From an uncultured Geobacter sp. (GTDB taxonomy: Bacteria; Desulfobacterota; Desulfuromonadia; Geobacterales; DSM-12255), in NCBI GenBank assembly GCA_937860145.1, contig CALMBF010000155.1, forward strand, positions 1 through 64,000: a DNA stretch of 64,000 bases, in the 5' to 3' direction. Under the pieces are notes generated by a model. It saw only the letters and a list, made by a program, of their open reading frames with translations, searched no databases and was not told the origin of the DNA. The translations under genes and the position numbers were made by a program. Positions 1 to 64,000 of the stretch are shown in pieces (within the stretch, counting starts at the first letter, position 1; each line of letters starts with the position of its first letter).

Positions 1-53
1 GGGTGGGTCAAAAAACACGCCTATGGTGGGTCAAAATTCAATGCCGATTGACA
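1..53. mobile_element. End of an insertion sequence (IS21-like)
   Basis: The motif GGTGGGTCAAAA occurs at 2-13 and again at 25-36 (period 23 bp), followed by TGCCGATTGACA ending at 53. Short repeated units of this kind close to a terminus ending in CA are typical of IS21-family ends, so the element would lie upstream, outside the window. The downstream ATPase frame reads straight out of this end. The family assignment comes from the repeat style only; no transposase gene is visible. Confidence 0.5.
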
Positions 54-820
54 CTTTCATCCCAATGCCCGAAGAAACGCAGTGCGTGAGCAATATCGAA
101 CACGAGTATATTGGACTAAAGAGCGAGGCTCCTGCAACAGGTTCGGTTCGACATGCGATTGACTCTGATGCAGTATTTCAATCATTTGTAGATGCAGCAT
201 ACAAGTGCGGGCAGGGGGTTCGGCGTGCCCGCTGGAGGCAAGCGCTGGAGTCACTGGGGGCTGATCCCATGTTCTCGGAGAATGGAATTGCAAACATTGC
301 GTTACCTAATAACGATCCAGCCAAATTTCGAAAATGGTTTGAGCGACTCAGTTCTGGGCATATGTTGATTCTGTTGACAGTAACTAGGCTTGTGGCAGCA
401 ACTGAAGAACGCACACTTATACTTCTCGATGAGCCGGAAGCCCACCTTCATCCACCTCTACTTAGTGCATTTGTGCGTTGTTTGAGTGAATTGCTCATCA
501 ACAGGAATGCTGTTGCAGTAGTTGCAACACATTCACCGGTAGTACTACAGGAGGTTCCTTCGAGATGCGCCCACATTATGACTCGAATCGGAGGATCAAC
601 ATCGGCGCATCGTCCAGAAATGGAAACATTTGGTGAGAGTGTTGGGAGGCTAACAGCAGAAGTATTTGGACTTGAAGTTGTTCAATCAGGGTTTCATCGC
701 TTCATCGCCGATTTGTCATCAAAGCATTCCACCTACGAAGAAGCTCTGCAGTGCTTTGGCGGTCATCTTGGTAGTGTGGGCCGAGCTCTGCTGCGCATGC
801 ATTTCCTTAAGAAGGGATAA
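23..820 (+). CDS. AAA/ABC-type ATPase, 5'-truncated (PtuA-like)
   Basis: This is the C-terminal half of an SMC/ABC-like ATPase. It has a signature-like LSSGH near residue 110, a Walker B strand LILLDEPEAHLHP near 131-143, and an H-loop VVATHSPVV near 167-175. No Walker A (GxxGxGK[ST]) is present. The first ten or so codons are insertion-sequence DNA (terminus at 53), and the frame stays open to the left edge of the window. The simplest reading is that an IS removed the N-terminal nucleotide-binding part. The gene sits 3 bp before an HNH nuclease gene, the arrangement of Septu defence (PtuA ATPase, PtuB nuclease). If truncated as it appears, it should not bind ATP normally. Other OLD-like overcoming-lysogenisation-defect ATPases share this C-terminal pattern. 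Confidence 0.7.
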   Translation: MVGQNSMPIDTFIPMPEETQCVSNIEHEYIGLKSEAPATGSVRHAIDSDAVFQSFVDAAYKCGQGVRRARWRQALESLGADPMFSENGIANIALPNNDPAKFRKWFERLSSGHMLILLTVTRLVAATEERTLILLDEPEAHLHPPLLSAFVRCLSELLINRNAVAVVATHSPVVLQEVPSRCAHIMTRIGGSTSAHRPEMETFGESVGRLTAEVFGLEVVQSGFHRFIADLSSKHSTYEEALQCFGGHLGSVGRALLRMHFLKKG

Positions 821-823
821 ATC

Positions 824-1672
824 GTGGACGCAATATCAAAACCATCAAAGGATGAATATCGGCAACTAATTGTTGCGTGTGCCAACGATTACACCCAGGC
901 ACGGACAGAGCATCGCAAGCAGCGAATACTATCATCACTTGATCAGCTTGAATCTTTTGCCGCTAGGTATGATGAATTAGCAGACTCTTATTCTTTGGAG
1001 ACACTTGGAACTCATACTCACTGCGGGAACGCAGCCAAGGATGATTTGGTAGACTTGTACGACACGAAATTTGTGCCGGAAGGAAGGCCTGGACGCGAAA
1101 CATATATGTCGATTCGGCAAAGTGCTCCGAAAAATCGTTGCCCGCTGTGCAGCCAATTACCAGTTTCTACGGTAGATCATTATCTTCCTAAATCAAAATA
1201 TCCAGCGATGGCAGTATACCCACGTAACCTTGTACCATCCTGTGTTAGGTGCAACGGCTATAAACTTGCAAAATCGGATGAACTAACGCTCCACCCATAC
1301 TATGACAACATTGAAAATATCCGCTGGCTGAAGTGTGTCCTGATTGATGGAGAAGCAATTTCGGTTGAGTTTGACGTATGGGAGAACGTGGTTCCAGCTT
1401 CATTACGCCAGCGAATGGCAAGCCATCTTAAGAACGTTGGTGTTGGAGAGCTATATCAGGTTTCAGCATTATCACATCTTGCTGATACTCGACATCGTCT
1501 CTGTGAAATTGGGAATGCCGGTGGAGCTGCAGCAGTTCATGCGCATCTCCTAGAAGAGCTTAATTCGCGACGAAGTTACAGGCTAAATTCGTGGGGCACC
1601 GCACTTTATACAGCTCTATGTACAGCGGATTGGTTTATTCAAGGGGGATACGCCAGAATTGAGCACGACTGA
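824..1672 (+). CDS. HNH endonuclease (PtuB-like)
   Basis: A 282-residue protein with a GTG start 3 bp after the ATPase stop, so the two are co-transcribed. The HNH centre spans about residues 105-147: CPLC, then VDHYLPKSKYP, then NLVPSCVRCNGYK. These give two Cys pairs for zinc and the His of the DH motif as catalytic base. HNH proteins of this layout beside an AAA/ABC ATPase are the nuclease subunit of Septu-type antiphage systems, and related pairs occur with some retrons. The nuclease appears intact although its ATPase partner is 5'-truncated. No reverse transcriptase lies nearby inside the window. Confidence 0.75.
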   Translation: MDAISKPSKDEYRQLIVACANDYTQARTEHRKQRILSSLDQLESFAARYDELADSYSLETLGTHTHCGNAAKDDLVDLYDTKFVPEGRPGRETYMSIRQSAPKNRCPLCSQLPVSTVDHYLPKSKYPAMAVYPRNLVPSCVRCNGYKLAKSDELTLHPYYDNIENIRWLKCVLIDGEAISVEFDVWENVVPASLRQRMASHLKNVGVGELYQVSALSHLADTRHRLCEIGNAGGAAAVHAHLLEELNSRRSYRLNSWGTALYTALCTADWFIQGGYARIEHD

Positions 1673-1827
1673 TTTGTAAGAAGAGTCAGATGCAGGGTCT
1701 GTTCTTAACTATAAGAAATGAGTGACGTCCCAAAAAGCCCCATAGACGCCGACCGCCCTAAAACCTGGGCTAGCGGGTCATGGGGGCACCCCGTTGAAAG
1801 CAAATTGATAAGGAAAGGAGCAAAGAA

Positions 1828-2016
1828 ATGCCAGTTATAACTGTAGATATTGGAATATTGGATAAGGAGAATAAAGCAGAGCTTGTGAGAGAGCTAACGG
1901 CAAAGGCGAGCGAGGTCACGAAGATTCCCGCAGACAAATTCATCGTGCTCATTAACGAGTTAGAGCGGGACAACATCGGTGTCGGCGGAAAGTTGCTGTC
2001 GGAGATATTGAAGTGA
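1828..2016 (+). CDS. 4-oxalocrotonate tautomerase family protein
   Basis: A 62-residue protein, the usual size of a 4-OT subunit. After removal of Met the N-terminal Pro (MPVITVDIG) is the catalytic base of this superfamily, followed by the beta-alpha-beta pattern and the KIPADKFIVLINE stretch. A strong ribosome binding site (AAGGAAAGGAG) precedes the start. Such enzymes ketonise 2-hydroxymuconate-type enols and work as hexamers. With no aromatic-degradation genes around it, the physiological substrate is unknown. Confidence 0.85.
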   Translation: MPVITVDIGILDKENKAELVRELTAKASEVTKIPADKFIVLINELERDNIGVGGKLLSEILK

Positions 2017-2032
2017 ATCGCTGTTCCTGTAA

Positions 2033-2122
2033 GCTGAATATGGTGTCGTTGAAGCCGCACTTTCCGATTATGAAGACCGTCTTGAGGAGTTTTTCAGAGA
2101 AGATGAGACCGAAGAGGAATAA
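2033..2122 (+). pseudogene. Possible C-terminal gene remnant
   Basis: The reading frame opens directly after a stop and gives a 29-residue acidic tail (ending EEFFREDETEEE) with no usable start codon. It ends 3 bp before the next gene. It could be the left-over 3' end of a gene lost by rearrangement in this accessory patch, or a chance frame. Confidence 0.2.
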
Positions 2123-2125
2123 GAA

Positions 2126-3076
2126 ATGACTGCGAAACCTGAATGGGAAAAATTCAAAGTTGGTGAATTGAGCACTACTAGATGGGTTAATCCTGATTGC
2201 CAACAGCTTACAACAGTTTCACATGTCGCTCATATAGAAACTGCAAAGAGAATATTTAAGGATGGCAAAATCAACTCTGGTCTGATCTTTGACAAGAGCA
2301 AGCTGAATACTGAAAGAATCTTGGTCGCGTGGTTATCTCCAAATCATTGGTCCGATGGTTTTCGTTACGGTAATGTACGCTTTAATTATGACTGGAAAAC
2401 GTTAATAGCTAACAAAAGGTATTATTGGGTAGAAAGCCTTGCTTATGGAGTTAAAGCATGTCGCATTCTAGTTACAGATGAAGATAGATCAGATATTTTA
2501 GAAGAATATGACCCGACACGCCGTGATGGGCCTTGGTGGTTTGATGAAATAAATGATAACCATTATTGGAATGGAAACTACTGTCTTGAAATAATGATAG
2601 AAAGAGACGTTGACATTGATGATTGTTTGACCATCGATTTTGTCAATCACCATCTACAGTTTTGTAATATTTTGCCATTGCATTGTGAAGATTGTGGAAG
2701 GTCAAATCTCAATGCTGGCAAAAGGTTGATATCGTACATTTTATCAAACAGTTATAATTTCCCCAGGAAAAAGTTTCTTGGAACCATCAATGCTGAGAAG
2801 TGTATAAAAGATGACGTCGTTTACATAGTACGTTTGATTATGGAGTCTTTACCTGATTATATAGACCAATATTCTGGAGATATTACCTCTGACTCTGACG
2901 TTGCTTTACCACTCGCAAAGTCAATATTGTCTTACTATTCGGATGAAGACAAAAAAAACTGCGAAAAACTGCTTAGCTTGTTTGATTCAGCAGATGAATT
3001 TATAAAAACCCTTGAAAAGCTTTGTGTTAAAAGATTTCGTGTAAAACATTTGTATGAAGAGGACTATTTGTCATGA
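2126..3076 (+). CDS. Unknown AT-rich protein, possible ADP-ribosyltransferase-like fold
   Basis: A 316-residue cytoplasmic protein with no signal peptide or membrane segment. The N-terminal third reads TTVSHVAHIETAKRIFKDG, then WLSPNHWSDGFRYGNVRF, then YYWVESLAYG. A His-containing first strand, a helix ending in a glycine, and a YGxVxF strand recall DarT/RES-type ADP-ribosyltransferase folds, but this is a visual analogy only. Two Cys pairs near 190-195 (HCEDCGR) could bind metal. Codon use is markedly AT-rich compared with the flanking genes, suggesting recent transfer. The stop overlaps the start of the next gene (ATGA), so the two form a translationally coupled pair. A toxin or antiphage effector role is inferred from context. 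Confidence 0.6.
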   Translation: MTAKPEWEKFKVGELSTTRWVNPDCQQLTTVSHVAHIETAKRIFKDGKINSGLIFDKSKLNTERILVAWLSPNHWSDGFRYGNVRFNYDWKTLIANKRYYWVESLAYGVKACRILVTDEDRSDILEEYDPTRRDGPWWFDEINDNHYWNGNYCLEIMIERDVDIDDCLTIDFVNHHLQFCNILPLHCEDCGRSNLNAGKRLISYILSNSYNFPRKKFLGTINAEKCIKDDVVYIVRLIMESLPDYIDQYSGDITSDSDVALPLAKSILSYYSDEDKKNCEKLLSLFDSADEFIKTLEKLCVKRFRVKHLYEEDYLS

Positions 3077-3330
3077 AACTGGCTGAACTTGCATTTGCAT
3101 GTTACGTCTACGCCAGCATGACTGATTATGACAGCTCTTATATAGACTTCCTCGGCAAGGTCGGAAAAGACTTGGACTTGACGGACGCTGATCACCGACA
3201 GGCCCTTATCACATGGCTCAACCAATGGGGATGCAGACAGTTTTCAAAAGAATGCCATGAGTTGGCCAGTAATGAAATCTTGCAGGGTGAGCCAGCGGGA
3301 CGCCCTTCGTATATTCACATTCCTTGTTAG
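3073..3330 (+). CDS. Small protein coupled to the upstream unknown gene
   Basis: An 85-residue protein starting in an ATGA overlap with the gene before it. It is mostly helical and acidic, with a recognisable core (LITWLNQWGCRQFSKE). The last dozen residues read as low-quality sequence, and base composition changes sharply near 3280, so the C-terminus may be a rearrangement junction. It may be the partner or immunity factor of the upstream protein. No family recognised. Confidence 0.5.
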   Translation: MKLAELAFACYVYASMTDYDSSYIDFLGKVGKDLDLTDADHRQALITWLNQWGCRQFSKECHELASNEILQGEPAGRPSYIHIPC

Positions 3331-3476
3331 TATTGGTTGGGCCCTTTTGGGTAGTTGATTTGTGGACTTGGCCCGCATGGAAGCCAGATGCCCCTACGGC
3401 GACGGTAGTAGGCCTGCCGGGGTTGCGTGCCAAGTTCCCGCATTTCAGCGAGTGGGTGCGCGATTGGAAAGGTTAA
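3291..3476 (+). pseudogene. Possible C-terminal remnant of another gene
   Basis: After the stop at 3288-3290 an open frame continues for 61 codons. It ends in a protein-like segment (residues about 36-61) rich in Trp, Pro and Gly, closing with FSEWVRDWKG. It has no convincing start or ribosome binding site and overlaps the previous gene. Its GC-rich composition matches the chromosome rather than the AT-rich pair upstream. It may be the 3' end of a chromosomal gene cut by the inserted DNA. Confidence 0.2.
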
Positions 3477-3543
3477 CGGTATAGGGTACCATGTAAATAT
3501 ATAGAGCCGGGAGTGTCCTGCATTCCCCCGGAAAGGAAGAGAT

Positions 3544-3819
3544 ATGACAAAAGCTGACATCGTTGGGATAATTTGTGACCGGCTCAAATGTTCAAAAAAG
3601 CAGGGCACCGAGGTCGTTGAATTAGTTTTCGAGACCATGAAAGATATGATAGAGGGAGGCGAAACCCTCAAAATAAGCGGATTCGGGAATTTCGATGTGA
3701 AGCAGAAGGCCGACCGGCGCGGCAGGAACCCACAGACCGGCGAGGAAATTACCATCGAGGCCAGGCGTATTCTCACGTTCAAGCCGAGCGCGTTGCTTAA
3801 AAAGGCAATTAACGAATAA
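3544..3819 (+). CDS. ihfA: Integration host factor alpha-type / HU-family DNA-binding protein
   Basis: A 91-residue histone-like protein. Residues 1-45 form the helical dimerisation body, then KISGFGNFDVKQK, the DNA-intercalating arm with RGRNPQTGEEI, and the closing EARRILTFKPS. The GRNP arm and the GNFDV strand favour IHF-alpha over HU. It bends DNA as a dimer with IhfB and is needed at many sigma-54 promoters. Its start is preceded by GGAAAGGAAGAG. A short imperfect hairpin (about 3507-3531) lies just before the ribosome binding site. The gene is apparently monocistronic. Confidence 0.85.
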   Translation: MTKADIVGIICDRLKCSKKQGTEVVELVFETMKDMIEGGETLKISGFGNFDVKQKADRRGRNPQTGEEITIEARRILTFKPSALLKKAINE

Positions 3820-3938
3820 TCAGTAGCATCCTGATGCAATTTGATATTGTTTGGTGGGTGAATAACTGCGACAGCTAATTACCCCGACTGATCTGGTATT
3901 GGTTGACATTACCTTTGATTGTCGTGTAGATTTTGCGC

Positions 3939-4109
3939 ATGACTCTTGCCCCTCTCACAACCGACAACCTTCTCAACATCGCAGCCCTGCTCGTCGGCCT
4001 GTGGGGGATATACCTCACAAAAAAAAATCCAGGCTCCCTGCAGGAGACATTTAAAAAAAACCTAAAATCCGACCATCAAAACTGTTTTGATGGTTTAATT
4101 CCGATTTAA
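3939..4109 (+). CDS. Possible 56-residue membrane peptide
   Basis: An open frame with one hydrophobic stretch (about residues 10-26, NLLNIAALLVGLWGIYL) followed by a basic tail. No Shine-Dalgarno sequence precedes the ATG, and the 3' part runs through a small hairpin (ATCAAAACTGTTTTGAT). It lies in the otherwise gene-free 3820-4326 stretch. Kept as a low-confidence candidate. Confidence 0.2.
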   Translation: MTLAPLTTDNLLNIAALLVGLWGIYLTKKNPGSLQETFKKNLKSDHQNCFDGLIPI

Positions 4110-4140
4110 CGATGTTTAAAGGTTGATTAAAGACCAGTTA

Positions 4141-4170
4141 AAGGCTCCAGTTTCTGGGGCCTTTTCCTTT
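4141..4170 (+). terminator. Rho-independent terminator
   Basis: The stem AAGGCTCCAG / CTGGGGCCTT (one G-T wobble) closes a three-base TTT loop and is followed by TTCCTTTTCT. It would end rightward transcription from the IHF gene region before the leftward block that follows. Confidence 0.7.
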
Positions 4171-4260
4171 TCTGGCTCCACACCCTCCGCTCTTCCCTCC
4201 TTTCTGCTCCTGCTTGATGCCAGGGGCATTGAAGATTACTGGACAAATTTCCCTTTTTCC

Positions 4261-4291
4261 CAAAATAAAAGGTGGCCATTTAAGCCACCTT
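4261..4291 (-). terminator. Rho-independent terminator (leftward)
   Basis: The perfect 8-bp stem AAGGTGGC / GCCACCTT has a 7-base loop. Read on the minus strand it is followed by TTTATTTTGGG, a U-rich tail. It lies just downstream of the small leftward gene that follows glgP, so it probably ends the glgP transcript. Confidence 0.7.
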
Positions 4292-4326
4292 GAGTTACGG
4301 CTAAGCTGTGCGATTCGTCGCTCCAG

Positions 4327-4593
4327 TCAGGTCTGCCCAGAGTGACACCGTGCCATTCTGTTTTCTCGTTGAGCCTCATACTCCTCCTCGCGACAGCAGT
4401 AATAGTCGAGGTTACACCATACCAACAGTTTCTCTCCGGCAGCAGGGGGATTCGAGCTGTTTATCCTAAAGAGATGGTCATCGCACACCACGCTACCGTC
4501 CGGTCGTACCTTAACCAGGTACCGCCCGTACTCTACGGGCGTGATGGCGGGATGATCGACTCGTCCTTCTTCGATAAGATGAAATACCTGCAT
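4327..4593 (-). CDS. Small hypothetical protein downstream of glgP
   Basis: An 88-residue protein, leftward, 59 bp after the glgP stop and before a leftward terminator, so it is probably the last gene of that transcript. The middle (EYGRYLVKVRPDGSVVCDDHLFRI) reads like a compact beta domain, and three Cys cluster in CNLDYYCCREEE. A weak ribosome binding site (AAGGGAAACAAAAGAG) precedes the start. No family recognised. Confidence 0.45.
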   Translation of the reverse strand: MQVFHLIEEGRVDHPAITPVEYGRYLVKVRPDGSVVCDDHLFRINSSNPPAAGEKLLVWCNLDYYCCREEEYEAQRENRMARCHSGQT

Positions 4594-4652
4594 ACGTTCT
4601 CTTTTGTTTCCCTTGGTACAGAGGGTTCAGTAAGGATTGTCAGCATCTAAGC

Positions 4653-7181
4653 CTATTCCTCTCTTTTGCCGCGACTGGCCTTCCCTTGCGAGTAAACGTA
4701 CTTCTCCGTGTCGATGATCCCTTCGGTCTTCCAGATCTTGTTGCAGTATTCCCTAATGGCCCGGTCCGAGGAGAATTTTCCCATCCCGGCCAGGTTCAGG
4801 ATCGACATCTCCGCCCACTTATTTCTGTCCTTGTACGCCGCGCTTACCCGGTCCTGGCAATCGATGTAGGACTGGTAATCCGCCAGCACCAGATACTCGT
4901 CGCGGCCCAGCAGGTTGTCCACCAGCGGACGGAATAGATCCCGATCACCATTGGAATAGACACCTTCGGCGATCTGGTCGATGGCTTCCCGTAGAAGGAG
5001 GTTCCCCTCGTACCAGCTTCGCGGCTGGTAGCCGCTGGACTTGAGTTCGGCAGCCTCCGCGGCATTTAGACCGAAAAGGAAGAAATTCTCCTTGCCGACC
5101 TCCTCCCGTATCTCGATGTTGGCCCCATCAAGAGTGCCGATGGTAAGAGCGCCGTTCAAGGCGAGCTTCATGTTGCCGGTTCCGGAGGCTTCTTTTCCGG
5201 CCACCGATATCTGCTCGGAAAGATCGGCCGCAGGCACGATCAACTGGCTGTTGGTAACGTTGAAATCCGGGAAGAACACGACCTTGAGCCTTCCGGCCAC
5301 GTCGGGATCGGCATTTACGACGTCAGCGACGGAGGTGATCAGCTTGATGATCAGTTTCGCCAGGTAGTAGCCGGGCGCAGCCTTGCCGGCAAAGATGAAG
5401 GTCCGCGGCGTGACGTCGGCATTCGGGTCCCGCTTGATCCGGTTGTACAGGGTGATGATGTGCAGCACATTGAGGTGTTGGCGCTTGTACTCGTGGATTC
5501 GCTTCACCTGCACATCGAAAAGACTTGAGGGGTCTACCTCGATACCGGTCCGTTCCAGAATGACCTTTGCCAGCGCTTTCTTGTTCGCCAGTTTGATCTT
5601 CAGCCATTTTTGCTGAAAGGTCGTGCTCCTTGCCGAAGCCTGGAGCCATCCAAGTTCCGTTTCGAGATTGCTGAGCCACCCGTCACCCAGCTTCGAAGAA
5701 ACCAGCTTCGCGAGCTCCGGGTTGCTGAGTGCAAGCCATCGGCGGGGGGTAACTCCGTTGGTGATGCTGTGAAATTTCTCGGGGAAAAGTTCGTAGAAGT
5801 CATGGAGCACGGTCTTTTTCAGAAGCTCGGTGTGCAGTGCAGCGACTCCGTTGACGGCATGGGAGCCGACACATGCGAGGTGTGCCATGCGTACATGTTT
5901 TTCGCCGGTCTCGTCGATCAACGACAGGCGTGCGATCCGCGGGTCGTCTTCCGGAAAACGGATGCGCGCATCAATCAGAAACCGCCGGTTTATTTCAAAG
6001 ATGATCTCGACGATGCGGGGAAGGACACTGGAGAAGAGCGGCAAGGGCCACTTTTCCAGCGCTTCCGATAGAAGCGTATGGTTCGTATAGGCAAACGACT
6101 CCCGGGTTATGCGCCACGCCTCGTCCCATTCAAGATTGTGTTCGTCCACCAGCAGCCGCATCAGCTCGGCAATTCCCACCGAAGGGTGGGTGTCGTTGAT
6201 CTGGATGGCAAAGTTTTCGGAAAAGGTTTCGATGCTTCTGCCCAACAGGAGATGGAACCTGATCATGTCCTGCAGGGAGCAGGAAACGAAGAAATATTGC
6301 TGGCAGAGGCGCAGAAGTTTCCCGATTTCCGGTTCGTCGTTGGGGTAGAGGACCTTGCTGATGGTTTCGGAGAGGACCTTGTCATCGACCGCCTTGTAGT
6401 AATCTCCGGCATTGAATGCCTGAAAATCGAGCGACGCTACCGCTTCAGATTTCCAGAGACGGAGCACGGCTACTCCACCGGAGCGATAGCCTGCAACGGG
6501 AGTGTCATAGGCGACGCCTTTGATCACCTTCTCCGGAAGCCACCGAACCGCCAGTCCCCCTGCGGGATCGGCCACAAACTCGGTATGCCCTCCGAACTTG
6601 ACCTCATAGGTGATATCAGGCCGGCGTACCTCCCATGGATTGCCGTTCTTGAGCCAATTGTCGGCTTTTTCAGACTGCCAGCCGTCTCGGATTTCCTGCT
6701 CGAAGATTCCGAATTCGTAGCGGATGCCGTAACCTACCGCAGGGACCCTGAGTGTCGCCATCGATTCGAGGTAACAGGCGGCGAGACGGCCGAGACCGCC
6801 GTTGCCAAGCCCCGGCTCGATTTCCTGGAGGAGTATGTCCTCCAGATCCTGTTCCAAAGCCGACAATGCCTTACGGACCGGCTCGGTGATGCCCATGTTG
6901 ACCAAGTTGTTTCCCAGGTGCGGACCCATGAGGAATTCCGACGACAGATAACTCACGATCTTCGGGGATTCTCGCGTCGAAGACAGGAAAACATCGAACG
7001 TGGCAAGCCAGTCATGCAGCATATGGTCGCGAACGGCATACGCTGTGGCCATATACCAGTCGTTACGGGTGGCAAAGGATGCCGGTTTTGCCAGGGTATG
7101 GTGGAGATGTCTGCGAATGGACTTTTGAATCTCCAGAGGGGTCATTCCGTGATGGTCGTCAGCTGTATTTGATGGTGCCAT
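4653..7181 (-). CDS. glgP: Glycogen/starch/maltodextrin phosphorylase
   Basis: An 842-residue GT35 phosphorylase of normal family length. It releases glucose-1-phosphate from alpha-1,4-glucans with inorganic phosphate and pyridoxal phosphate. Visible signatures are GNGGLGRLAACYLESMAT near 125-142, the glucan-site region with IQINDTHPS, and the PLP site EASGTGNMKLALNGALTIGT near 668, whose lysine carries the cofactor. The start is set by AAAGGAG eight bases upstream of the ATG. A small hypothetical gene follows it and a TetR regulator gene lies upstream in the same direction. Its role is mobilising storage glycogen in the cytoplasm. Confidence 0.97.
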   Translation of the reverse strand: MAPSNTADDHHGMTPLEIQKSIRRHLHHTLAKPASFATRNDWYMATAYAVRDHMLHDWLATFDVFLSSTRESPKIVSYLSSEFLMGPHLGNNLVNMGITEPVRKALSALEQDLEDILLQEIEPGLGNGGLGRLAACYLESMATLRVPAVGYGIRYEFGIFEQEIRDGWQSEKADNWLKNGNPWEVRRPDITYEVKFGGHTEFVADPAGGLAVRWLPEKVIKGVAYDTPVAGYRSGGVAVLRLWKSEAVASLDFQAFNAGDYYKAVDDKVLSETISKVLYPNDEPEIGKLLRLCQQYFFVSCSLQDMIRFHLLLGRSIETFSENFAIQINDTHPSVGIAELMRLLVDEHNLEWDEAWRITRESFAYTNHTLLSEALEKWPLPLFSSVLPRIVEIIFEINRRFLIDARIRFPEDDPRIARLSLIDETGEKHVRMAHLACVGSHAVNGVAALHTELLKKTVLHDFYELFPEKFHSITNGVTPRRWLALSNPELAKLVSSKLGDGWLSNLETELGWLQASARSTTFQQKWLKIKLANKKALAKVILERTGIEVDPSSLFDVQVKRIHEYKRQHLNVLHIITLYNRIKRDPNADVTPRTFIFAGKAAPGYYLAKLIIKLITSVADVVNADPDVAGRLKVVFFPDFNVTNSQLIVPAADLSEQISVAGKEASGTGNMKLALNGALTIGTLDGANIEIREEVGKENFFLFGLNAAEAAELKSSGYQPRSWYEGNLLLREAIDQIAEGVYSNGDRDLFRPLVDNLLGRDEYLVLADYQSYIDCQDRVSAAYKDRNKWAEMSILNLAGMGKFSSDRAIREYCNKIWKTEGIIDTEKYVYSQGKASRGKREE

Positions 7182-7272
7182 TGCTTTGCTCCTTTCTTAA
7201 CCTCCATTTGTCAGGGCGTGCACATTATTATTTCTGATTCGCAAGCATATCACTGGCCTCGACCAATAAGAG

Positions 7273-7908
7273 TCATGATGCTATTTGATCGAGTAGCTTA
7301 TCAAGCATTCTTGTTTTCTTTTCCGTATTGAACTTCTGATATTGCAAAAATTGCTGATCATAGATGAAATAAGTGATATACGCCAATAATGGACGTATAA
7401 CATCTTCAGTATTTACAAGCACAAACTCTTTTCGCTTAATGCCATCAACTATGATATCCTCCAAAATAGTTACAATTACATTTGTAATGCGTGCATGAAG
7501 TTCAGATATTATGTCTCTGCGACAATCTGTAATTAGTAAAAATAGAATCTGACAGTTGACCTTGTTGACCACTATGGAATCTACAAACTCTATAACGAAC
7601 AGCTTTATTCTATTGCGTGCAGTTCCATCTGAAACTGACGAAAGCATCACCGCGTTTTCAATGGTCCCGCATAATCGGCCCACCAGTTCAAGGTAGAGAC
7701 CCTCTTTGCTCTTGAAATAGTAGTAAAGCGTCGGCTTGGTCACTTCAGCGGCTGATGCAATCTCACGAACACTTGTTGCCTCGAAGCCTTTCTTTGCAAA
7801 CAGTTGCAGTGCTACATCCAGCAGTCGGTCCCGAACGGCAGGGCAGGGCCGTTTGCTGATTACGCTTTCTGGTGTGGTGTTTCCTGGCGACATACTATCC
7901 CCCAGCAT
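7273..7908 (-). CDS. TetR-family transcriptional regulator
   Basis: A 211-residue protein. The TetR helix-turn-helix lies at about residues 28-75: LFAKKGFEATSVREIASAAEV, then TKPTLYYYFKSKEGLY. The all-helical C-terminal ligand and dimer domain has little similarity to named regulators. It starts 15 bp after the stop of the diguanylate cyclase gene, so the two may be co-transcribed. The target is unknown; glgP, immediately downstream, is one possibility. Confidence 0.9.
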   Translation of the reverse strand: MLGDSMSPGNTTPESVISKRPCPAVRDRLLDVALQLFAKKGFEATSVREIASAAEVTKPTLYYYFKSKEGLYLELVGRLCGTIENAVMLSSVSDGTARNRIKLFVIEFVDSIVVNKVNCQILFLLITDCRRDIISELHARITNVIVTILEDIIVDGIKRKEFVLVNTEDVIRPLLAYITYFIYDQQFLQYQKFNTEKKTRMLDKLLDQIAS

Positions 7909-7923
7909 TCTTCGATGGTTTTG

Positions 7924-9096
7924 TTAGTAACTTCCTGAAGTATCAATTCCAGCTTGCTCATTTCCAGCCGCAATCCAGGAAACACGGTTACGCCCAGCCT
8001 GCTTGGCCAGATACATGGCCTGGTCAGCAATCCGTTGGAGGGCTTCCATGGTCTGCCTGCCTTCGCCGCTTTCGGCAATGCCGATGCTCGCTGTGATTTT
8101 GAGTCGCTGTCCGTTCCCCACTTCCGGCATCAGGCCTTCGATCAGGGCACGCAGCCTTTCCGCTAGCTCAAGTGCCGATTGCAGCTGCGCATCGAAAAGG
8201 AAGACAGAAAACTCTTCACCACCGACACGCCCCACCAGGTCGCTACCACGTAGACCGGCCTCAAGGCTTTCGGCCACCGCTTTGAGCACCATGTCGCCCA
8301 CAGCGTGGCCGTACTTGTCGTTAATCGACTTGAAGTGGTCGAGGTCGACGAACAGGACGGCAAAGGGGGTACCTTGGCGTGCTGCCAAACGGATCAGACG
8401 GTCACATTCGGTATAGTAGGCGCGGACGTTGTAAACCCCGGTAAGCGAGTCGCGCGTGGCGAGGCGCTGCAGGGCCTCGTTGTATTGCCGCATGCGGTGA
8501 AAGTGGGAGATGGACCGGTCGCTGTAGGCGTAGAAAAGAACTCCAAAATACGCGACGCCAATCAGCAACGAAGCCAAGGCGTTGGGCGAGTACGGAGCCT
8601 TCAGGAAATGGTTGGCGATAGGGAGGCCAACTACCGATGCAAGCGTAATGATAAAGCCGGGGCGTTGGCCAAGCAAAATGTATACGACTGCTACGTTGAC
8701 CACGGCGAAGAGCACGCGCAACTCATCGTTTGGTACCAGGAACAACACCCAGATGTATACAGCTAAGAACAGAGTCTCATAGCTCCAGGCGGCCATGAGG
8801 TATCTTCGCGGCTCGCCACGCAGCAGCAGCCAGAGCGCGAAGGTCGACATAGCAAAAGCCACTTGCGGATACAGATGATTGCTCTCCATGGCATTGACGC
8901 CAAGGCTTGCACTGACGATAAACAGCAAACACAACAGCCAGCTGGTCATTGCAATGATGCAGAGCAGTTTGAACTGGAAGGCGCGATATTCGTCGTCCTC
9001 ACTGAACGACACCTTGCCGAATGCCAGCGATGAAAGACCTGTAATGATCTCGGGTACGCATATGGTCGGTCGGTACTTCATCAAATGAATTTCCAT
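7924..9096 (-). CDS. Membrane-bound diguanylate cyclase
   Basis: A 390-residue protein. The N-terminal half (about 30-195) has six or so hydrophobic segments forming a membrane sensor. A short linker leads to a GGDEF domain (about 225-380). The active-site loop is GGEEF, compatible with cyclase activity. The inhibitory I-site RxxD (RGSD) lies five residues before it, so the enzyme should be product-inhibited. It makes cyclic di-GMP from GTP, a usual switch for exopolysaccharide production. An alternative in-frame ATG lies at codon 6. Confidence 0.93.
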   Translation of the reverse strand: MEIHLMKYRPTICVPEIITGLSSLAFGKVSFSEDDEYRAFQFKLLCIIAMTSWLLCLLFIVSASLGVNAMESNHLYPQVAFAMSTFALWLLLRGEPRRYLMAAWSYETLFLAVYIWVLFLVPNDELRVLFAVVNVAVVYILLGQRPGFIITLASVVGLPIANHFLKAPYSPNALASLLIGVAYFGVLFYAYSDRSISHFHRMRQYNEALQRLATRDSLTGVYNVRAYYTECDRLIRLAARQGTPFAVLFVDLDHFKSINDKYGHAVGDMVLKAVAESLEAGLRGSDLVGRVGGEEFSVFLFDAQLQSALELAERLRALIEGLMPEVGNGQRLKITASIGIAESGEGRQTMEALQRIADQAMYLAKQAGRNRVSWIAAGNEQAGIDTSGSY

Positions 9097-9153
9097 GAAA
9101 TTGGCCAGTATTCGTGATTTTAAAAGATTCTCCGAAAACGCTCACTTTCCTTC

Positions 9154-9981
9154 TCAGAAGACCTCGGGGATGAACTTCAACGGATAGTCGGGCGACTTGT
9201 ACTTGGCCAGTTTCCGCCGCCTCGGGAGTTTCACCTTTTTGCGCGGCACCTCCTCATAGGGAATTCTGCTGAGGAGGTGGGTAATGATGTTCAGCCGCGT
9301 CCGCTGCTTATCATCGGATCGCGCCACAAACCATGGGGCCCAGGGAGTGTCCGACGCCGCAATCATCTCGTCGCGTGCCTTGGTGTAGTCGTCCCAACGG
9401 CTGTACGACTTGATGTCCATGGGGGAGAGCTTCCAGATCTTGCGCCCGTCGTCGATACGCCCTTCCAGCCGGCGGGTCTGCTCATCCGGGCTGACCTCCA
9501 GCCAGTATTTGAGGAGGATGATCCCCGAGTCACAGGCCAGCTTCTCGAAGTGCGGCACCACATCCAGGAATTCATTGACCTCGTCTTTGGTGCAAAATCC
9601 CATTACCCGTTCGACTCCGGCACGGTTGTACCAGCTCCGGTCAAAAATGACGACCTCACCGGCGGCCGGAAGGTGCGGTATGTAACGCTGGGGGTACATC
9701 TGCGACTTCTCTCTCTCCGTCGGGGCCGGGAGAGCTACGACGCGGAAGACGCGCGGGCTCACCCGCTCCGTGATCGCCTTGATCGTCCCCCCCTTTCCGG
9801 CGCCGTCGCGCCCCTCGAAGATGATGCAGACCTTCAGTCCCTTGAATTTCACCCATTCTTGGAGCTTCACCAACTCCACGTGCAACTTGGCCAGTTCTTT
9901 TTCATATTCGTTGTTCTTCAGCTTTTCGCCGGCTTTTGCGCCGTTTTCCTTCCCGTGTTCCCCTTTTTTTTCACCGTTCAT
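9154..9981 (-). CDS. ppk2: Polyphosphate kinase 2
   Basis: A 275-residue one-domain PPK2. The Walker A loop is EGRDGAGKGGTIKAI near 55-69, followed by PTEREKSQMYPQRYI, then the Walker B / catalytic motif IFDRSWYNRAGVERVMGF near 113-130, then the lid. The N-terminus is a charged Lys/Glu-rich stretch. The family transfers phosphate between polyphosphate and nucleoside di- or triphosphates, and short single-domain members mainly regenerate ATP or GTP. It lies between the CBS-domain gene and the diguanylate cyclase, all leftward. Confidence 0.95.
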   Translation of the reverse strand: MNGEKKGEHGKENGAKAGEKLKNNEYEKELAKLHVELVKLQEWVKFKGLKVCIIFEGRDGAGKGGTIKAITERVSPRVFRVVALPAPTEREKSQMYPQRYIPHLPAAGEVVIFDRSWYNRAGVERVMGFCTKDEVNEFLDVVPHFEKLACDSGIILLKYWLEVSPDEQTRRLEGRIDDGRKIWKLSPMDIKSYSRWDDYTKARDEMIAASDTPWAPWFVARSDDKQRTRLNIITHLLSRIPYEEVPRKKVKLPRRRKLAKYKSPDYPLKFIPEVF

Positions 9982-10022
9982 CGATATTATTCCTTTCTCC
10001 TGCTTTCTTTTCTCGTGCCCGA

Positions 10023-10811
10023 CTAAGCATTAATTACGTCGATAATCTGTAGCCTTTGAAGGAAGCGGGCAAAATCACGAAGTGTCATCAAGTCCTTTTC
10101 GGGTATTCCGTCCGGGTCAAAATGCATAACGTCATTTCTGATTCTCCTTACACTCTCAAACTTCTCCATACAGGTTTTACGATCGACAGTAAGATTCAAC
10201 TTGTTCCATCTATCCTGGTTTTCAAGCAACCTTATGTACTCTCCGTAAGTAAGATCTGCAACGGAGGTGACTTTGCGCTTTGTATCTGTAGGGTCTTTTG
10301 CAGACTCTAATTCTTCAGGAGTAAACCGTTGGCTGATAACTCGTCGCACGTGATTTTCTATTTCTCCAAGCAACAGGAATGGCTCTGCCAGTTGTTGAAA
10401 CTGCAGATTCAGGTCACTTGCTGTCACGATGCCGGAAATCTTCTGATCGTGGCCACGAACCAGCACGTACTGGTGTTCCGCAATTATGCCGATTGCTGAA
10501 AAAAGCGATGCATCAGAACGAATCTCATGGTGTTGTTCCATAACCTCTCGAGCTACGGAACAATTCTTACCCATAGCCAGGCGGCTACCGATAGATGACC
10601 ACGTAATCACTCCCTTGACGTCTCTTCCACCAATCATCACCGGCAACTGGGAAAAGTCATTTGTGAGCATATGAGTGACGGCTTCTTCCAATTTAGTGTC
10701 AGGTGGTACCGAAAGTGGTTTACGAGTTGCAGAAGCGAGTTTGCTGATGCGATATATCGGGTCGACGTATGCTGGATGTGACGACTTTTCCTCTCCTTTC
10801 TCACATTTCAT
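10023..10811 (-). CDS. CBS-domain pair with C-terminal HEPN-like helical domain
   Basis: The start is placed at 10811 because AAAAGGAG lies eight bases before that ATG; an upstream GTG at 10847 has no such site. That gives 262 residues. Two CBS motifs span about 15-140 and should bind adenine nucleotides. The C-terminal half is helical and contains VRRIRNDVMHFDPDG, an R-x4-H motif of the HEPN RNase/nucleotidyltransferase class. A CBS sensor joined to a HEPN module suggests a nucleotide-controlled RNase or scaffold, but activity is not established. ppk2 follows 41 bp downstream. Confidence 0.7.
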   Translation of the reverse strand: MKCEKGEEKSSHPAYVDPIYRISKLASATRKPLSVPPDTKLEEAVTHMLTNDFSQLPVMIGGRDVKGVITWSSIGSRLAMGKNCSVAREVMEQHHEIRSDASLFSAIGIIAEHQYVLVRGHDQKISGIVTASDLNLQFQQLAEPFLLLGEIENHVRRVISQRFTPEELESAKDPTDTKRKVTSVADLTYGEYIRLLENQDRWNKLNLTVDRKTCMEKFESVRRIRNDVMHFDPDGIPEKDLMTLRDFARFLQRLQIIDVINA

Positions 10812-10968
10812 GCATAACACTCCTTTTTTCGCAATTTCACGTCCCACCTGTCCTTACAGAATAGTACTCACGAGGATGCGGCGGACTTCCTTTCCGATCC
10901 TGAGCGGTCTTCATCACTGGTAACCTCATTTCGATCCTCTCTTGGACGCTCTACCGGATACCAGAGTA

Positions 10969-11001
10969 CCCGGCGGGGGGAGGCTACCTCCTCCCGCCGG
11001 G
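10969..11001. repeat. 15-bp inverted repeat, possible terminator hairpin
   Basis: CCCGGCGGGGGGAGG and CCTCCTCCCGCCGGG pair over 15 positions with one mismatch around a CTA loop. It lies 14 bp after the stop of the leftward exported-protein gene. There is no U-tract on either strand, so it may slow RNA decay or act as a factor-assisted terminator. Confidence 0.55.
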
Positions 11002-11014
11002 AAGCAACAACCTG

Positions 11015-11533
11015 TCAGGGTTGAACGAGGGGAATCGATGACATCACTTGAACATCTATCAACATCCCGAGACGACGGTCGATCTGGATGAACCGTGCCG
11101 TCTTCTTGGCGGGAAGGACCTTGGAAAAGATCGGTATGTACTTGAGCCGCAACTGGACTTCGGCATCATCCGCCTGGAGCCATCTCTTGGTGAGGCTCTG
11201 GGCCTGGGCGTCGGTCAGGGTGTCGTAGTTTCCGGTAAATTCCTTGATCAGGGCTACCCGGGTGTCGATGATCTTTGTCGTTTCCGCCGTGAATTCATCA
11301 TACACCGGCCAGAACTTCAGCGCCTCGGCCTCGGTTAGCTGCATATTCGCGGAGACGATCTGTTTTTTCTGCGACCGCAGGTCTTCCAGCTGCGACGTGA
11401 TCTCCTGGTCTTCCATCGACAGTTTCGTGGGCTTCTGTGCGAACACTTTCGTGGGGGTCTGGGCGAACAGTGCGCCGGCATGCAGCAGCAGTGCGCCGGC
11501 CATCAGTACTGCAATAACGGATTTCTTCATCAT
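11015..11533 (-). CDS. Exported helical protein (Spy/CpxP-like in style)
   Basis: The start is placed at the first of two ATGs (11533/11530), which follow AAAGGAGAAG; this gives 172 residues. An N-terminal signal peptide (KKSVIAVLMAGALLL, then ALFAQ) directs it to the periplasm. The rest is amphipathic helix with LEDLRSQKKQIVSAN, then LTEAEALKFWPVYDEFTAE. That layout recalls periplasmic helical chaperones of the Spy/CpxP kind but lacks a clear LTxxQ pair, so the family call is tentative. Confidence 0.6.
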   Translation of the reverse strand: MMKKSVIAVLMAGALLLHAGALFAQTPTKVFAQKPTKLSMEDQEITSQLEDLRSQKKQIVSANMQLTEAEALKFWPVYDEFTAETTKIIDTRVALIKEFTGNYDTLTDAQAQSLTKRWLQADDAEVQLRLKYIPIFSKVLPAKKTARFIQIDRRLGMLIDVQVMSSIPLVQP

Positions 11534-11747
11534 CTTCTCCTTTGTGTGGTGTGATATTCTCACGGGCAGGCCCGTGGAATCGGGTTATTTGCGTACGGCT
11601 GCATGGCAAGCCAGTGGAATGAGGTGGACCAGAGTGCCGCTCGGGGAAACTCGTCGAATTTCCGAAGTCCCAGGCAAAGCGTGGGGGGCCTGTTTTCGAG
11701 AGTCCTGAAGCACCCGGCGATGCTGAGTCCATTAAGTAACAGCGGCC

Positions 11748-12512
11748 TTACCTGATGGTCGTCAACTCTCGCCGCTCGCTGAAGATGTAGCGGACCATGT
11801 AGTATTCGAACGGGTAGTCGCTTTCGTAGTAGCGGAATTTCTCCCGATGGCGCAGATCCACTGCCTCAAGAGTGGTAGCCCCCATCTCGATCTCACTGCT
11901 GGCTCCGGTCTCTCCAAAAGGATCAATGCTGCTCACCACCGCCCAGCGGACTGCCCCATCGACGGCAAGTCCGCTTGCATTGCGAGCCGTGCTCGGACCC
12001 AGGACCGGCAGAACCAGATACGGCCCGGTGCCGACCCCCCAGGTTTCCAGGGTGCGATCGAAATCCTCATGCTGCTGCCGCCAGCCAAATGAGGTCGCCG
12101 GATCGAAAAGGCCGCCGATCCCAATAGTCGAGTTGGCCAGAAACCGGCCGAGGGTCACCAGTGACTCCTTTCCTTTTGCTTGCAGGATGCTGTTGTATAA
12201 GGTCCGAATCTCGCGGATGTTGGCGAAGAAGTTGCTGACGCCGGTCTGAACGAAACCGGGAGTTACTGTTTCGTATCCGTCAACGACCGGAAGGAATACA
12301 AATCTGTCGAATTGGTAGTTAAATTTGTACATGCCTTTATTGAAGCCTTCCCACGGATCGTGCGTGTGCGAGACGCTCTCGTCGTCGCTGAATTCGCTCA
12401 CCGTGTGCATTGGCGGGATTTCTGCAGTGATATGCGCGTTGCTTGCAGCACAGCCGGTTAGATACAGGGCTAGACCAAGGGTGATGAATAAATGAATCAG
12501 GTAGCGAAACAT
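11748..12512 (-). CDS. mlaA: MlaA (VacJ) family outer-membrane lipoprotein
   Basis: The lipoprotein signal (FRYLIHLFITLGLALYLTGC) is best fitted by the ATG at 12512, giving 254 residues. The family hallmark DPWEGFNKGMYKFNYQFDRF follows near residue 46, with NFFANIREIRTLYNSILQ and the glycine-rich RFLANSTIGIGGLFDPA further on. MlaA sits in the outer membrane and removes phospholipid from the outer leaflet. Its gene directly follows an alpha/beta hydrolase gene. No MlaBCDEF genes are in the window. Confidence 0.93.
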   Translation of the reverse strand: MFRYLIHLFITLGLALYLTGCAASNAHITAEIPPMHTVSEFSDDESVSHTHDPWEGFNKGMYKFNYQFDRFVFLPVVDGYETVTPGFVQTGVSNFFANIREIRTLYNSILQAKGKESLVTLGRFLANSTIGIGGLFDPATSFGWRQQHEDFDRTLETWGVGTGPYLVLPVLGPSTARNASGLAVDGAVRWAVVSSIDPFGETGASSEIEMGATTLEAVDLRHREKFRYYESDYPFEYYMVRYIFSERRELTTIR

Positions 12513-12526
12513 GATGTCTCTCCTCC

Positions 12527-13804
12527 CTACCATGTAGCCGAGCGCAGCCTGTCGATCAGAAAGGCCATGTTGTCGCGGTACTCAAGGTTGCCGAGATGCC
12601 CGCCGCGGGGATAGACCTTGAGACGGGGGCCGAAAACCCGGCGCAGGTAGTCGAGCTCCCCAGGTGCCAGGATGAAATCGTCCTCGTTGGTAATAACGCC
12701 AATTTTCGCGGAGGAGGCGAGGTAGCCTTCGATGCTTTTGAGGCTCAGCGCTTCGATGAGTTCCTCCCTGGAGAGGCCGGGGCGCCTGCTCTGAAAATAG
12801 GGAACAAAATACTCGTTGAAGTAGTCCAGGAATGAGAGGTGCAGAGTGGTCCAGAAGTAGTCCTCCAGGGAGTCGCTGTTTTTCAGCACCTTGTTCCTGG
12901 GGACGACGTAGCCGCCATTGGTCATGACGTCGGAGGCAAAAATCATCCCGGCGGAGCTGATGCGAAAGGAGACCGCGATTATACCCCCTGCTTCGTCCCG
13001 GTCCAGGAGCTGGGCCTGGTAGGCAGCGAAGAGAAAGTCGTCGTCTACGCCGACGAAAGCCCCCTTGCGGTAGAAATTGGTACTTTTATCCATCACGCGG
13101 TTGAAGAATGCTCCGACCCTCCGGGGGCCTCCCGGGATGCCGTCCAGGAGCCCCTCGATTCTCGACACCGAGTTGTAGAGGCTCACCGCCGGGTTGAGCA
13201 TCAGCACTTTGCTGAAATCGAACACCTTACGCTCTTCGTCCAGCTTGGCAACAAAGGCAGCCTCGGTCCCGCCGAGGCTGTATCCGGCGAGGAGGAAATG
13301 GGAGACTTCAATGCGTCCCTTGAATTGGTCCCGGATTTTCTCCATGACCCGATAGAGATCCACGGCGTCCTCCGACAGATTCCCCGGGACATGACTGGTA
13401 GAGGCATCGATAATGAAGTTGGGGAAAGTCGGGGAGGGGAGCGCGATCACGTGGAACCCCGCGTGGTAAAGGTTCTCCATGAGAGCCAGTACCTTCGGCG
13501 ATTTGCTGCCGCTGCCGGTCCCCGCAATGAGGAAGATCAGGGGAGCCTTCCGGTCCTGAAACGCCACCGTGTAGCGCAGCCCGCGGTCATAAAAAAAGAT
13601 CTCCGGTTTCTTCTGGTCCGTTTCCAGGATCATTGTCTTGACCGGAGCCTTCCCGCTGAGCTCCGGCCTGAGGTTCTGCGGAGTGCCCAGAATCGTCGCC
13701 CCGTAGGAGTCGTCAATCGGATAACGGTAAACGGCATCGTCGGCCCAGGCAAAAGCCGGCATTAGCAGAAGGAAGATAATGAGGATGTCTCTTGCGATTT
13801 TCAT
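12527..13804 (-). CDS. Exported alpha/beta hydrolase
   Basis: A 425-residue protein with a signal peptide (RDILIIFLLLMPAFAWA). The alpha/beta fold shows a GTGSGSK oxyanion-type loop near 98 and the nucleophile elbow AGYSLGG (GxSxG) near 174. A late Asp within VITNEDDF and His of RGGHLG near 403 complete a plausible triad. The gene ends 14 bp before the mlaA start and follows a TetR gene, so TetR-hydrolase-mlaA look like one unit. A role in envelope lipid turnover is inferred from that linkage; the substrate is unknown. Confidence 0.8.
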   Translation of the reverse strand: MKIARDILIIFLLLMPAFAWADDAVYRYPIDDSYGATILGTPQNLRPELSGKAPVKTMILETDQKKPEIFFYDRGLRYTVAFQDRKAPLIFLIAGTGSGSKSPKVLALMENLYHAGFHVIALPSPTFPNFIIDASTSHVPGNLSEDAVDLYRVMEKIRDQFKGRIEVSHFLLAGYSLGGTEAAFVAKLDEERKVFDFSKVLMLNPAVSLYNSVSRIEGLLDGIPGGPRRVGAFFNRVMDKSTNFYRKGAFVGVDDDFLFAAYQAQLLDRDEAGGIIAVSFRISSAGMIFASDVMTNGGYVVPRNKVLKNSDSLEDYFWTTLHLSFLDYFNEYFVPYFQSRRPGLSREELIEALSLKSIEGYLASSAKIGVITNEDDFILAPGELDYLRRVFGPRLKVYPRGGHLGNLEYRDNMAFLIDRLRSATW

Positions 13805-13838
13805 AGGTAATCCATTCTCTCAGCTGACCACGCTGTTA

Positions 13839-14405
13839 TCATACTGAGACAGCCTCCCAGCTGGCTTCTACGGTTCGGGAAATCCGGTCATCGTCCAGGT
13901 AAAGGAACCCGGCCGCATTCGCGCGTACCACCTGGATCAGAGGCCCGCACGCGAGTGCGAGCAGCATGGCCGGCGGCATCTCCTTGAAAAGCTGCTTCTC
14001 CGTTCCCTCCCGGAAGAACTGCAGAATCCTGCTCAGTTCGGCGTCCGGCAGATAATGCGGAGATACGGCTTTCCGGTACGGCGAGCAGAGGAACTGATCC
14101 GCGAAGAGAAACTCTTCGGGGAAGAGCAGGAAGTGACGGATCACCCCTTGTGCCAGGTGGGAAAAACACTGCCGGATCGACCCCTGCGCAGGATATTCTT
14201 TCATCACCGCCACGAGACAGCGCCGCTCCAGTTCCCTGTACGTCTCCAGCATCAGGTGGTCCTTGCTCTCGAAATGGACGTAGATCGTCCCTCCCGCAAC
14301 GCCTGCAAGGCCGGCAATAAGGCTCATCGAGGCGCCATGGAAGCCGCGGTTGGCGACTATCTGAACGGACGACTCGATAAGAGCAGCTCGTTTCGCGGTA
14401 TTCAT
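13839..14405 (-). CDS. TetR-family transcriptional regulator
   Basis: A 188-residue protein. The DNA-binding helices are at about 8-55 (IVANRGFHGASMSLIAGLAGV, then GGTIYVHFESKDHL). The C-terminal domain resembles the ligand pocket of FadR/AcrR-like members. It is followed after 34 bp by the hydrolase-mlaA pair, which it probably autoregulates together with itself. Confidence 0.9.
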   Translation of the reverse strand: MNTAKRAALIESSVQIVANRGFHGASMSLIAGLAGVAGGTIYVHFESKDHLMLETYRELERRCLVAVMKEYPAQGSIRQCFSHLAQGVIRHFLLFPEEFLFADQFLCSPYRKAVSPHYLPDAELSRILQFFREGTEKQLFKEMPPAMLLALACGPLIQVVRANAAGFLYLDDDRISRTVEASWEAVSV

Positions 14406-14528
14406 TGGATCATCCTCTCCTAAACCGTGCCACTACCTGGTGACCAGTTGAAATGAGGCAAAACAAAAGAGGAAATACCGCCATGCCTCCAAGAAAAAAA
14501 CCACATACAAAAGCTATCCATACAGGTT

Positions 14529-15014
14529 TCAAAGTCCCACCTCCACATACTCCGATGCAACATGTCGGTTTTTGTCGTACCTCTTGACATCCGCACCAGC
14601 TTTAGCGGCACTTTGCTTCGGCAAGGAACTGTTTGTTGAGCACGCAGATTCTGCCCCTAGCAAAGACCTGATGACTGCCAAAAATCTTTGCACATCTATC
14701 GGCTTGGAAAACAATTTAGATATGCCTGCATTGGCAGCAGCCTCCGCAATTTCCGAGAGGTCTTCTCCGGTTGCCAGAGCAATATGCATATCAGAACGCT
14801 GCTCTTTTACCTTGGTTGCCAACTCCACACCGTTAATTCCCGGCATGTTGAAGTCCGTAATCATCATTTTGAATTTGTTGTGCTTCAATGTTTCCAATGC
14901 CTTAATCCCGTCCGACGTTGTGCTGACATCAAACCCTTCAGATTTAAGGAGCATGCTGAGAAGGTGTAGATAATAGATGTCATCATCAACGAGAAGGATG
15001 TCCTTCGTTTTCAT
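14529..15014 (-). CDS. Response regulator receiver-domain protein
   Basis: The start is at 15014, preceded by GAGGAG at six bases, giving 161 residues. The CheY-like domain has DDD near residue 11, the phospho-acceptor Asp in MMITDFNMPG near 55, and the Lys of LFSKPID near 103. The tail of about 40 residues carries no DNA-binding or enzymatic domain. No histidine kinase is adjacent. It follows the RND pump gene by 53 bp in the same direction and may be part of that transcript. Confidence 0.88.
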   Translation of the reverse strand: MKTKDILLVDDDIYYLHLLSMLLKSEGFDVSTTSDGIKALETLKHNKFKMMITDFNMPGINGVELATKVKEQRSDMHIALATGEDLSEIAEAAANAGISKLFSKPIDVQRFLAVIRSLLGAESACSTNSSLPKQSAAKAGADVKRYDKNRHVASEYVEVGL

Positions 15015-15067
15015 TCTGAACTCCTCTTTCACAATCTGTCTGTCGTTTAGCAGTCCCGCTGATACCC

Positions 15068-18000
15068 CTACCGGTTTGACGTGAGGACTCCCCTGATCCG
15101 ATCAAGCTCGGCCCCGGCCAGCCGGTATTGCAATGAAGCCTGCAGGTCTCCCATCTCCGCCTTTCTCAGTGCAGCAACCGCTTCGGCATGCTTTGCTGAC
15201 GTGACAGTTCCCGCCTTGATGCCGTTTTCACTGAGCCGCGCATTCTCCTTCGATAAGGAAAGCGCCTCGCGGGCGACGTCCACCATCTGTTTCGAGCGTT
15301 CCAGCTTCCGGTACGCCTTGTCGATTTCGATGCCGATCCGCTTGTCTGTCCGTGCCAGGTTCTCTTCCGCCTGTGACTGTTGGGCAACCCGCTGGCCGAT
15401 TTCGCCTTTCCGTTTTCCCCAGTCGAAGATGTTCCAGGTCAGCTCCACCCCGAAGATGCCGATGTTGTCCTTCAGAAACGGCGCTCCGTCCTGGTAGCCG
15501 TGCTTGGCAAAGAGCGTCACGTCGGGGATGTACTCGTATTTGGCCGCCTTCACCGCGTGCTGCGACTTTTCCAGCGTTTGGCGGGCGGCTATAAGCTCGC
15601 CGTTTCTCATTCTGGCCTCGTCATAGGACTGGTCTTTTGCCAGTTCCGTCTGCTCCGGCAAGCCTGCCTCGGTCACTTCCAGGATAGTGTCGCTCGGCAG
15701 ACCCAACAGATCGCCCAGCTCCGAGGTTACATCCGAAATGCGGTTCTCAGCTGCTATGAGCGCCTGTTTGCCCTGGAGCAGATTTGCCCTGGCCGATATG
15801 AGAGCAACATCGAGCACGTTCCCGGCCCTCACCGCATCTTCGGCCTCGCGCAAATTTTCCTCCGTCGCTGCGAGCGAAGCCTTGGCGGCATCTTTCTCCT
15901 TACAGGCAATCAACAACGAGTAATAGAGCTGATGCACCGCGAGGACCGTTTCGTTTTCCGAATTTTTCAATTCTGCTTGTGCAATGCCGCGATCCGCCTG
16001 GGCAATCTGATTGGACTCATGAATCTTGAGAAGCTGTGTCGTCGGCTGTGCCAGGGTGGTTTCGCTGTAGAGGATGGTGGAGTCTCCCTGTTTCATCTTT
16101 ACATCCTGGTTCGGGAAGGGGCTCCCTGAGACATTCCCCAGGCTGCCGGCGCCAATAGTAATCTCTTGCCTGTCCGAGAAGGCCATGAGCTTGGTGTTGT
16201 TGGAAAGCTGCGGGAAATATTGGGACCGTGTTGACACGATTTTCTGGTCTCTCTCCATCACCCTGAAACGGGCGATTTTGAGGCCTGAGTTCTGCTGCAG
16301 AGCCAGTTCGACCGCCTGCGACAGGGTAAGGGAATGCTTCACCGGTTCTGCCGAGGCATTCTTTCCCGTCGTAAGAAGAACGAATGCCATGATCGCAACG
16401 GTGACGGCAGCTGCCGACCTGGAGGACCCACCCTTGATGGAACGTGTTTTGACGACCACGAAGATGACCGGAACGACCAGAAGCGTAAAGAACATGGAGA
16501 AGATGAGTCCAAAGGCTATGACGCTCGCAAGTGGGGCCCAAAGGCTTGATCCGGAGAGAATCATCGGCGTTACCCCCACGGCGGCAGCCATGGTGGTGAG
16601 GAAGATAGGGCGCAGCCGCCGTGCTCCCGCGTCCCGCGCTGCCTGCTCCAGAGTTTCTCCCTCGGCGACCCGCTCGTTGCAGTAGTCGACCAGGATGATC
16701 CCATTTCTCACCACGATGCCGCACAGGCTGATGAGCCCCATGAACGCGGTAAAGCCGAAGGGGTTGTGGGTTATGATGAGCCCGAAGATCGCCCCGAACA
16801 GGGTGAGCGGGATGGAGGCCATAACTATCAGCGGGTCGGAAATGTTCCTGAATTGCACCAGCAGGACCAGGAAGATCGCCACCAGGCTGATGCCAAGGGC
16901 AGCGAGCATCTGCGGGAAGGTCTCTGCCTGGTTGTTCATTTCGCCGCCGTAGGAGATCCGGTACCCTGCCGGCAGTTCCAGCGCTTTGATCTTCGGCATT
17001 GCCTCCTCCAGTATTGTTGATGCGTACTGCCCGGGCTTCGCAAAGGCCCGGATTGTCAGGGTGCGTACGCCGTTGCGACGGACAATCCTGCTGGTCTGCC
17101 ACTCGGGTGACAACTGGGCAATAGCGCGGAGCGGCACCCGGGCGCGGGTCAGGTCTGAATTGAGGTAGGCGTTCCCGATGTCCGAGAAACTTGAACGCGA
17201 AGGCTGGTCCAGCCGCAGCTTGATGGTGACAGGGCGGTCCCCCTCCCAGAAGGTGCTGACCGAGCCGCCGTCGAATGCACCGGAGAGGGTTTGCGATACC
17301 GATGCCTCCGTCAGCCCGAGACGGTTAGCCAGTTCGTCGTTCACATTCACGTCCACCATGTATGAATCGTTGAAGTAGTCCCGGAACACGTAGTCCCTTT
17401 GCTGTACGTTTTCCAGAATCCCCTGGACCTGCTCACCCAGCCGTTTCAGTACTTCTATGTCGTCGCCGGAGATCCGCACCTCGATGGGAGCCTCCATCTG
17501 CGCTCCCTGCTGAAGTTCCTTCACAATCACCATCGCTTCCGGCGCCACTTTAGCCAGCGCCGGGCGCAGTTCCTTCACCAGCCGCGAGGTGTCCTTTACC
17601 GATGCTGTGTTGACGATGAACTGGCCGTAGGCGCCGTCGGGCTGCTGCGGATTCACGTTGTAGTAGAATCGCGGGGCGCTTTGACCGACGAAGGTGGCGT
17701 AGTGGGCGACACCTTTGCTGGATCCCAGGGTTTTTTCGATCCGTCCCATGACCGCGTCGGTCGCTTCGATCCGCGTTCCCTGCGGCATCCAGACATCGAT
17801 CACGAACTGGTCGCGCTCGGCCGAGGGGAAGAACTGTTGCGGCACCATCGTGAAGAGCGCCACCCCGAAGGCGAACGCACAACCTCCAAGTGTGAAGGCG
17901 AGCCATTTCCGGTTCATGAAGATGCCGATCCATACCCCGTACTGCTCCTGGAGCCGGTCGAGCAGGCTCTTCTTCTCCTTGCCGTGGCTTTCCACGGCGT

Positions 18001-19495
18001 CGTGGTCGTGCAAACCCTTTTGGATGAAGGTTCTGCAAAGCAGAGGAGTCAGCATGACCGCCACGATGAAGGAAACCGCCAGGGCGATCGCCACTGTGAC
18101 CGGGAGCGCCATGATGAATTCACCCACCGAGCCGGTCAGGATGAGGAGCGGCAGGAAGGAGGCAATGATGGTGATGGTAGCGGTGAGGACCGGCACGAAG
18201 ACGTCGCTGGCACATCGCCAAGCCGCCTCCGCCTTCGGCACCTTGTGGTCCAGGAGTTCCACGTATTGGTCGGCGATGACGATGGCGTCGTCCACCACGA
18301 TCCCGAGGACCACGATGAGACCGGCGATGGAGACCTGATGCAGGGCGATGCCCATCGAGTTCATGACGCCGAGGGTGCCGCACAGGGTCACCGGTATGGC
18401 GAGGGCTGCAATGAGAGCGACCCGCAGGGGCAGGAGAACGATGGTGACAATAATTACGGAGATAATGGCCAGCAGAAATTCATGGGAAAGGCCTGAAATC
18501 CGCTCCTTGACGACCCCCGGCTGGTTGGCGACCAGGTCAAGTTGCACGTCAGGAGGGAGGAGCACTTTGAGACGCTTGAAGACCGTGTCCAGCTGTTCGC
18601 CGAGTTCGACGATGTTCTTCCCCTTCTGCATCTCCACGGAAAGGAGCAGGCACGGGTCGCCGTCGTAGCGCACCATGAAGGTCGGGTCCTGATAGCGGCG
18701 CTCCACGTTGGCGAAATCCTTGATGTAGGCGGGATGACCGTCCCTGGAAACGTCCACGAGCACGTTGCGGATCTCGTTCTCGGAATTGAAGATCCCCGTG
18801 GTCCTCATGGGGACCTTCGAATGGTCGGCGTCGAAATTCCCCCCGCCCTGGATGGCGTTCCGCTGCTTGAGGGCGTTCACTATCTGGCCTGGGTTGGCCA
18901 GATACTGCGCCACCCGTTCAAGGCTGCTCGTGATCCAGACCTCTTCGTTCTGGTTCCCGTAGGTTACGAGTTTTCCCACTTCACGGACGGTGCGCATCTC
19001 GTCATGGATCTTGTCCGCAAAATCTCTCAGTTCACGATATCCGTACCGTTTACCTCGAATAGAGACCAACATGGCGACGGTATCGCCGAAGTCGGAGTCG
19101 ACCACCGGCCCCTTGACGCCGTCAGGAAGTTCCGTTGAGCGCACCACGTTCAATTCGTGGCGCAACTTGGCCCAGAACTGGTCGGAGTTCTTTACGTGGT
19201 CCTCCAGTTCGACGTTGATGATGGCGACGCCGGGACGGCTCGTGGAATAGGTCTTTTCCTTCCGCACCTCGGGAAACTTGAAGATATGTTTCTCCAGGGT
19301 TTTGGTGACCTGCTTTTCCACCTGTTCGGAGGTCGCGCCCGGATAGAGCGCGGCCACCAGCCCGGTCCTGATGGTGATCGCCGGATCTTCCGTCCGCTGC
19401 ATCTTCAGGAAGGCATGGACACCGATGATGACAACCATTGCCGTCAAAATGAGGGTAACGGCGGGATAACGAAGCGAAAACTTTATCGGTTTCAT
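15068..19495 (-). CDS. RND efflux permease fused to a TolC-like outer-membrane channel
   Basis: One uninterrupted frame of 1475 residues. Residues 1 to about 1025 are a complete RND permease: first membrane helix, two porter lobes, and the proton-relay motif VLGIVVDDAIVIAD in the fourth helix. They end at the twelfth helix (SMFFTLLVVPVIFVVVK). A Ser/Arg-rich linker then leads to a second hydrophobic segment (AVTVAIMAFVLL) ending in NASA-EP near 1048, which looks like an internal signal peptide with an AxA cleavage site. The last 427 residues are an outer-membrane factor of the TolC/CusC family (LTLSQAVELALQQNSGL; long coiled coils). No internal start with a ribosome binding site is seen at the junction. 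Normally these are two genes. The adaptor gene lies 28 bp upstream. Confidence 0.93.
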   Translation of the reverse strand: MKPIKFSLRYPAVTLILTAMVVIIGVHAFLKMQRTEDPAITIRTGLVAALYPGATSEQVEKQVTKTLEKHIFKFPEVRKEKTYSTSRPGVAIINVELEDHVKNSDQFWAKLRHELNVVRSTELPDGVKGPVVDSDFGDTVAMLVSIRGKRYGYRELRDFADKIHDEMRTVREVGKLVTYGNQNEEVWITSSLERVAQYLANPGQIVNALKQRNAIQGGGNFDADHSKVPMRTTGIFNSENEIRNVLVDVSRDGHPAYIKDFANVERRYQDPTFMVRYDGDPCLLLSVEMQKGKNIVELGEQLDTVFKRLKVLLPPDVQLDLVANQPGVVKERISGLSHEFLLAIISVIIVTIVLLPLRVALIAALAIPVTLCGTLGVMNSMGIALHQVSIAGLIVVLGIVVDDAIVIADQYVELLDHKVPKAEAAWRCASDVFVPVLTATITIIASFLPLLILTGSVGEFIMALPVTVAIALAVSFIVAVMLTPLLCRTFIQKGLHDHDAVESHGKEKKSLLDRLQEQYGVWIGIFMNRKWLAFTLGGCAFAFGVALFTMVPQQFFPSAERDQFVIDVWMPQGTRIEATDAVMGRIEKTLGSSKGVAHYATFVGQSAPRFYYNVNPQQPDGAYGQFIVNTASVKDTSRLVKELRPALAKVAPEAMVIVKELQQGAQMEAPIEVRISGDDIEVLKRLGEQVQGILENVQQRDYVFRDYFNDSYMVDVNVNDELANRLGLTEASVSQTLSGAFDGGSVSTFWEGDRPVTIKLRLDQPSRSSFSDIGNAYLNSDLTRARVPLRAIAQLSPEWQTSRIVRRNGVRTLTIRAFAKPGQYASTILEEAMPKIKALELPAGYRISYGGEMNNQAETFPQMLAALGISLVAIFLVLLVQFRNISDPLIVMASIPLTLFGAIFGLIITHNPFGFTAFMGLISLCGIVVRNGIILVDYCNERVAEGETLEQAARDAGARRLRPIFLTTMAAAVGVTPMILSGSSLWAPLASVIAFGLIFSMFFTLLVVPVIFVVVKTRSIKGGSSRSAAAVTVAIMAFVLLTTGKNASAEPVKHSLTLSQAVELALQQNSGLKIARFRVMERDQKIVSTRSQYFPQLSNNTKLMAFSDRQEITIGAGSLGNVSGSPFPNQDVKMKQGDSTILYSETTLAQPTTQLLKIHESNQIAQADRGIAQAELKNSENETVLAVHQLYYSLLIACKEKDAAKASLAATEENLREAEDAVRAGNVLDVALISARANLLQGKQALIAAENRISDVTSELGDLLGLPSDTILEVTEAGLPEQTELAKDQSYDEARMRNGELIAARQTLEKSQHAVKAAKYEYIPDVTLFAKHGYQDGAPFLKDNIGIFGVELTWNIFDWGKRKGEIGQRVAQQSQAEENLARTDKRIGIEIDKAYRKLERSKQMVDVAREALSLSKENARLSENGIKAGTVTSAKHAEAVAALRKAEMGDLQASLQYRLAGAELDRIRGVLTSNR

Positions 19496-19523
19496 ACAAT
19501 TATAGTCCTCTCGCTGTTACGGG

Positions 19524-20750
19524 TTATTTCTGAACCGTCTGTTCTGTTGCCGCTACGGCCTGACCGTTTTTTAGTTTCGTCTGGCCGGCCAGAACGATCA
19601 GTTCGTTACCGGAGAGACCGCTCTTGATCGCGACGTTCTTGCCGACTACCGCGCCGACTTCCACGCGCTTGGCGTACACCCGCTTCTGTTCGGGATAGTA
19701 GACGAATACCTGCGTTGCGCCCTGCGGGTCACGTACAATCGAATCCCCCGGGAGCGTCACCATGGCTATTGTCCGGTCGCCGCGGATGGTGGATTCCGCT
19801 ACCATTCCGACCCGCAGCAGGTGCTCTGAATTCGGCATGGAAATCCTCGCCATGTAGGTCCGGGTGCTGGGGTCCGCGGAAACGTTGATGACGCGCACCG
19901 TCCCCTGGAACGTCTTCCCTGGGAGAGCAGGTACGGTGATGTCCGATTTCTGCCCGATCCTGACGAGGTGCACATCCGTCTCCGGCACCCCGACGTTAAC
20001 CTCTACCGGGTCCATTTGTACGATCTCGAAGACGGGACGCCCCGGAGCGGCGGTGTCCCCGGGCTCTATGGACCGTTTTGCTATGTAACCGCTGATCGGG
20101 GCACACAGGGTTGCATCGGACAGCGCTTTTCTGGCGACCTCAAGTTGGGCGGCAGCCTGGTTGTAGCTCGCCTTTGCCAGGGCCTTGTCTTCCTTCTGCC
20201 CTCCGGCCTTGGCCTGCTCGTACTCCTGTTTTGCGCGCTCATAGGCGGCCTTGTATTTCTGGAAGTCGTTCGGCGCCAGGCTCTTGGAGTCGTACAGCAT
20301 CTTCATACGACGATATTCATCCTCAGCCCGTTCAAAGCCGATACGGGCCTGCTCCAGCAACTCAGGTCGTGCGGAGTTCATGGCCTTTTCCAGAGCAGCT
20401 TGGGCGGTGGCCGCCTGAGCTGCGACTCCCTTTATTGAAAGATTGAAGTCGGTGGGGTCGATCCGGGCCAGGACCTGCCCCTTTTTTACGTATTCCCCTT
20501 CGCGCGGCCCTACGAACACGACTTTGCCGGAAACAAGAAACGAAACGCTTGCCGGAGAGTTTTGGGTTGAGACCGTCCCACTCACCGCTATCGTTTCTCG
20601 CTCGTTAACATGTTGGAGTCTCCCAACCGTCACGGGAACGGCCTCGCTGCTCAATTCCTTCTTGTGCGGCTCGCCGGTGCAGGCAGTCAGTGAAATTCCC
20701 AGCAGTGGCAGGACTATGGTCTTGAGAATGGATGTCAGACTACTTTTCAT
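19524..20750 (-). CDS. RND efflux periplasmic adaptor (membrane fusion lipoprotein)
   Basis: The ATG at 20750 is preceded by AAAAGGAG at eight bases, giving 408 residues. The lipoprotein signal ends TACTG (Cys near residue 22). A barrel-sandwich half motif (VGPREGEYVKKGQVLARID) lies near 80. The coiled-coil hairpin (about 105-200) is followed by the second lipoyl half (LCAPISGYIAKRSIEPGDT) and the beta-barrel domains. It links the permease to the outer-membrane channel. Confidence 0.93.
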   Translation of the reverse strand: MKSSLTSILKTIVLPLLGISLTACTGEPHKKELSSEAVPVTVGRLQHVNERETIAVSGTVSTQNSPASVSFLVSGKVVFVGPREGEYVKKGQVLARIDPTDFNLSIKGVAAQAATAQAALEKAMNSARPELLEQARIGFERAEDEYRRMKMLYDSKSLAPNDFQKYKAAYERAKQEYEQAKAGGQKEDKALAKASYNQAAAQLEVARKALSDATLCAPISGYIAKRSIEPGDTAAPGRPVFEIVQMDPVEVNVGVPETDVHLVRIGQKSDITVPALPGKTFQGTVRVINVSADPSTRTYMARISMPNSEHLLRVGMVAESTIRGDRTIAMVTLPGDSIVRDPQGATQVFVYYPEQKRVYAKRVEVGAVVGKNVAIKSGLSGNELIVLAGQTKLKNGQAVAATEQTVQK

Positions 20751-20816
20751 TGTTGATGCTCCTTTTCTTGAAATCCTAATATGCTTCGTCAACCGGCCTG
20801 CTCAATGGCCGATCTT

Positions 20817-20894
20817 CTATTTCTTCCGGACTCCGAACGCGATCAGTGCCGCCAGGAACCAGATTGCGGCAAAGAATGCAACGACTAGTTCCAT
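20817..20894 (-). CDS. 25-residue single-span membrane microprotein
   Basis: The frame MELVVAFFAAIWFLAALIAFGVRKK is one transmembrane helix with a basic C-terminus. AAAAGGAG lies six bases before the ATG, as good as any ribosome binding site in the operon. It sits between the flavoprotein gene (13 bp upstream) and the adaptor gene (66 bp downstream). Small single-helix proteins such as AcrZ bind and tune RND pumps, so this may be a pump subunit. That role is inferred from position and form only. Confidence 0.6.
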   Translation of the reverse strand: MELVVAFFAAIWFLAALIAFGVRKK

Positions 20895-20907
20895 TCCGCT
20901 CTCCTTT

Positions 20908-21525
20908 TCAGAAACGGCGAGCCAGTTCCAATAGTTCGTGCCGAACCGTTTCATACTCCTCTTTCGACCCGAGTTCCGGGTCGTCACCCTCAAGGAGCGC
21001 AGTTCTCTGATCTGTCACGCCAAGCAAGCTCAGCACTGAGCGTAGGTAGGGAACACTCTGGTCGTGCTCTTGCCCGAAGTCTGCGTGTAAATGCAGGGAC
21101 TTCTTGCGCTGATCGGGAAACATGTTTTTCGCCGCAAGCGGCATCATACGGTTGGTCGGGTCGGGAATACCGATCGCATCGATGTACATCTTGAATTCGG
21201 CTGGGAACCACAGGTTGAGGCTGCAGGTGACGAAGACGTACTTGTCGCACCTGCGAAATTGATCGGCGAGGCGAATGAGCCGGGCAATCTTGTTCCGCTC
21301 TCCATCCGAAACAAAGCCGTAATCCTCGCCGCGTTCGATCCGCCACCAGACGTTGAGCACGTCCAGATCGACGCGCTGGATGTTGTCGCGGTACAGATCG
21401 AGAACCTGCACCTCGTCCTGCGGATTCCGGCGAAGGTATTCCTCCAGAAATTCATTGCCGAGCGAAAGGGTACAGGATCTATCCTGAGGTCTGACATTGC
21501 AGGTGACATAGAGCAGGGTGGCCAT
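20908..21525 (-). CDS. FMN-dependent NADH-azoreductase-like flavoprotein
   Basis: A 205-residue flavodoxin-like protein of the AzoR/NQO group. The first strand and loop (LLYVTCNVRPQDRSCTLSLG) would hold the flavin phosphate. DLYRDNI follows near 44, and the NLWFPAEFKMYIDAI segment near 105-119 matches the family's second flavin and substrate region. Such enzymes reduce quinones and azo or nitro compounds with NAD(P)H. It is the first gene after the sigma-54 promoter at 21561-21577, ahead of the efflux genes, so it probably belongs to a response to a toxic aromatic or electrophile. Confidence 0.85.
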   Translation of the reverse strand: MATLLYVTCNVRPQDRSCTLSLGNEFLEEYLRRNPQDEVQVLDLYRDNIQRVDLDVLNVWWRIERGEDYGFVSDGERNKIARLIRLADQFRRCDKYVFVTCSLNLWFPAEFKMYIDAIGIPDPTNRMMPLAAKNMFPDQRKKSLHLHADFGQEHDQSVPYLRSVLSLLGVTDQRTALLEGDDPELGSKEEYETVRHELLELARRF

Positions 21526-21560
21526 GTTGTTCTCCTTTGCATTGACGCTGTCCTTTTAAT

Positions 21561-21577
21561 AGCGACAAGCGTGCCAA
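21561..21577 (-). promoter_or_regulatory. Sigma-54 (-24/-12) promoter
   Basis: Read on the minus strand: TTGGCAC, five bases, then TCGCT. This matches the TGGCAC-N5-TTGC consensus with one mismatch and the exact GG/GC spacing. It lies 36-52 bp before the azoreductase-like gene, and a sigma-54 activator gene is divergently placed next to it. Confidence 0.7.
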
Positions 21578-21629
21578 TCTATTGAAATAAGTAAATTCAA
21601 CTGGTTACATGACCGTCATTTGCGTATCA

Positions 21630-21691
21630 GCGATATTTCCTGTTTTTTATTGTGAAATGTCGAGGAAGTCGGATATGATGCGAAATATCGC
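21630..21691. promoter_or_regulatory. Candidate activator-binding dyad upstream of the sigma-54 promoter
   Basis: GCGATATTTC at 21630-21639 and its exact reverse complement GAAATATCGC at 21682-21691 are centred 52 bp apart. The right arm lies inside the short palindrome GCGAAATATCGC. The pair is roughly 80-140 bp upstream of the expected leftward start site, the usual distance for a sigma-54 enhancer site, and also lies just before the activator's own start. Confidence 0.5.
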
Positions 21692-21718
21692 GAATATTGA
21701 TGGGGGGTCTAAAAACAG

Positions 21719-23305
21719 ATGAAGGCAATATCGGAAAAAAGAGGCACGGCAGACGAGGTGAGCGATAAGGCTATGGCCGGCCGCGACGAATTTATCAGGG
21801 AAATCACCCTCAGAATCTGCGGCAGCCTGGAAATAAAAGAATCGTTGCGCAGTGCCTTCGAGTTCCTGAAAGAGCATGTCCCTCTCGATTCTTTGGTCCT
21901 CGTCATAATTGACGAGCGGCTGGGGGCGTTCCGGCGCATTGACCATGCCTCTGAAAATATCGCTCTTCCTCCCCGTATCATCCCGCTGCCGGAGGGGATG
22001 TTGCAGAAGATTGCTGCCCGGAATTTTTCTGAGCCATTTATCGTGGATATTGGAAAGGATGAGATTCTTGGTGAGCTGGAACCAATAGTGAAATTCGAAG
22101 GGAATACACACCTGATAGTTCCTTTACGCATCAGGGGGGAACTGATCGGGTGGCTTGTTTTGCGGGCATTGGGAGAGGAACGATACGACGAAGAAGTTCT
22201 TGAACTCGCCGGCTGCCTTGCGGAGCCGTTTGCGATCGCCCTAGCCAACGCCCTCGCTCACGAGGAGGTGCTTCACTACCAGGCCATCCTGCTGGACGAC
22301 AAGAGCTTCCTGAACCGGGAGTTGCACGGTGACGCCTCGGACGGGATCATCGGCGGCAATACGGGGTTGCGCAATGTAATGGAGATGGTGCGCCAGGTGG
22401 CGCCGCTCAACAGCACCGTGCTCATCCTCGGCGAAACCGGGACCGGCAAGGAGTTGATCGCCAACGCGATTCACTTTTCCTCACCGCGCAGGAATGGACC
22501 TTTCATCACGGTGAATTGCGGCGCGTTGCCGGAAAACCTGATCGACAGCGAGCTCTTCGGTCATGAGAGAGGGTCTTTTACCGGGGCGGTGGCCGAGAGC
22601 CGGGGGCGCTTCGAGCGGGCCGACGGCGGGACCATCTTCCTGGATGAAATCGGCGAGCTCCCGCCGAACGCACAGGTACGGCTGCTGCGGGTGTTGCAAA
22701 ACCACGAAGTGGAGAGAGTAGGCGGGAAGCGCCCGATCCCCGTCGATATACGGGTGATCGCGGCCACGCACCGCAACCTGCAAAGCATGGTTGCGGAAGG
22801 GAGCTTCCGCGAGGACCTCTGGTACCGGTTGAGCGGCTTTCCCATCATGGTGCCGCCGGTGCGGCAGCGGAAGGAGGACGTGCCGGCCCTTACCCGCCAC
22901 TTCGTGACGGTCAGGAGCAGGGACCTGGGCATCGGGATGCCCCCGTCAATCGCGCCGGGGGCACTGCAGCGGCTCATGGAATACGATTGGCCCGGCAACG
23001 TCCGGGAACTGGAGAACCTGGTCGAGCGTGAGCTCATCCTGCATCGCGGCGGACCGTTGACCTTCAGCACTATTCTGTCGGGCCCGGAACAAAAAAACAT
23101 GCCGCTCGTCGCCGGAAACGACCGCTCGCTTTACCCGCTCAACCTGGACGAGGCAAACGCAGTGCATATCACCGAGGTACTTAAATTGGCCAAGGGGAAG
23201 ATCGATGGTCCCGGTGGTGCGGCTGAGATGTTGGGGATCAACCCAAGTACGCTCCGTTCGCGCCTGGACAAGCTAGGCATCAGCTATCGCCGCCGGCGTC
23301 GGTAG
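21719..23305 (+). CDS. Sigma-54-dependent transcriptional activator (GAF-AAA+-Fis)
   Basis: A 528-residue NifA/FhlA-type activator. Residues about 30-180 form a GAF sensor. The AAA+ domain has Walker A GETGTGKE at 238-245, the sigma-54-contacting loop GSFTGA at 285-290 (a tolerated GAFTGA variant), Walker B GGTIFLDEIGEL near 303-314, and the arginine-finger region beyond. A Fis-type HTH closes the protein (GGAAEMLGINPSTLRSRLDKLGI). With no receiver domain it is probably switched by a small ligand or by intramolecular repression. It is divergent from the sigma-54 efflux operon, which it very likely controls. Confidence 0.95.
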   Translation: MKAISEKRGTADEVSDKAMAGRDEFIREITLRICGSLEIKESLRSAFEFLKEHVPLDSLVLVIIDERLGAFRRIDHASENIALPPRIIPLPEGMLQKIAARNFSEPFIVDIGKDEILGELEPIVKFEGNTHLIVPLRIRGELIGWLVLRALGEERYDEEVLELAGCLAEPFAIALANALAHEEVLHYQAILLDDKSFLNRELHGDASDGIIGGNTGLRNVMEMVRQVAPLNSTVLILGETGTGKELIANAIHFSSPRRNGPFITVNCGALPENLIDSELFGHERGSFTGAVAESRGRFERADGGTIFLDEIGELPPNAQVRLLRVLQNHEVERVGGKRPIPVDIRVIAATHRNLQSMVAEGSFREDLWYRLSGFPIMVPPVRQRKEDVPALTRHFVTVRSRDLGIGMPPSIAPGALQRLMEYDWPGNVRELENLVERELILHRGGPLTFSTILSGPEQKNMPLVAGNDRSLYPLNLDEANAVHITEVLKLAKGKIDGPGGAAEMLGINPSTLRSRLDKLGISYRRRRR

Positions 23306-23358
23306 CGAAAAGTAAAGGGATGAAGCGAAGCCTTTCAAGAGTGGCTTTTCCTTGATAA

Positions 23359-23613
23359 GTGACCCATAATAATGTCGATGGAGTAGTGCGACCATTCCTT
23401 GAAGTTGCCCAGGCCAACTATCATCGGCAGTCTATTGATGACTAAGAAATATCAGAATATTTTGTGTCTATCGAATGGATCTGCACCAAGCCTATTGCCG
23501 AGGCAATTTCAGAAATCGGCTTCTTTGGCAACCAGAATACGGTCGCCCGGCCTAAAACACACAAATGGAATCATACCATCGAGCAGTTGAAGCAACGGTT
23601 TGGTGTGGAATAA
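23359..23613 (+). pseudogene. Gene remnant with an in-frame stop
   Basis: An 85-codon frame interrupted once by TAA at 23443-23445. On both sides the translation is protein-like: FLEVAQANYHRQSIDD before the stop, and YFVSIEWICTKPIAEAI followed by FFGNQNTVARP after it. It ends in a natural-looking C-terminus (EQLKQRFGVE). It is probably the 3' end of a longer accessory gene that lost its 5' part and gained a nonsense codon. The family is not recognised with confidence. Confidence 0.5.
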
Positions 23614-23629
23614 AATTGAGGGGTGATAA

Positions 23630-23785
23630 ATGGTAAATGAAGATCTCCTGGCAGCTCTGCAGGAGTTGCTGGAGGCATCAAGTGTGATGATATCAGGACA
23701 AGTTCCAACCAAAATTGAGATTGAGCGATATATGCGGGCACAAGATTGGGCGCGGCGTCTGATTAACCGTGAAGGGAGCCAATAG
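23630..23785 (+). CDS. Small hypothetical protein (51 residues)
   Basis: It starts 16 bp after the remnant and is preceded by GAGGGGTGATAA, a usable ribosome binding site. It is predicted helical and has an acidic N-terminus followed by a basic C-terminal half (EIERYMRAQDWARRLINREG). It may have been the last gene of the accessory unit whose first part is now degraded. Function unknown. Confidence 0.45.
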   Translation: MVNEDLLAALQELLEASSVMISGQVPTKIEIERYMRAQDWARRLINREGSQ

Positions 23786-23826
23786 CTTTTTCAAGGGGGA
23801 GTAAGGCCATACGTGCATCTGATCTC

Positions 23827-23866
23827 AAGGCCGAGAGAAACATCTTCCGGCCTTGTTACTTTATTT
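23827..23866 (+). terminator. Possible rho-independent terminator
   Basis: The perfect 7-bp stem AAGGCCG / CGGCCTT (23827-23833 and 23848-23854) has a 14-base loop and is followed by GTTACTTTATTTT. It is placed to end the small rightward gene before the leftward cluster. Confidence 0.45.
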
Positions 23867-23869
23867 TCT

Positions 23870-24067
23870 CTAACAATCATGACCAGGATAATTGATGCAT
23901 TCGATTATCACCCGCCAGTCTCCCAACACAATACCATCTTGCCTCAACCCAAACAGCTCCAGTTCTAGCGCGCACTCTCCGCGGCCATGGGTAACACATG
24001 CCAAAATAGCGGCGCATTTCTCTGCCAGTTCCTTGGTCTCCTCAAAAGTTCTGTACGTAGCTGCCAT
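23870..24067 (-). CDS. Small hypothetical protein of the integrative element
   Basis: A 65-residue protein with a very good ribosome binding site (AAGGAGG, nine bases before the ATG), 24 bp after the HD-protein stop and in the same direction. The N-terminal half is helical (RTFEETKELAEKCAAILACV) and the second half a short beta region. No family recognised. It is likely the last gene of the integrase-HD transcript. Confidence 0.5.
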   Translation of the reverse strand: MAATYRTFEETKELAEKCAAILACVTHGRGECALELELFGLRQDGIVLGDWRVIIECINYPGHDC

Positions 24068-24091
24068 AATCTACCGCCTCCTTAACTATAT

Positions 24092-25042
24092 TTAGTTCTG
24101 CTGCTTCCCATGACCTCGGGCCAGTTCCAAGCGAGGCCGCCAATAGTTGCTCCTTTCGCCGAGCTTCGCAAACGATTGCCACTCCGGACAGTTCTCAAAT
24201 GCCGACCTCTGTCTATCAAGACCGCTGCTGATGTGGTCTGCCGCTGAAATGGCCTCAGCGATAGTCAATAACGGGTGGCAGCTTTTTCGCTGACTGCGCC
24301 AGGTCCAGAGATACCTGAGCGCCATGCCGGCATCGGGGCAGATGAAGTCGAGCCGCTGCAGATGGGGCGCCAGAATTTCCAGGGTTAGGGCGTCGTGGTC
24401 AAGAACGTAACCGGAGGCAGTAGGCTTGCCGACGCACTGGATGGTCCTGATTTTACCTATGTCGTGAAGCAGTGCGGCAACCATTGCCACCTGGATTTCC
24501 GTTTCGGGGAATTCGTAGAAGCGCGAGACCATGGAGGCGCATTCAAGGCTGTGGTCAAGAAGGCCGCCGGCCGTGTTGTGGTGATGATGACGGCTTGCAG
24601 GCAGAGACACGAAGGGGAAAGATATTGTGGCATCGGTCAATACCCAGCCGGCGAAACGCTTCAGCGGATGATGGGAGATACAGTCGTAAAGGTTTTCAAG
24701 TTCAGCCAGCAGCACTGGCACGGGAGCCATGCTGCGGGGGATGAGGTGCACCGGATTTTCCGGCTCTTCCTGGAGCAGTTCAGCCGAGTCCACATCAACC
24801 AGCCAGTTACCATTAAAGGTTCTGAGTCGGCCGGTCAGCGTGATACAGTCGAACTCCTTGAAATCGATACCCGCAGCAATATTGACGTCCCAGGAAACTG
24901 CACGCAACTCTCCAGTGGAGTCTTCAATGGTAAACGACAGGTAATGAGCTCCGTTGGTTGCGACCTTCCGTGTTGGCCGGCGAACCCGGAACTGCCCGCT
25001 CACCGGTGCTCTATGGTGAAAATCAAGACTATTGATGGTCAT
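24092..25042 (-). CDS. HD-domain protein with N-terminal OB fold (YhaM-like)
   Basis: A 316-residue protein. An N-terminal OB-like nucleic-acid-binding domain (about 1-100, including YLSFTIEDSTGELRAVSWD) precedes an HD metal-dependent phosphohydrolase domain. The His ligands are HHHHNTAGGLLDHSL near 155-169 and LLHDIGKI near 190. This order is that of YhaM 3'-5' exoribonucleases and the HD part of some relaxase-linked proteins. The start overlaps the integrase stop by 14 bp, so the two are coupled. A nuclease role in the element's transfer or maintenance is inferred. Confidence 0.8.
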   Translation of the reverse strand: MTINSLDFHHRAPVSGQFRVRRPTRKVATNGAHYLSFTIEDSTGELRAVSWDVNIAAGIDFKEFDCITLTGRLRTFNGNWLVDVDSAELLQEEPENPVHLIPRSMAPVPVLLAELENLYDCISHHPLKRFAGWVLTDATISFPFVSLPASRHHHHNTAGGLLDHSLECASMVSRFYEFPETEIQVAMVAALLHDIGKIRTIQCVGKPTASGYVLDHDALTLEILAPHLQRLDFICPDAGMALRYLWTWRSQRKSCHPLLTIAEAISAADHISSGLDRQRSAFENCPEWQSFAKLGERSNYWRPRLELARGHGKQQN

Positions 25043-26222
25043 TAGATACCTCCTGATTCTGCTTGGTCATGAGCAGTCTCTCGAACGCACTACCATCTTG
25101 ACGGGTAAGGTTCGGGATAAATCTCGAATAGATAGTGAAGAGCATTTTGGTATTAGCGTGACCCAGTTGCCTTGCGACCCACTCCGGATTTTCGCCGGCT
25201 GCCAACCAAAGAGTTGCCGTGGTATGTCTGGTTTCGTAGGCCCTGCGCACTTTCAGCCCGAGCAGGAGCAGCGTAGGTATCCAGATTCTGTTGGTTATAT
25301 TGCAGTAGCGCAGTGGTGAGCCGTTGGCGTTGCAGAACACGAATGGACTCAGCTTGCTAGTTACATCCCACTGGGATTTAAGAGCATCGTACACAATCTG
25401 CGACATATCGATGCTCCGTATTGAGCTGAGGGTCTTTGTGGATTCCATGCGGCCGCCGACAATTGTTTCGCGGATATGAATCTGTCGCCGGTCGAAATCG
25501 ACATATTCCCACTTGAGCCCATCTATTTCCGAGGTGCGCATCCCCGTGAAAAAACGCACGGTATAGTAATTGCGAAAATCCGTGCGGACCTGGGCAAGAA
25601 AGCGATTCACCTCGTCCAACGAGAAAGGATGGACATCTGTGTGTGGCACTTTAAGCTGTTTTATTCCGAGGCATGGAGTGGTAAATTGATATCTGTCGGC
25701 TGCATCACTGAGCATCATGCGCAATGGCGTCATGATGTGATTTATCCGGTCAGGAGATAGCCCATCGGTACCGTTCGTGTCTTTGGCGAGAGTGGAACGG
25801 AACTTGAGGATTTCTCCTTTGGTGATGCTGCCGACTTTTTTGTCGCCAAACGCGGGTAACAGATATTTATCTATGATTCCCTGTACCATGTCCTGGTAAC
25901 TTCTTTTCCAGCGAACAGTGTTCTCCTGATGCCACTCCTCAGCAAACTTTTTCAAAGTTGGTGTGTCGGCATTGTTGTCAGCAGTCGCTACCTGTGACAC
26001 ACACTCAGTAAGTTTCTTGACCATTGATGATGTCGGAAAATATTTGGAATAATCGAATTGCCCCAGGAGCATCTCCGCTTCCATTTTTTTGAGCATCTTT
26101 TCCATGTTTTTCCTGTTCTCTGTATTGTCCTTCAAGGTAGTCAGTTCCCGGCAACGGACCCCTTTGTAAATGAAATCAAAGAACAATGCTCCGCTATCTT
26201 TCCGTACCCTGATACTACCCAT
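25029..26222 (-). CDS. Tyrosine recombinase/integrase
   Basis: The start is at 26222, eight bases after GCGGAGG, giving 397 residues. The N-terminal arm-binding domain (GSIRVRKDSGALFFDFIYKG) is of the kind seen in phage and genomic-island integrases, with a SAM-like core-binding domain at about 90-180. The catalytic domain has Arg in RFFTGMRTSEI, then YETRHTTATLW, LGHANTKMLFTIY and the final Tyr nucleophile in that last motif. The usual His of HxxR is replaced by Tyr, as in related phage integrases. The gene lies 0.9 kb from the 3' end of a tRNA-Gly gene, the likely attachment site. Confidence 0.93.
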   Translation of the reverse strand: MGSIRVRKDSGALFFDFIYKGVRCRELTTLKDNTENRKNMEKMLKKMEAEMLLGQFDYSKYFPTSSMVKKLTECVSQVATADNNADTPTLKKFAEEWHQENTVRWKRSYQDMVQGIIDKYLLPAFGDKKVGSITKGEILKFRSTLAKDTNGTDGLSPDRINHIMTPLRMMLSDAADRYQFTTPCLGIKQLKVPHTDVHPFSLDEVNRFLAQVRTDFRNYYTVRFFTGMRTSEIDGLKWEYVDFDRRQIHIRETIVGGRMESTKTLSSIRSIDMSQIVYDALKSQWDVTSKLSPFVFCNANGSPLRYCNITNRIWIPTLLLLGLKVRRAYETRHTTATLWLAAGENPEWVARQLGHANTKMLFTIYSRFIPNLTRQDGSAFERLLMTKQNQEVSNDHQ

Positions 26223-26454
26223 GGCAAACACCTCCGCTGGCAAGCGGTATGAGCGGTGCCTGCAGGGTAGAGGCGGTCATCATGTCTCGTTCGATAGCTT
26301 CCCAAATGAAAAGAATTTTCCGCCGGCCGAACGGACGGAAATAATGCACTCCCTCCATCAGTACGGAGTCGAGCAGGAACTGACGGATGTAGCGGGTGTT
26401 GTAGTGCAGTCTGTGAGCGAGTTCTTCTGTGGTGATGAAACTTGTTTGTACCAT
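26215..26454 (-). CDS. Excisionase-like helix-turn-helix protein
   Basis: A 79-residue protein. A winged-helix or AlpA-like fold is suggested by FITTEELAHRLHYNTRYIRQFL, then FRPFGRRKILFIWEAIE. AAGGAG lies eight bases before the start. Its 3' end overlaps the integrase start, the usual placement of a directionality factor. Two identical-core palindromes lie just upstream of it. Confidence 0.7.
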   Translation of the reverse strand: MVQTSFITTEELAHRLHYNTRYIRQFLLDSVLMEGVHYFRPFGRRKILFIWEAIERDMMTASTLQAPLIPLASGGVCHG

Positions 26455-26479
26455 GTCTATTTCTCCTTTTCGTTGGCCC

Positions 26480-26502
26480 TAATACGACAGTTGGTCGTAT
26501 TA
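26480..26502. promoter_or_regulatory. Palindromic operator 1
   Basis: TAATACGAC, five bases, GTCGTATTA: a perfect 9-bp dyad located 26 bp before the excisionase-like gene. The same ATACGAC-N5-GTCGTAT core recurs 84 bp away. Confidence 0.65.
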
Positions 26503-26564
26503 GGGGTCCAAAAATTAGCAACGCGATTAACGTTGCTTCCTGAAAACGATCAGGATGAATTCAG

Positions 26565-26585
26565 TATACGACAATTGGTCGTATA
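26565..26585. promoter_or_regulatory. Palindromic operator 2
   Basis: TATACGAC, five bases, GTCGTATA: a perfect 8-bp dyad sharing the ATACGAC-N5-GTCGTAT core with operator 1, centre to centre 84 bp (eight helical turns). It is probably bound by a dimeric repressor of the element. Confidence 0.65.
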
Positions 26586-26619
26586 AAGCAAGAAAAAAAT
26601 ATTGGTGAGGGGTTATGTA

Positions 26620-26823
26620 TTAATCAAAGATGTCCCCAAATTCTTTTTTCAACAATTCTTTTATTTGTCGGGAATTATCTGATCTGCTGCCGTCAAGGCG
26701 ACCATAAACAATATCCCTTGCCACGCTTCGGGAAACACCGACCTGGGTACACCACTCACGAAAGGAGAGTCCTTTGTCAATCAACTGGTGTTTAATAATT
26801 TTATTTCGTTCTTCAGGAGTCAT
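26620..26823 (-). CDS. Helix-turn-helix regulator of the integrative element
   Basis: A 67-residue protein with a Cro/Ner-like HTH (about 20-50: SFREWCTQVGVSRSVARDIV, then YGRLDGSR). It lies upstream of the excisionase and integrase in the same direction, and the operator pair falls between it and the excisionase. It is therefore a candidate repressor for those sites. No ribosome binding site of note precedes it. Confidence 0.65.
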   Translation of the reverse strand: MTPEERNKIIKHQLIDKGLSFREWCTQVGVSRSVARDIVYGRLDGSRSDNSRQIKELLKKEFGDIFD

Positions 26824-26891
26824 GTAATGAGTATCCTATAGTTCAGCGAATAATGCAATGTTGTCAAATTACTCTATATGGAACTGACGGT

Positions 26892-26978
26892 AAGGCACGA
26901 AAGGTTGAAATCACTTTTAATGCGAAACAGAGCTGTAAGAACAAATGCATGGCACAGTTAAGGCACGGTCAAGGCACG
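26892..26978 (+). repeat. Three AAGGCACG direct repeats
   Basis: Copies at 26892-26899, 26960-26967 and 26971-26978 lie in the 290-bp gene-free stretch between the element's regulator and the tRNA-Gly gene. Clustered short direct repeats beside an attachment site are typical of integrase arm-type binding sites. No protein-coding feature is supported here. Confidence 0.45.
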
Positions 26979-27074
26979 AACGCTATAAATCTTCAATGTG
27001 ATTGTTGGTACAAAAGCCCGTCATGCTTATTATGATGAAATGCTGATCCTGCTAATACATTGAAATATGGATAC

Positions 27075-27107
27075 AAAAAAGGCCAGGTCGGGGACCTGGC
27101 CTTCTGA
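27075..27107 (-). terminator. Rho-independent terminator of the tRNA-Gly transcript
   Basis: The perfect 9-bp stem GGCCAGGTC / GACCTGGCC with a three-base loop is followed on the minus strand by TTTTTTGT. It lies seven bases or so after the tRNA 3' end. Confidence 0.85.
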
Positions 27108-27113
27108 ATTTTT

Positions 27114-27188
<75 letters not shown>

Positions 27189-27316
27189 TCAACAAGTCCA
27201 CACTTTATAGCAAGAGTTCGTTTGCCAGTCAATAGAAAAAACAGATAAAAAAACTTAATGTCAACCTTGCGAAGGCAGTTTTCTGGGGTAGGGGAGCACC
27301 CTGCCAGATCTGGCAA

Positions 27317-27466
27317 CTACTGAGTCCAAAACGCTCGGAAGTCGTTGTGAAGTGATTCGATGAAAACGCCCTGCATCAAACCGCCTATCTGTGAGAACCT
27401 CTGGCTACCCTGCGTCACGCACAGTTCACCGTCCCGGTTCATCACGTGAGAAGCTGGGGATGTCAT
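27317..27466 (-). CDS. Possible 49-residue protein or remnant
   Basis: In the gene-free 27189-27683 stretch an open minus-strand frame encodes a protein-like sequence (HVMNRDGELCVTQGSQRFSQ, then GVFIESLHNDFRAFW). There is no Shine-Dalgarno sequence. A perfect 14-bp palindrome TGCCAGATCTGGCA (27302-27315) lies just beyond its stop. It may be a true small gene or the tail of a deleted one. The rest of the stretch shows only a likely promoter for the downstream locus. Confidence 0.25.
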   Translation of the reverse strand: MTSPASHVMNRDGELCVTQGSQRFSQIGGLMQGVFIESLHNDFRAFWTQ

Positions 27467-27507
27467 ACGTCAGAGTGATAATTATTTCTAAATGGTATTT
27501 AGTTCCT

Positions 27508-27535
27508 TTGAGTTGTTATTGTGGTGAAGTATGAT
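27508..27535 (+). promoter_or_regulatory. Possible sigma-70 promoter of the exosortase locus
   Basis: TTGAGT (27508-27513), 16 bases, TATGAT (27530-27535), about 150 bp before the first gene of the locus in an AT-rich segment. Downstream, GACCTGTTGCAGGTC (about 27568-27582) is a short dyad in the presumed leader. Confidence 0.3.
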
Positions 27536-27683
27536 AATATTCTAATGCAACCTCGGATTAGTGCCTGACCTGTTGCAGGTCTGACACATCCACAGAATCA
27601 GGATCAGGCAACCTCCTCGTGATCGTGCACTTTCATCCAAATCTGATTATGTCTCGTGCCATCTCGCTTATGGAGAATGATTT

Positions 27684-30329
27684 ATGCGTTTTTCCCTGGG
27701 GATATTGATAGCACTCGTTGTGTTCTGTGCTGCCTGTGGTCGTAAAACAAAAGATGAACTTTATGCTGAAGGTGTCAAGCAACTCAATGCGGCCAATCCG
27801 AGTGGCGCAACGGTCCTGTTCAAAAGTGCGCTGGAGAAGGATGAAAACTATGTGGATGCACGGTTCATGCTGGCCAGGGCGTACGCGCGGAGCGGGAAAA
27901 GGGAGCAGGCGGAGAAAGAGTTTCTAAAGGTACTCAAACAGAACCCTTCCCGGGATGATGTCCTGCCCGAATTGGCTGACATTTACATCCTGTCCAACAA
28001 GGTCGATCAGGCCTTCAGTCTGGGGGAGCAGTACCTTGCCAAACATCCCGGAAGCGTTCAAGGATTCGAGATTCTCGGGGTATCCTCTGCCGCGGCAAAG
28101 AAATATCCCGATGCGGAGCAGTATCTGCTTCAGGCCATTGCGGCTGACCCTGCCAGCACAAGGACGAAACTGGAGCTGGCTAGTGTGTACGTGTCGAGCG
28201 GTAAAGAGCAAAAGGCGCTGGCACTGCTGGGAGATCTTGTCAGATCAGACCAGAAAAATACAAAAGCGCTGCACATGCTTGCCGCCATTGAGTTGAAACG
28301 CGGCAATACTGATGCAGCCCTGGATATATATCGAAAAATACAAGTGCTCGACAGAGCGGATTCGGTCGCAGTTTATAAATCAGGTCTGATCTACCTTGGC
28401 AAGGGTGAGCTGGATAAAGCGGACAAAACCTCCGACGATCTGCTCAAGGCTTTCCCGAACCGTGCCGAAGGCTCGCGCCTGAAGGGGCTTACCGCGTACA
28501 GCCGGAAAAATTACGTTGATGCCCTGATGTATCTTCAATCTTCTCTCAAAATTGGACCGACACCGGAGTCATATTATTTCATCGGGCTTTCTTACTACAA
28601 CCGGGGCGAATTGGAGAGCGCTCTCAGTCAATTCCGTATCATTCTCGACCGTTATCCCTACTCCCGGCAGCCCCGAATTATGACTGCCGTCATCCTGCTT
28701 GCCCAAAAACGGATCGATGATGCCATTGCAGAGATTCAGAAGCTGCTTCAGCAGGATGAGAGAGATGCCGTAGCCCATAACCTGCTTGGCAGCGCGTATA
28801 TGGCAAAAGGAATGTTTGACGATGGGATGCGCGAACTGAAAACAGCCACAAAAATTGACCCCAAAATCGTGGAAGCCTATGTGAAGAGAGGGGCTTTCTA
28901 TTTCAGCAGGGGCAAGTCAGTTGAGGGTGAAATGGAGCTTGTCTCCGCAGTTCAGGCGGTCCCCGATGCACTGAACAGCAGGTTGTTGCTCGCTTCGTAT
29001 CTTGCCCGTTCCGGCAATACTGCCAAAGCTCTGAATCTTCTCAGAACAGGATTGACCAACAAAAAGAGCGACGCCCTCCTCTTGAACGGGATTGCCACGC
29101 TGCTCTTTTCTCAAAACAAGCAGGATGATGCTCTCCAGACCCTGCAGAAGGCTAAAATGGCCGATATCGCGTTCCCCGCTACTTACCAGAATATTGCCAA
29201 CTACTATGCCGCCGCGGGAAACTATGGCAAAGCGATAGAGGAATACAACTCACTTTTGCGCATCGACCCGCGCAATTTCAAGGTGATGCTGAATCTGGCC
29301 TCCTTGCACGAAGTGGCGGGTGATGATGCACAAGCAGTTGCCTGCTACACGAAGGCAACGGAAACCGGTCAGCCCGTTGCCTACCTGGGGCAGGCGTACT
29401 ACTACCTGAAAAGGAATGATGCCGGCAAGGCGCTGAAGGTTCTTGACGAAGCTTCAAAAATCGACCCACGCAACGTTTCCATACTTGAAATGAAGGGGAA
29501 GGTGCTGGTTTCCATCAAGAAGTACAAGGACGCTCTCAAAGTTTACGAGGAGGTCGAGACACTTAATCCAGACCTTGGCATATCCCTGAAAATCAGGGCC
29601 TATATGGATAAGAAGGATACGGACAAGGCTCTGGCACAGGCGCATCGGATAGTTCAGAAATATCCCCGGTCGGCACGCGGATATATGGTGCTTGCATCCA
29701 TTTACGAACATCAGAAAGATCTGCCACGGGCAATCACAGAACTTCGCAACGGCATAATACTGGAGCCTGATAACGCACAGGTTCTGACGTATCTGGGAAA
29801 GTTATATGAAGCCAGGAAAGAGCATGGCGAAGCGATGGCAGTTTATGAAACCGCCATACGCAAACAACCGGACTATTTACCCGCCTTCTTCCAACGGGCG
29901 AACCTTCTGGAAAAAACAGGCAAGAAAAAAGAGGCAATAGAAAAATACCGGGAGCTCGTTAAAACGTCGGATCAATATTTGCCCGCGCTCAATAATCTTG
30001 CGTACCTCTATGCAGAAGGTTACGGCAGCAAAGAGGATGCGCTCCGCCTGGCCATGGCGGCGTACAGACTTGAACCGGGAAATGCCGGTGTCATGGACAC
30101 GCTAGGTTATGCGCTGCTCATAAACAACCGGAAGGACGAAGCGAAAAAAATCCTGGAACAGGCGGTGAACCTGCTGCCCCATAACCCAACGCTGTCATAT
30201 CACCTTGCACTGGCATATAACGCGGCGGGGGACAAATCACGTGCCCTTGCACAGCTGAACAAGGCGATTTCACTCGGTGATTTTCCCGAGGCAAAGCTGG
30301 CCTCCTCTCTCATGACGGAGCTGAGGTAG
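27684..30329 (+). CDS. prsT: PrsT-like TPR lipoprotein of the exosortase/EPS locus
   Basis: An 881-residue protein. The lipoprotein signal (LIALVVFCAAC) puts Cys near residue 19. The remainder is an almost unbroken array of 34-residue tetratricopeptide repeats (typical: AVLFKSALEKDENYVDARFML-style helices; NPTLSYHLALAYNAAGD near the end). A very large TPR lipoprotein opening an exosortase-linked polysaccharide locus is the PrsT arrangement. It probably scaffolds the export machinery in the periplasm. First gene of the rightward locus. Confidence 0.9.
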   Translation: MRFSLGILIALVVFCAACGRKTKDELYAEGVKQLNAANPSGATVLFKSALEKDENYVDARFMLARAYARSGKREQAEKEFLKVLKQNPSRDDVLPELADIYILSNKVDQAFSLGEQYLAKHPGSVQGFEILGVSSAAAKKYPDAEQYLLQAIAADPASTRTKLELASVYVSSGKEQKALALLGDLVRSDQKNTKALHMLAAIELKRGNTDAALDIYRKIQVLDRADSVAVYKSGLIYLGKGELDKADKTSDDLLKAFPNRAEGSRLKGLTAYSRKNYVDALMYLQSSLKIGPTPESYYFIGLSYYNRGELESALSQFRIILDRYPYSRQPRIMTAVILLAQKRIDDAIAEIQKLLQQDERDAVAHNLLGSAYMAKGMFDDGMRELKTATKIDPKIVEAYVKRGAFYFSRGKSVEGEMELVSAVQAVPDALNSRLLLASYLARSGNTAKALNLLRTGLTNKKSDALLLNGIATLLFSQNKQDDALQTLQKAKMADIAFPATYQNIANYYAAAGNYGKAIEEYNSLLRIDPRNFKVMLNLASLHEVAGDDAQAVACYTKATETGQPVAYLGQAYYYLKRNDAGKALKVLDEASKIDPRNVSILEMKGKVLVSIKKYKDALKVYEEVETLNPDLGISLKIRAYMDKKDTDKALAQAHRIVQKYPRSARGYMVLASIYEHQKDLPRAITELRNGIILEPDNAQVLTYLGKLYEARKEHGEAMAVYETAIRKQPDYLPAFFQRANLLEKTGKKKEAIEKYRELVKTSDQYLPALNNLAYLYAEGYGSKEDALRLAMAAYRLEPGNAGVMDTLGYALLINNRKDEAKKILEQAVNLLPHNPTLSYHLALAYNAAGDKSRALAQLNKAISLGDFPEAKLASSLMTELR

Positions 30330-30342
30330 CCTGCGGAAAACT

Positions 30343-31740
30343 GTGGTTGGTACTATGGCCATACTGGTTCTTGTCGACATCTTGCTGATAATACTGGCTT
30401 TTTTCTCCGCCGCCTTTGTGAGGCTGGGATATGCCGAAGCCAGTCATGTCTTGTTCAACGAACATAATTTTCTCATCCTTTTGACAGCATTTGTCAGTAT
30501 TGTTCTGTTTTCCTCTCATCTGATGGAGGTTTACGATTTAGACAAGAATGTGAGAAAGAGGGAAATCTTCGTCAATATGTTGCTTGCCTCGGTATCATCG
30601 TTTGCCTTGCTGATGATTATCAATCACCTGGCGGCTGACCTTTATGTCGGCCGCGGGATACTTCTCATCTCTCTCCTGCTCGTCGTCGTGTATCAGTTTT
30701 GCTGGCATTCGGTCTATATGACAGGAATGCATAACTCTCGCTTTTCCAAGAGAGTTCTGGTACTTGGCACGGGCCCCCTGGCAGCCAGGATCGGAGAGAT
30801 GGCATCCTCCAACAAGAGAAATTATACCCTTGCCGGTTATGCGCTGTGCGGTAACAGCGAACTCCCCACCGTTGCCACGGAACCGGCAGCTTTGGTCATT
30901 CCTCACGACATGGTTATCGGCAATAGCTGCGATCTTCTGGCCACTGCACAGCGCTCACTCGTCGATGCGATAGTCGTGGCGCTTTCGGAGAAAAGGGGAA
31001 TATTCCCGATCCGGGAAGTTCTCGACTGCAAGTTGAACGGTATGTATGTCCTGGATGCGCCGACGTTTTACGAGATAGTGAACGGTAAACTCATGCTTGA
31101 GTCGATCAATCCAAGCTGGTTCATCTACTCGAGCGGTTTCCATAGGACGAGCATTTTCAATATGTGCAAACGGGTCATTGATATCCTCCTCTCCACGATG
31201 GGATTGATTCTCACTCTGCCGTTCTTCCCGTTGATAGCCCTTGCCATAAAATTCGACTCTCCCGGACCTGTGTTTTTCAGTCAGTTGCGGGTCGGTTGCA
31301 AGGAAAAGCCGTTCATGCTGTACAAGTTCAGGACCATGTGCTCGGATGCCGAGGCGCAGACCGGAGCAGTATGGGCGGCAAAAAATGATAGCCGCGTGAC
31401 CCGGCTCGGAAAATTTTTGAGAAACTCCCGAATAGACGAACTCCCGCAGCTTTTCAATGTTCTTAGGGGTGACATGAGCTTCGTCGGCCCTCGCCCCGAG
31501 CGCCCCGAATTCGTGGAAAAACTGAAGGAGGTCATTCCCTATTATTCAAAACGGCACTTCATAAAACCCGGATTGACCGGGTGGGCTCAAGTTAAGTATT
31601 CCTATGGTTCAACCATTGAAGATGCCATTGAGAAGCTGCGCTACGACCTTTACTACATAAAAAACATATGCCCGTTTCTGGATACGTTGATATTTCTTGA
31701 AACCATCAAAGTTGTTCTCTTCGGCCGTGGTGCCAGATAA
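30343..31740 (+). CDS. Undecaprenyl-phosphate sugar-1-phosphate transferase (exosortase-locus type)
   Basis: A 465-residue polyprenyl-phosphate hexose-1-P transferase. Four N-terminal membrane helices are followed by a Rossmann-like middle region (KRVLVLGTGPLAARIG near 131), a fifth helix, and the catalytic C-terminal domain: KRVIDILLSTMGLI, LYKFRTM, the DELPQLFNVLRGDMSFVGPRP core, and PGLTGWAQV. It starts polysaccharide assembly by charging the lipid carrier. It follows prsT by 13 bp. The GTG at 30343 is used here; an ATG at 30355 is an alternative. Confidence 0.93.
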   Translation: MVGTMAILVLVDILLIILAFFSAAFVRLGYAEASHVLFNEHNFLILLTAFVSIVLFSSHLMEVYDLDKNVRKREIFVNMLLASVSSFALLMIINHLAADLYVGRGILLISLLLVVVYQFCWHSVYMTGMHNSRFSKRVLVLGTGPLAARIGEMASSNKRNYTLAGYALCGNSELPTVATEPAALVIPHDMVIGNSCDLLATAQRSLVDAIVVALSEKRGIFPIREVLDCKLNGMYVLDAPTFYEIVNGKLMLESINPSWFIYSSGFHRTSIFNMCKRVIDILLSTMGLILTLPFFPLIALAIKFDSPGPVFFSQLRVGCKEKPFMLYKFRTMCSDAEAQTGAVWAAKNDSRVTRLGKFLRNSRIDELPQLFNVLRGDMSFVGPRPERPEFVEKLKEVIPYYSKRHFIKPGLTGWAQVKYSYGSTIEDAIEKLRYDLYYIKNICPFLDTLIFLETIKVVLFGRGAR

Positions 31741-31777
31741 AGAGCCCCACGCAATCGGTCTCTTGAGAGGGAAATGT

Positions 31778-32584
31778 ATGTATATGCATCTGATAGTTAT
31801 GCTGTTCGTAATCATCGTGACCATATCGACACCTTCCCATGCCAAGGATTACGTCATAGGCGAAGGAGATACGCTCGACATCGCAGTATGGGGGGTAAAG
31901 GAGCTGACATTTCCGGTAAAGGTGCGGCCTGATGGAAAAATAACCATTCCCGGTCTTGGTGAGGTCGTTGCCAATGAAAACACCCCAAGCCAGCTGCAGA
32001 CCCTTCTGTCGGACCGGCTGAAGGCACTGGTGAAAAATCCCATCGTCACCGTCACCGTCACGGGGATTGCGAACAGCAAGGTTTACATCTTTGGCGGTGG
32101 GGTGAAATCCGGCGTATCCGAACTGCTCCAACGGACTACGCTCCTGCAACTCCTCTGCACGCTGGGAGACGTGAAATCCGCTGACCTCACCAAATCGTAT
32201 CTCCTCCGGGGGGGGGAACGGGTCAAGGAGGACTTTCACAAACTGTTCATCGGAGGCGTCACCGCAGAGGATGTCATCCTTGAATCCGGGGATTCTCTGT
32301 TTATTCCACCTCTGCTCGACAAGAGCGTCTATGTCCTAGGCGCCGTCACTATGCCGAAAGCCATTGAGTACCGGGAGGGGATGACGGTCATGGAGGCAAT
32401 TCTCGAGTCAGGGGGCTTTACCAAATTTGCCAGTCAGAACGATACACAGATCCGCCGCAAGAGTTCCGGCGCCGACGTCTCAATCCCGGTGAAGGTAAAA
32501 GAGATCATAAAAGACGGTAACATGGAACAAAACGTCAAGCTGAAACCCGGGGATTACGTCATTGTCAAGGAGAGCATGTTCTGA
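31778..32584 (+). CDS. Polysaccharide export (OPX/Wza-like) protein
   Basis: The start at 31778 follows GAGAGG at seven bases, giving 268 residues. After a signal peptide (LIVMLFVIIVTISTPSHA) comes the export domain (YVIGEGDTLDIAVWGV, then VRPDGKITIPGLGEV) and two SLBB domains (YIFGGGVKSG; VYVLGAVTMP). It forms the periplasmic and outer-membrane part of the export channel. Codons for RGGE contain a run of nine G (32208-32216), a slippage-prone tract. Confidence 0.9.
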   Translation: MYMHLIVMLFVIIVTISTPSHAKDYVIGEGDTLDIAVWGVKELTFPVKVRPDGKITIPGLGEVVANENTPSQLQTLLSDRLKALVKNPIVTVTVTGIANSKVYIFGGGVKSGVSELLQRTTLLQLLCTLGDVKSADLTKSYLLRGGERVKEDFHKLFIGGVTAEDVILESGDSLFIPPLLDKSVYVLGAVTMPKAIEYREGMTVMEAILESGGFTKFASQNDTQIRRKSSGADVSIPVKVKEIIKDGNMEQNVKLKPGDYVIVKESMF

Positions 32585-32630
32585 CGTTTCCTCAATGTGG
32601 TGCAGCTGACAACTGCATGTGGAGAATACG

Positions 32631-34088
32631 ATGACATCCGACAATGTAGACTATTTGAAATATCTCTCTCTGCTCAAGAAACAAAAACGGCTGTATATCA
32701 TCACAGCATTGACGATCATGACGGTCGTTACAGTGACTGCGTACCTGCTCCCCAGCAGGTTTGAGGCAAAAAGTGTCGTTTTCATTGAAAAAAGCGTCAT
32801 AGCCGAACTTGTCAAGGGGGTGGCGGTAACCCCTTCTGTGGAGGATAAGATAAAAGTTCTAACCTATGCTCTGAATAGCAGGACCCTGATAAGCAAAGTT
32901 ATCGATGAGCTTGATATGCAGAGAACGGGACAGGGTGATCAGGAAGCATTGATCAAACGCCTGCAGGAGAATACCACCATCAAGATCAAGGACAGGGAAG
33001 GACTTTTCATTATTTCATTCCAGGACCGGAACCCCAAGATCGCTCGTGATTATGTCAATGCTCTGGTCAGGCGTTATATTGACGAGAATACTTCGAGTAA
33101 GCGGGAAGAATCTTATGGAGCCACCAAGTTCCTTTCGGAACAGCTGGCTGCTTTCAAAGAGAAGCTCGAGAAATCCGAAGCAGCAGCCAATGACTTCAAA
33201 CGCGGTTCCGGTTCCATTGCAAACATGGACTCCGCACTGCTTCTGAAGGACATCAACGACTCACAGCAGCGACTGGATGATCTGAGGATAAAACAGAGTC
33301 AACTGGAGACTTCTCTGGCAGGTTTGAGCAAGGCGAACACGGTTCAGTCGAATTTACCGGCAATGCAGAAGAGGCTTCAGGAGCTTCAGTTGCAATACAC
33401 CGACAGCTATCCGGAAATCATTCGGTTAAAGGATGACATCCAGAATCTGGAAGAGCAGATGAAGGCAGGGCAGGGTACCGTCAAGCCGACTGATTCACCG
33501 GAATATGCAAAGGTTTCTTCGGAACTCAAGGCTGTTCGTCAGGCTGTAGCCAATCTTAACAGCAACATCGCCAGAAACCGGGGGATCTTACAGGGCATAC
33601 CTGTGGCACGGGCACGGCTCGATGAACTCGAGCGCGAGAAAAACTCCCAGAAGAGCCTCTACGAAACGATGGCCGCACGACAGGGGCAGTCGGAAGTCTC
33701 CAAACAGATGGAGGTGCAGGATAAATCAACGGTGTTCAGGATAGTTGACCCGGCGGTCCTGCCAATTAAACCTGTCAGTCCAAATCGGGTCAGGATAATC
33801 CTGCTGGGCATCCTGGCGGGAGTTGGCGGTGGATTAGGTATTGTGCTCCTGAAGGATCAGGTGAGTGCCACCATCAAGGATGCTGACATTGTTAAGCAGT
33901 TGGGGTTACCGGTACTTGCCGTCATTCCAAGGATAGAAGACCCTCACCAATTACTCCTGGCGGGTAAAAGGGATCGCTTCTTGTACATAGCCTCCGGATG
34001 CTATTTCTCCCTGATACTTGCCGTTCTCATGCTGGAGGTGGTCGGGATACATGCATTTTCCAATCTGGTCAGCAGGCTCCATGGCTGA
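32631..34088 (+). CDS. Polysaccharide chain-length determinant (Wzz/GNVR)
   Basis: The ATG at 32631, six bases after GGAG, is preferred to the GTG at 32619, giving 485 residues. It has a Wzz domain with a first membrane helix near 25-45 and a long periplasmic coiled coil (about 160-330). The GNVR-type segment (ARLDELEREKNSQKSLYETM) precedes the second helix (IILLGILAGVGGGLGIVLL), and a third hydrophobic helix lies near the C-terminus. It sets polymer length together with the downstream tyrosine autokinase. Confidence 0.9.
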   Translation: MTSDNVDYLKYLSLLKKQKRLYIITALTIMTVVTVTAYLLPSRFEAKSVVFIEKSVIAELVKGVAVTPSVEDKIKVLTYALNSRTLISKVIDELDMQRTGQGDQEALIKRLQENTTIKIKDREGLFIISFQDRNPKIARDYVNALVRRYIDENTSSKREESYGATKFLSEQLAAFKEKLEKSEAAANDFKRGSGSIANMDSALLLKDINDSQQRLDDLRIKQSQLETSLAGLSKANTVQSNLPAMQKRLQELQLQYTDSYPEIIRLKDDIQNLEEQMKAGQGTVKPTDSPEYAKVSSELKAVRQAVANLNSNIARNRGILQGIPVARARLDELEREKNSQKSLYETMAARQGQSEVSKQMEVQDKSTVFRIVDPAVLPIKPVSPNRVRIILLGILAGVGGGLGIVLLKDQVSATIKDADIVKQLGLPVLAVIPRIEDPHQLLLAGKRDRFLYIASGCYFSLILAVLMLEVVGIHAFSNLVSRLHG

Positions 34089-34129
34089 TCGTCATAAACC
34101 AGATATTATCTGGCGGGACAGGTGACTAT

Positions 34130-34972
34130 ATGAGCCGAATAGAAAAAGCTTTGGAAAAGGCTATTCATCTAAGGGGAGGAAAGCCTCCTGCGGTTGAGGA
34201 ACGGAAACAGTTTCGTGCAGAGCCCCAGTCTCAACAACGTGCTGCTTCCAGCATGGTTTCCATCGATACCGCCAACCGTATGTTGCCAACAGTCACCGAC
34301 CCACATTCCGTTGTTTCCGAGCAGTATCGAAAGCTGAAGAGCACTCTCGTGCGTATCACCAGTGATGACGCTTTCCATAATCTGATCATGGTAACAAGCG
34401 CCGTTGCCGGAGAGGGCAAGAGTCTGACCGCAGCAAACCTGGCCATCTCGATTGCCCAGGAGTTCGACCTCACCGTGCTGCTGATCGATGCGGATTTGAG
34501 GCGGCCGACCATCCATCGTCTGTTTGGCTTCGAGCCACAACTCGGTCTTTCCGACTGTCTGCTCGCCGGTGTCGACCAGGCCGATGCGATTGTCCGCACG
34601 AGTATAGACAAACTCTCTATCATGCCGGCGGGCCACGAAGTTGAAAATCCGCTGGAACTGTTCACCTCGAAGACCATGCTGGACCTGTTTACCGATATCA
34701 AGCATCGATATTCTGACCGGTACGTCATCGTGGATACACCGCCACTTCTGCCTTTTGCCGAATCCCGGGCGCTGGCTCACCTGGTGGATGGCGTGGTGCT
34801 TGTCATCCGCGAGGGTGTTACCCTCCAGGACAGTATCATCGAAGTAAAGGACCTCCTCAAGGGATGTCCCGTCCTTGGGGTCGTCCTTAACGATTCGACG
34901 TCCATCGATGAAGAGGCTGCCCACTACAGTACGTACTATTACAAGTCAGCTGGCAGCATCGCGCAACGCTGA
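34130..34972 (+). CDS. Bacterial tyrosine autokinase of the EPS locus (CpsD/EpsG type)
   Basis: The start at 34130 (MSRIEKALEKA) is typical of this family; 280 residues. Walker A TSAVAGEGKSLTAANLA, Walker A' VLLIDADLRRP and Walker B YVIVDTPPLLP define the BY-kinase fold. The C-terminus carries a tyrosine cluster (HYSTYYYKS), the autophosphorylation site. It regulates polymer length with the co-polymerase upstream. A low-molecular-weight phosphatase at 62.5 kb is its likely opposing enzyme. Confidence 0.92.
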   Translation: MSRIEKALEKAIHLRGGKPPAVEERKQFRAEPQSQQRAASSMVSIDTANRMLPTVTDPHSVVSEQYRKLKSTLVRITSDDAFHNLIMVTSAVAGEGKSLTAANLAISIAQEFDLTVLLIDADLRRPTIHRLFGFEPQLGLSDCLLAGVDQADAIVRTSIDKLSIMPAGHEVENPLELFTSKTMLDLFTDIKHRYSDRYVIVDTPPLLPFAESRALAHLVDGVVLVIREGVTLQDSIIEVKDLLKGCPVLGVVLNDSTSIDEEAAHYSTYYYKSAGSIAQR

Positions 34973-34997
34973 CAACGACAGGACAGGACGGTATCCC

Positions 34998-36170
34998 ATG
35001 TACTGCTCGTACTACAACTTTAGTTGTAAACCCTTCGAACTGGTTCCCAATCCTGAGTTCATTTTTCTCAGCAGGACCCACAAAAGGGCCATAACTTATC
35101 TGGAGTACGGTATCAAGGAGCGGGCCGGCTTCGTATTGCTTACGGGAGAGGTTGGTTCAGGCAAAACGACCATAATCCGGGAGCTTATCGAGAAACACCT
35201 CAAGCAGGAAGTGCTCGCCAAGGTCATCAACACCAATGCCAGCTCGGAACAGCTCCTGGCTATGATCAATGATGATTTCGACCTTCCGGTGATCGGCAAG
35301 GACAAAATTGCACTGCTGCGCGACTTGAACCACTTTCTGGTTGAACAGTTCAGCAGGGGGGGAAAACCGGTTCTTATTATCGATGAGGCTCAGAATCTTT
35401 CTGCCGAAGCATTGGAAGAGATACGGATGCTTTCAAACCTGGAAACGTCTGACTCCAAGCTGCTCCAGATCATACTGGTCGGCCAGCCGGAACTGAGGAA
35501 CGTGCTGTCTCAGCCGCAGCTGCGCCAACTTCGCCAGCGGATTAATATCCAGTGCCACTTGCAGCCGCTCGACAGACAGGAGACAGAGGAGTACATCTAC
35601 CATCGCATGCATGTTGCAGGAAACCGGGATGCCCTGCTGTTTTCACCCGAAGCATTCGATATCATCTTCGCCAGCACATGCGGCATACCGCGGCTTATCA
35701 ATATCATCAATGATTTTCTCCTTCTGGCGGCCTTCGCGGAGGGGATCAGGCAGGTCGACAGGGGACTGGTTCAGGATACCATTGGTGACCTCGATTTTAA
35801 AACTCACTACTGGGCAGATGCATCGTCCTGTGCAACCGATGATTCCGATCCAGAGACAATGAGGCAGTCACGACCGGACGCACCACAACCAGACGGCCGT
35901 TTTGACGAATTGTTCGAAAAGCTGTGTAACCGTCTGGAAATATTTGAGCGCGACACCGTATCCAGCACCGTCACCACCCTGAAAGGTTTTGACGAGCGAA
36001 TGGAGCAGATGAAACATGACTTCCTGAGTCGCCTCGATATGACATCTCGGGCGATTGCCGGCCTGAATGGCAAGCTTGATGCTCTCAATAGGACCGAACG
36101 AAACACCAAGGCGCCTGCCGACGATCCCGGATCATCCAGATCCAACCTTATACGGAGACTTTTCTCATGA
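34998..36170 (+). CDS. ExeA-like AAA ATPase of the exosortase/EPS locus
   Basis: The start at MYCSYYNFSCKPFELVPNP (34998) matches the family N-terminus; 390 residues. AAA domain: Walker A TGEVGSGKTT near 47, Walker B PVLIIDEAQNL near 125, sensor LVGQPELR. The C-terminal 90 residues are variable and coiled. Relatives sit in nearly all PrsT/exosortase loci and resemble the general secretion ATPase ExeA. It contains a run of seven G at 35356-35362. Confidence 0.9.
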   Translation: MYCSYYNFSCKPFELVPNPEFIFLSRTHKRAITYLEYGIKERAGFVLLTGEVGSGKTTIIRELIEKHLKQEVLAKVINTNASSEQLLAMINDDFDLPVIGKDKIALLRDLNHFLVEQFSRGGKPVLIIDEAQNLSAEALEEIRMLSNLETSDSKLLQIILVGQPELRNVLSQPQLRQLRQRINIQCHLQPLDRQETEEYIYHRMHVAGNRDALLFSPEAFDIIFASTCGIPRLINIINDFLLLAAFAEGIRQVDRGLVQDTIGDLDFKTHYWADASSCATDDSDPETMRQSRPDAPQPDGRFDELFEKLCNRLEIFERDTVSSTVTTLKGFDERMEQMKHDFLSRLDMTSRAIAGLNGKLDALNRTERNTKAPADDPGSSRSNLIRRLFS

Positions 36171-37483
36171 AATCGTTGCCGTACAGAAAACGCCATGCAT
36201 GTAACACTGATGACCTCGGCAGGAAACAGCACGGTTGCAGGCAGGCGGTCTGCCGCGAATTAGTTGCATACATCATCATCGTCTCTCTTTCGCTGATGAC
36301 CGCAGGGCACGCTCTGGCGGCTGATTTTACCTTTGTCCCCTCCTTGACCATCAGTGAGGAATATACTGATAACGTTTTCGAAGTGGAAAGTAATAAAAAG
36401 TCCGACTATATCACCAGGACCCAACCCGGACTGACCATGAAATATATCGCTCCGTTCTGGGACTGGGACTTGGCATATAACTATGACAACCGTTACTACG
36501 CACGGGGCAGCCGAAGTGATGACACCACCCACAACATCATGCTCAAAAGCATTATGAAACCTGTCGATGAAGTGTTGTTCCTTGATGTGAGCGACTCCTA
36601 CAAGCGAGTCTCTCTCGACGTAACCCGCGATACCTCAAACGAATCTCTGTTCAAGGATCAGTCGGACCAGAATATCGGTACCGTATCCCCTTATATCGTG
36701 CTCCGGCCAGCGGCCAATCTGGATCTCAAGAGCGGATACCGTTATATCAATACCTGGTACCGTTCTTCCATTGCAATCAGCAGGCAGGACCACGTCGGGT
36801 TTCTCTCTGCTTCATACGAATTCACAGCGAAAACGTTCATCACGACTGACTATACATTCACCCGGGAGGAGCCTGAAAGTGGCAGCAGTTTCTCCCGTCA
36901 CGAGGTGCTGGTTGGTCCCCGTTATGAGTATGCCGACAAATCCTACCTGTTCGCCCAGGGAGGCTTCATCTCATCGCACTATGACAACGGCAGGAATGCG
37001 GATAATATCTCCTGGAAGGCGGGGATCAGCCACTCCTTAGATACGGCGACGGCCACAATTTCCGCCGGTACCAGCTATGCCGATGATCCTCTTGGCAACA
37101 CGACGCTCACCACGAGCTATAACCTTGCCCTGACGAAAAACTTCCAGCGCGGAACGCTGACGCTGACAGGCGCCTATCGTGAATACGAGGACGGTATCAC
37201 CGAAATCAAAAAGAATAAAAGCTACTCCGGCGGATTCTCAAGCACACTGGAACTGCTGCCGGACATAAATACATTCCTTGCGTTAACGTACGAAAACTAC
37301 CATGACCTTCTGCTGGACGCCTACACTGACAAGTACTTCGTTGACAGCAACATCTCCTGGCTGGCCGGCAAATACCTGACCCTCGATCTTGCCTATAAAT
37401 ACATCGACTACAGTTCCGCTAAAATTGTCAATGATAACAAACGGATAAATCGCCTGATCCTGGAGGCGAAAATAACTTTTTGA
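36167..37483 (+). CDS. Outer-membrane beta-barrel protein of the exosortase/EPS locus
   Basis: A 438-residue protein starting in an ATGA overlap with the ATPase gene. It has an unusually long, basic N-terminus before the signal helix (AYIIIVSLSLMTAGHALA), then alternating beta strands throughout (TISEEYTDNVFEV; YNYDNRYYARGS) ending in a strand with terminal Phe, as for barrel assembly. This matches the outer-membrane proteins that accompany PrsT systems. It is a probable component of the secretion pore. Confidence 0.85.
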   Translation: MKSLPYRKRHACNTDDLGRKQHGCRQAVCRELVAYIIIVSLSLMTAGHALAADFTFVPSLTISEEYTDNVFEVESNKKSDYITRTQPGLTMKYIAPFWDWDLAYNYDNRYYARGSRSDDTTHNIMLKSIMKPVDEVLFLDVSDSYKRVSLDVTRDTSNESLFKDQSDQNIGTVSPYIVLRPAANLDLKSGYRYINTWYRSSIAISRQDHVGFLSASYEFTAKTFITTDYTFTREEPESGSSFSRHEVLVGPRYEYADKSYLFAQGGFISSHYDNGRNADNISWKAGISHSLDTATATISAGTSYADDPLGNTTLTTSYNLALTKNFQRGTLTLTGAYREYEDGITEIKKNKSYSGGFSSTLELLPDINTFLALTYENYHDLLLDAYTDKYFVDSNISWLAGKYLTLDLAYKYIDYSSAKIVNDNKRINRLILEAKITF

Positions 37484-37504
37484 TCCTTGTCCGGAGCATC
37501 ACCC

Positions 37505-38353
37505 ATGCTCAACGCACTTACCATAGATGTAGAGGACTATTTCCAGGTCAACGCCTTTGCCCGGCAGGTGCGGTATGACGACTGGGACAGCTTTCCGCTG
37601 CGGGTTGATGCCAATACTATGCGAATACTGGATCTTCTGGACGAGTTTGACATCAGGGCAACATTCTTCATTCTCGGATGGGTTGCGGAACGCAGACCAT
37701 GCCTTGTGAAGGAAATCCACCGCCGTGGTCACGAAGTGGCCTGTCACGGTTACGGACATCAGTTGATATTTTCTATAGGGTCGGAAGCCTTCAGGAAGGA
37801 TATACGCAGAGCAAAGCAGATCGTTGAAGATCAGTGCGGCGTTGCTGTGAAGGGGTATCGCGCTCCAAGTTATTCGATTACCAGAAAGTCACTTTGGGCG
37901 CTTGATATTCTCGTAGAAGAAGGGTTTTCCTATGACTCCAGCATCTTTCCAATCGTACATGACACATATGGCATCCCGGGTGGAGAACGGTTTCCCCATG
38001 AAATCTCGACCGGTTCTGGAAAATTGACCGAATTTCCAATTTCGACCTTACCGATAACAATCGGCAACTGGCATTGGCGGTTTCCGATTGCCGGGGGAGG
38101 CTATCTTCGCCTTTTCAATGCGCTGTGGATTGTGAAAGCCATTAACTATATCAATACAAAGGAGAGTCAACCCGCAGTGGTTTATTTCCATCCTTGGGAG
38201 ATCGATCCTGACCAGCCACGCATTCGTGCCGGATTGAAATCCCGTTTCAGGCATTATGTGAATCTGGAAAGGATGGAGTCAAAAGTCAAATGTCTTCTGC
38301 ATAATTTGCAATTCTGTAGAGTTAGGGATGTGCTAGGACTGGTGTGCCAGTAG
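37505..38353 (+). CDS. Polysaccharide deacetylase of the exosortase/EPS locus
   Basis: The ATG at 37505 is preceded by CGGAG at eight bases, giving 282 residues. NodB (CE4) domain: metal Asp motif LTIDVEDYF near 4-12, HEVACHGYGHQ with the two His ligands near 80, YRAPSYSI near 121, and the late WEIDPDQP. It probably removes acetyl groups from amino sugars of the polymer. No signal peptide, as usual for this branch. Confidence 0.92.
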   Translation: MLNALTIDVEDYFQVNAFARQVRYDDWDSFPLRVDANTMRILDLLDEFDIRATFFILGWVAERRPCLVKEIHRRGHEVACHGYGHQLIFSIGSEAFRKDIRRAKQIVEDQCGVAVKGYRAPSYSITRKSLWALDILVEEGFSYDSSIFPIVHDTYGIPGGERFPHEISTGSGKLTEFPISTLPITIGNWHWRFPIAGGGYLRLFNALWIVKAINYINTKESQPAVVYFHPWEIDPDQPRIRAGLKSRFRHYVNLERMESKVKCLLHNLQFCRVRDVLGLVCQ

Positions 38354-38410
38354 CCCTGGCAGAATATGGCATGCAATGCCAACGTATTCTGCTGGGATGA
38401 GGTAGGTACC

Positions 38411-39259
38411 ATGAATGTAGTCGAAAGTATAGAGTCGAGAAAACCTACTGTACTGATTGAATCGCGCAAGGGTCTTTTCCGGCTTGATCTGCGCAGTGTA
38501 TGGCAATATCGTGAACTGCTGTACTTTCTGGTATGGCGAGACGTGATGATCCGTTACAAGCAGACGGCAATTGGTGTCGCCTGGGCCATCCTGCAGCCGT
38601 TGATCACCATGATCATCTTTACGTTGATTTTTGGCAATCTGGCCAAAATTCCTTCGGATGGTATTCCCTATCCGGTTTTTGCCTTCACCGCACTGTTGCC
38701 ATGGACATACTTTTCTCAAGCATTGACACGAAGTTCGAACAGCGTTGTCAACAACTCTAACCTGGTCACAAAAATATATTTCCCTCGCTTATTAATCCCG
38801 CTCGCTGCTTCCGTTGCCCCCATAGTCGATTTGTTTTTCTCATTACTGGTTCTGGTTGTTCTGCTGGCCTGGTTCCACATATCGCCCTCCTGGGGGATGT
38901 TGGCACTGCCACTATTTCTGGGGTTTGCCATAAGTACGGCTTTGGCAGTGGGGCTGTGGTCCTCGGCGTTGAATGTAAGGTATCGGGATGTGGGATACAT
39001 CATCCCATTCTTGATCCAGGTTTGGATGTACGCATCACCTGTTGCCTACCCCGCAAGCATGATACCTGAGAAGTGGAGAGTGCTCTACTTTCTGAACCCG
39101 ATGGCTGGAGTAATTGAAGGATTCCGTTGGGCCCTTCTTGGAAAGCAACGTCCCGACTTCATGGTGATGGCAGTGAGCTTGGCCGTTGTGCTGGCTTTAC
39201 TCGGGAGTGGAATTGTGTACTTTAAAAGGACGGAGCAGACGTTTGCCGATGTAATATAG
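38411..39259 (+). CDS. wzm: ABC-type polysaccharide exporter permease (Wzm-like)
   Basis: The start at 38411 follows GAGGTAGG, giving 282 residues. It has six membrane helices of the ABC-2 type. The conserved N-terminal amphipathic region (LRSVWQYRELLYFLVWRDV) and the cytoplasmic loop RYRDVGYIIPF identify the O-antigen/capsule exporter family. It pairs with the ATPase gene 119 bp downstream. Export of the finished chain across the inner membrane by an ABC pump makes a Wzx/Wzy route unnecessary. Confidence 0.92.
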   Translation: MNVVESIESRKPTVLIESRKGLFRLDLRSVWQYRELLYFLVWRDVMIRYKQTAIGVAWAILQPLITMIIFTLIFGNLAKIPSDGIPYPVFAFTALLPWTYFSQALTRSSNSVVNNSNLVTKIYFPRLLIPLAASVAPIVDLFFSLLVLVVLLAWFHISPSWGMLALPLFLGFAISTALAVGLWSSALNVRYRDVGYIIPFLIQVWMYASPVAYPASMIPEKWRVLYFLNPMAGVIEGFRWALLGKQRPDFMVMAVSLAVVLALLGSGIVYFKRTEQTFADVI

Positions 39260-39378
39260 CGAGCGTTGAGTCAATACCAGTGGGGGTAATTTCAAGGCAT
39301 TAGCTGGAATCAAACTGGCATCGACCATCATCTCAGAGCACTGCTGAATACATGTTGGTTTAATCGGAGAAGGACATC

Positions 39379-40677
39379 ATGGGCGATATTGCGATTCGCG
39401 CCGGGAATCTGTCAAAACGGTACAACATTACGATGGGGAAACGTCGTCACGACACTCTGCGTGATCAGATTGCTGACGGACTGAAGTCTCTTTTCCGGCG
39501 CAACCGGCGATCCAGCCTGGGTGAAAATGCATTCTGGGCGTTGAAAGATGTATCTTTTGAGATCAAAGAGGGGGAGGTCGTCGGCATCATCGGGCAGAAC
39601 GGTGCCGGGAAGAGCACCCTGCTGAAAGTCCTTTCCCAGATTGTGGTGCCGACGTACGGCCAGGCCCAGATTTATGGACGGGTTGGCTCCTTGCTTGAAG
39701 TAGGTACCGGCTTCCATCCCGAGCTGACCGGTAGGGAGAATATATTCCTTAATGGTGCCATCATAGGCATGAAGAAGGAGGAAATTCGACGACAGTTCGA
39801 TGCGATTGTCGAATTTGCCGAGGTGGAGAAGTTTCTTGACGTGCCCGTAAAACGTTACTCAAGCGGCATGTATGTGCGCCTTGCCTTTGCCGTGGCCGCC
39901 CATCTCCAGCCGGAAATAATGTTTGTGGACGAAGTCTTGGCGGTGGGTGATGCCGCTTTCCAGAAGAAGTGTCTGGGTAAAATGGGTGATGTGGCAAAAG
40001 GAGGGAGGACTGTCCTCTTCGTAAGTCACAATATGACCGCGGTAAACAGCCTGTGTGACCGGGTGCTCTGGTTGGACCGCGGCACAATCGTCGAAGACGG
40101 GCCTACGACTCCCATAGTGACGAGGTATATGGAAAAATCCCTGAAGGGCATGGATTCGTCCGAGGAATCATGGGATGACATAACCACCGCACCGGGCAAC
40201 GACATCGTGCGGTTCCACGGGGTGCGCGTGCGTCGTCAGGACGGCCGTCTGTCAGACCCCCTGACGATGCAGACGCCGTTTCAGGTAGAAATTGAATGCT
40301 GGAATCTGGTGGACAATACGCAATTGCATGTCACCCTGCACCTCTATACTGCGGAAGGAATAATTGCCTTTACCACAGGGGGACTGCCCGAGCGGCCCAT
40401 GCCGGCGGGGTTGTTCCGGAGTGTCTGCTATGTCCCCGGCGATTTATTGAACAGCGGGCTGCACCGGATAGTGGTACTGATTGTCAAGAATACGAACTCG
40501 GTTATCTACCGCCATGAGAGCGGGGCATCAATCAACATACTGGACTTGAATCATAGGGATTTCGCCTACTTTGGCAGGGAGCCGGGCGTTGTGCAACCTG
40601 TGCTGAATTGGAAAACGGAATATCTGGGCGAAGGCCTGGAAGTCAATACGTTTACGCGCAAACTTCAGTTTGAATGA
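39379..40677 (+). CDS. wzt: ABC-type polysaccharide exporter ATPase (Wzt-like) with carbohydrate-binding tail
   Basis: A 432-residue protein. NBD: Walker A GQNGAGKST near 72-80, signature YSSGMYVRLAF near 157, Walker B IMFVDEVLAVGD near 179, H-loop VSHNM. From about residue 265 a beta-sandwich C-terminal domain follows, as in Wzt proteins that recognise a modified chain terminus before export. A terminal cap such as a methyl or acyl group may therefore be needed, which fits the methyltransferase and acyl-activation genes directly downstream. Confidence 0.93.
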   Translation: MGDIAIRAGNLSKRYNITMGKRRHDTLRDQIADGLKSLFRRNRRSSLGENAFWALKDVSFEIKEGEVVGIIGQNGAGKSTLLKVLSQIVVPTYGQAQIYGRVGSLLEVGTGFHPELTGRENIFLNGAIIGMKKEEIRRQFDAIVEFAEVEKFLDVPVKRYSSGMYVRLAFAVAAHLQPEIMFVDEVLAVGDAAFQKKCLGKMGDVAKGGRTVLFVSHNMTAVNSLCDRVLWLDRGTIVEDGPTTPIVTRYMEKSLKGMDSSEESWDDITTAPGNDIVRFHGVRVRRQDGRLSDPLTMQTPFQVEIECWNLVDNTQLHVTLHLYTAEGIIAFTTGGLPERPMPAGLFRSVCYVPGDLLNSGLHRIVVLIVKNTNSVIYRHESGASINILDLNHRDFAYFGREPGVVQPVLNWKTEYLGEGLEVNTFTRKLQFE

Positions 40678-40714
40678 TTACTGTTATCGTCATCGATCCG
40701 GCGAGGAGTCTGAG

Positions 40715-41401
40715 ATGCATAAAGTTATTCTCTTTGGCAATAGTGTCTTTGCAGAACATATGTACTTCCTTTTGACCCATGATTCGGAATACGAGGTAGT
40801 TGCGTTCACAGTAGACAGCAAATACATAAAGAAAGATAGGTTATTTGATCTGCCAGTATTTCCTTTTGAAAATATACAATCTGTTTTACCGCCGTCTGAA
40901 CATCTCATGATGGTTGCGGTCAGCTTTCAACGGGTCAACAGATTAAGAGAGGAAAAATACACTCAAGCAAAGAACAAAGGATACCATCTTATCAACTACC
41001 TTAGTTCCAAGGCTACGTCTTTTCCGGGTTTGATCGCTGGCGATAATAGCATCATTCTGGAAAATGCCATCATCGGTCCATATGTACAGATCGGTAATGA
41101 TGTATTTGTCGGTTCGGGAGCGATCATCGGTCACCATACCGTAATAAAGGATCACTGTTTCGTTTCCCCCGGCGCTGTCGTTCTGGGTGGTGTTACCGTG
41201 GAGGAGTACTGTCTGATCGGAGCGAACGCGACCGTGAAAGAAGAGGTCACGGTAGCCAGGGAGTGCATTATCGGTAGTGGCGTGTCAATAAACAAGAATA
41301 CTCAGGAAAAAGGAGTCTACTTCAATCCCCCTCCGGAGCTTCTTGCAAGGAGAAGTGATGAATTGAGGAGCTGGCTGACGTGGCCATTAAGGGCGCGTTA
41401 G
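40715..41401 (+). CDS. Sugar O-/N-acyltransferase (NeuD/PglD-like, left-handed beta-helix)
   Basis: The start at 40715 follows GAGGAG at six bases, giving 228 residues. The N-terminal Rossmann-like part (KVILFGNSVFAEHMYFLL) is followed by hexapeptide repeats (NAIIGPYVQIGNDVFVGSG, then GAVVLGGVTVEEYCLIGAN). This two-part form is shared by acetyltransferases acting on nucleotide-linked amino sugars. The donor is probably acetyl-CoA; the DegT aminotransferase at 54.1 kb could supply the amino sugar. Confidence 0.85.
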   Translation: MHKVILFGNSVFAEHMYFLLTHDSEYEVVAFTVDSKYIKKDRLFDLPVFPFENIQSVLPPSEHLMMVAVSFQRVNRLREEKYTQAKNKGYHLINYLSSKATSFPGLIAGDNSIILENAIIGPYVQIGNDVFVGSGAIIGHHTVIKDHCFVSPGAVVLGGVTVEEYCLIGANATVKEEVTVARECIIGSGVSINKNTQEKGVYFNPPPELLARRSDELRSWLTWPLRAR

Positions 41402-41448
41402 GGACAGCGGTGCTGAAGACGAAGAAAATCGGCCACAGGGAGGTTGTG

Positions 41449-42483
41449 ATGCTTCAGGAATTACCCGTATCGGACCGATCGGTCAAGAAAATGCAGATCG
41501 AAGTACTTTCCATCGCAGAGGGTTTTTTCCAGTCGAGTATTTTCTTTGCCTTGTTGCGGTTGAAAATATTTGAACGCATCGATGGAGGCAGTAAATCCCT
41601 CATGGAACTCGCGACGGAACTTGATGTGCGGCCGGACACCCTGGCCAGGTTGTTGAATGCAGGGGTCGTCCTTAAAGTGCTCGAGTCCAAAGATGGTTTC
41701 AACTACAGCATAGCTTCCACGTGTCGAACCGTATTGTCTCCCTCAGCCGGGGAGAATTATCTCGGAGACTGGATACGCAGTCTGGATTATTTTTGCACGC
41801 CACTGTCAAAGCTTGATCAAGCGATTCTTACTTCCGGGCCAACGATCGAACCCTCGACGCATCTTGGCGGCGATAAGGAAAGTACGCGAAGTTTCACCCT
41901 GTCAATGCACGACTATGCAACACTTCGCGGAAAGGAACTGGCCGATTTTCTGAGTACCGACGGGTGCACGTCGCTATTGGACCTTGGGTGTGGTCCGGGG
42001 ACATACGCGTTTCACCTGGGCATGCGTAACCCCGCGCTTGATCTTTACCTTGCGGATCACCCGGTCGTTCTGGAGACCGCAAAGGAAATACAGGCAAGGT
42101 TCAGTTTAAAGAACAAGATTCATTATGTGCCCCTCGATGCCTTGAAGGATGATATCCCCGGTTCATACGACATCATACTCGTCTCCAATATGCTGCATGG
42201 ACTAGGGGAGAGCGCGAGCCGTTCGCTTATCAAGCGGTTATATGCCTCGGTGAACCGCGGCGGATCATTGGTCATCCAGGCCCAGTATTTGCGGGACGAT
42301 CGTCTCGGTGGACGATGGCCTGTCTTCCTAGACCTGATCCAGCTCTGTGTTACGGAAAACGGCAGAAACCACGCTCCGCAGGAAACGAGGGAGTGGCTCG
42401 AAGAAGCCGGGTTCACAAAGATCGAATACTTCCCGATGACCCTTCTCAACACGAACAGTTTTCTCCGTGGCTATAGGGAGTGA
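41449..42483 (+). CDS. SAM-dependent methyltransferase with dimerisation domain
   Basis: The start at 41449 follows GGGAGG, giving 344 residues. The N-terminal winged-helix dimerisation domain (about 20-100) is of the plant/Streptomyces O-methyltransferase type. The Rossmann SAM domain has LLDLGCGPGTYAFHL near 176 and DIILVSNMLHGLGE near 240. These enzymes methylate hydroxyl groups of small aromatic or polyketide-like acids, so the substrate may be the carrier-bound acyl group made by the neighbouring genes rather than a sugar. Confidence 0.85.
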   Translation: MLQELPVSDRSVKKMQIEVLSIAEGFFQSSIFFALLRLKIFERIDGGSKSLMELATELDVRPDTLARLLNAGVVLKVLESKDGFNYSIASTCRTVLSPSAGENYLGDWIRSLDYFCTPLSKLDQAILTSGPTIEPSTHLGGDKESTRSFTLSMHDYATLRGKELADFLSTDGCTSLLDLGCGPGTYAFHLGMRNPALDLYLADHPVVLETAKEIQARFSLKNKIHYVPLDALKDDIPGSYDIILVSNMLHGLGESASRSLIKRLYASVNRGGSLVIQAQYLRDDRLGGRWPVFLDLIQLCVTENGRNHAPQETREWLEEAGFTKIEYFPMTLLNTNSFLRGYRE

Positions 42484-42544
42484 ACGGGACCTGTTTTCAT
42501 GCGAACTCAGTCTTATGACTGATTGATGTGCGGTGAGGTTGACC

Positions 42545-43435
42545 ATGATTGCCCGCATACGGAATATGACCACAGAGGACATAGGACCACTGGGTGAGAT
42601 TCTTTACGAATCGTTCAGTTCCGGTGCATCAAAGCATGGCTATGCACCGAAAATGCAACGCGTGGAGATTGGTAAAGCCTGGGCCTGGGCACTCTTTCAT
42701 TATGGTTCGAATGAGCTGTTGATTGCAGAAGTGGAAAACAGTATTGCCGGAATGTGTTGCCTGAGCCCGAGAGGTGATCTGGGGGGGGTCGGGCCCGTTG
42801 TCGTGAATGCAAAATTCCAGGGATACCGGATCGGGAGCCAGATGATGGCCGCTCTTCTGGAGAGAGCCGGGAACCAGCAGAGTTTACGGTTGATACAGGA
42901 GGCGTTCAACCCCGCATCGTTTTCCTTGTTCTACTCCCACAAGTTCATGCCAGTGACACAGTTGCTGGATTTGGTCCGTGATGGAGAAACTGGGAAGCAG
43001 CTGGAACCGTGCGGTCAGGTAAACGAAGTGCAGCAACATGATCTTCCTGCCGTTTACGACTATGACCGCCCAAGAAGCACGTCTGACCGCCGGAAGGATC
43101 TTGCCTATTATGCCCGGTGGGGCAAGGTCTTTGTCTATCGCGAACAGTCGCACATCCGCGGATTCCTGGCCTGCCTGCCCGGCTCAGGATCGCTGCAACT
43201 CGGTCCCTTGCTCGCCGATGGAGAAGAGGAAGCTGTCCACCTGTTCCGGCATGCTTTAGGCGTCTACGGCAACCGCCCCATGCAGACGCGCGTCATGGCG
43301 AGGGACTATCTTCTTGCCAGGGCACTGATGGGGATGGGTTTTAAGCTGTATTGTCTCAATAACCTGATGGTACGGGGGGCATGGCACCCCGGCCGGTATA
43401 TTGAAGCGTTTGGGATATTTCCCGAAGGTGTGTAA
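42545..43435 (+). CDS. GNAT-family acyltransferase
   Basis: The start at 42545 follows GAGG, giving 296 residues. The N-terminal GNAT fold has the acyl-CoA loop VVNAKFQGYRIGSQMM near 87-102 and AFNPASFSLFYSHKF. The second half resembles a degenerate GNAT repeat. A run of eight G (42781-42788) lies in the codons for LGGVG. It is 24 bp upstream of the carrier-protein gene and may transfer the carrier-bound group. Donor and acceptor are unknown. Confidence 0.75.
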   Translation: MIARIRNMTTEDIGPLGEILYESFSSGASKHGYAPKMQRVEIGKAWAWALFHYGSNELLIAEVENSIAGMCCLSPRGDLGGVGPVVVNAKFQGYRIGSQMMAALLERAGNQQSLRLIQEAFNPASFSLFYSHKFMPVTQLLDLVRDGETGKQLEPCGQVNEVQQHDLPAVYDYDRPRSTSDRRKDLAYYARWGKVFVYREQSHIRGFLACLPGSGSLQLGPLLADGEEEAVHLFRHALGVYGNRPMQTRVMARDYLLARALMGMGFKLYCLNNLMVRGAWHPGRYIEAFGIFPEGV

Positions 43436-43459
43436 CCAAATTCAAGGGGGTATTTTGAC

Positions 43460-43702
43460 ATGAGCATTCTGGAAAACATAGAGAAGATCCTGCTTACAGA
43501 AATAGCGGTCGGACTTGCCGATAAAAAAATCGATCCTGAGGCCGATCTGCTGGAGCAAGGCATTATCGATTCACTGGGGCTCATGAAGCTGATTGATTTT
43601 CTTGAGAAGACCTTCAGCATAAAGATAAGCGATGAGGAGATAGTTCCAGAAAATTTCCAATGCCTTAACAGCATGGTTAATCTCGTTCAGCAGCATTTGT
43701 GA
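43460..43702 (+). CDS. Free-standing acyl/peptidyl carrier protein
   Basis: An 80-residue four-helix carrier. The phosphopantetheine Ser38 lies in GIIDSLGLMKLI, in the standard place after an acidic loop. The start is preceded by AAGGGGG. It stands alone, not fused to a synthase, between an acyltransferase gene and an acyl-CoA-dehydrogenase-like gene. A stand-alone adenylation enzyme at 49.5 kb is the probable loading partner. Confidence 0.9.
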   Translation: MSILENIEKILLTEIAVGLADKKIDPEADLLEQGIIDSLGLMKLIDFLEKTFSIKISDEEIVPENFQCLNSMVNLVQQHL

Positions 43703-43884
43703 AACTTATAGGTTGTACGACAATAGCGCATATCCGTGGTGACAGTCGATGGTCACATCGCTGTATGTTCTCGATACCTGAGAAGAGGGGCTATTTAACC
43801 TTTGAAATATTACGTTCTACGTAGTTTAGATCGAATCTTGTCGGGATATTTACACCTATTGAACGGGAAAGACGGGATAAAATC

Positions 43885-45030
43885 ATGGATTTTTCATTTT
43901 CTCAAGATCAAATAACCTTTAAAGAGTCAGCCATCGAATTCGCGGAGAAAGTTCTCAATAAAGGGGCAAAAGACCGGGAGGGGAAATGCGAGTTTAACCG
44001 GGATGGCTGGGAAAAGTGTGCCGAATTTGGGGTGCAGGGCCTTCCAGTCCCGGAAGAGTATGGTGGCCTCGGTTTGGATATCCTGACATGCGTCGCCACC
44101 ATGGAAGGACTCGGCTACGGCTGCAAAGACAGCGGGCTTTTATTTTCTCTCAATTCGCACATCTGGACATGCGAGTCTCCCCTCTTGAAATTCGGCAGCG
44201 AGTATCAAAAGTCTAAATATTTGCCAGGTCTTTGCAATGGGACGCTCATCGGCGGCCATGCCATGACGGAGCCGGATTCGGGGTCAGATGCATTCAGCAT
44301 GAGGTCCAAGGCAGAAAAAAGGGGTGATCGCTACATTATCAACGGGACGAAGATGTTTATCACCAATGCCCCGATAGCGGACATCCTTTTGGTGTTTGCG
44401 GTTACGGACCCCACGAAAGGTTTTGCCGGAATCTCTGCCTTTATCGTTGAAAAAGGCTTCCCGGGTTTTTCGACAGGAAAGCCCCTCGACATGATGGGAT
44501 TGAAGACCTGCCCCCTCGGAGAGGTCGTTTTACAGGATTGCGAGGTCCCGGAAGAGAACAGGCTGGGGAAAGAAGGGGCGGGGGCCGCTATCTTCAATTC
44601 AGAAATGGAATGGGAGAGAAGTTGTTTGTTTGCCACCCATGTCGGGGCCATGTCGAGAGACATCAACGACTGTATCCGCTATGTGAAAGAACGGCACCAG
44701 TTCGAAAAGCCTATCGCGAAATTCCAGGCCATATCCCACAAAATCGCAGACATGCAAGTCAAGCTCGAACTGTCGAGGCTCGTTCTCTACAAAGTCGCCT
44801 GGTTGAAGGCACAGGGTAAACGGGCTCCTCTCGAATCTGCCATGGCCAAGTTGTTCGTCAGTGAAAGTTATGTGCAGAATTGCCTGGAGGCACTGCAGAT
44901 CCATGGTGCCTATGGATATTCGACGGAACTGGATTTTGAAAAAAACGTGAGGGATTCAATAGCAGGAAAGATTTATTCAGGAACGTCGGAAATTCAAAAA
45001 AATATCATTGCGAGTATCCTCGGCCTCTGA
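43885..45030 (+). CDS. Acyl-CoA/acyl-ACP dehydrogenase flavoprotein
   Basis: A 381-residue FAD enzyme of the ACAD family: MTEPDSGSD near 127-135, a FITNAP loop near 158-163, RHQFEKPIAKFQ near 270-281, and the C-terminal GTSEIQKNIIA. Where medium-chain enzymes have the catalytic Glu (Y-E-GT) this protein has Ser365. Instead Glu244 in MEWERS occupies the alternative base position known from isovaleryl- and long-chain-type enzymes. With a carrier protein just upstream and ETF genes nearby, it probably oxidises an acyl or aminoacyl group on the carrier and passes electrons to ETF. Confidence 0.93.
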   Translation: MDFSFSQDQITFKESAIEFAEKVLNKGAKDREGKCEFNRDGWEKCAEFGVQGLPVPEEYGGLGLDILTCVATMEGLGYGCKDSGLLFSLNSHIWTCESPLLKFGSEYQKSKYLPGLCNGTLIGGHAMTEPDSGSDAFSMRSKAEKRGDRYIINGTKMFITNAPIADILLVFAVTDPTKGFAGISAFIVEKGFPGFSTGKPLDMMGLKTCPLGEVVLQDCEVPEENRLGKEGAGAAIFNSEMEWERSCLFATHVGAMSRDINDCIRYVKERHQFEKPIAKFQAISHKIADMQVKLELSRLVLYKVAWLKAQGKRAPLESAMAKLFVSESYVQNCLEALQIHGAYGYSTELDFEKNVRDSIAGKIYSGTSEIQKNIIASILGL

Positions 45031-45137
45031 CCGTTTCTTTTATCTGTCGCACCTTCTCCGGCAGATGGGTGGCGATGCATGACTGACTATTCGCAATATC
45101 TTGGCTGGTGATCGGTTTATGGAGTAAGGAGGCAGGT

Positions 45138-48100
45138 ATGAGCTCTTTTATCTTCACCGGTACAGTTCAGATTCGGCGCAACTACAGATCCCTCTTCCTC
45201 TCACTGGTCATTTTATCCGTAACAATTGCGATAAAACCGATACAGGTCCGGGCTCAGACCCCCGAACCGGTCGTGGCCATTCATGTCTCAGAACTGACCC
45301 AGGCGTTAGAGACACTCCGTGCACAGTCACCCACGCCGACCGGGCCTGGGACGACTGGCTACGAATGGTGGACCACTGCCTGGCATTATCGCGTGATGCC
45401 GGAATCACTGAAAGAGTCGCTTCGCTCAGACGGCACGCCATTTGTCGAAGTAAGTGACGCCGACATTGTGGCCGGACGGCTCCAGTTCACCGATGGCTCT
45501 CCCCGATACCCTATTCTGATCAGTCTGGCCTCCGAAGCGATCGCAGATAACGAGATAGCTCCGCTTCGTGATTATGTTGCTGCCGGCGGAAACCTGTTTG
45601 TCGGTTCATCAGCATTTACGCGCCATCCGGACGGTACAACCCGGGGAGATTTTGCCCTGGCCAACGAACTCGGGCTGCACATGGTCACACCTTCTCTTCA
45701 GAATTGGTACCAGAATTTGTACTTCACCAAAGTCACGGACCACCCCCTGGTACGTAATATCCCCTCAACAAAAATCGCCTGGCGTATGCCTATCAGTTCC
45801 GATGAGATACCTTTGGGTACCTCGCCCAATTACTATATTCACGGCTACCACTGGGTGTTTCAGGTTTCCGCGGACAGCGGCACGACGGTCATTGCAAATG
45901 GTGATTCCGGACCACTGCTTGCGACCAGGCAGTACGGCAACGGGAACCTGGTTTATCACGGTGCGATGCAGCCGCTTGTCGGACACACGATTTATGACCC
46001 GTCACTGTATGCATACCTCATCTATCGACAAGCCATAGAGTGGGCCTTCGAGGCATACAACCTCCCGCTCATCAGGGTCAGTCCTTGGCGCTACGGATAC
46101 AATGCAGCATTCATCGTCCGGCATGACTTTGAGAATAAAGCAGACTTGATTCGATCCATTGAAAGTTCCGCAGCTTACGAAAAGGGATACGGTGTAAGGG
46201 GTGATTATTACTTCTGTACCGGCACGCTTCGAGATGAGATGTGGGACGAAAGCAGCGTGGTAGCCAGCTTGCGACGGGCCGTCATAAATTACGGGGCGAC
46301 AATCGGATCGCACAACGGAGGTTTGAAGAATCCGGTAAATCCGTCTCTGCACATGAGCGATTTTGACTACTGGCACTGGGGACCGGATGAGGTCCTGGAC
46401 ATGATCCCGTCTGGTTATACAAGCGGCAAAGCATATGCCCAGGCATCTGTCAGTGCTTCCTTCCATGATATAGAAGGGTGGTTGGCAGGGGTGGACAACG
46501 GCAGGGCAGGGTGCAACTTGACGGATACCTGCCCCCGCCTCTGGGCCGCTCCTTTTATGAACTCGACGAGGGAAGGTTCCCGGATCATTCTAAGGGACAT
46601 GGGCAGCGCGCTTATAACCGCAGGTGAAGAAAAAGTCGGCCCGTACCCGCATCGTGAGTTGTCGTATGAGAATCCTGTCCAGCGTTTTCCATATATTTCG
46701 GTGCCGACTAGCGACTGGTATGTGGGTAGCGAAGTCCCCGGTGCTCTCGATATGGGGCATACTTCAGATTCGATGCGGGCAGCCGTTGATTTCTATTATA
46801 ACCTGGGCGCCCAGATCAATCTTTACGGGCACCTTGTTTCGAGTGATTCGACCTTGATGGGGCAGTATGTGAAGTACTGCACCACGAAACCTCGCATGTG
46901 GTCGACAAATACGACCGGCATTGCTGACTGGTGGCAGGTGAGATCCGGTACGGTTGTCATGCCTGCTTACAGTGTGACGGACACTACGGTTACTGCCCAG
47001 GCTGCAATCAGTGGGGCCACTGATTCCGACACTGCCATTGACGTGACCTTCCCGAACAGCACAAACCAGATTGTCAACAACCTGCAGGTTTTCATTGATG
47101 GTTCACCGGCTGATCCTGCTGACTACCGCATGATCGGCAATACGGTGAAGGTTCGAGTCGGTGCTGCAGCTTCGAGTGCAAAGGTGCAGTACGCGCTCAA
47201 TAATCCCCTTCCGACAACCATGGCCCTGAGCCCGTCCACTACCACCGCCGGTGGTGCGGCATTTACGCTGACCGTCACCGGCACCGGCTTCGTCACCGGC
47301 TCCGTCGTTCAATGGAACGGTGACAGCCGGGCAACGACCTACGTGTCCTCGACCCAGCTGACGGCGTCGATCCTTGCGGCGGACATAGCAGCGGCAGGTA
47401 CCGTCACGGTGACGGTGGACAACCCCTCGCCGGGTGGGGGCATCTCCAACGGCCAGACCTTTACGGTTACTGTTGGCAATCCCCTTCCGACAACCACGGC
47501 CCTGAGCCCCTCCACTGCCATCGCCGGCGGCGCGGACTTCATGCTGACCGTCACCGGCAGCGGCTTTGTCAACGGCTCCGTCGTACAGTGGGACGGGGTC
47601 AGTCGGACGACGACCTACGTATCCTCGACCCGGCTGACGGCGACAATCCCCGCGACGGATATTGCCGCGGCAGGGATGGCAACTGTGACCGTGTTCAATC
47701 CAACGCCGGGTGGCGGTACCTCTAATATTCAACTCTTCACGATCAATACCAGTGATACCCTGTTTTCGGATGATTTCACGCGATCGCCCGGTATCCCCAA
47801 CCCGCTCTTCCCATGGGTTACATCAATGGGGACATGGACGGTAACGGCAGGGGTAATGAAAGGCTCCGGCAACCAGAACCAGTATTCCTATGCCTATTAT
47901 TCCACGACTCCCCAATGGGCAGACTATACGGTGAAAGGGAGTGTCCAGATCCCGGCCGGGTCTTTCGGAGGTGGCATCGGCGGGCGTGTTGTCCCGGCAA
48001 CAGGTGCCCATTATGGTGCGTGGATCTACCCGACAGGTTCGGCAGGTGGATCGAATGTCTTGAAGTTATGGAAGTTTCGTGGATGGACGGATATCGGCAC

Positions 48101-49436
48101 CGGTGTACCGATGCAGCAGATAAATCTGCCGGTTGTCGGCACGGGCTGGCACACACTGCAGATGACCTTTATGGGGAGCCGTATCCTCGTGTATTACGAC
48201 GGGGAACTGAAGATCGACGTTACCGACAACAACTTTGACTCCCGCGCCCCCTATGTGAATGGCGGCATAAGCGTGGACTGGTGGACGTGGTCCCTGCCAT
48301 ACACGATGACGGTTGACGACATAACAGTGTCGGCCATTAGTTTGCCAACGACGGCAAACCTGAGTCCTTCTTCCGCCTATGCCGGCGGTGCGGATTTTAC
48401 GCTGACCGTCACCGGTAGCGGCTTCGTCAACGGTTCCGTCGTGCAATGGAACGGCGCCAGCCGGCCGACGACCTATGTCTCCGCGACCCAGCTGACGGCG
48501 GCGATCCCGGCGGCGGACATAGCAGGGGCAGGCACTGCCACGGTGACGGTAGTCAATCCCGTGCCGGGGGGAGGTACCTCCAACGGTCAGACCTTCACGA
48601 TCACTGCGGCCGACAACCCCGTGCCGGCTGTCACCTCCCTGAGCCCGTCCACCGCCACCGCCGGCGGTGCGGCCTTTACGCTGGCCGTCACCGGCAGCGG
48701 CTTCGTCAACGGTTCCGCCCTGCAGTGGAACGGCGCCAGCCGGCCGACGACCTATGTCTCCGCGACCCAGCTGACGGCGGAGATCCCGGCGGCGGACATA
48801 GCAGGGGCAGGCACCGCCACGGTGACGGTAGTCAATCCCGTGCCGGGGGGAGGTACCTCCAGCGGCCAGACCTTCACGATCACTGCGGCCGATAATCCCG
48901 TGCCGGCAGTCACCTCCCTGAGCCCAGCCACCGCCACCGCCGACGGCGCGGCCTTTACGCTGGCCGTCACCGGCAGCGGCTTCGTCAACGGTTCCGTCGT
49001 GCAGTGGAACGGCGCCAGTCGGCCGACGACCTATGTCTCCGCGACCCAGCTGACGGCAGCGATCCCGGCGGCGGACATAGCAGCGGCAGGCACTGCAACG
49101 GTGACGGTGGTCAATCCAGTGCCGGGGGGCGGTACCTCGAATTCCCATGTCTTTACGATCACCAATCCCGTACCGACAACGACGAGTCTGACCCCTTCGT
49201 CCAAGCCAGCTGGAAGTAAGGCGTTCAACTTGACCGTGTATGGAACTGGTTTCATCCCGGGATCGGTCGTGCGGTGGAACGGCGCGAACCGCACGACAAC
49301 ATATATTTCCCCAACACAGCTGAAAACAAGGATCTACGCTTCAGACGTCGCGGTGTCAGGGACAGCCCAGGTGACGGTATTCACTCCTGCGCCGGGTGGT
49401 GGCATCTCCAATGCGCGCATCTTCACGATTCAATAG
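45138..49436 (+). CDS. Large exported multidomain protein: deacetylase-like domain, IPT repeats and LamG-like domain
   Basis: The start at 45138 follows AAGGAGG; 1432 residues with a signal peptide ([16 protein letters not shown], then VRAQ). Residues about 35-290 resemble a glutamine-amidotransferase-like fold ([10 protein letters not shown]). About 300-600 resemble a NodB-type deacetylase with altered motifs ([27 protein letters not shown]). Two IPT/TIG-like beta repeats follow (687-870), then a concanavalin/LamG-like domain (about 874-1065), then four more IPT repeats to the end. No PEP-CTERM or other anchor is present at the C-terminus. It is probably secreted and acts on or binds the polysaccharide. 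Confidence 0.8.
47197..49433 (+). repeat. Six IPT-type coding repeats, three nearly identical at 279 bp
   Basis: Repeat starts judged by the LSPS motif lie at 47226, 47502, 48360, 48639, 48918 and 49188. Copies three to five are spaced exactly 279 bp (93 residues) and are almost identical at DNA level, which points to recent duplication or ongoing homogenisation. The first and last copies are more diverged. A LamG-like domain separates copies two and three. Confidence 0.85.
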
Positions 49437-49451
49437 GTAAGGATAATCTTT

Positions 49452-51053
49452 ATGGGGTACTTACTGCATCAATTAGTGTCTGAAAGCGCTGCCAGATATC
49501 CTGAAAAAGAAGCAATAGCGTTTCAGGATGAAACGATGACCTATGCAGAATTGGAACGGGAAAGCAATAAATTGTCCCACTCCCTTTTACGCATAGGCGT
49601 CGTACGAGGCGAGCGGGTCGGTATTCATCTGCACAGGTCCATCTCTTCGATCGTAGGTGCCTTGGGGATATTGAAAGCAGGAGCAACCTATGTGCCCATA
49701 GATCCCCTCTGCCCCCCACACCGTCTGGGCTACATCGTCAACAAATGTGGAACCAGAGTCCTGATCACTTCCCACGAAAAGCTGCCAAATATCGAACAAG
49801 GGTTTTCAGCAGGCTCTCCCCTGAAGACCATTGTCGTGATGAATGGCCTTGATGCGGCCCCCGGTTCGTTCGTATCCACGGAAATAATCGACTGGAAAAA
49901 GCTTCGAGAAACCGCGAGAGAAGATGCTCCGCACGTCAATGCGATAGATGCGGACTTGGCGTATATCCTGTTTACCTCTGGTTCAACCGGAAATCCGAAA
50001 GGGGTGATGCTATCCCATCTGAATTCTCTGACGTTTGTAAACTCTGCCCATGACTTTTTCCAGATAACGGCAGCTGACAGATTTTCAAATATCTGTCCCT
50101 TGCATTTCGATATGTCGGTTTTCGACCTGTTCGTTGCTTTCAAGGCTGGTGCCACCGTGGTCGTTATCCCTGAGGTCTCAGCAAAGTTTCCTGTGAAGCT
50201 GGCGGAATCAATAGAAACGAACAAGATCACCGTCTGGAACTCGGTCCCCTCCGCACTCTCTCTCTTGGCAACGTATAAGAATCTGCACCATCATGATCTA
50301 TCGAGCCTGAGGTTGATCCTTTTTGCCGGTGAAATGTTCCCTCTCAAATATCTCCGACGTCTACAAGAGATTATCCCCAGGTCAAGGTATTGCAACATGT
50401 ATGGTCAAACGGAAGCCAATTCATCGACATCTTATTGGGTCGATCATCTTCCTCCTGAAGCCAGAGGGTCCCTACCCATCGGCCGGCCATTACCAAATTT
50501 CGATGTTTTCGCCCTTGATGAAAGCGGGAGAGAGGTTACCGAACCTGGGCGAGAAGGTGAACTCTATGTGCGGTCATTAACCGTTGCCGCAGGCTATTGG
50601 GGGGAACCGGAAAAAACGGAAAATGCCTTTGTGGGGAATCCTCTGCGGCCTGACCTGAATGAAAAGGTATACAGGACCGGCGACCTGGTGCATCTCGATG
50701 CCGAGGGCAACTATGTCTTTGTTGGTCGAAAAGACCACATGATAAAGAGCCGGGGATACAGAATAGAAATCGGTGAAATTGAAACAGTCCTGTGTGATCA
50801 CCCCAAAGTAAAGAATGCCGTTGTTATCCCCGTCCCGGACGAACTCATCGGTAACAGGATCGTCGCGGTTGTAGAGTTGTCGGAATCTGGTATGATTGAT
50901 AATGAAGATATTCTAAGATACTGCGCAAGCAAACTCCCGCGCTACATGATGCCTGAAGCTGTCAGGTTTTGTGAATCTCTGCCCGTCACATCGTCGGGAA
51001 AGGTCGACAGAAACAAGTTGAGTGACCTCAAGGAGGCATCGTTCAGCGCGTAG
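49452..51053 (+). CDS. Stand-alone adenylation enzyme (amino-acid/acyl-AMP ligase)
   Basis: A 533-residue ANL-family enzyme of NRPS adenylation type with no fused carrier: A3 ILFTSGSTGNPKGV near 172-185, A4 LHFDMSVFDLF near 218-227 with Asp220 in the amino-group-binding place, A5 NMYGQTEANSSTSY, A7 YRTGD, A8 KSRGYRIEIGEIE, and A10 SSGKVDRNKL with Lys517. Alignment by eye to the GrsA pocket gives D-M-F-N-L-A-M-S-S-K. The leading Asp suggests an alpha-amino acid, but I cannot read the substrate. It would charge the carrier protein at 43.5 kb. Exosortase loci often contain a related acyl-CoA ligase. Confidence 0.9.
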   Translation: MGYLLHQLVSESAARYPEKEAIAFQDETMTYAELERESNKLSHSLLRIGVVRGERVGIHLHRSISSIVGALGILKAGATYVPIDPLCPPHRLGYIVNKCGTRVLITSHEKLPNIEQGFSAGSPLKTIVVMNGLDAAPGSFVSTEIIDWKKLRETAREDAPHVNAIDADLAYILFTSGSTGNPKGVMLSHLNSLTFVNSAHDFFQITAADRFSNICPLHFDMSVFDLFVAFKAGATVVVIPEVSAKFPVKLAESIETNKITVWNSVPSALSLLATYKNLHHHDLSSLRLILFAGEMFPLKYLRRLQEIIPRSRYCNMYGQTEANSSTSYWVDHLPPEARGSLPIGRPLPNFDVFALDESGREVTEPGREGELYVRSLTVAAGYWGEPEKTENAFVGNPLRPDLNEKVYRTGDLVHLDAEGNYVFVGRKDHMIKSRGYRIEIGEIETVLCDHPKVKNAVVIPVPDELIGNRIVAVVELSESGMIDNEDILRYCASKLPRYMMPEAVRFCESLPVTSSGKVDRNKLSDLKEASFSA

Positions 51054-51138
51054 CATCTGTGGCGTTGCAACATTTTTTGTCAGGATTTGACTTGGCTCGC
51101 GTGAACCGATTTTGGCTGGTACAAAGGAGGTCGAGACC

Positions 51139-52293
51139 GTGCAAAAGCTTATCAAGAACAACTGGCGCCGTGAATCAGGAGAACAATTAGAAATAGCTAC
51201 GATATTGAGCCACGATATTCATCCCGAAGGATTGGACGTCGATCGGCTTCGATTCACCGGTGCGGGGTGTCTTGTCCTTAAAACGGGCGTTGGCCATATA
51301 ATCAGCGTTATACGCGGGAGTGGAAGACTTCACGTGGCCGGCGATGGGAGAGTGCCCTTTTTTCTTGAGGGTGGAGTACATCTGTATCTCCCGCCCGGCA
51401 TCGATGGTGCGATTGAAGCAGATCCCGGAACCGAATTTGTTCGGGTATCGAGTGTGTCGGATGCGCAGGCACGAGGCAAACGGATGTTGCTGCGCAACGA
51501 TGAATTCATTGCCGCATGTGCTTCCGGATCGCAAACCCTCAGGTGGGCATTTACTCCCCAGTACCTGAGTCGTCGGATCTTCTTGCATCATGACCAGGTG
51601 CTTCTGTCGAAATCCGGTAATCCTGTTTCCTGGTTCCGGACGACAATGTTCGATGTCGCCGGACTCCCGCCAAATGAAGATGGCGAGCCTGTTTTCAAAA
51701 TGTCCTACAACTCCCGTACTGAATTCAACGTTTGCTACGATGTGGCTGGAATCGCGCGCGTGCGTATGTCCCGGCACCCGTACAAGGAATCAAATCAGCT
51801 TTGGGGGCCATGGTACACCCTTGATGGTGACTCGACCTATCACTTGAACGAGGCCGCCGGATGTGCCGAAGAAGAGTGTGTTGTGGATGAAAAGACCAAT
51901 ATCGCACAATTCTTTCGCAACAAGCATGAAGTGTACATCGCAGACGGTCATGTAACGCTCTTTTGTATGTTTGATCCGGCGTCGACGGGTATTGAGAATC
52001 ACCGGCCTGGTGAGTACAGCGATTATGAACCTCTCCAGAAGTTACTCGGTACTGATTTGTATGAAGCTCACCAGAGAGAGATCGTCAAATTTGATGAAAT
52101 GGTGGACACACTCTCTCTGGCCAAAGCCAGGGGAGATCTGAATGCTTATCATGGGACCCCCATCTGGGATCTTTACTTGCACGGGCGCGCGGCGCAAATG
52201 GCCATAGAATCCAAGATCACACAGGCCCTCGCATCGGAAGGGAAAGGACGCGACAGGGTTCTCGCGAGCTGGATGCAAACCGTAACCGAATGA
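51139..52293 (+). CDS. Cupin-like protein of unknown function
   Basis: The GTG at 51139 lies nine bases after AAAGGAGG and is preferred to an upstream TTG; 384 residues. An N-terminal beta-barrel (about 40-130: GVGHIISVIRGSGRLHVAG, then GGVHLYLPPG) has cupin character. A second, less clear barrel follows, with HRPGEYSDYEPL near 295. No signal peptide. It lies between the adenylation enzyme and etfB, so it likely belongs to the same pathway, perhaps as isomerase, dioxygenase or binding protein. No family is recognised with confidence. Confidence 0.55.
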   Translation: MQKLIKNNWRRESGEQLEIATILSHDIHPEGLDVDRLRFTGAGCLVLKTGVGHIISVIRGSGRLHVAGDGRVPFFLEGGVHLYLPPGIDGAIEADPGTEFVRVSSVSDAQARGKRMLLRNDEFIAACASGSQTLRWAFTPQYLSRRIFLHHDQVLLSKSGNPVSWFRTTMFDVAGLPPNEDGEPVFKMSYNSRTEFNVCYDVAGIARVRMSRHPYKESNQLWGPWYTLDGDSTYHLNEAAGCAEEECVVDEKTNIAQFFRNKHEVYIADGHVTLFCMFDPASTGIENHRPGEYSDYEPLQKLLGTDLYEAHQREIVKFDEMVDTLSLAKARGDLNAYHGTPIWDLYLHGRAAQMAIESKITQALASEGKGRDRVLASWMQTVTE

Positions 52294-52335
52294 ATTTCAT
52301 CCCGGTTTGTATCGCAGCATGAATGGACGAGTCCC

Positions 52336-53112
52336 ATGAAGATCCTGGTTTGTATCAAGCAGGTTCCCGATATGGAGTCCCAATTTATCATCAATTCCCA
52401 AGGGAACTGGTTTGATGAGAACAATCTCTCCTTCCGGATGAACGAGTATGACGAGTACGCGGTGGAACAGGCTGTGCGGCTCAAGGAACAACTTGGCGGA
52501 GATCCCGACATCACCGCACTGTCCATTGGCTCCGGCAGGGTCGTTGATGTTCTCAGGAAGGCATTGGCCTTCGGATGCGACCGTGGAGTGCACATCGTGG
52601 ACCCGGACTCATGCGCTAAGGACCCCTGGCAGATCGCTTCCATGATAGCAGCCTTTGCCCAGACCGAGGGGTTCGATCTGATTTTTACCGGGATGCAGTC
52701 ACAGGATCGGGGCTCGGCCCAGGTGGGTGTCATCGTCGCTGAATTGCTGGGAATATCGTGCGTCACAACGTTGATTGGTTTTGCCTATGACAACGGGGTC
52801 ATTACGGTAAAACGTGAGCTCGAAGGTGGTGTGAAGGGGGTGTTGAAGTTGAAAACACCGGCTCTGGTCACCTGTCAGTTAGGTCTCAATGTTCCGCGTT
52901 ATCCGACGCTTCCAAACATATTGAAGGCTAAGAAAAAACAACTTGTTGCCATCCCGGTTGGCGACATGCCCCACGTTCGGGAACTGACGGCAACGTGCAC
53001 CATCTATCGGCCCCGCAAGAAGGCAGGAGGCCTCATCCTGGAAGGGGACGTGGGAATTGTTGCCGACAGGCTTATGGGTATTCTCAAAGAATGCACCATG
53101 GTCATGAAATAG
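52336..53112 (+). CDS. etfB: Electron transfer flavoprotein beta subunit
   Basis: A 258-residue protein of normal EtfB length: MKILVCIKQVPDMES start, an NEYDEYAVEQAVRLKE helix, and the recognition-loop region LGISCVTTLIGF, ending with PTLPNILKAKKK. It pairs with EtfA, the next gene after 9 bp. It accepts electrons from acyl-CoA-dehydrogenase-type flavoproteins; the one at 43.9 kb is the obvious donor. A dedicated copy inside a polysaccharide locus is unusual. Confidence 0.95.
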   Translation: MKILVCIKQVPDMESQFIINSQGNWFDENNLSFRMNEYDEYAVEQAVRLKEQLGGDPDITALSIGSGRVVDVLRKALAFGCDRGVHIVDPDSCAKDPWQIASMIAAFAQTEGFDLIFTGMQSQDRGSAQVGVIVAELLGISCVTTLIGFAYDNGVITVKRELEGGVKGVLKLKTPALVTCQLGLNVPRYPTLPNILKAKKKQLVAIPVGDMPHVRELTATCTIYRPRKKAGGLILEGDVGIVADRLMGILKECTMVMK

Positions 53113-53121
53113 GACACCAGG

Positions 53122-54066
53122 ATGAAAGCACTACTCGTTTGCGAGTATCGTGAAGGCAAACTCCTTGATTCAAGCTATGAACTGGTCGCATTTGCCGACA
53201 AGTTGGGCGCTGACAATGTGCTGCTCCTTATCGGGAGCATGGCCGAAGTACCAAGGGTAAATAGTACGGTTTACCTGGCCGATGCAGAAATCTACGGGGA
53301 GTACAATCCGGACCTGCACAAAAAAATAGTCCTTGCCGCGGTAGAGCGGGAAAATCCCGACTACATCGTTTTCGGCCACTCCTCCTGGGGGTGGGACCTG
53401 GCCCCGAGGGTAGCCACCGCTCTCAGAGCAGGACAGGTTTCCGAGGTTGTTGACATTGTCGACGGTCAGTTTGTGGCCGGAATCTGTAATGCCAAGCTGA
53501 GAAGGACAGTGACTCCGAAGACAGATACGGTAGTTCTTACTATTCAGAGTGGTGCTTTCAACTTTGACAGCACCCGGCAAGGGACCCCACTTGTGGAACG
53601 GATAGAACTTTCGGAAGTCATTCCGTCACTCGAGTTTATCGGCTATGAGCCGTCAGAAGCGAAATCCGTCGATCTCACCAGGTCTGAGGTAATTGTAAGC
53701 ATCGGGAGAGGTGTAGGGAAGAAGGAAAATGTAGCGGTTATCTCTGCTCTCGCCAGGGCTCTGGGCGGGGAACTAGGGGCAAGCAGACCTGCGGTGGATG
53801 CAGGATGGGTCGAACATTGCCAGCAGATCGGGGCCACAGGCCAGACGGTGTCGCCCAGGCTGTACATTGCCTGTGGGATAAGCGGTGCGATCCAGCACCT
53901 GGTCGGCATGAGGGAATCGGATTTCGTGTTTGCAATCAACAAGGACAGGGACGCGCCCATTGCCGAGGTCGCCGATGTCCTGGTTGTAGCCGATATCATG
54001 CAAATCGTACCGGAGTTAACGGCGAAGTTTCTTAAAACAGAGAATACGTTTCGTCAGGCGGGTTAA
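53122..54066 (+). CDS. etfA: Electron transfer flavoprotein alpha subunit
   Basis: A 314-residue protein. The N-terminal domain is EtfA-like. The FAD-binding C-terminal domain contains LGGELGASRPAVDAGW near 213-228, GQTVSPRLYIACGISGAIQH near 238, and FAINKDRDAPIAEVADV near 272. No ferredoxin domain is fused, so this is the classical rather than a bifurcating iron-sulfur form as far as sequence shows. Confidence 0.96.
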   Translation: MKALLVCEYREGKLLDSSYELVAFADKLGADNVLLLIGSMAEVPRVNSTVYLADAEIYGEYNPDLHKKIVLAAVERENPDYIVFGHSSWGWDLAPRVATALRAGQVSEVVDIVDGQFVAGICNAKLRRTVTPKTDTVVLTIQSGAFNFDSTRQGTPLVERIELSEVIPSLEFIGYEPSEAKSVDLTRSEVIVSIGRGVGKKENVAVISALARALGGELGASRPAVDAGWVEHCQQIGATGQTVSPRLYIACGISGAIQHLVGMRESDFVFAINKDRDAPIAEVADVLVVADIMQIVPELTAKFLKTENTFRQAG

Positions 54067-54148
54067 GTCTGATCCATGTTTTATAGGGGGAGTTTCACCG
54101 TCGATGACTAGTCGATGACAGAGTTTCTCTGGTGGTCGGAGGTATGAG

Positions 54149-55426
54149 ATGAAACCGAATATTGATGACCTGGCCATATTTGGAGGAATTCCTGCGTTCC
54201 CGGAACCACTTCATGTAGGACGTCCCAATCTGGGGGACCGGGAGAGATTGTTTGAGCGCATCAATGACATGCTGGACAGAAGGTGGCTAAGCAACAACGG
54301 CCCCTATGTGCAGGAATTCGAGCAGCGAATCTCCGATTTCATTGGTGTCAAGCACTGTATTGCCATGTGCAACGGTACCGTTGCACTTGAGATTGCTATC
54401 CGTTCGCTCGAGTTGAAAGGTGAGGTTATCCTCCCTTCCTTCACCTTTGTCGCTACCGCTCACGCCCTTCAATGGCAGGAGATCACCCCGGTTTTCTGCG
54501 ATATAGACCCGAAAACGCACACGATTGACCCATGCCGCATTGCGCAGATGGTCACCCCGCGCACGACCGGGATCATAGGCGTGCATCTCTGGGGCCGTCC
54601 ATGCGATATCGAGTCATTGGAAGAGATTGCTGCCAACCGTCACCTGAAACTGCTGTTTGATGCAGCCCACGGATTCGGCTGTTCCTACAAGGGCAGAATG
54701 CTCGGCAGCTTCGGAAATGCGGAGGTCTTCAGTTTCCATCCGACTAAATTCTTCAATACCTGCGAGGGAGGGGCAATCGCGACAAATGACGATGCTCTAG
54801 CCGGCAAGATACGCCTCATGAAGAACTTCGGTTTCTCGGGATATGACAACGTCATCTACATCGGGACAAATGGCAAGATGAACGAGCTGTCTGCGCTGAT
54901 GGGGTTGACCAATCTCGAAAGTCTGGATGCTTTTGTGGCGGCAAATCATGAAAATTACAAGACGTACCAGCGGGAACTCGCTGGACTGAACGGTGTTAGC
55001 CTCATCAAATACGACCAGAACGAGAAGTGCAACTATCAGTATATCCTCCTCGAAATTGACGAAACCGATACACAGGTGACGAGGGATCAGATAATCGACA
55101 TTCTCCGTGCTGAAAATGTACTTGCCCGGCGCTACTTCTTCCCGGGGTGTCACAGGATGGAACCGTATCGGTCCTTCTTTCCCAATGCGGGTCTGATGTT
55201 GTCAGAAACCGAAAGACTCGTGAAACGTGTCCTGTCTCTGCCTACCGGCACTGCTGTTGGGCCGGATGAGATACATAAAATCTGCAAAATCATACAGATA
55301 GTGCTCGCACATGGATCTGAGGCAAGAGAAAGGTTATCTGGGAGTGTTGTCAACAACGTTGTGAAACCTGCAACAATTGATCGGAAACCAAGAGAACAAA
55401 AACTGATGGCACCTGTCAATTGCTGA
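54149..55426 (+). CDS. DegT/DnrJ/EryC1/StrS-type sugar aminotransferase
   Basis: A 425-residue PLP enzyme. GTVALEIAIRSL near 75-86, ILPSFTFVATAHAL near 96, DAAHGFGCSYKG near 172, and the Schiff-base Lys in VFSFHPTKFFNTCEGG near 199. GGAGG-type ribosome binding site (GGAGGTATGAG). It makes an amino sugar on a nucleotide carrier, and the acyltransferase at 40.7 kb would act next. About 35 extra residues at the C-terminus look unstructured. Confidence 0.92.
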   Translation: MKPNIDDLAIFGGIPAFPEPLHVGRPNLGDRERLFERINDMLDRRWLSNNGPYVQEFEQRISDFIGVKHCIAMCNGTVALEIAIRSLELKGEVILPSFTFVATAHALQWQEITPVFCDIDPKTHTIDPCRIAQMVTPRTTGIIGVHLWGRPCDIESLEEIAANRHLKLLFDAAHGFGCSYKGRMLGSFGNAEVFSFHPTKFFNTCEGGAIATNDDALAGKIRLMKNFGFSGYDNVIYIGTNGKMNELSALMGLTNLESLDAFVAANHENYKTYQRELAGLNGVSLIKYDQNEKCNYQYILLEIDETDTQVTRDQIIDILRAENVLARRYFFPGCHRMEPYRSFFPNAGLMLSETERLVKRVLSLPTGTAVGPDEIHKICKIIQIVLAHGSEARERLSGSVVNNVVKPATIDRKPREQKLMAPVNC

Positions 55427-55483
55427 TGACGTAGTGATGTCGCAACGCACGTGATGGCCACTTGCAATTGAGCCGAGGTAACA

Positions 55484-56416
55484 ATGAAAGTAAGCATTCT
55501 GATGGTTACATACAATCACGAGGAGTTCATCGCAAAGGCGTTAGACAGTATTCTGATGCAGAGGACAAATTTTGAGTATGAAATTGTCATAGGTGAAGAC
55601 TGCTCCACAGATAATACTCGCAATATTATAATTGGATATAAAGAAAGATATCCGGACAAATTCAAGCTCTTATTGAATGATACGAATATAGGTATGCATA
55701 GGAATGGTGCACAGACCTGGCAGGCTTGCACAGGAGAATATATAGCAATCCTTGAGGGCGATGACTATTGGACTTCAGCGGATAAACTACAGAAGCAGGT
55801 TGATTTTTTGGATAATAATCCTGAGTGTGTCATTTGTTTTCACAATGTTACAGAAATATATATTGACTGCAGCCGCGAATCCCATAATTTCATTTCAAAA
55901 AAATGGAAAGACTTTTATACAATCGATGATTTATTCATAGGAAATTTTATGCCTAGTCCATCGATAATGTACCGAGGTGGTCTTGTCAAAGAGATACCTG
56001 AATGGTTTTCTACATTAAAACTTGGTGACTGGCCATTGCATATATTGCATGCTCTACACGGTACAATAGGATACATAGACGAAACCATGGCGGTTCATGT
56101 TAATCATCAGGGAGGAGTCTGGTCTACAATGAATTATGCTGAACGATATAAAGCAATGTTGCCAGTTTATGATTATCTCTACGTGCGGTTGGGTCATAAA
56201 TACAGAAAACAGCTTGCATTAAAATCACATGAGTTAAATACACGTATAGCAGAATGTTATGAAGACATTGATATGTTTCATGAGGCTAAATATTATGTTC
56301 ATAAATCCATGCTGGATCACCATATAGTCAGCAAAAAGTCAAGTAAAATGCTGATAAGATTATATTTGCCGCGGCTATATAAAATTATAAAACAAATGAA
56401 ATACGTTAACTCATAA
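55484..56416 (+). CDS. Glycosyltransferase family 2 (AT-rich)
   Basis: A 310-residue GT-A enzyme. VSILMVTYNHEEFIAKALDS start, the EDCSTDNTR loop, and the metal DxD-type LEGDDYW near 88-94. Base composition is far more AT-rich than the flanking genes, suggesting acquisition from another source. It is followed after 8 bp by a second GT2. Confidence 0.9.
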   Translation: MKVSILMVTYNHEEFIAKALDSILMQRTNFEYEIVIGEDCSTDNTRNIIIGYKERYPDKFKLLLNDTNIGMHRNGAQTWQACTGEYIAILEGDDYWTSADKLQKQVDFLDNNPECVICFHNVTEIYIDCSRESHNFISKKWKDFYTIDDLFIGNFMPSPSIMYRGGLVKEIPEWFSTLKLGDWPLHILHALHGTIGYIDETMAVHVNHQGGVWSTMNYAERYKAMLPVYDYLYVRLGHKYRKQLALKSHELNTRIAECYEDIDMFHEAKYYVHKSMLDHHIVSKKSSKMLIRLYLPRLYKIIKQMKYVNS

Positions 56417-56424
56417 AAAAATAT

Positions 56425-57441
56425 ATGAAAAAAGTCTACATACTAATTCTCAATTGGAACGGTTTGAATGATACTCTCGAATGTCTTGAGTCGGTCTATA
56501 GGCTTGGCTATCCACATTTCGAAGTCGTTGTTGTGGACAACAGTTCTTTAGATAATTCTGTTGAGATAATCTCCCAGAGGTTCCCGAATGTCAAATTGAT
56601 TGAAAACACCACGAACATGGGATTTGCCGGAGGAAACAATATCGCGATGAAATATGCCGTAACAGCTGGAGCTGATTATGTGTGGCTATTAAATAACGAT
56701 ACGGTTGTTGAGCCTGATTCTCTCACCAGATTGGTAAACGAGGCAGAACAGTCTCCTGAAGTCGGAATGGTGAGCCCTGTTGTTCATTATTATGACAGCC
56801 CTGAAAAGATCGAATTTATGGGGGCTTATGTTGACTTTCATAATTTCAGTAATACTCCTGTGATGGATGCACAGGTGCTGGAAGACCCGTATGTACAACG
56901 CAATCTCATATTGTGGGGGACGGCACTTCTCATAAAGAGAGAAGTAATTGAAACCATAGGTTTTCTTTCCGAAAAGTATTTCGCCTATGTTGAAGATTGC
57001 GATTATTCATTCCGGGTATTGAGGGCCAATTACCGATCAAGAGTGAGACTTGATGCTCGAATCCTCCACAAGGGAGCACGAACTTCCGGCAAACATTCGC
57101 CAACTCATGTCTTCCTGGGAACTCGTAATTTGTACTTCCTGTGGAGGGATAATACTCAAGGTTTCAGAAGGATGGTCGTGCCCTGCTATTACATCGGTAT
57201 GGTAATCAATTATGCAAAGTGCCTGTCTGACGAAGGTAATGTAAAGGGCTTTGATGCTTGCATCAACGGATTCTGGGCCGCTATCCGCGGTAAAGGAGGG
57301 GGGTATGATCCCAGGATTCTCATGCCCTCATGGCTAAAAATAGTTTTTCGTTTTTTTGTGTCCTGGCATCCTTATTTTTGGGTACGTCTATTGAGGTGTG
57401 ATGTCATCGGGATTGTTCGGGCTGCTTTCGCTAAGGCCTAG
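56425..57441 (+). CDS. Glycosyltransferase family 2 (rhamnosyltransferase-like)
   Basis: A 338-residue protein. ILILNWNGLNDTLECLES start, VVVDNSSLDNSVE near 36, GFAGGNNIAMKYA near 69, LLNNDTVVEPD near 91 as the metal motif, and FAYVEDCDYSFRVLR near 187. It has a C-terminal amphipathic or membrane-associated part. It adds a sugar to the growing lipid-linked chain in the cytoplasm. No Shine-Dalgarno sequence is evident, so it may depend on coupling with the preceding gene. Confidence 0.92.
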   Translation: MKKVYILILNWNGLNDTLECLESVYRLGYPHFEVVVVDNSSLDNSVEIISQRFPNVKLIENTTNMGFAGGNNIAMKYAVTAGADYVWLLNNDTVVEPDSLTRLVNEAEQSPEVGMVSPVVHYYDSPEKIEFMGAYVDFHNFSNTPVMDAQVLEDPYVQRNLILWGTALLIKREVIETIGFLSEKYFAYVEDCDYSFRVLRANYRSRVRLDARILHKGARTSGKHSPTHVFLGTRNLYFLWRDNTQGFRRMVVPCYYIGMVINYAKCLSDEGNVKGFDACINGFWAAIRGKGGGYDPRILMPSWLKIVFRFFVSWHPYFWVRLLRCDVIGIVRAAFAKA

Positions 57442-57502
57442 ATCAACTTCTCATGTTCGCCGCACCGTTTTATTGCTTCGACGTTGTAACCTGTTACCGG
57501 TG

Positions 57503-58537
57503 ATGAGAATGAACATTCAAAGTTATAACGAAACCGGAAGCACATGGGATGCCTTCGTCGCTTCTCAAAGGTACAGCACCAACTACCATCAGTATGCTTG
57601 GCGCAGGGTCATAGAGAAAAGCTTTGGCCATATGACCCATTACCTAGTTGCCAGAAACGACACTGATGAAATCTGTGGTGTCTTGCCTCTCGTTCATATG
57701 AAAAGTGCGTTGTTCGGCAATTTTTTGACATCATTACCGTATGTTAACTATGGCGGACTGTTGTGCATAGACGAAAATGCTAGGGCTACCCTGCTGACCG
57801 GTTTAGACGGTTTGCTTATAAAACTCCGTGCTGATCATGTGGAGTTGCGCCATATCGGGTCTTTCGTGAAAGGGCTGGTGACCAAACAGCATAAGGTAAC
57901 CATGATCCTTGACCTGGATAATGAAGAAGAGGTCCAGTGGCAAGCTCTTGATGCCAAGGTGCGAAACCAGGTGCGCAAAGCGGTAAAGTGTGGCTTGCGG
58001 GTTGTAACGGGGTACATGGAGCTGTTGGATGGATTTTACGGCGTTTTTTGCCGGAACATGCGGGATCTCGGTACACCCGTTTACAGCAAGGATTTCTTTC
58101 TCAATATTCTCGCAGAGCACCCTGACACGACCCGGATCATTTCGGTGATGCTCGGTGAGAAGGTTGTCGCTTCAGGCATTCTCTCCTGGTTCAGGGACAT
58201 CATGGAAGTCCCCTGGGCTTCATCTATCCGGGATTACCGGGAACTGTGTCCGAATAATCTACTCTATTGGGAGGCTATCAGATTTGCCATAAGGAGCGGC
58301 AAGAGGAAATTCGATTTCGGGCGCTCCACTCCAGGAGAGGGGACCTATCAGTTCAAAAAGCAGTGGGGGGCTGAACCGGTACAGTTGTACTGGCAGTATC
58401 TCCTGAAAGACGGTAATCAGTTACCGGAACTTAACCCAAAAAACCCGCACTACGAGCTGGCGATAAAGGTTTGGCAACGAATGCCGCTTGCGATGGCCAA
58501 TCTCCTCGGACCGACGATAGTCAGAAACATACCCTGA
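57503..58537 (+). CDS. FemAB-like GNAT protein of the exosortase locus
   Basis: The start is taken at 57503 (ATGAGAATG, 57509 equally possible), giving 344 residues. It has two linked GNAT-like halves. KVRNQVRKAVKCGLRV near 150 and the C-terminal FDFGRSTPGEGTYQFKKQWG near 290 are hallmarks of the FemAB-like proteins found in PrsT/exosortase loci. Relatives transfer aminoacyl groups from aminoacyl-tRNA to an amine. If that holds here, it could attach an amino acid to the polysaccharide. Confidence 0.88.
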   Translation: MRMNIQSYNETGSTWDAFVASQRYSTNYHQYAWRRVIEKSFGHMTHYLVARNDTDEICGVLPLVHMKSALFGNFLTSLPYVNYGGLLCIDENARATLLTGLDGLLIKLRADHVELRHIGSFVKGLVTKQHKVTMILDLDNEEEVQWQALDAKVRNQVRKAVKCGLRVVTGYMELLDGFYGVFCRNMRDLGTPVYSKDFFLNILAEHPDTTRIISVMLGEKVVASGILSWFRDIMEVPWASSIRDYRELCPNNLLYWEAIRFAIRSGKRKFDFGRSTPGEGTYQFKKQWGAEPVQLYWQYLLKDGNQLPELNPKNPHYELAIKVWQRMPLAMANLLGPTIVRNIP

Positions 58538-58558
58538 CGGCATTGCCGGGGAACCACC

Positions 58559-59755
58559 ATGACGATACGTATAGGCAAGACTCTTCCCCCTGCGGCAGCA
58601 CCGCTCCGTTTCGCGGATATTCTTTTCGGGATTGGTGGCATTGTGTCGGGGGCAAAGACGGTCGGTAACTTCGAGAAGGAGCTGGAGGAATTTTACCGGG
58701 TCAGGCACTGTTTTGCCGTTTCGTCTGGTAAATCGGCACTTGTCATGATCCTTCAGGCCCTTAAACGGCTTAGGCCTGACAGGGACGAAGTCATCATTCC
58801 TGCTTATACCTGTTATTCTGTTCCCTCTGCAATTGTGAGGGCAGGGCACAGGGTCCGGTTGTGCGATACGGCGTCCGGCTCGCTCGATTTCGATTTCGAA
58901 CTGCTTGCACGACAGGTTGAGAGCCCACGAGTTCTTTGCGTTATCGCAACCCATCTTTTCGGCGTTCCTTCCGATGTGGAGAGGGTCAAGCAACTTGTGT
59001 CCCCGCACGGTATATTCGTTGTAGAGGATGCGGCACAGGCCATGGGGGGGGGATATCGCGGGAGAAAACTGGGGACGCTTGGCGATGTGGGCCTGTTCAG
59101 CCTGGGGCGGGGGAAAGCGCTCTCGACGGTCGAGGGTGGTATCATTCTTACTGATGACGACCAGATTGGGGAGGTCATTGGCAATCAACTTGCGACACTA
59201 CCAGGCTATGGTGCCTGCGGCTGCCTGAAACTGCTCTTGTATGCGTTAGCCCTTTCCCTTTTCATTCGCCCATGGTTTTACTGGCTGCCAAAATCATTGC
59301 CATTTCTGAAACTCGGGGAAACCCGCTTCGATCCATCATTTCCTATTATGAGGTTGTCGAGCTTTCAGGCGGGGTTGGCACGAGGGTGGCAGTCGAAGAT
59401 TGCAAAATTCAGAGCGGTCCGCACGGGCAATGCCCGAAAGTTTGCCGACCAGGGTCTTGTGCCCGCCGGTGCCCCGTGCGGAACAATTCCCGATTTGATT
59501 AGGTTTCCCGTCCTGTTAGCGGATGTGGAAATCAAGAGACAGGTTCTTCGAATCAGCGAGTCCTTGGGACTGGGAATATCTGACGGTTACCCCGATACCA
59601 TTGATGATATCGAAGGCCTTGTGAGCCTGTCGGATGGAAACGGGTTTCCTTGGGCACACGATTTGGTTGAAAGGTTACTCGCACTGCCCATCCATCCGCT
59701 TGTACGGGACGTCGATATCCGCAATATCGTGCGGTCGCTGGGAAGTCAGGGCTAA
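58559..59755 (+). CDS. DegT/DnrJ/EryC1-family PLP protein
   Basis: A 398-residue protein. SSGKSALVMILQAL near 55, IPAYTCYSVPSAIV near 80, VEDAAQAMGGGYRG near 155, and PLP Lys in FSLGRGKALSTVEGG near 185. An inserted hydrophobic segment (about 222-245) is unlike ordinary sugar aminotransferases and suggests membrane contact. A run of nine G (59044-59052) encodes the MGGG of the active-site region. Substrate unknown. Confidence 0.87.
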   Translation: MTIRIGKTLPPAAAPLRFADILFGIGGIVSGAKTVGNFEKELEEFYRVRHCFAVSSGKSALVMILQALKRLRPDRDEVIIPAYTCYSVPSAIVRAGHRVRLCDTASGSLDFDFELLARQVESPRVLCVIATHLFGVPSDVERVKQLVSPHGIFVVEDAAQAMGGGYRGRKLGTLGDVGLFSLGRGKALSTVEGGIILTDDDQIGEVIGNQLATLPGYGACGCLKLLLYALALSLFIRPWFYWLPKSLPFLKLGETRFDPSFPIMRLSSFQAGLARGWQSKIAKFRAVRTGNARKFADQGLVPAGAPCGTIPDLIRFPVLLADVEIKRQVLRISESLGLGISDGYPDTIDDIEGLVSLSDGNGFPWAHDLVERLLALPIHPLVRDVDIRNIVRSLGSQG

Positions 59756-59758
59756 GAC

Positions 59759-60592
59759 ATGACACGAAAAGACAAAATCAGAATCGCGATGCTTCTCGTG
59801 CTGTGGCTGGTGGTTTTCTATCCTATATATCCTGATATGGTGCATACGTGGCTCGATCATTCCGATAACTCCCACGCATTTCTTGTCCCGTTCATTGCGT
59901 TCTACTTTGTCTGGGAAAAGAGGCATGAGCTGGCCACAGCACGCTTGGGAAGTTCGGCGTGGGGGGGGGGCATCCTTGCGGCGAGCCTTTTTGTCTTTGT
60001 TGCAAGCTATGCGGGAGGGATCGCATTTTCAGCAAGGATTGCAATGGTCGGTGCGTTGTTCGGCCTCGTCTGGTTTTGTCTCGGAAACAATTTTATTCGT
60101 ATTCTTGCTTTTCCCATCAGTTTCCTATTTTTCATGGTGCCGGTGCCGGATTCTCTGATAAGCCGCGTTTCCCTGCCGCTGCAGCTTCTGGCAACCCGTC
60201 TTTCGGCAAAAATGATCGAGAGTTGCTCCATCCCTGTCTACCGCGAAGGGAACATGCTTTACTTCATTCAGACCCAACTCGAAGTAGCAGAGGCCTGTAG
60301 CGGCATCAGATCGATAGTCTCGCTGCTGATGCTCAGCATGATTTTCTGCTATTTTTCCCGAGGAGGGTGGTGGAGGAAGACCCTTCTCGTTGCGGCAACG
60401 ATTCCGATCGCAATGACGGCAAATGTCTTTCGTGTGATGGGTACCGGAATCCTGGCCCACTTTTACGGGGACAGGGTCGCCAGGGGGTTTCTCCACCAAT
60501 TTTCCGGGCTTGTGATCTTCGCGTTCAGTCTGGCGGTGATGTTTCTGGTGCATGTACTCATCAACAGGGGAAGGACAGAACATGTCCGGTAA
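59759..60592 (+). CDS. xrtA: Exosortase (XrtA-type)
   Basis: A 277-residue multi-spanning membrane protease/transpeptidase with about eight helices. The catalytic Cys180 lies in VAEACSGIRS, Arg225 in ANVFRVMGT, and His246 in FLHQFSG. It removes the C-terminal PEP-CTERM signal from exported proteins, probably transferring them to a cell-surface acceptor. Assigned to the XrtA class from the PrsT/EpsI-style locus. No PEP-CTERM substrate is encoded in this window. A run of ten G (59961-59970) lies in codons for WGGG near residue 68, where slippage would inactivate the gene. Confidence 0.93.
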   Translation: MTRKDKIRIAMLLVLWLVVFYPIYPDMVHTWLDHSDNSHAFLVPFIAFYFVWEKRHELATARLGSSAWGGGILAASLFVFVASYAGGIAFSARIAMVGALFGLVWFCLGNNFIRILAFPISFLFFMVPVPDSLISRVSLPLQLLATRLSAKMIESCSIPVYREGNMLYFIQTQLEVAEACSGIRSIVSLLMLSMIFCYFSRGGWWRKTLLVAATIPIAMTANVFRVMGTGILAHFYGDRVARGFLHQFSGLVIFAFSLAVMFLVHVLINRGRTEHVR

Positions 60593-61229
60593 AGCATTCT
60601 CCTTATCAATGATGGGGATGATCCTTACCCTGGTACTTGTCGGTTTCGTATTCGCCCGACCGAAGCCGGTTGTCGTCAAGACTAACCTCGAAAATATGCC
60701 GACCGAGATAGCCGGATATAAAGGCACGGACGACTCGTATTCCGAATCAGTCTATCGTGAACTCAATGCTGACAAGCATTTGTACCGTCATTACCTGTCG
60801 GCTGGCGGGAGACGGGTGGACCTGTACATCGGTTATTACGGCACAGCCAAGGGGGGACGGACCGGTCACAATCCCTATGCATGCCTGCCCGGTTCTGGAT
60901 GGGCGATTGTCGATACGCGCAAGGTCAGTCTATGGCCGACGCCCGAACGTCCGATCGAGGTGAATTATATACGGGCGCGGAAAGATGACATCAATGCAGT
61001 CATGATTCACTGGTATCAGATCGCGGGGACGAAAGTAGTCTCGACCGGTCTCCAGCAGAACATCGAAAGATTCTGGGGTCGTTTGCTCAATAATCGCAAC
61101 GACGGCGCATTTGTCCAAATCACGACAAAAATTGCCGATAATCGAGTGGTTGAGGCCGAGTCCGAAATTGCAAATTTTGCAGGGCAAATACTTCGGGTTC
61201 TCCCCAGTTACTGGCCGGTCGAGAAATAG
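60582..61229 (+). CDS. epsI: EpsI-family exosortase-associated protein
   Basis: The start at 60582 is preceded by AGGGGAAGGA and overlaps the exosortase end by 11 bp; 215 residues. One N-terminal membrane anchor (MMGMILTLVLVGFVF) then a periplasmic domain with the family motif NPYACLPGSGW near 103-113. In many XrtA systems this domain is fused to the exosortase; here it is separate. Confidence 0.92.
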   Translation: MSGKAFSLSMMGMILTLVLVGFVFARPKPVVVKTNLENMPTEIAGYKGTDDSYSESVYRELNADKHLYRHYLSAGGRRVDLYIGYYGTAKGGRTGHNPYACLPGSGWAIVDTRKVSLWPTPERPIEVNYIRARKDDINAVMIHWYQIAGTKVVSTGLQQNIERFWGRLLNNRNDGAFVQITTKIADNRVVEAESEIANFAGQILRVLPSYWPVEK

Positions 61230-61285
61230 TTACTGCTACTCGACTCATCCCCACAGCGGGATACAGATCATGAGGTTACAGGTAG

Positions 61286-62503
61286 ATGTCCAAACCACTT
61301 TCCATCCTGATTCTGGATAACACGTATGCTTTTGGCGGGGCGATCAGGAGCCTTGGCAACCTGCTGCGCGCTTTCGACAAGGACCGGTTTGAGCCGGTGC
61401 TCGTAACGGGCCAGTCTGTAGAGTTCCTTGCCGAACACTTCGAGTGTACCTGGTACCATTATGTTCCGAGCCGTTCCTGGCAGGATAATCAGATGTACAA
61501 AAAGGTGGCCGCTCTAACTCTGTTTCGCATCTTGATCATGCGAAAGATTCTCAACCTTTTATTCTTTTTATACTGGGCCGCTTTTGTCACCATTCCCGAA
61601 GCAATAAAATTCTTTAGATTAGGACGTAAACATAACGTGGCATTGGTGCATCTAAATAATATTATGGGATGCCAGATAGCAGGTATTCTTGCAGCTAAGC
61701 TCCTACACGTACCCTGTGTAGCTCACTTGCGTGATTTTGAAACGGTTGACGCCTTTACCCGTTTCTATGCAAGACACATTGACCACCACGTGGCAATATC
61801 CGTCGCAATTCGGGATAACCTGCGACAACTCGGTGTACCCGATGAACGAATTACGGTTATACACGATGGTCTCGAACTGACCGAATTCCAGGCCACGGTT
61901 GTAACAAGTCGCTTGGCCGAGGAATTTGGCCTTATCACCGGTCAACTTGTCTTCGGGATTTTTGGACGGGTGGTCGAATGGAAGGGAATCCGGGAGTTTA
62001 TTCTGGCAGCACGGGCAGTGCTTGACGCGGTGCCCGAGGCGCGCGCCTTCATAGTGGGTTCCCATTCCGATGGTGATGAGAACTTTTTCCTCACCATGCA
62101 GAAATTGGTCTCTGATTTGGGACTGGCTGGGAAGGTGGTGTTTACCGGTTATCGTGATGACGTGCCTGACCTGATGAGAATGATGGATGTCATTGTCCAT
62201 GCATCTGTCAGGCCGGAACCCTTCGGAATGGTCGTCATTGAGGGGATGGCCATGAAGAAACCGGTTGTCGCAACTCACGGGGGGGGGGTTCTGGATATCA
62301 TCGTTGACGGAGAAACCGGTTTGCTGGTTGAAATGGGTGATGCCGAGGCCCTGGGACGTGCGATCATATCTCTACTGAACCAAAGAGATCTGCGTTGGAA
62401 AATGGGCACAGCTGGATTGGCGAGAGTGTCGCATATGTTCACAAGTCGCCGATGTGCCTCCGAAATGGCGACCATATACCATAAACTGGCGGTGGGTGTA
62501 TGA
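61286..62503 (+). CDS. Glycosyltransferase family 4
   Basis: A 405-residue GT-B enzyme. The N-terminal loop is AFGGAIRSLGNLLRAF; the donor-site core has GIFGRVVEWKGIREF near 217, FTGYRDDVPDLM near 290 and EPFGMVVIEGMAMKKPVVAT near 311 (the EX7E pair). A run of ten G (62279-62288) encodes HGGGV at a conserved loop, so slippage would remove the last 75 residues. It is coupled to the phosphatase gene through an ATGA overlap. Confidence 0.93.
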   Translation: MSKPLSILILDNTYAFGGAIRSLGNLLRAFDKDRFEPVLVTGQSVEFLAEHFECTWYHYVPSRSWQDNQMYKKVAALTLFRILIMRKILNLLFFLYWAAFVTIPEAIKFFRLGRKHNVALVHLNNIMGCQIAGILAAKLLHVPCVAHLRDFETVDAFTRFYARHIDHHVAISVAIRDNLRQLGVPDERITVIHDGLELTEFQATVVTSRLAEEFGLITGQLVFGIFGRVVEWKGIREFILAARAVLDAVPEARAFIVGSHSDGDENFFLTMQKLVSDLGLAGKVVFTGYRDDVPDLMRMMDVIVHASVRPEPFGMVVIEGMAMKKPVVATHGGGVLDIIVDGETGLLVEMGDAEALGRAIISLLNQRDLRWKMGTAGLARVSHMFTSRRCASEMATIYHKLAVGV

Positions 62504-63099
62504 AGTGGAACATTCTGAAGCGGGTGATTCCTAAGCCATTGAGACGTGTGCTGAAGCAGAGCTTGCAGAATGTCCGTGAAACTGGTCAGTACTCCTCTGC
62601 CAAGGGAAAGTACGACTGCAAAAGCATAAGCCATATCATCTTTGTCTGTAAGGGGAATATATGCCGGAGTGCATTTGCCGAATATTATCTGAAAAGCCAG
62701 CTTCCCGAGGGCGTACTCAAGATTGAGTCCTGCGGCCTCGATGTTGACCAGGGCCTAACTTCCCCACCAGAAGCGGTATGTGTTGCCAAGGAGTTCTCTC
62801 TCGATCTCGAGTCGAATCGATCAAAAGGGGTGGAGTCCTGTGATATGCACAGTGCAGACCTGATTCTGCCGTTTGAATACCGACAATATCTTCTGTTGAT
62901 TGCTTTGTTTCCCGGGGAGAAGACTAAAGTTAAGCTCCTGCGTGATTTTGCCCCATGGCCGGATCGTCTTTTGTGCAACATCAATGATCCCTATGGGTCG
63001 GATGAAAATGAGTTTCGGCGGTGTTTCAGGCAGATACAAAGGGCCGTAGAAGGATTGAAGAGTCAACTGGCCAGGCAAGAGAATGGATATGATTCATAG
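62500..63099 (+). CDS. Low-molecular-weight protein tyrosine phosphatase (Wzb-like)
   Basis: A 199-residue protein. The phosphate loop is C50-KGNIC-R56 (CX5R) in FVCKGNICRSAFAE, and the general acid Asp163 lies in INDPYG. It is about 40 residues longer at the N-terminus than classical LMW-PTPs, with a basic leader. It probably dephosphorylates the tyrosine autokinase at 34.1 kb to cycle polymer production. The start overlaps the preceding glycosyltransferase stop (ATGA). Confidence 0.88.
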   Translation: MKWNILKRVIPKPLRRVLKQSLQNVRETGQYSSAKGKYDCKSISHIIFVCKGNICRSAFAEYYLKSQLPEGVLKIESCGLDVDQGLTSPPEAVCVAKEFSLDLESNRSKGVESCDMHSADLILPFEYRQYLLLIALFPGEKTKVKLLRDFAPWPDRLLCNINDPYGSDENEFRRCFRQIQRAVEGLKSQLARQENGYDS

Positions 63100-63119
63100 C
63101 AACCTGGATGGGGCTGTAC

Positions 63120-64000
63120 ATGAGAGTACTGAAAATTATACATACTCTTGGGCACGGTGGTGCTGAAAATACTTTTCGCTGGCTTGCGTGGGGGTTGAGG
63201 CGTGAGGGGGTCGATGTAATAGCAGCCATCTCAGAGCTTGGTGATTCTTCAACAGAAAACTGGATAGCTCCGGCATTGCGCAATGTGGACGTACCTTACA
63301 TCACTTTTGATAACTCAGGCGGGCCGCTACAACTTCTCAGGAATATCTCCGTCCTTATCGCTCGCGTCAAACCGGACATAGTTCACTCCCACCTTCTCGA
63401 TTCAAATTTTTATTCAGCAGTTGCCTGTTGTTGGCATTCGGTGCCCCTTGTTTGTACCGAACATGGAGATGTGTCTCTGAAGCAGTCTGCTATTTCAAGG
63501 TTCAAGAACCGGGTTATAGCCCATTGCAGCAATTCGGTTGTCTGTGTCTCCGACGCTGTGAGGGAGAGAGTACGCAGTATCGTCCCTGGCAAAGAGAAAT
63601 TGGAAGTCATCCATAACGGCATTCATTTTATGGAAAAAAGCTGTACCTCCTTTCGTGTCGAATCGGGGATACCGGAAGACGCCATATTGATTGGAAATGT
63701 GGGCAATCTTTATCCTGTCAAGGGACAAAGGTATCTTGTCAAGGCATTCTCAGAACTTGTAAGGACATCTCCAGTTGATGTCTATCTCGTTCTGGTTGGG
63801 CGTGGGGGAGAACAAAAATCGCTCCAGAGCCTGGTCAGGGAACTCGGTGTACCTGAAGGGAGAGTGCTGTTTACAGGTTTTCGCGATGACATTCAAAATA
63901 TTTTGAATGCACTTGATTTGTATGTTCAGCCGAGCCTTTCAGAGGGGCACCCGATTGCGATCCTTGAAGCCATGTCTTTGGCCATACCGGTAATTGCTAC
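63120..64000 (+). CDS. Glycosyltransferase family 4, runs off the window
   Basis: The ATG at 63120 opens a frame that stays open to the window edge (293 codons). The N-terminus IIHTLGHGGAENTFRWL is the usual GT4 acceptor loop. The donor-site half begins IGNVGNLYPVKGQRYLVKAF near 187, with VLFTGFRDDIQNIL and the start of the EX7E motif (SEGHPIAILEAMSLAIPV) at the edge. It is a further step of chain assembly. Confidence 0.9.
   Translation, partial: MRVLKIIHTLGHGGAENTFRWLAWGLRREGVDVIAAISELGDSSTENWIAPALRNVDVPYITFDNSGGPLQLLRNISVLIARVKPDIVHSHLLDSNFYSAVACCWHSVPLVCTEHGDVSLKQSAISRFKNRVIAHCSNSVVCVSDAVRERVRSIVPGKEKLEVIHNGIHFMEKSCTSFRVESGIPEDAILIGNVGNLYPVKGQRYLVKAFSELVRTSPVDVYLVLVGRGGEQKSLQSLVRELGVPEGRVLFTGFRDDIQNILNALDLYVQPSLSEGHPIAILEAMSLAIPVIA

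Follow-up and report, generated by a model that had tools for sequence, protein, structure and literature searches.

The locus studied here raises the question of why genes for oxidising an amino acid on a carrier protein should lie among genes for a surface polysaccharide, and of what they would make there. What has been described of carrier-bound proline oxidation comes from natural-product pathways, in which the flavoenzymes are called oxidases. In the window, by which we mean the whole 64,000-nucleotide stretch of uncultured Geobacter sp. DNA that was analysed, and across a mostly anaerobic class, the same enzyme logic appears in surface-polysaccharide loci, with repeated adjacency of electron-transfer flavoprotein (ETF) genes and systematically altered ligase pockets. 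The present analysis leans, by a modest margin, towards the view that the cassette represents an anaerobic form of carrier-bound amino-acid oxidation that is associated with glycans. The relevant features of the window are as follows.

38366..40677, + strand: Wzm/Wzt-type ABC polysaccharide exporter (Pfam ABC2_membrane and ABC_tran; conserved neighbour)
38366-39259, + strand: membrane part of the exporter (Pfam)
39379-40677, + strand: ATPase of the exporter, with C-terminal domain (Pfam)
40670..41401, + strand: NeuD/PglB/VioB-like hexapeptide acyltransferase (TIGR03570, 151.6 bits, cut-off 160.8; Hexapep)
41380..42483, + strand: SAM-dependent O-methyltransferase (Methyltransf_2 with dimerisation domain)
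42533..43435, + strand: double-GNAT acyltransferase (domain search)
43460..43702, + strand: stand-alone acyl/peptidyl carrier protein, ACP (PP-binding, 34 bits)
43885..45030, + strand: ACAD flavoprotein, assigned to the prolyl-carrier dehydrogenase clade (PigA model, 468.6 bits; tree)
45108..49436, + strand: 1442-aa repeat surface protein, CoaZ/IPT-like (NF058597, 655.9 bits, six copies)
49452..51053, + strand: stand-alone aminoacyl-adenylating ligase (AA-adenyl-dom, 381.7 bits, cut-off 317.4)
51112..52293, + strand: protein X, a bicupin (second cupin ectoine-synthase-like)
52336..53112, + strand: EtfB, ETF beta subunit (ETF, 135 bits; tree)
53122..54066, + strand: EtfA, ETF alpha subunit (ETF_alpha, 122 bits; tree)
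54149..55426, + strand: DesI/VioA-like DegT sugar aminotransferase, 4-amino-4,6-dideoxy sugar (TIGR04427, 534.8 bits, cut-off 650)
57398..61229, + strand: FemAB, DegT, XrtA exosortase and EpsI (TIGR03019, TIGR03109 and TIGR02914 above cut-offs)

Every gene that an earlier note had named from the sequence is an intact open reading frame on the + strand, with its coordinates unchanged, and the PP-binding, Acyl-CoA_dh, AMP-binding, AMP-binding_C, ETF, and ETF_alpha domains each score above their Pfam cut-offs, in agreement with its picture of a carrier (Ser38), an ACAD, an adenylation enzyme, a cupin-like protein, and an EtfB/EtfA pair on one strand. Domain searches bear out the O-methyltransferase and GNAT placed before the cassette and the aminotransferase placed after it, the last of which can be refined to a DesI-like sugar aminotransferase (535 bits, below its model's cut-off). 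The genes do lie within 10.6 kb, as had been noted, but the surface-protein gene between ACAD and ligase had been missed, and because this 4.3-kb gene separates the two the genes do not form a single compact cassette. Intergenic spacing across the block ranges from -44 to 182 bp. The CoaZ/IPT-like surface protein, which also adjoins the cassette in loci L008, L049, L052, and L053, probably plays no part in the chemistry. The surrounding locus is an XrtA exopolysaccharide locus; the exosortase scores 228 bits against a cut-off of 208, and EpsI, FemAB, PrsT, the export protein, and the chain-length protein all exceed the cut-offs of their models. The conserved block further includes the NeuD/VioB-like acyltransferase and the Wzm/Wzt exporter, whose gene order is the same in L010, L012, L013, L015, and L052. 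The double-GNAT gene next to the ACP is conserved across XrtA-type loci, the O-methyltransferase adjoins the ACAD in L049 and L053 (76-78% identity), and the DesI-like aminotransferase adjoins X or the ligase in L008, L011, and L052.

This type of ACAD occurs in 45 of 277 genomes of the class (Desulfuromonadia), and the ACP-ACAD-ligase combination recurs in 40 neighbourhoods, so that the co-occurrence by which the earlier note had proposed to judge its own reading is found. Most of these neighbourhoods, roughly two thirds, place the cassette among glycan genes, and it is also present in Chloroflexi MAGs and in alphaproteobacterial EPS loci. In Geobacter-like genomes the cassette stands alone: none of the genes within about 10 kb is a recognised glycan gene. 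The proposed linkage to exosortases specifically did not hold: the association is with glycan loci generally, and a constant exosortase link was rejected, many cassettes being in other glycan loci or stand-alone. Literature searches returned nothing relevant on the combination of exosortase, carrier, ACAD, and adenylation enzyme, nor on pyrrole-2-carboxyl groups in O-antigens.

The cassette's core resembles the machinery of proline oxidation, the logic and essential Glu of which have been described (PMC10849742). Against the PigA model the ACAD scores 468.6 bits and the second-best ACAD of the genome 245; its best solved matches are AnaB, Bmp3, and PigA, with which it forms a 100/100 clade in a tree whose outgroup consists of three rows only. 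Its Glu244 aligns with the catalytic Glu of the solved prolyl-carrier dehydrogenases and Ser365 replaces the usual base, an arrangement common to AnaB, Bmp3, and PigA and invariant in seven relatives. By these comparisons, the ACAD belongs to the prolyl-carrier dehydrogenase clade. The phosphopantetheine attachment site of the carrier, Ser38, sits in a DSL motif, and BlmI-, PigG-, and PltL-type carriers are among its solved matches. The ligase, which exceeds the cut-off of the amino-acid adenylation model and carries Asp235 and Lys517, is judged from these residues to be an amino-acid-type enzyme; its best stand-alone solved match is PltF. Model scores, solved matches, and the ACAD tree thus agree with the logic of adenylation enzyme, free carrier, and prolyl-type ACAD that had been recognised at the outset. 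Against the exosortase-A-associated ligase model TIGR03098 the ligase scores 383 bits, below the 592-bit cut-off, and one cassette relative scores 341 bits.

The binding pocket sets limits on the substrate. The pocket code of the window ligase is DMFNLAMSSK, whereas reference loci show DLFYLALVCK or DLLYLALVCK, which we take to be proline-type codes; N278, S330, and S331 thus stand in place of Y, V, and C. Every Desulfuromonadia and Chloroflexi cassette ligase that was read departs from the proline-type code at the same three positions, and a Microvirga EPS-locus cassette ligase has DLFYLALVCK. Because the pocket lacks the proline-type code, plain proline is a doubtful substrate. The precedent of proline conversion to pyrrole-2-carboxylate fits the clade of the ACAD, but with this pocket it cannot be assumed. 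The substrate is probably an amino acid related to proline but somewhat different, ring-forming, and more polar.

A further clue comes from X, one of three enzymes that alternate between cassettes, the others being an arginase-family protein and an amidohydrolase. Each pocket type of the ligase goes, without exception, with its own alternating enzyme. X took the place of the arginase-family protein, and the ligase was retained; no remnant of an arginase-family gene was found in the 182-bp gap between ACP and ACAD, nor any copy of the arginase-family protein of other cassettes in the window's genome. That protein belongs to PF00491 (117 bits to 7esr) and has Cys at the position of one metal-ligand Asp. 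X was called cupin-like in the earlier note, correctly, and can now be described as a bicupin with an ectoine-synthase-like second half: this cupin has a Pfam match to ectoine synthase in eight of nine members, the window protein falling below the gathering score, and hhalign relates the two at 60.7% (E 8e-5), with controls (reversed and unrelated alignments) under 1%. Equivalents of ectoine-synthase Ser23, Arg25, Thr40, Tyr52, His92, and Phe106 are conserved. Ectoine synthase binds iron through Glu57, Tyr84, and His92 (PMC6344544); at these positions the nine X sequences have Asn, a variable residue, and His. X is thus, as judged from alignment, a homologue of the ectoine-synthase cupin domain in which the iron ligands are not all kept. 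The AlphaFold model of X is poor (pLDDT 50.5), and its fold search of the PDB, which returned bicupins (OxdC, E 9e-7; TM-score about 0.2), serves as support only. A plasmid search for X gave no match, and 400 Chloroflexota genomes yielded only the one previously known case. Genes for ectoine synthase itself adjoin ligase-carrier(-ACAD) clusters in L108 and L110.

That ETF accepts the electrons of the ACAD was also part of the original proposal. Of the 40 other cassettes, 11 have ETF genes next to them, where about 3% would be expected (binomial 5e-8, kinship of genomes ignored), and in a tree the cassette-linked ETFs come from at least three ETF lineages. A "dedicated" pair is, however, an inconstant feature: the nearest ACP-ACAD-ligase-X relatives (L010, L012, L013, and L015) have no ETF beside them, and ETF was rejected as an invariant part of the cassette. 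Dedicated electron transfer by the cassette ETF is supported, though the nearest relatives are without it. The genome has a second ETF pair, of which the window ETF is a paralogue (64-65% identity). In L051, L090, and L093 the EtfA and ACP genes flank a gene for a CCG/Fer4 membrane Fe-S protein, and such a protein is also encoded beside the window's ETF paralogue in L083.

In the mechanism that we propose, the ligase would adenylate an α-amino acid, as the type of its pocket suggests, and load it onto the phosphopantetheine of the free carrier. The ACAD, judging from its clade and residues, would then remove the α and β hydrogens of the aminoacyl thioester with Glu244 as base. Gene order suggests that EtfBA, not oxygen, would re-oxidise the reduced flavin, and that a membrane Fe-S oxidoreductase of the kind found beside the paralogous ETF would pass the electrons to menaquinone. 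X, standing in for the arginase-family enzyme of other cassettes, may act on a C-N bond, probably one in a ring or amidine, which it would make or open in either the amino-acid substrate or the product. The acyl group would pass to an amino sugar, for instance the product of the DesI-like aminotransferase, through the action of the NeuD/VioB-like or the GNAT acyltransferase, and this sugar would then be built into the exported polysaccharide. N-acylation of an amino sugar is the most likely fate of the cassette product; the DesI-like aminotransferase, the NeuD/VioB-like acyltransferase, and Wzm/Wzt all point to a glycan target, and such amino sugars of O-antigens are known to bear N-acyl groups of amino-acid and 5-oxoproline type (PMC10609480). 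The acceptor need not be a sugar, because the Geobacter-like cassettes lack recognised glycan genes nearby.

Other readings of the locus must be weighed against this one. ETF genes commonly adjoin ACAD genes in β-oxidation, and the window ETF is paralogous to such a pair, so that ordinary fatty-acyl-CoA oxidation genes (ligase, ACAD, ETF) might have been caught in an EPS locus; the carrier protein, the amino-acid pocket, the Glu244/Ser365 arrangement, and the clade of the ACAD make this highly improbable, and the reading was rejected. The version in the earlier note, in which L-proline on the carrier becomes the pyrrole-2-carboxyl known from pyoluteorin and prodigiosin biosynthesis and in that form caps the polysaccharide, draws on the clade shared with AnaB, PigA, and Bmp3, the match to PltF, and the proline-type Microvirga ligase. 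We nevertheless think it unlikely, given the departures at positions 278, 330, and 331 in the Desulfuromonadia and Chloroflexi pockets read and given X, the arginase-family protein, and the amidohydrolase, which have no counterpart in known proline pathways.

Alternatively, X and the arginase-family protein might each close (or open) a cyclic amidine derived from an amino acid, for example glutamine or a diamino acid, with the ligase loading the ring and the ACAD desaturating it, with the amidohydrolase type handling a lactam such as 5-oxoproline. Ectoine synthase can convert glutamine to a five-membered amidine (PMC6344544), and the homology of the second cupin (Pfam, hhalign, and conserved residues), the polar pocket N278/S330/S331, the ectoine-synthase genes beside related clusters, and the 5-oxoproline N-acyl groups of O-antigens (PMC10609480) are all consistent with this scheme. 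We think this scheme, too, unlikely, since X does not keep Glu57 and Tyr84, the Asp-to-Cys change makes the reaction of the arginase-family protein uncertain, and X has no direct link to the ligase substrate. Nor does it seem probable that the cassette makes a small molecule (a secondary metabolite) and merely lies in a polysaccharide locus whose polymer is undecorated. The stand-alone Geobacter-like cassettes and the natural products of characterised relatives (PMC10849742) would fit, but most neighbourhoods of the class, like the loci in other phyla, are among glycan genes, and no NRPS or PKS module recurs with the cassette in the class.

If glycan-associated carrier-bound oxidation is the correct reading, type II NRPS chemistry is linked with glycan decoration, new amino-acid-derived groups are predicted on polysaccharides, carrier-bound oxidation has an oxygen-free route, and the origin of the heterocyclic N-acyl groups of O-antigens becomes directly testable. 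More speculatively, the cassettes may form an undescribed family in which carrier-made, proline-like heterocyclic acyl groups (cyclic amidines, 5-oxoproline derivatives) N-acylate amino sugars of surface glycans, the ring chemistry falling to three unrelated, interchangeable, pocket-matched enzymes and ETF replacing oxygen in anaerobes. This would provide a biosynthetic route to 5-oxoproline-type O-antigen groups. In the search for the substrates, the pairing of pocket type with accessory enzyme offers a concrete starting point.

The closest known systems are those of thiotemplated proline oxidation (PltF-PltL-PltE, PigI-PigG-PigA, RedM-RedO-RedW, AnaC-AnaD-AnaB, and Bmp1/3/4), which share with the window a stand-alone amino-acid ligase, a free carrier, the ACAD clade, and its catalytic Glu. 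The window differs in having N278/S330/S331 rather than Y/V/C, in its ETF genes and X, and in being a glycan locus rather than a natural-product cluster. XrtA/PEP-CTERM exopolysaccharide loci with a TIGR03098 ligase are of the same locus type, but the window ligase falls under that cut-off and has a prolyl-type ACAD, ETF, and X as its partners. The alignment between EctC and the second cupin of X spans most of the EctC domain, and several residues on the substrate side are kept; unlike EctC, X has two cupins and a helical tail, and no ectA or ectB lies beside it. The slot of X is filled in other cassettes by a member of the guanidine/agmatine hydrolase family (arginase superfamily) in which one metal-ligand Asp is Cys. 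Finally, the aminotransferase and acyltransferase of the window are similar to those of the VioA/VioB-type system for the acylated 4-amino-4,6-dideoxyglucose of O-antigens, where the donor is acetyl-CoA; the donor proposed for the window would instead be a carrier-bound, oxidised aminoacyl group.

Gene and family calls bear out the gene content listed in the earlier note, which had read a carrier-protein, ACAD, ligase and EtfB/EtfA cassette inside an exosortase/exopolysaccharide locus from the sequence alone, except that the note overlooked a 4.3-kb repeat-protein gene separating the ACAD from the ligase. Its observation is confirmed and extends beyond what that reader could see. The central genes are:

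43460-43702, + strand, carrier protein (ACP; Ser38)
43885-45030, + strand, ACAD
45108-49436, + strand, repeat surface protein of 1442 aa with six CoaZ/IPT-like repeats
49452-51053, + strand, AMP-binding ligase
51112-52293, + strand, protein X, a bicupin
52336-54066, + strand, EtfB and EtfA

Genes for a NeuD/VioB-like acyltransferase, an O-methyltransferase and a double GNAT precede them and a DegT aminotransferase gene follows, all on the + strand, with gaps of at most 182 bp and mostly below 100 bp. XrtA (exosortase A)-type exopolysaccharide genes, scoring above model cut-offs, flank the cassette both upstream and downstream. The repeat surface protein also adjoins the cassette in four of the loci compared (L008, L049, L052 and L053), and a GAF-domain σ54-dependent regulator encoded upstream of the XrtA locus (21719-23305) is a possible regulator of that locus.

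The ACAD belongs with the prolyl-carrier dehydrogenases. It scores 468.6 bits with the PigA model, whose curated cut-off is 500, and 423.5 with RedW, while the second-best ACAD of the same genome reaches 245 bits against PigA. AnaB, Bmp3 and a pair of PigA sequences take the top four places among its solved matches (50, 42 and 43% identity to AnaB, Bmp3 and PigA, versus 35-40% to general ACADs). Glu244 aligns with the position of the catalytic base of AnaB and Bmp3 (PMC10849742) and Ser365 with the general-ACAD Glu, and both are invariant in seven relatives. In a 37-row tree, one clade with 100/100 support unites the window ACAD with all three solved prolyl-carrier dehydrogenases and leaves out three general ACADs. 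Because the prolyl enzymes lie scattered over different branches within this clade, the natural inference is that the substrate is carrier-bound and proline-like; we infer the order of steps likewise.

The ligase is of the amino-acid type. With 381.7 bits it clears the cut-off of 317.4 set for amino-acid adenylation domains, it falls below the TIGR03098 exosortase-ligase cut-off (383 versus 592), and its best stand-alone solved match is PltF. Ten pocket residues were mapped by hand from an alignment of the conserved motifs with GrsA, giving the code DMFNLAMSSK. Asp235 and Lys517, which in GrsA bind the amino and carboxyl groups of the amino-acid substrate, are retained. Ligases adjoining prolyl-type ACADs in Brasilonema, Streptomyces clavuligerus, Microvirga and Methylocystis plasmids carry DLLYLALVCK or DLFYLALVCK, which we take to be the proline codes known from PltF- and RedM-type ligases. 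Compared with these, the window code is changed at 278, 330 and 331, so the pocket would be roomier and more polar.

ACADs of this type occur in 45 of 277 Desulfuromonadia genomes. Across the 40 cassette neighbourhoods read in this class, an ACP-ACAD-ligase core recurs, usually accompanied by a GNAT and by one enzyme out of three: the arginase-family protein UH (PF00491), the amidohydrolase AMH (PF04909) or X. The type of pocket agrees with the accessory enzyme without exception wherever both were read, relatedness not being removed: Lys278 in 16/16 AMH loci; Asn278/Ser330/Ser331 in 16/16 UH loci; and Asn278 and Ser331, with Ser (once Thr) at 330, in 10/10 X loci, some rows being the same locus twice. 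The AMH type occurs in 16 loci (L064, L065, L088-L102); in L095, L101 and L102 the surrounding locus is of the XrtA type and includes FemAB and a second DegT gene.

X is present in 7 of 274 class genomes, with one further, marginal match. Six of the seven carry the ACAD as well; the remaining one is represented only by a 6-kb contig that begins within the ligase gene. UH turned up in none of the seven X-type or close-kin genomes checked and in 5/5 others; one of those seven, G616, shows neither X nor UH because its contig ends. Since the ligase of the UH-carrying locus L052 is sister to those of four X-carrying loci (L010, L012, L013 and L015), X has replaced UH, with ligase and ACAD retained. 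In the trees the window ligase groups with Chloroflexi ligases and the ACAD with Desulfuromonadia ACADs, so that the window locus is a mosaic.

Guanidines and amidines are established cleavage substrates of the arginase family. In UH, conserved at ≥65% identity across the class, Cys replaces one metal-ligand Asp, the first (TICSD for SFDID; L058:11375-12361, − strand, and relatives). The window X has no Pfam match at the usual threshold and its AlphaFold model is poor, with a fold search using that model returning bicupins, but in 8/9 members Pfam assigns the second half to ectoine synthase (best E 1e-4), and hhalign gives 60.7% and a score of 36.7, against 15-19 for reversed or unrelated controls. 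Ectoine synthase forms cyclic amidines and can also convert glutamine to a five-membered amidine; with residue roles as in the same study (PMC6344544), the equivalents of Ser23, Arg25, Thr40, Tyr52, His92 and Phe106 are invariant in X. The Glu57 position is Asn and the Tyr84 position variable. As ectoine synthase closes amidines and the arginase family cleaves them, amidine chemistry common to X and UH is a reasonable guess, not a result. Further ectoine-synthase/carrier combinations occur on plasmids of Aliiroseovarius crassostreae (L108, 6419-12073, where the ectoine-synthase gene has genes for two ketosynthases, an ACAD of the prolyl type, an AMP ligase and an ACP beside it) and Streptomyces sp. 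NBC_01208 (L110, 1-1526, where consecutive genes encode an AMP-binding protein, a carrier protein, ectoine synthase and EctA).

Twelve proteins of the window's genome match ETF domains, which makes about six pairs. Of 40 other cassettes, 11 have ETF genes in their 20-kb neighbourhood, where about 3% was expected (binomial 5e-8, uncorrected for relatedness). The ETF tree resolves three distinct groups: the window pair and its paralogue in the same genome (64-65% identity); L065/L087/L089/L094; and L051/L055/L064/L090/L091/L093. Recruitment on several occasions argues for a functional role. A membrane Fe-S protein with CCG and Fer4 domains lies between EtfA and the ACP in L051, L090 and L093, and a similar protein adjoins the window's ETF paralogue; this is in keeping with ETF:menaquinone oxidoreductases and with the electron path that we infer. 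No ETF adjoins the cassette in the nearest X-type relatives, which may rely on a housekeeping pair.

As to where the acyl group goes, the presence of a DesI-like aminotransferase, a NeuD/VioB-like acyltransferase, a methyltransferase and a Wzm/Wzt exporter suggests that it N-acylates a 4-amino-4,6-dideoxy sugar. Bacterial amino sugars, including viosamine, are known to bear amino acids and 5-oxoproline derivatives as N-acyl groups (PMC10609480; see also PMC3210612); we found no paper in the open-licence literature describing this cassette in glycan loci. Glycan genes accompany about two-thirds of the 40 neighbourhoods and none of the Geobacter-like ones (L058-L062, L104-L106), where the cassette stands by itself and is often accompanied by a 218-aa protein lacking a Pfam match. 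Outside the class, two Chloroflexi MAGs contain X-type cassettes, and plasmids of Microvirga and Pseudohalocynthiibacter carry ACP-ligase-ACAD sets adjoining exopolysaccharide genes. The Microvirga set (L077, 6054-9146), which combines an exopolysaccharide setting with the proline-type pocket code, provides a clean test case for pyrrole-type polymer decoration.
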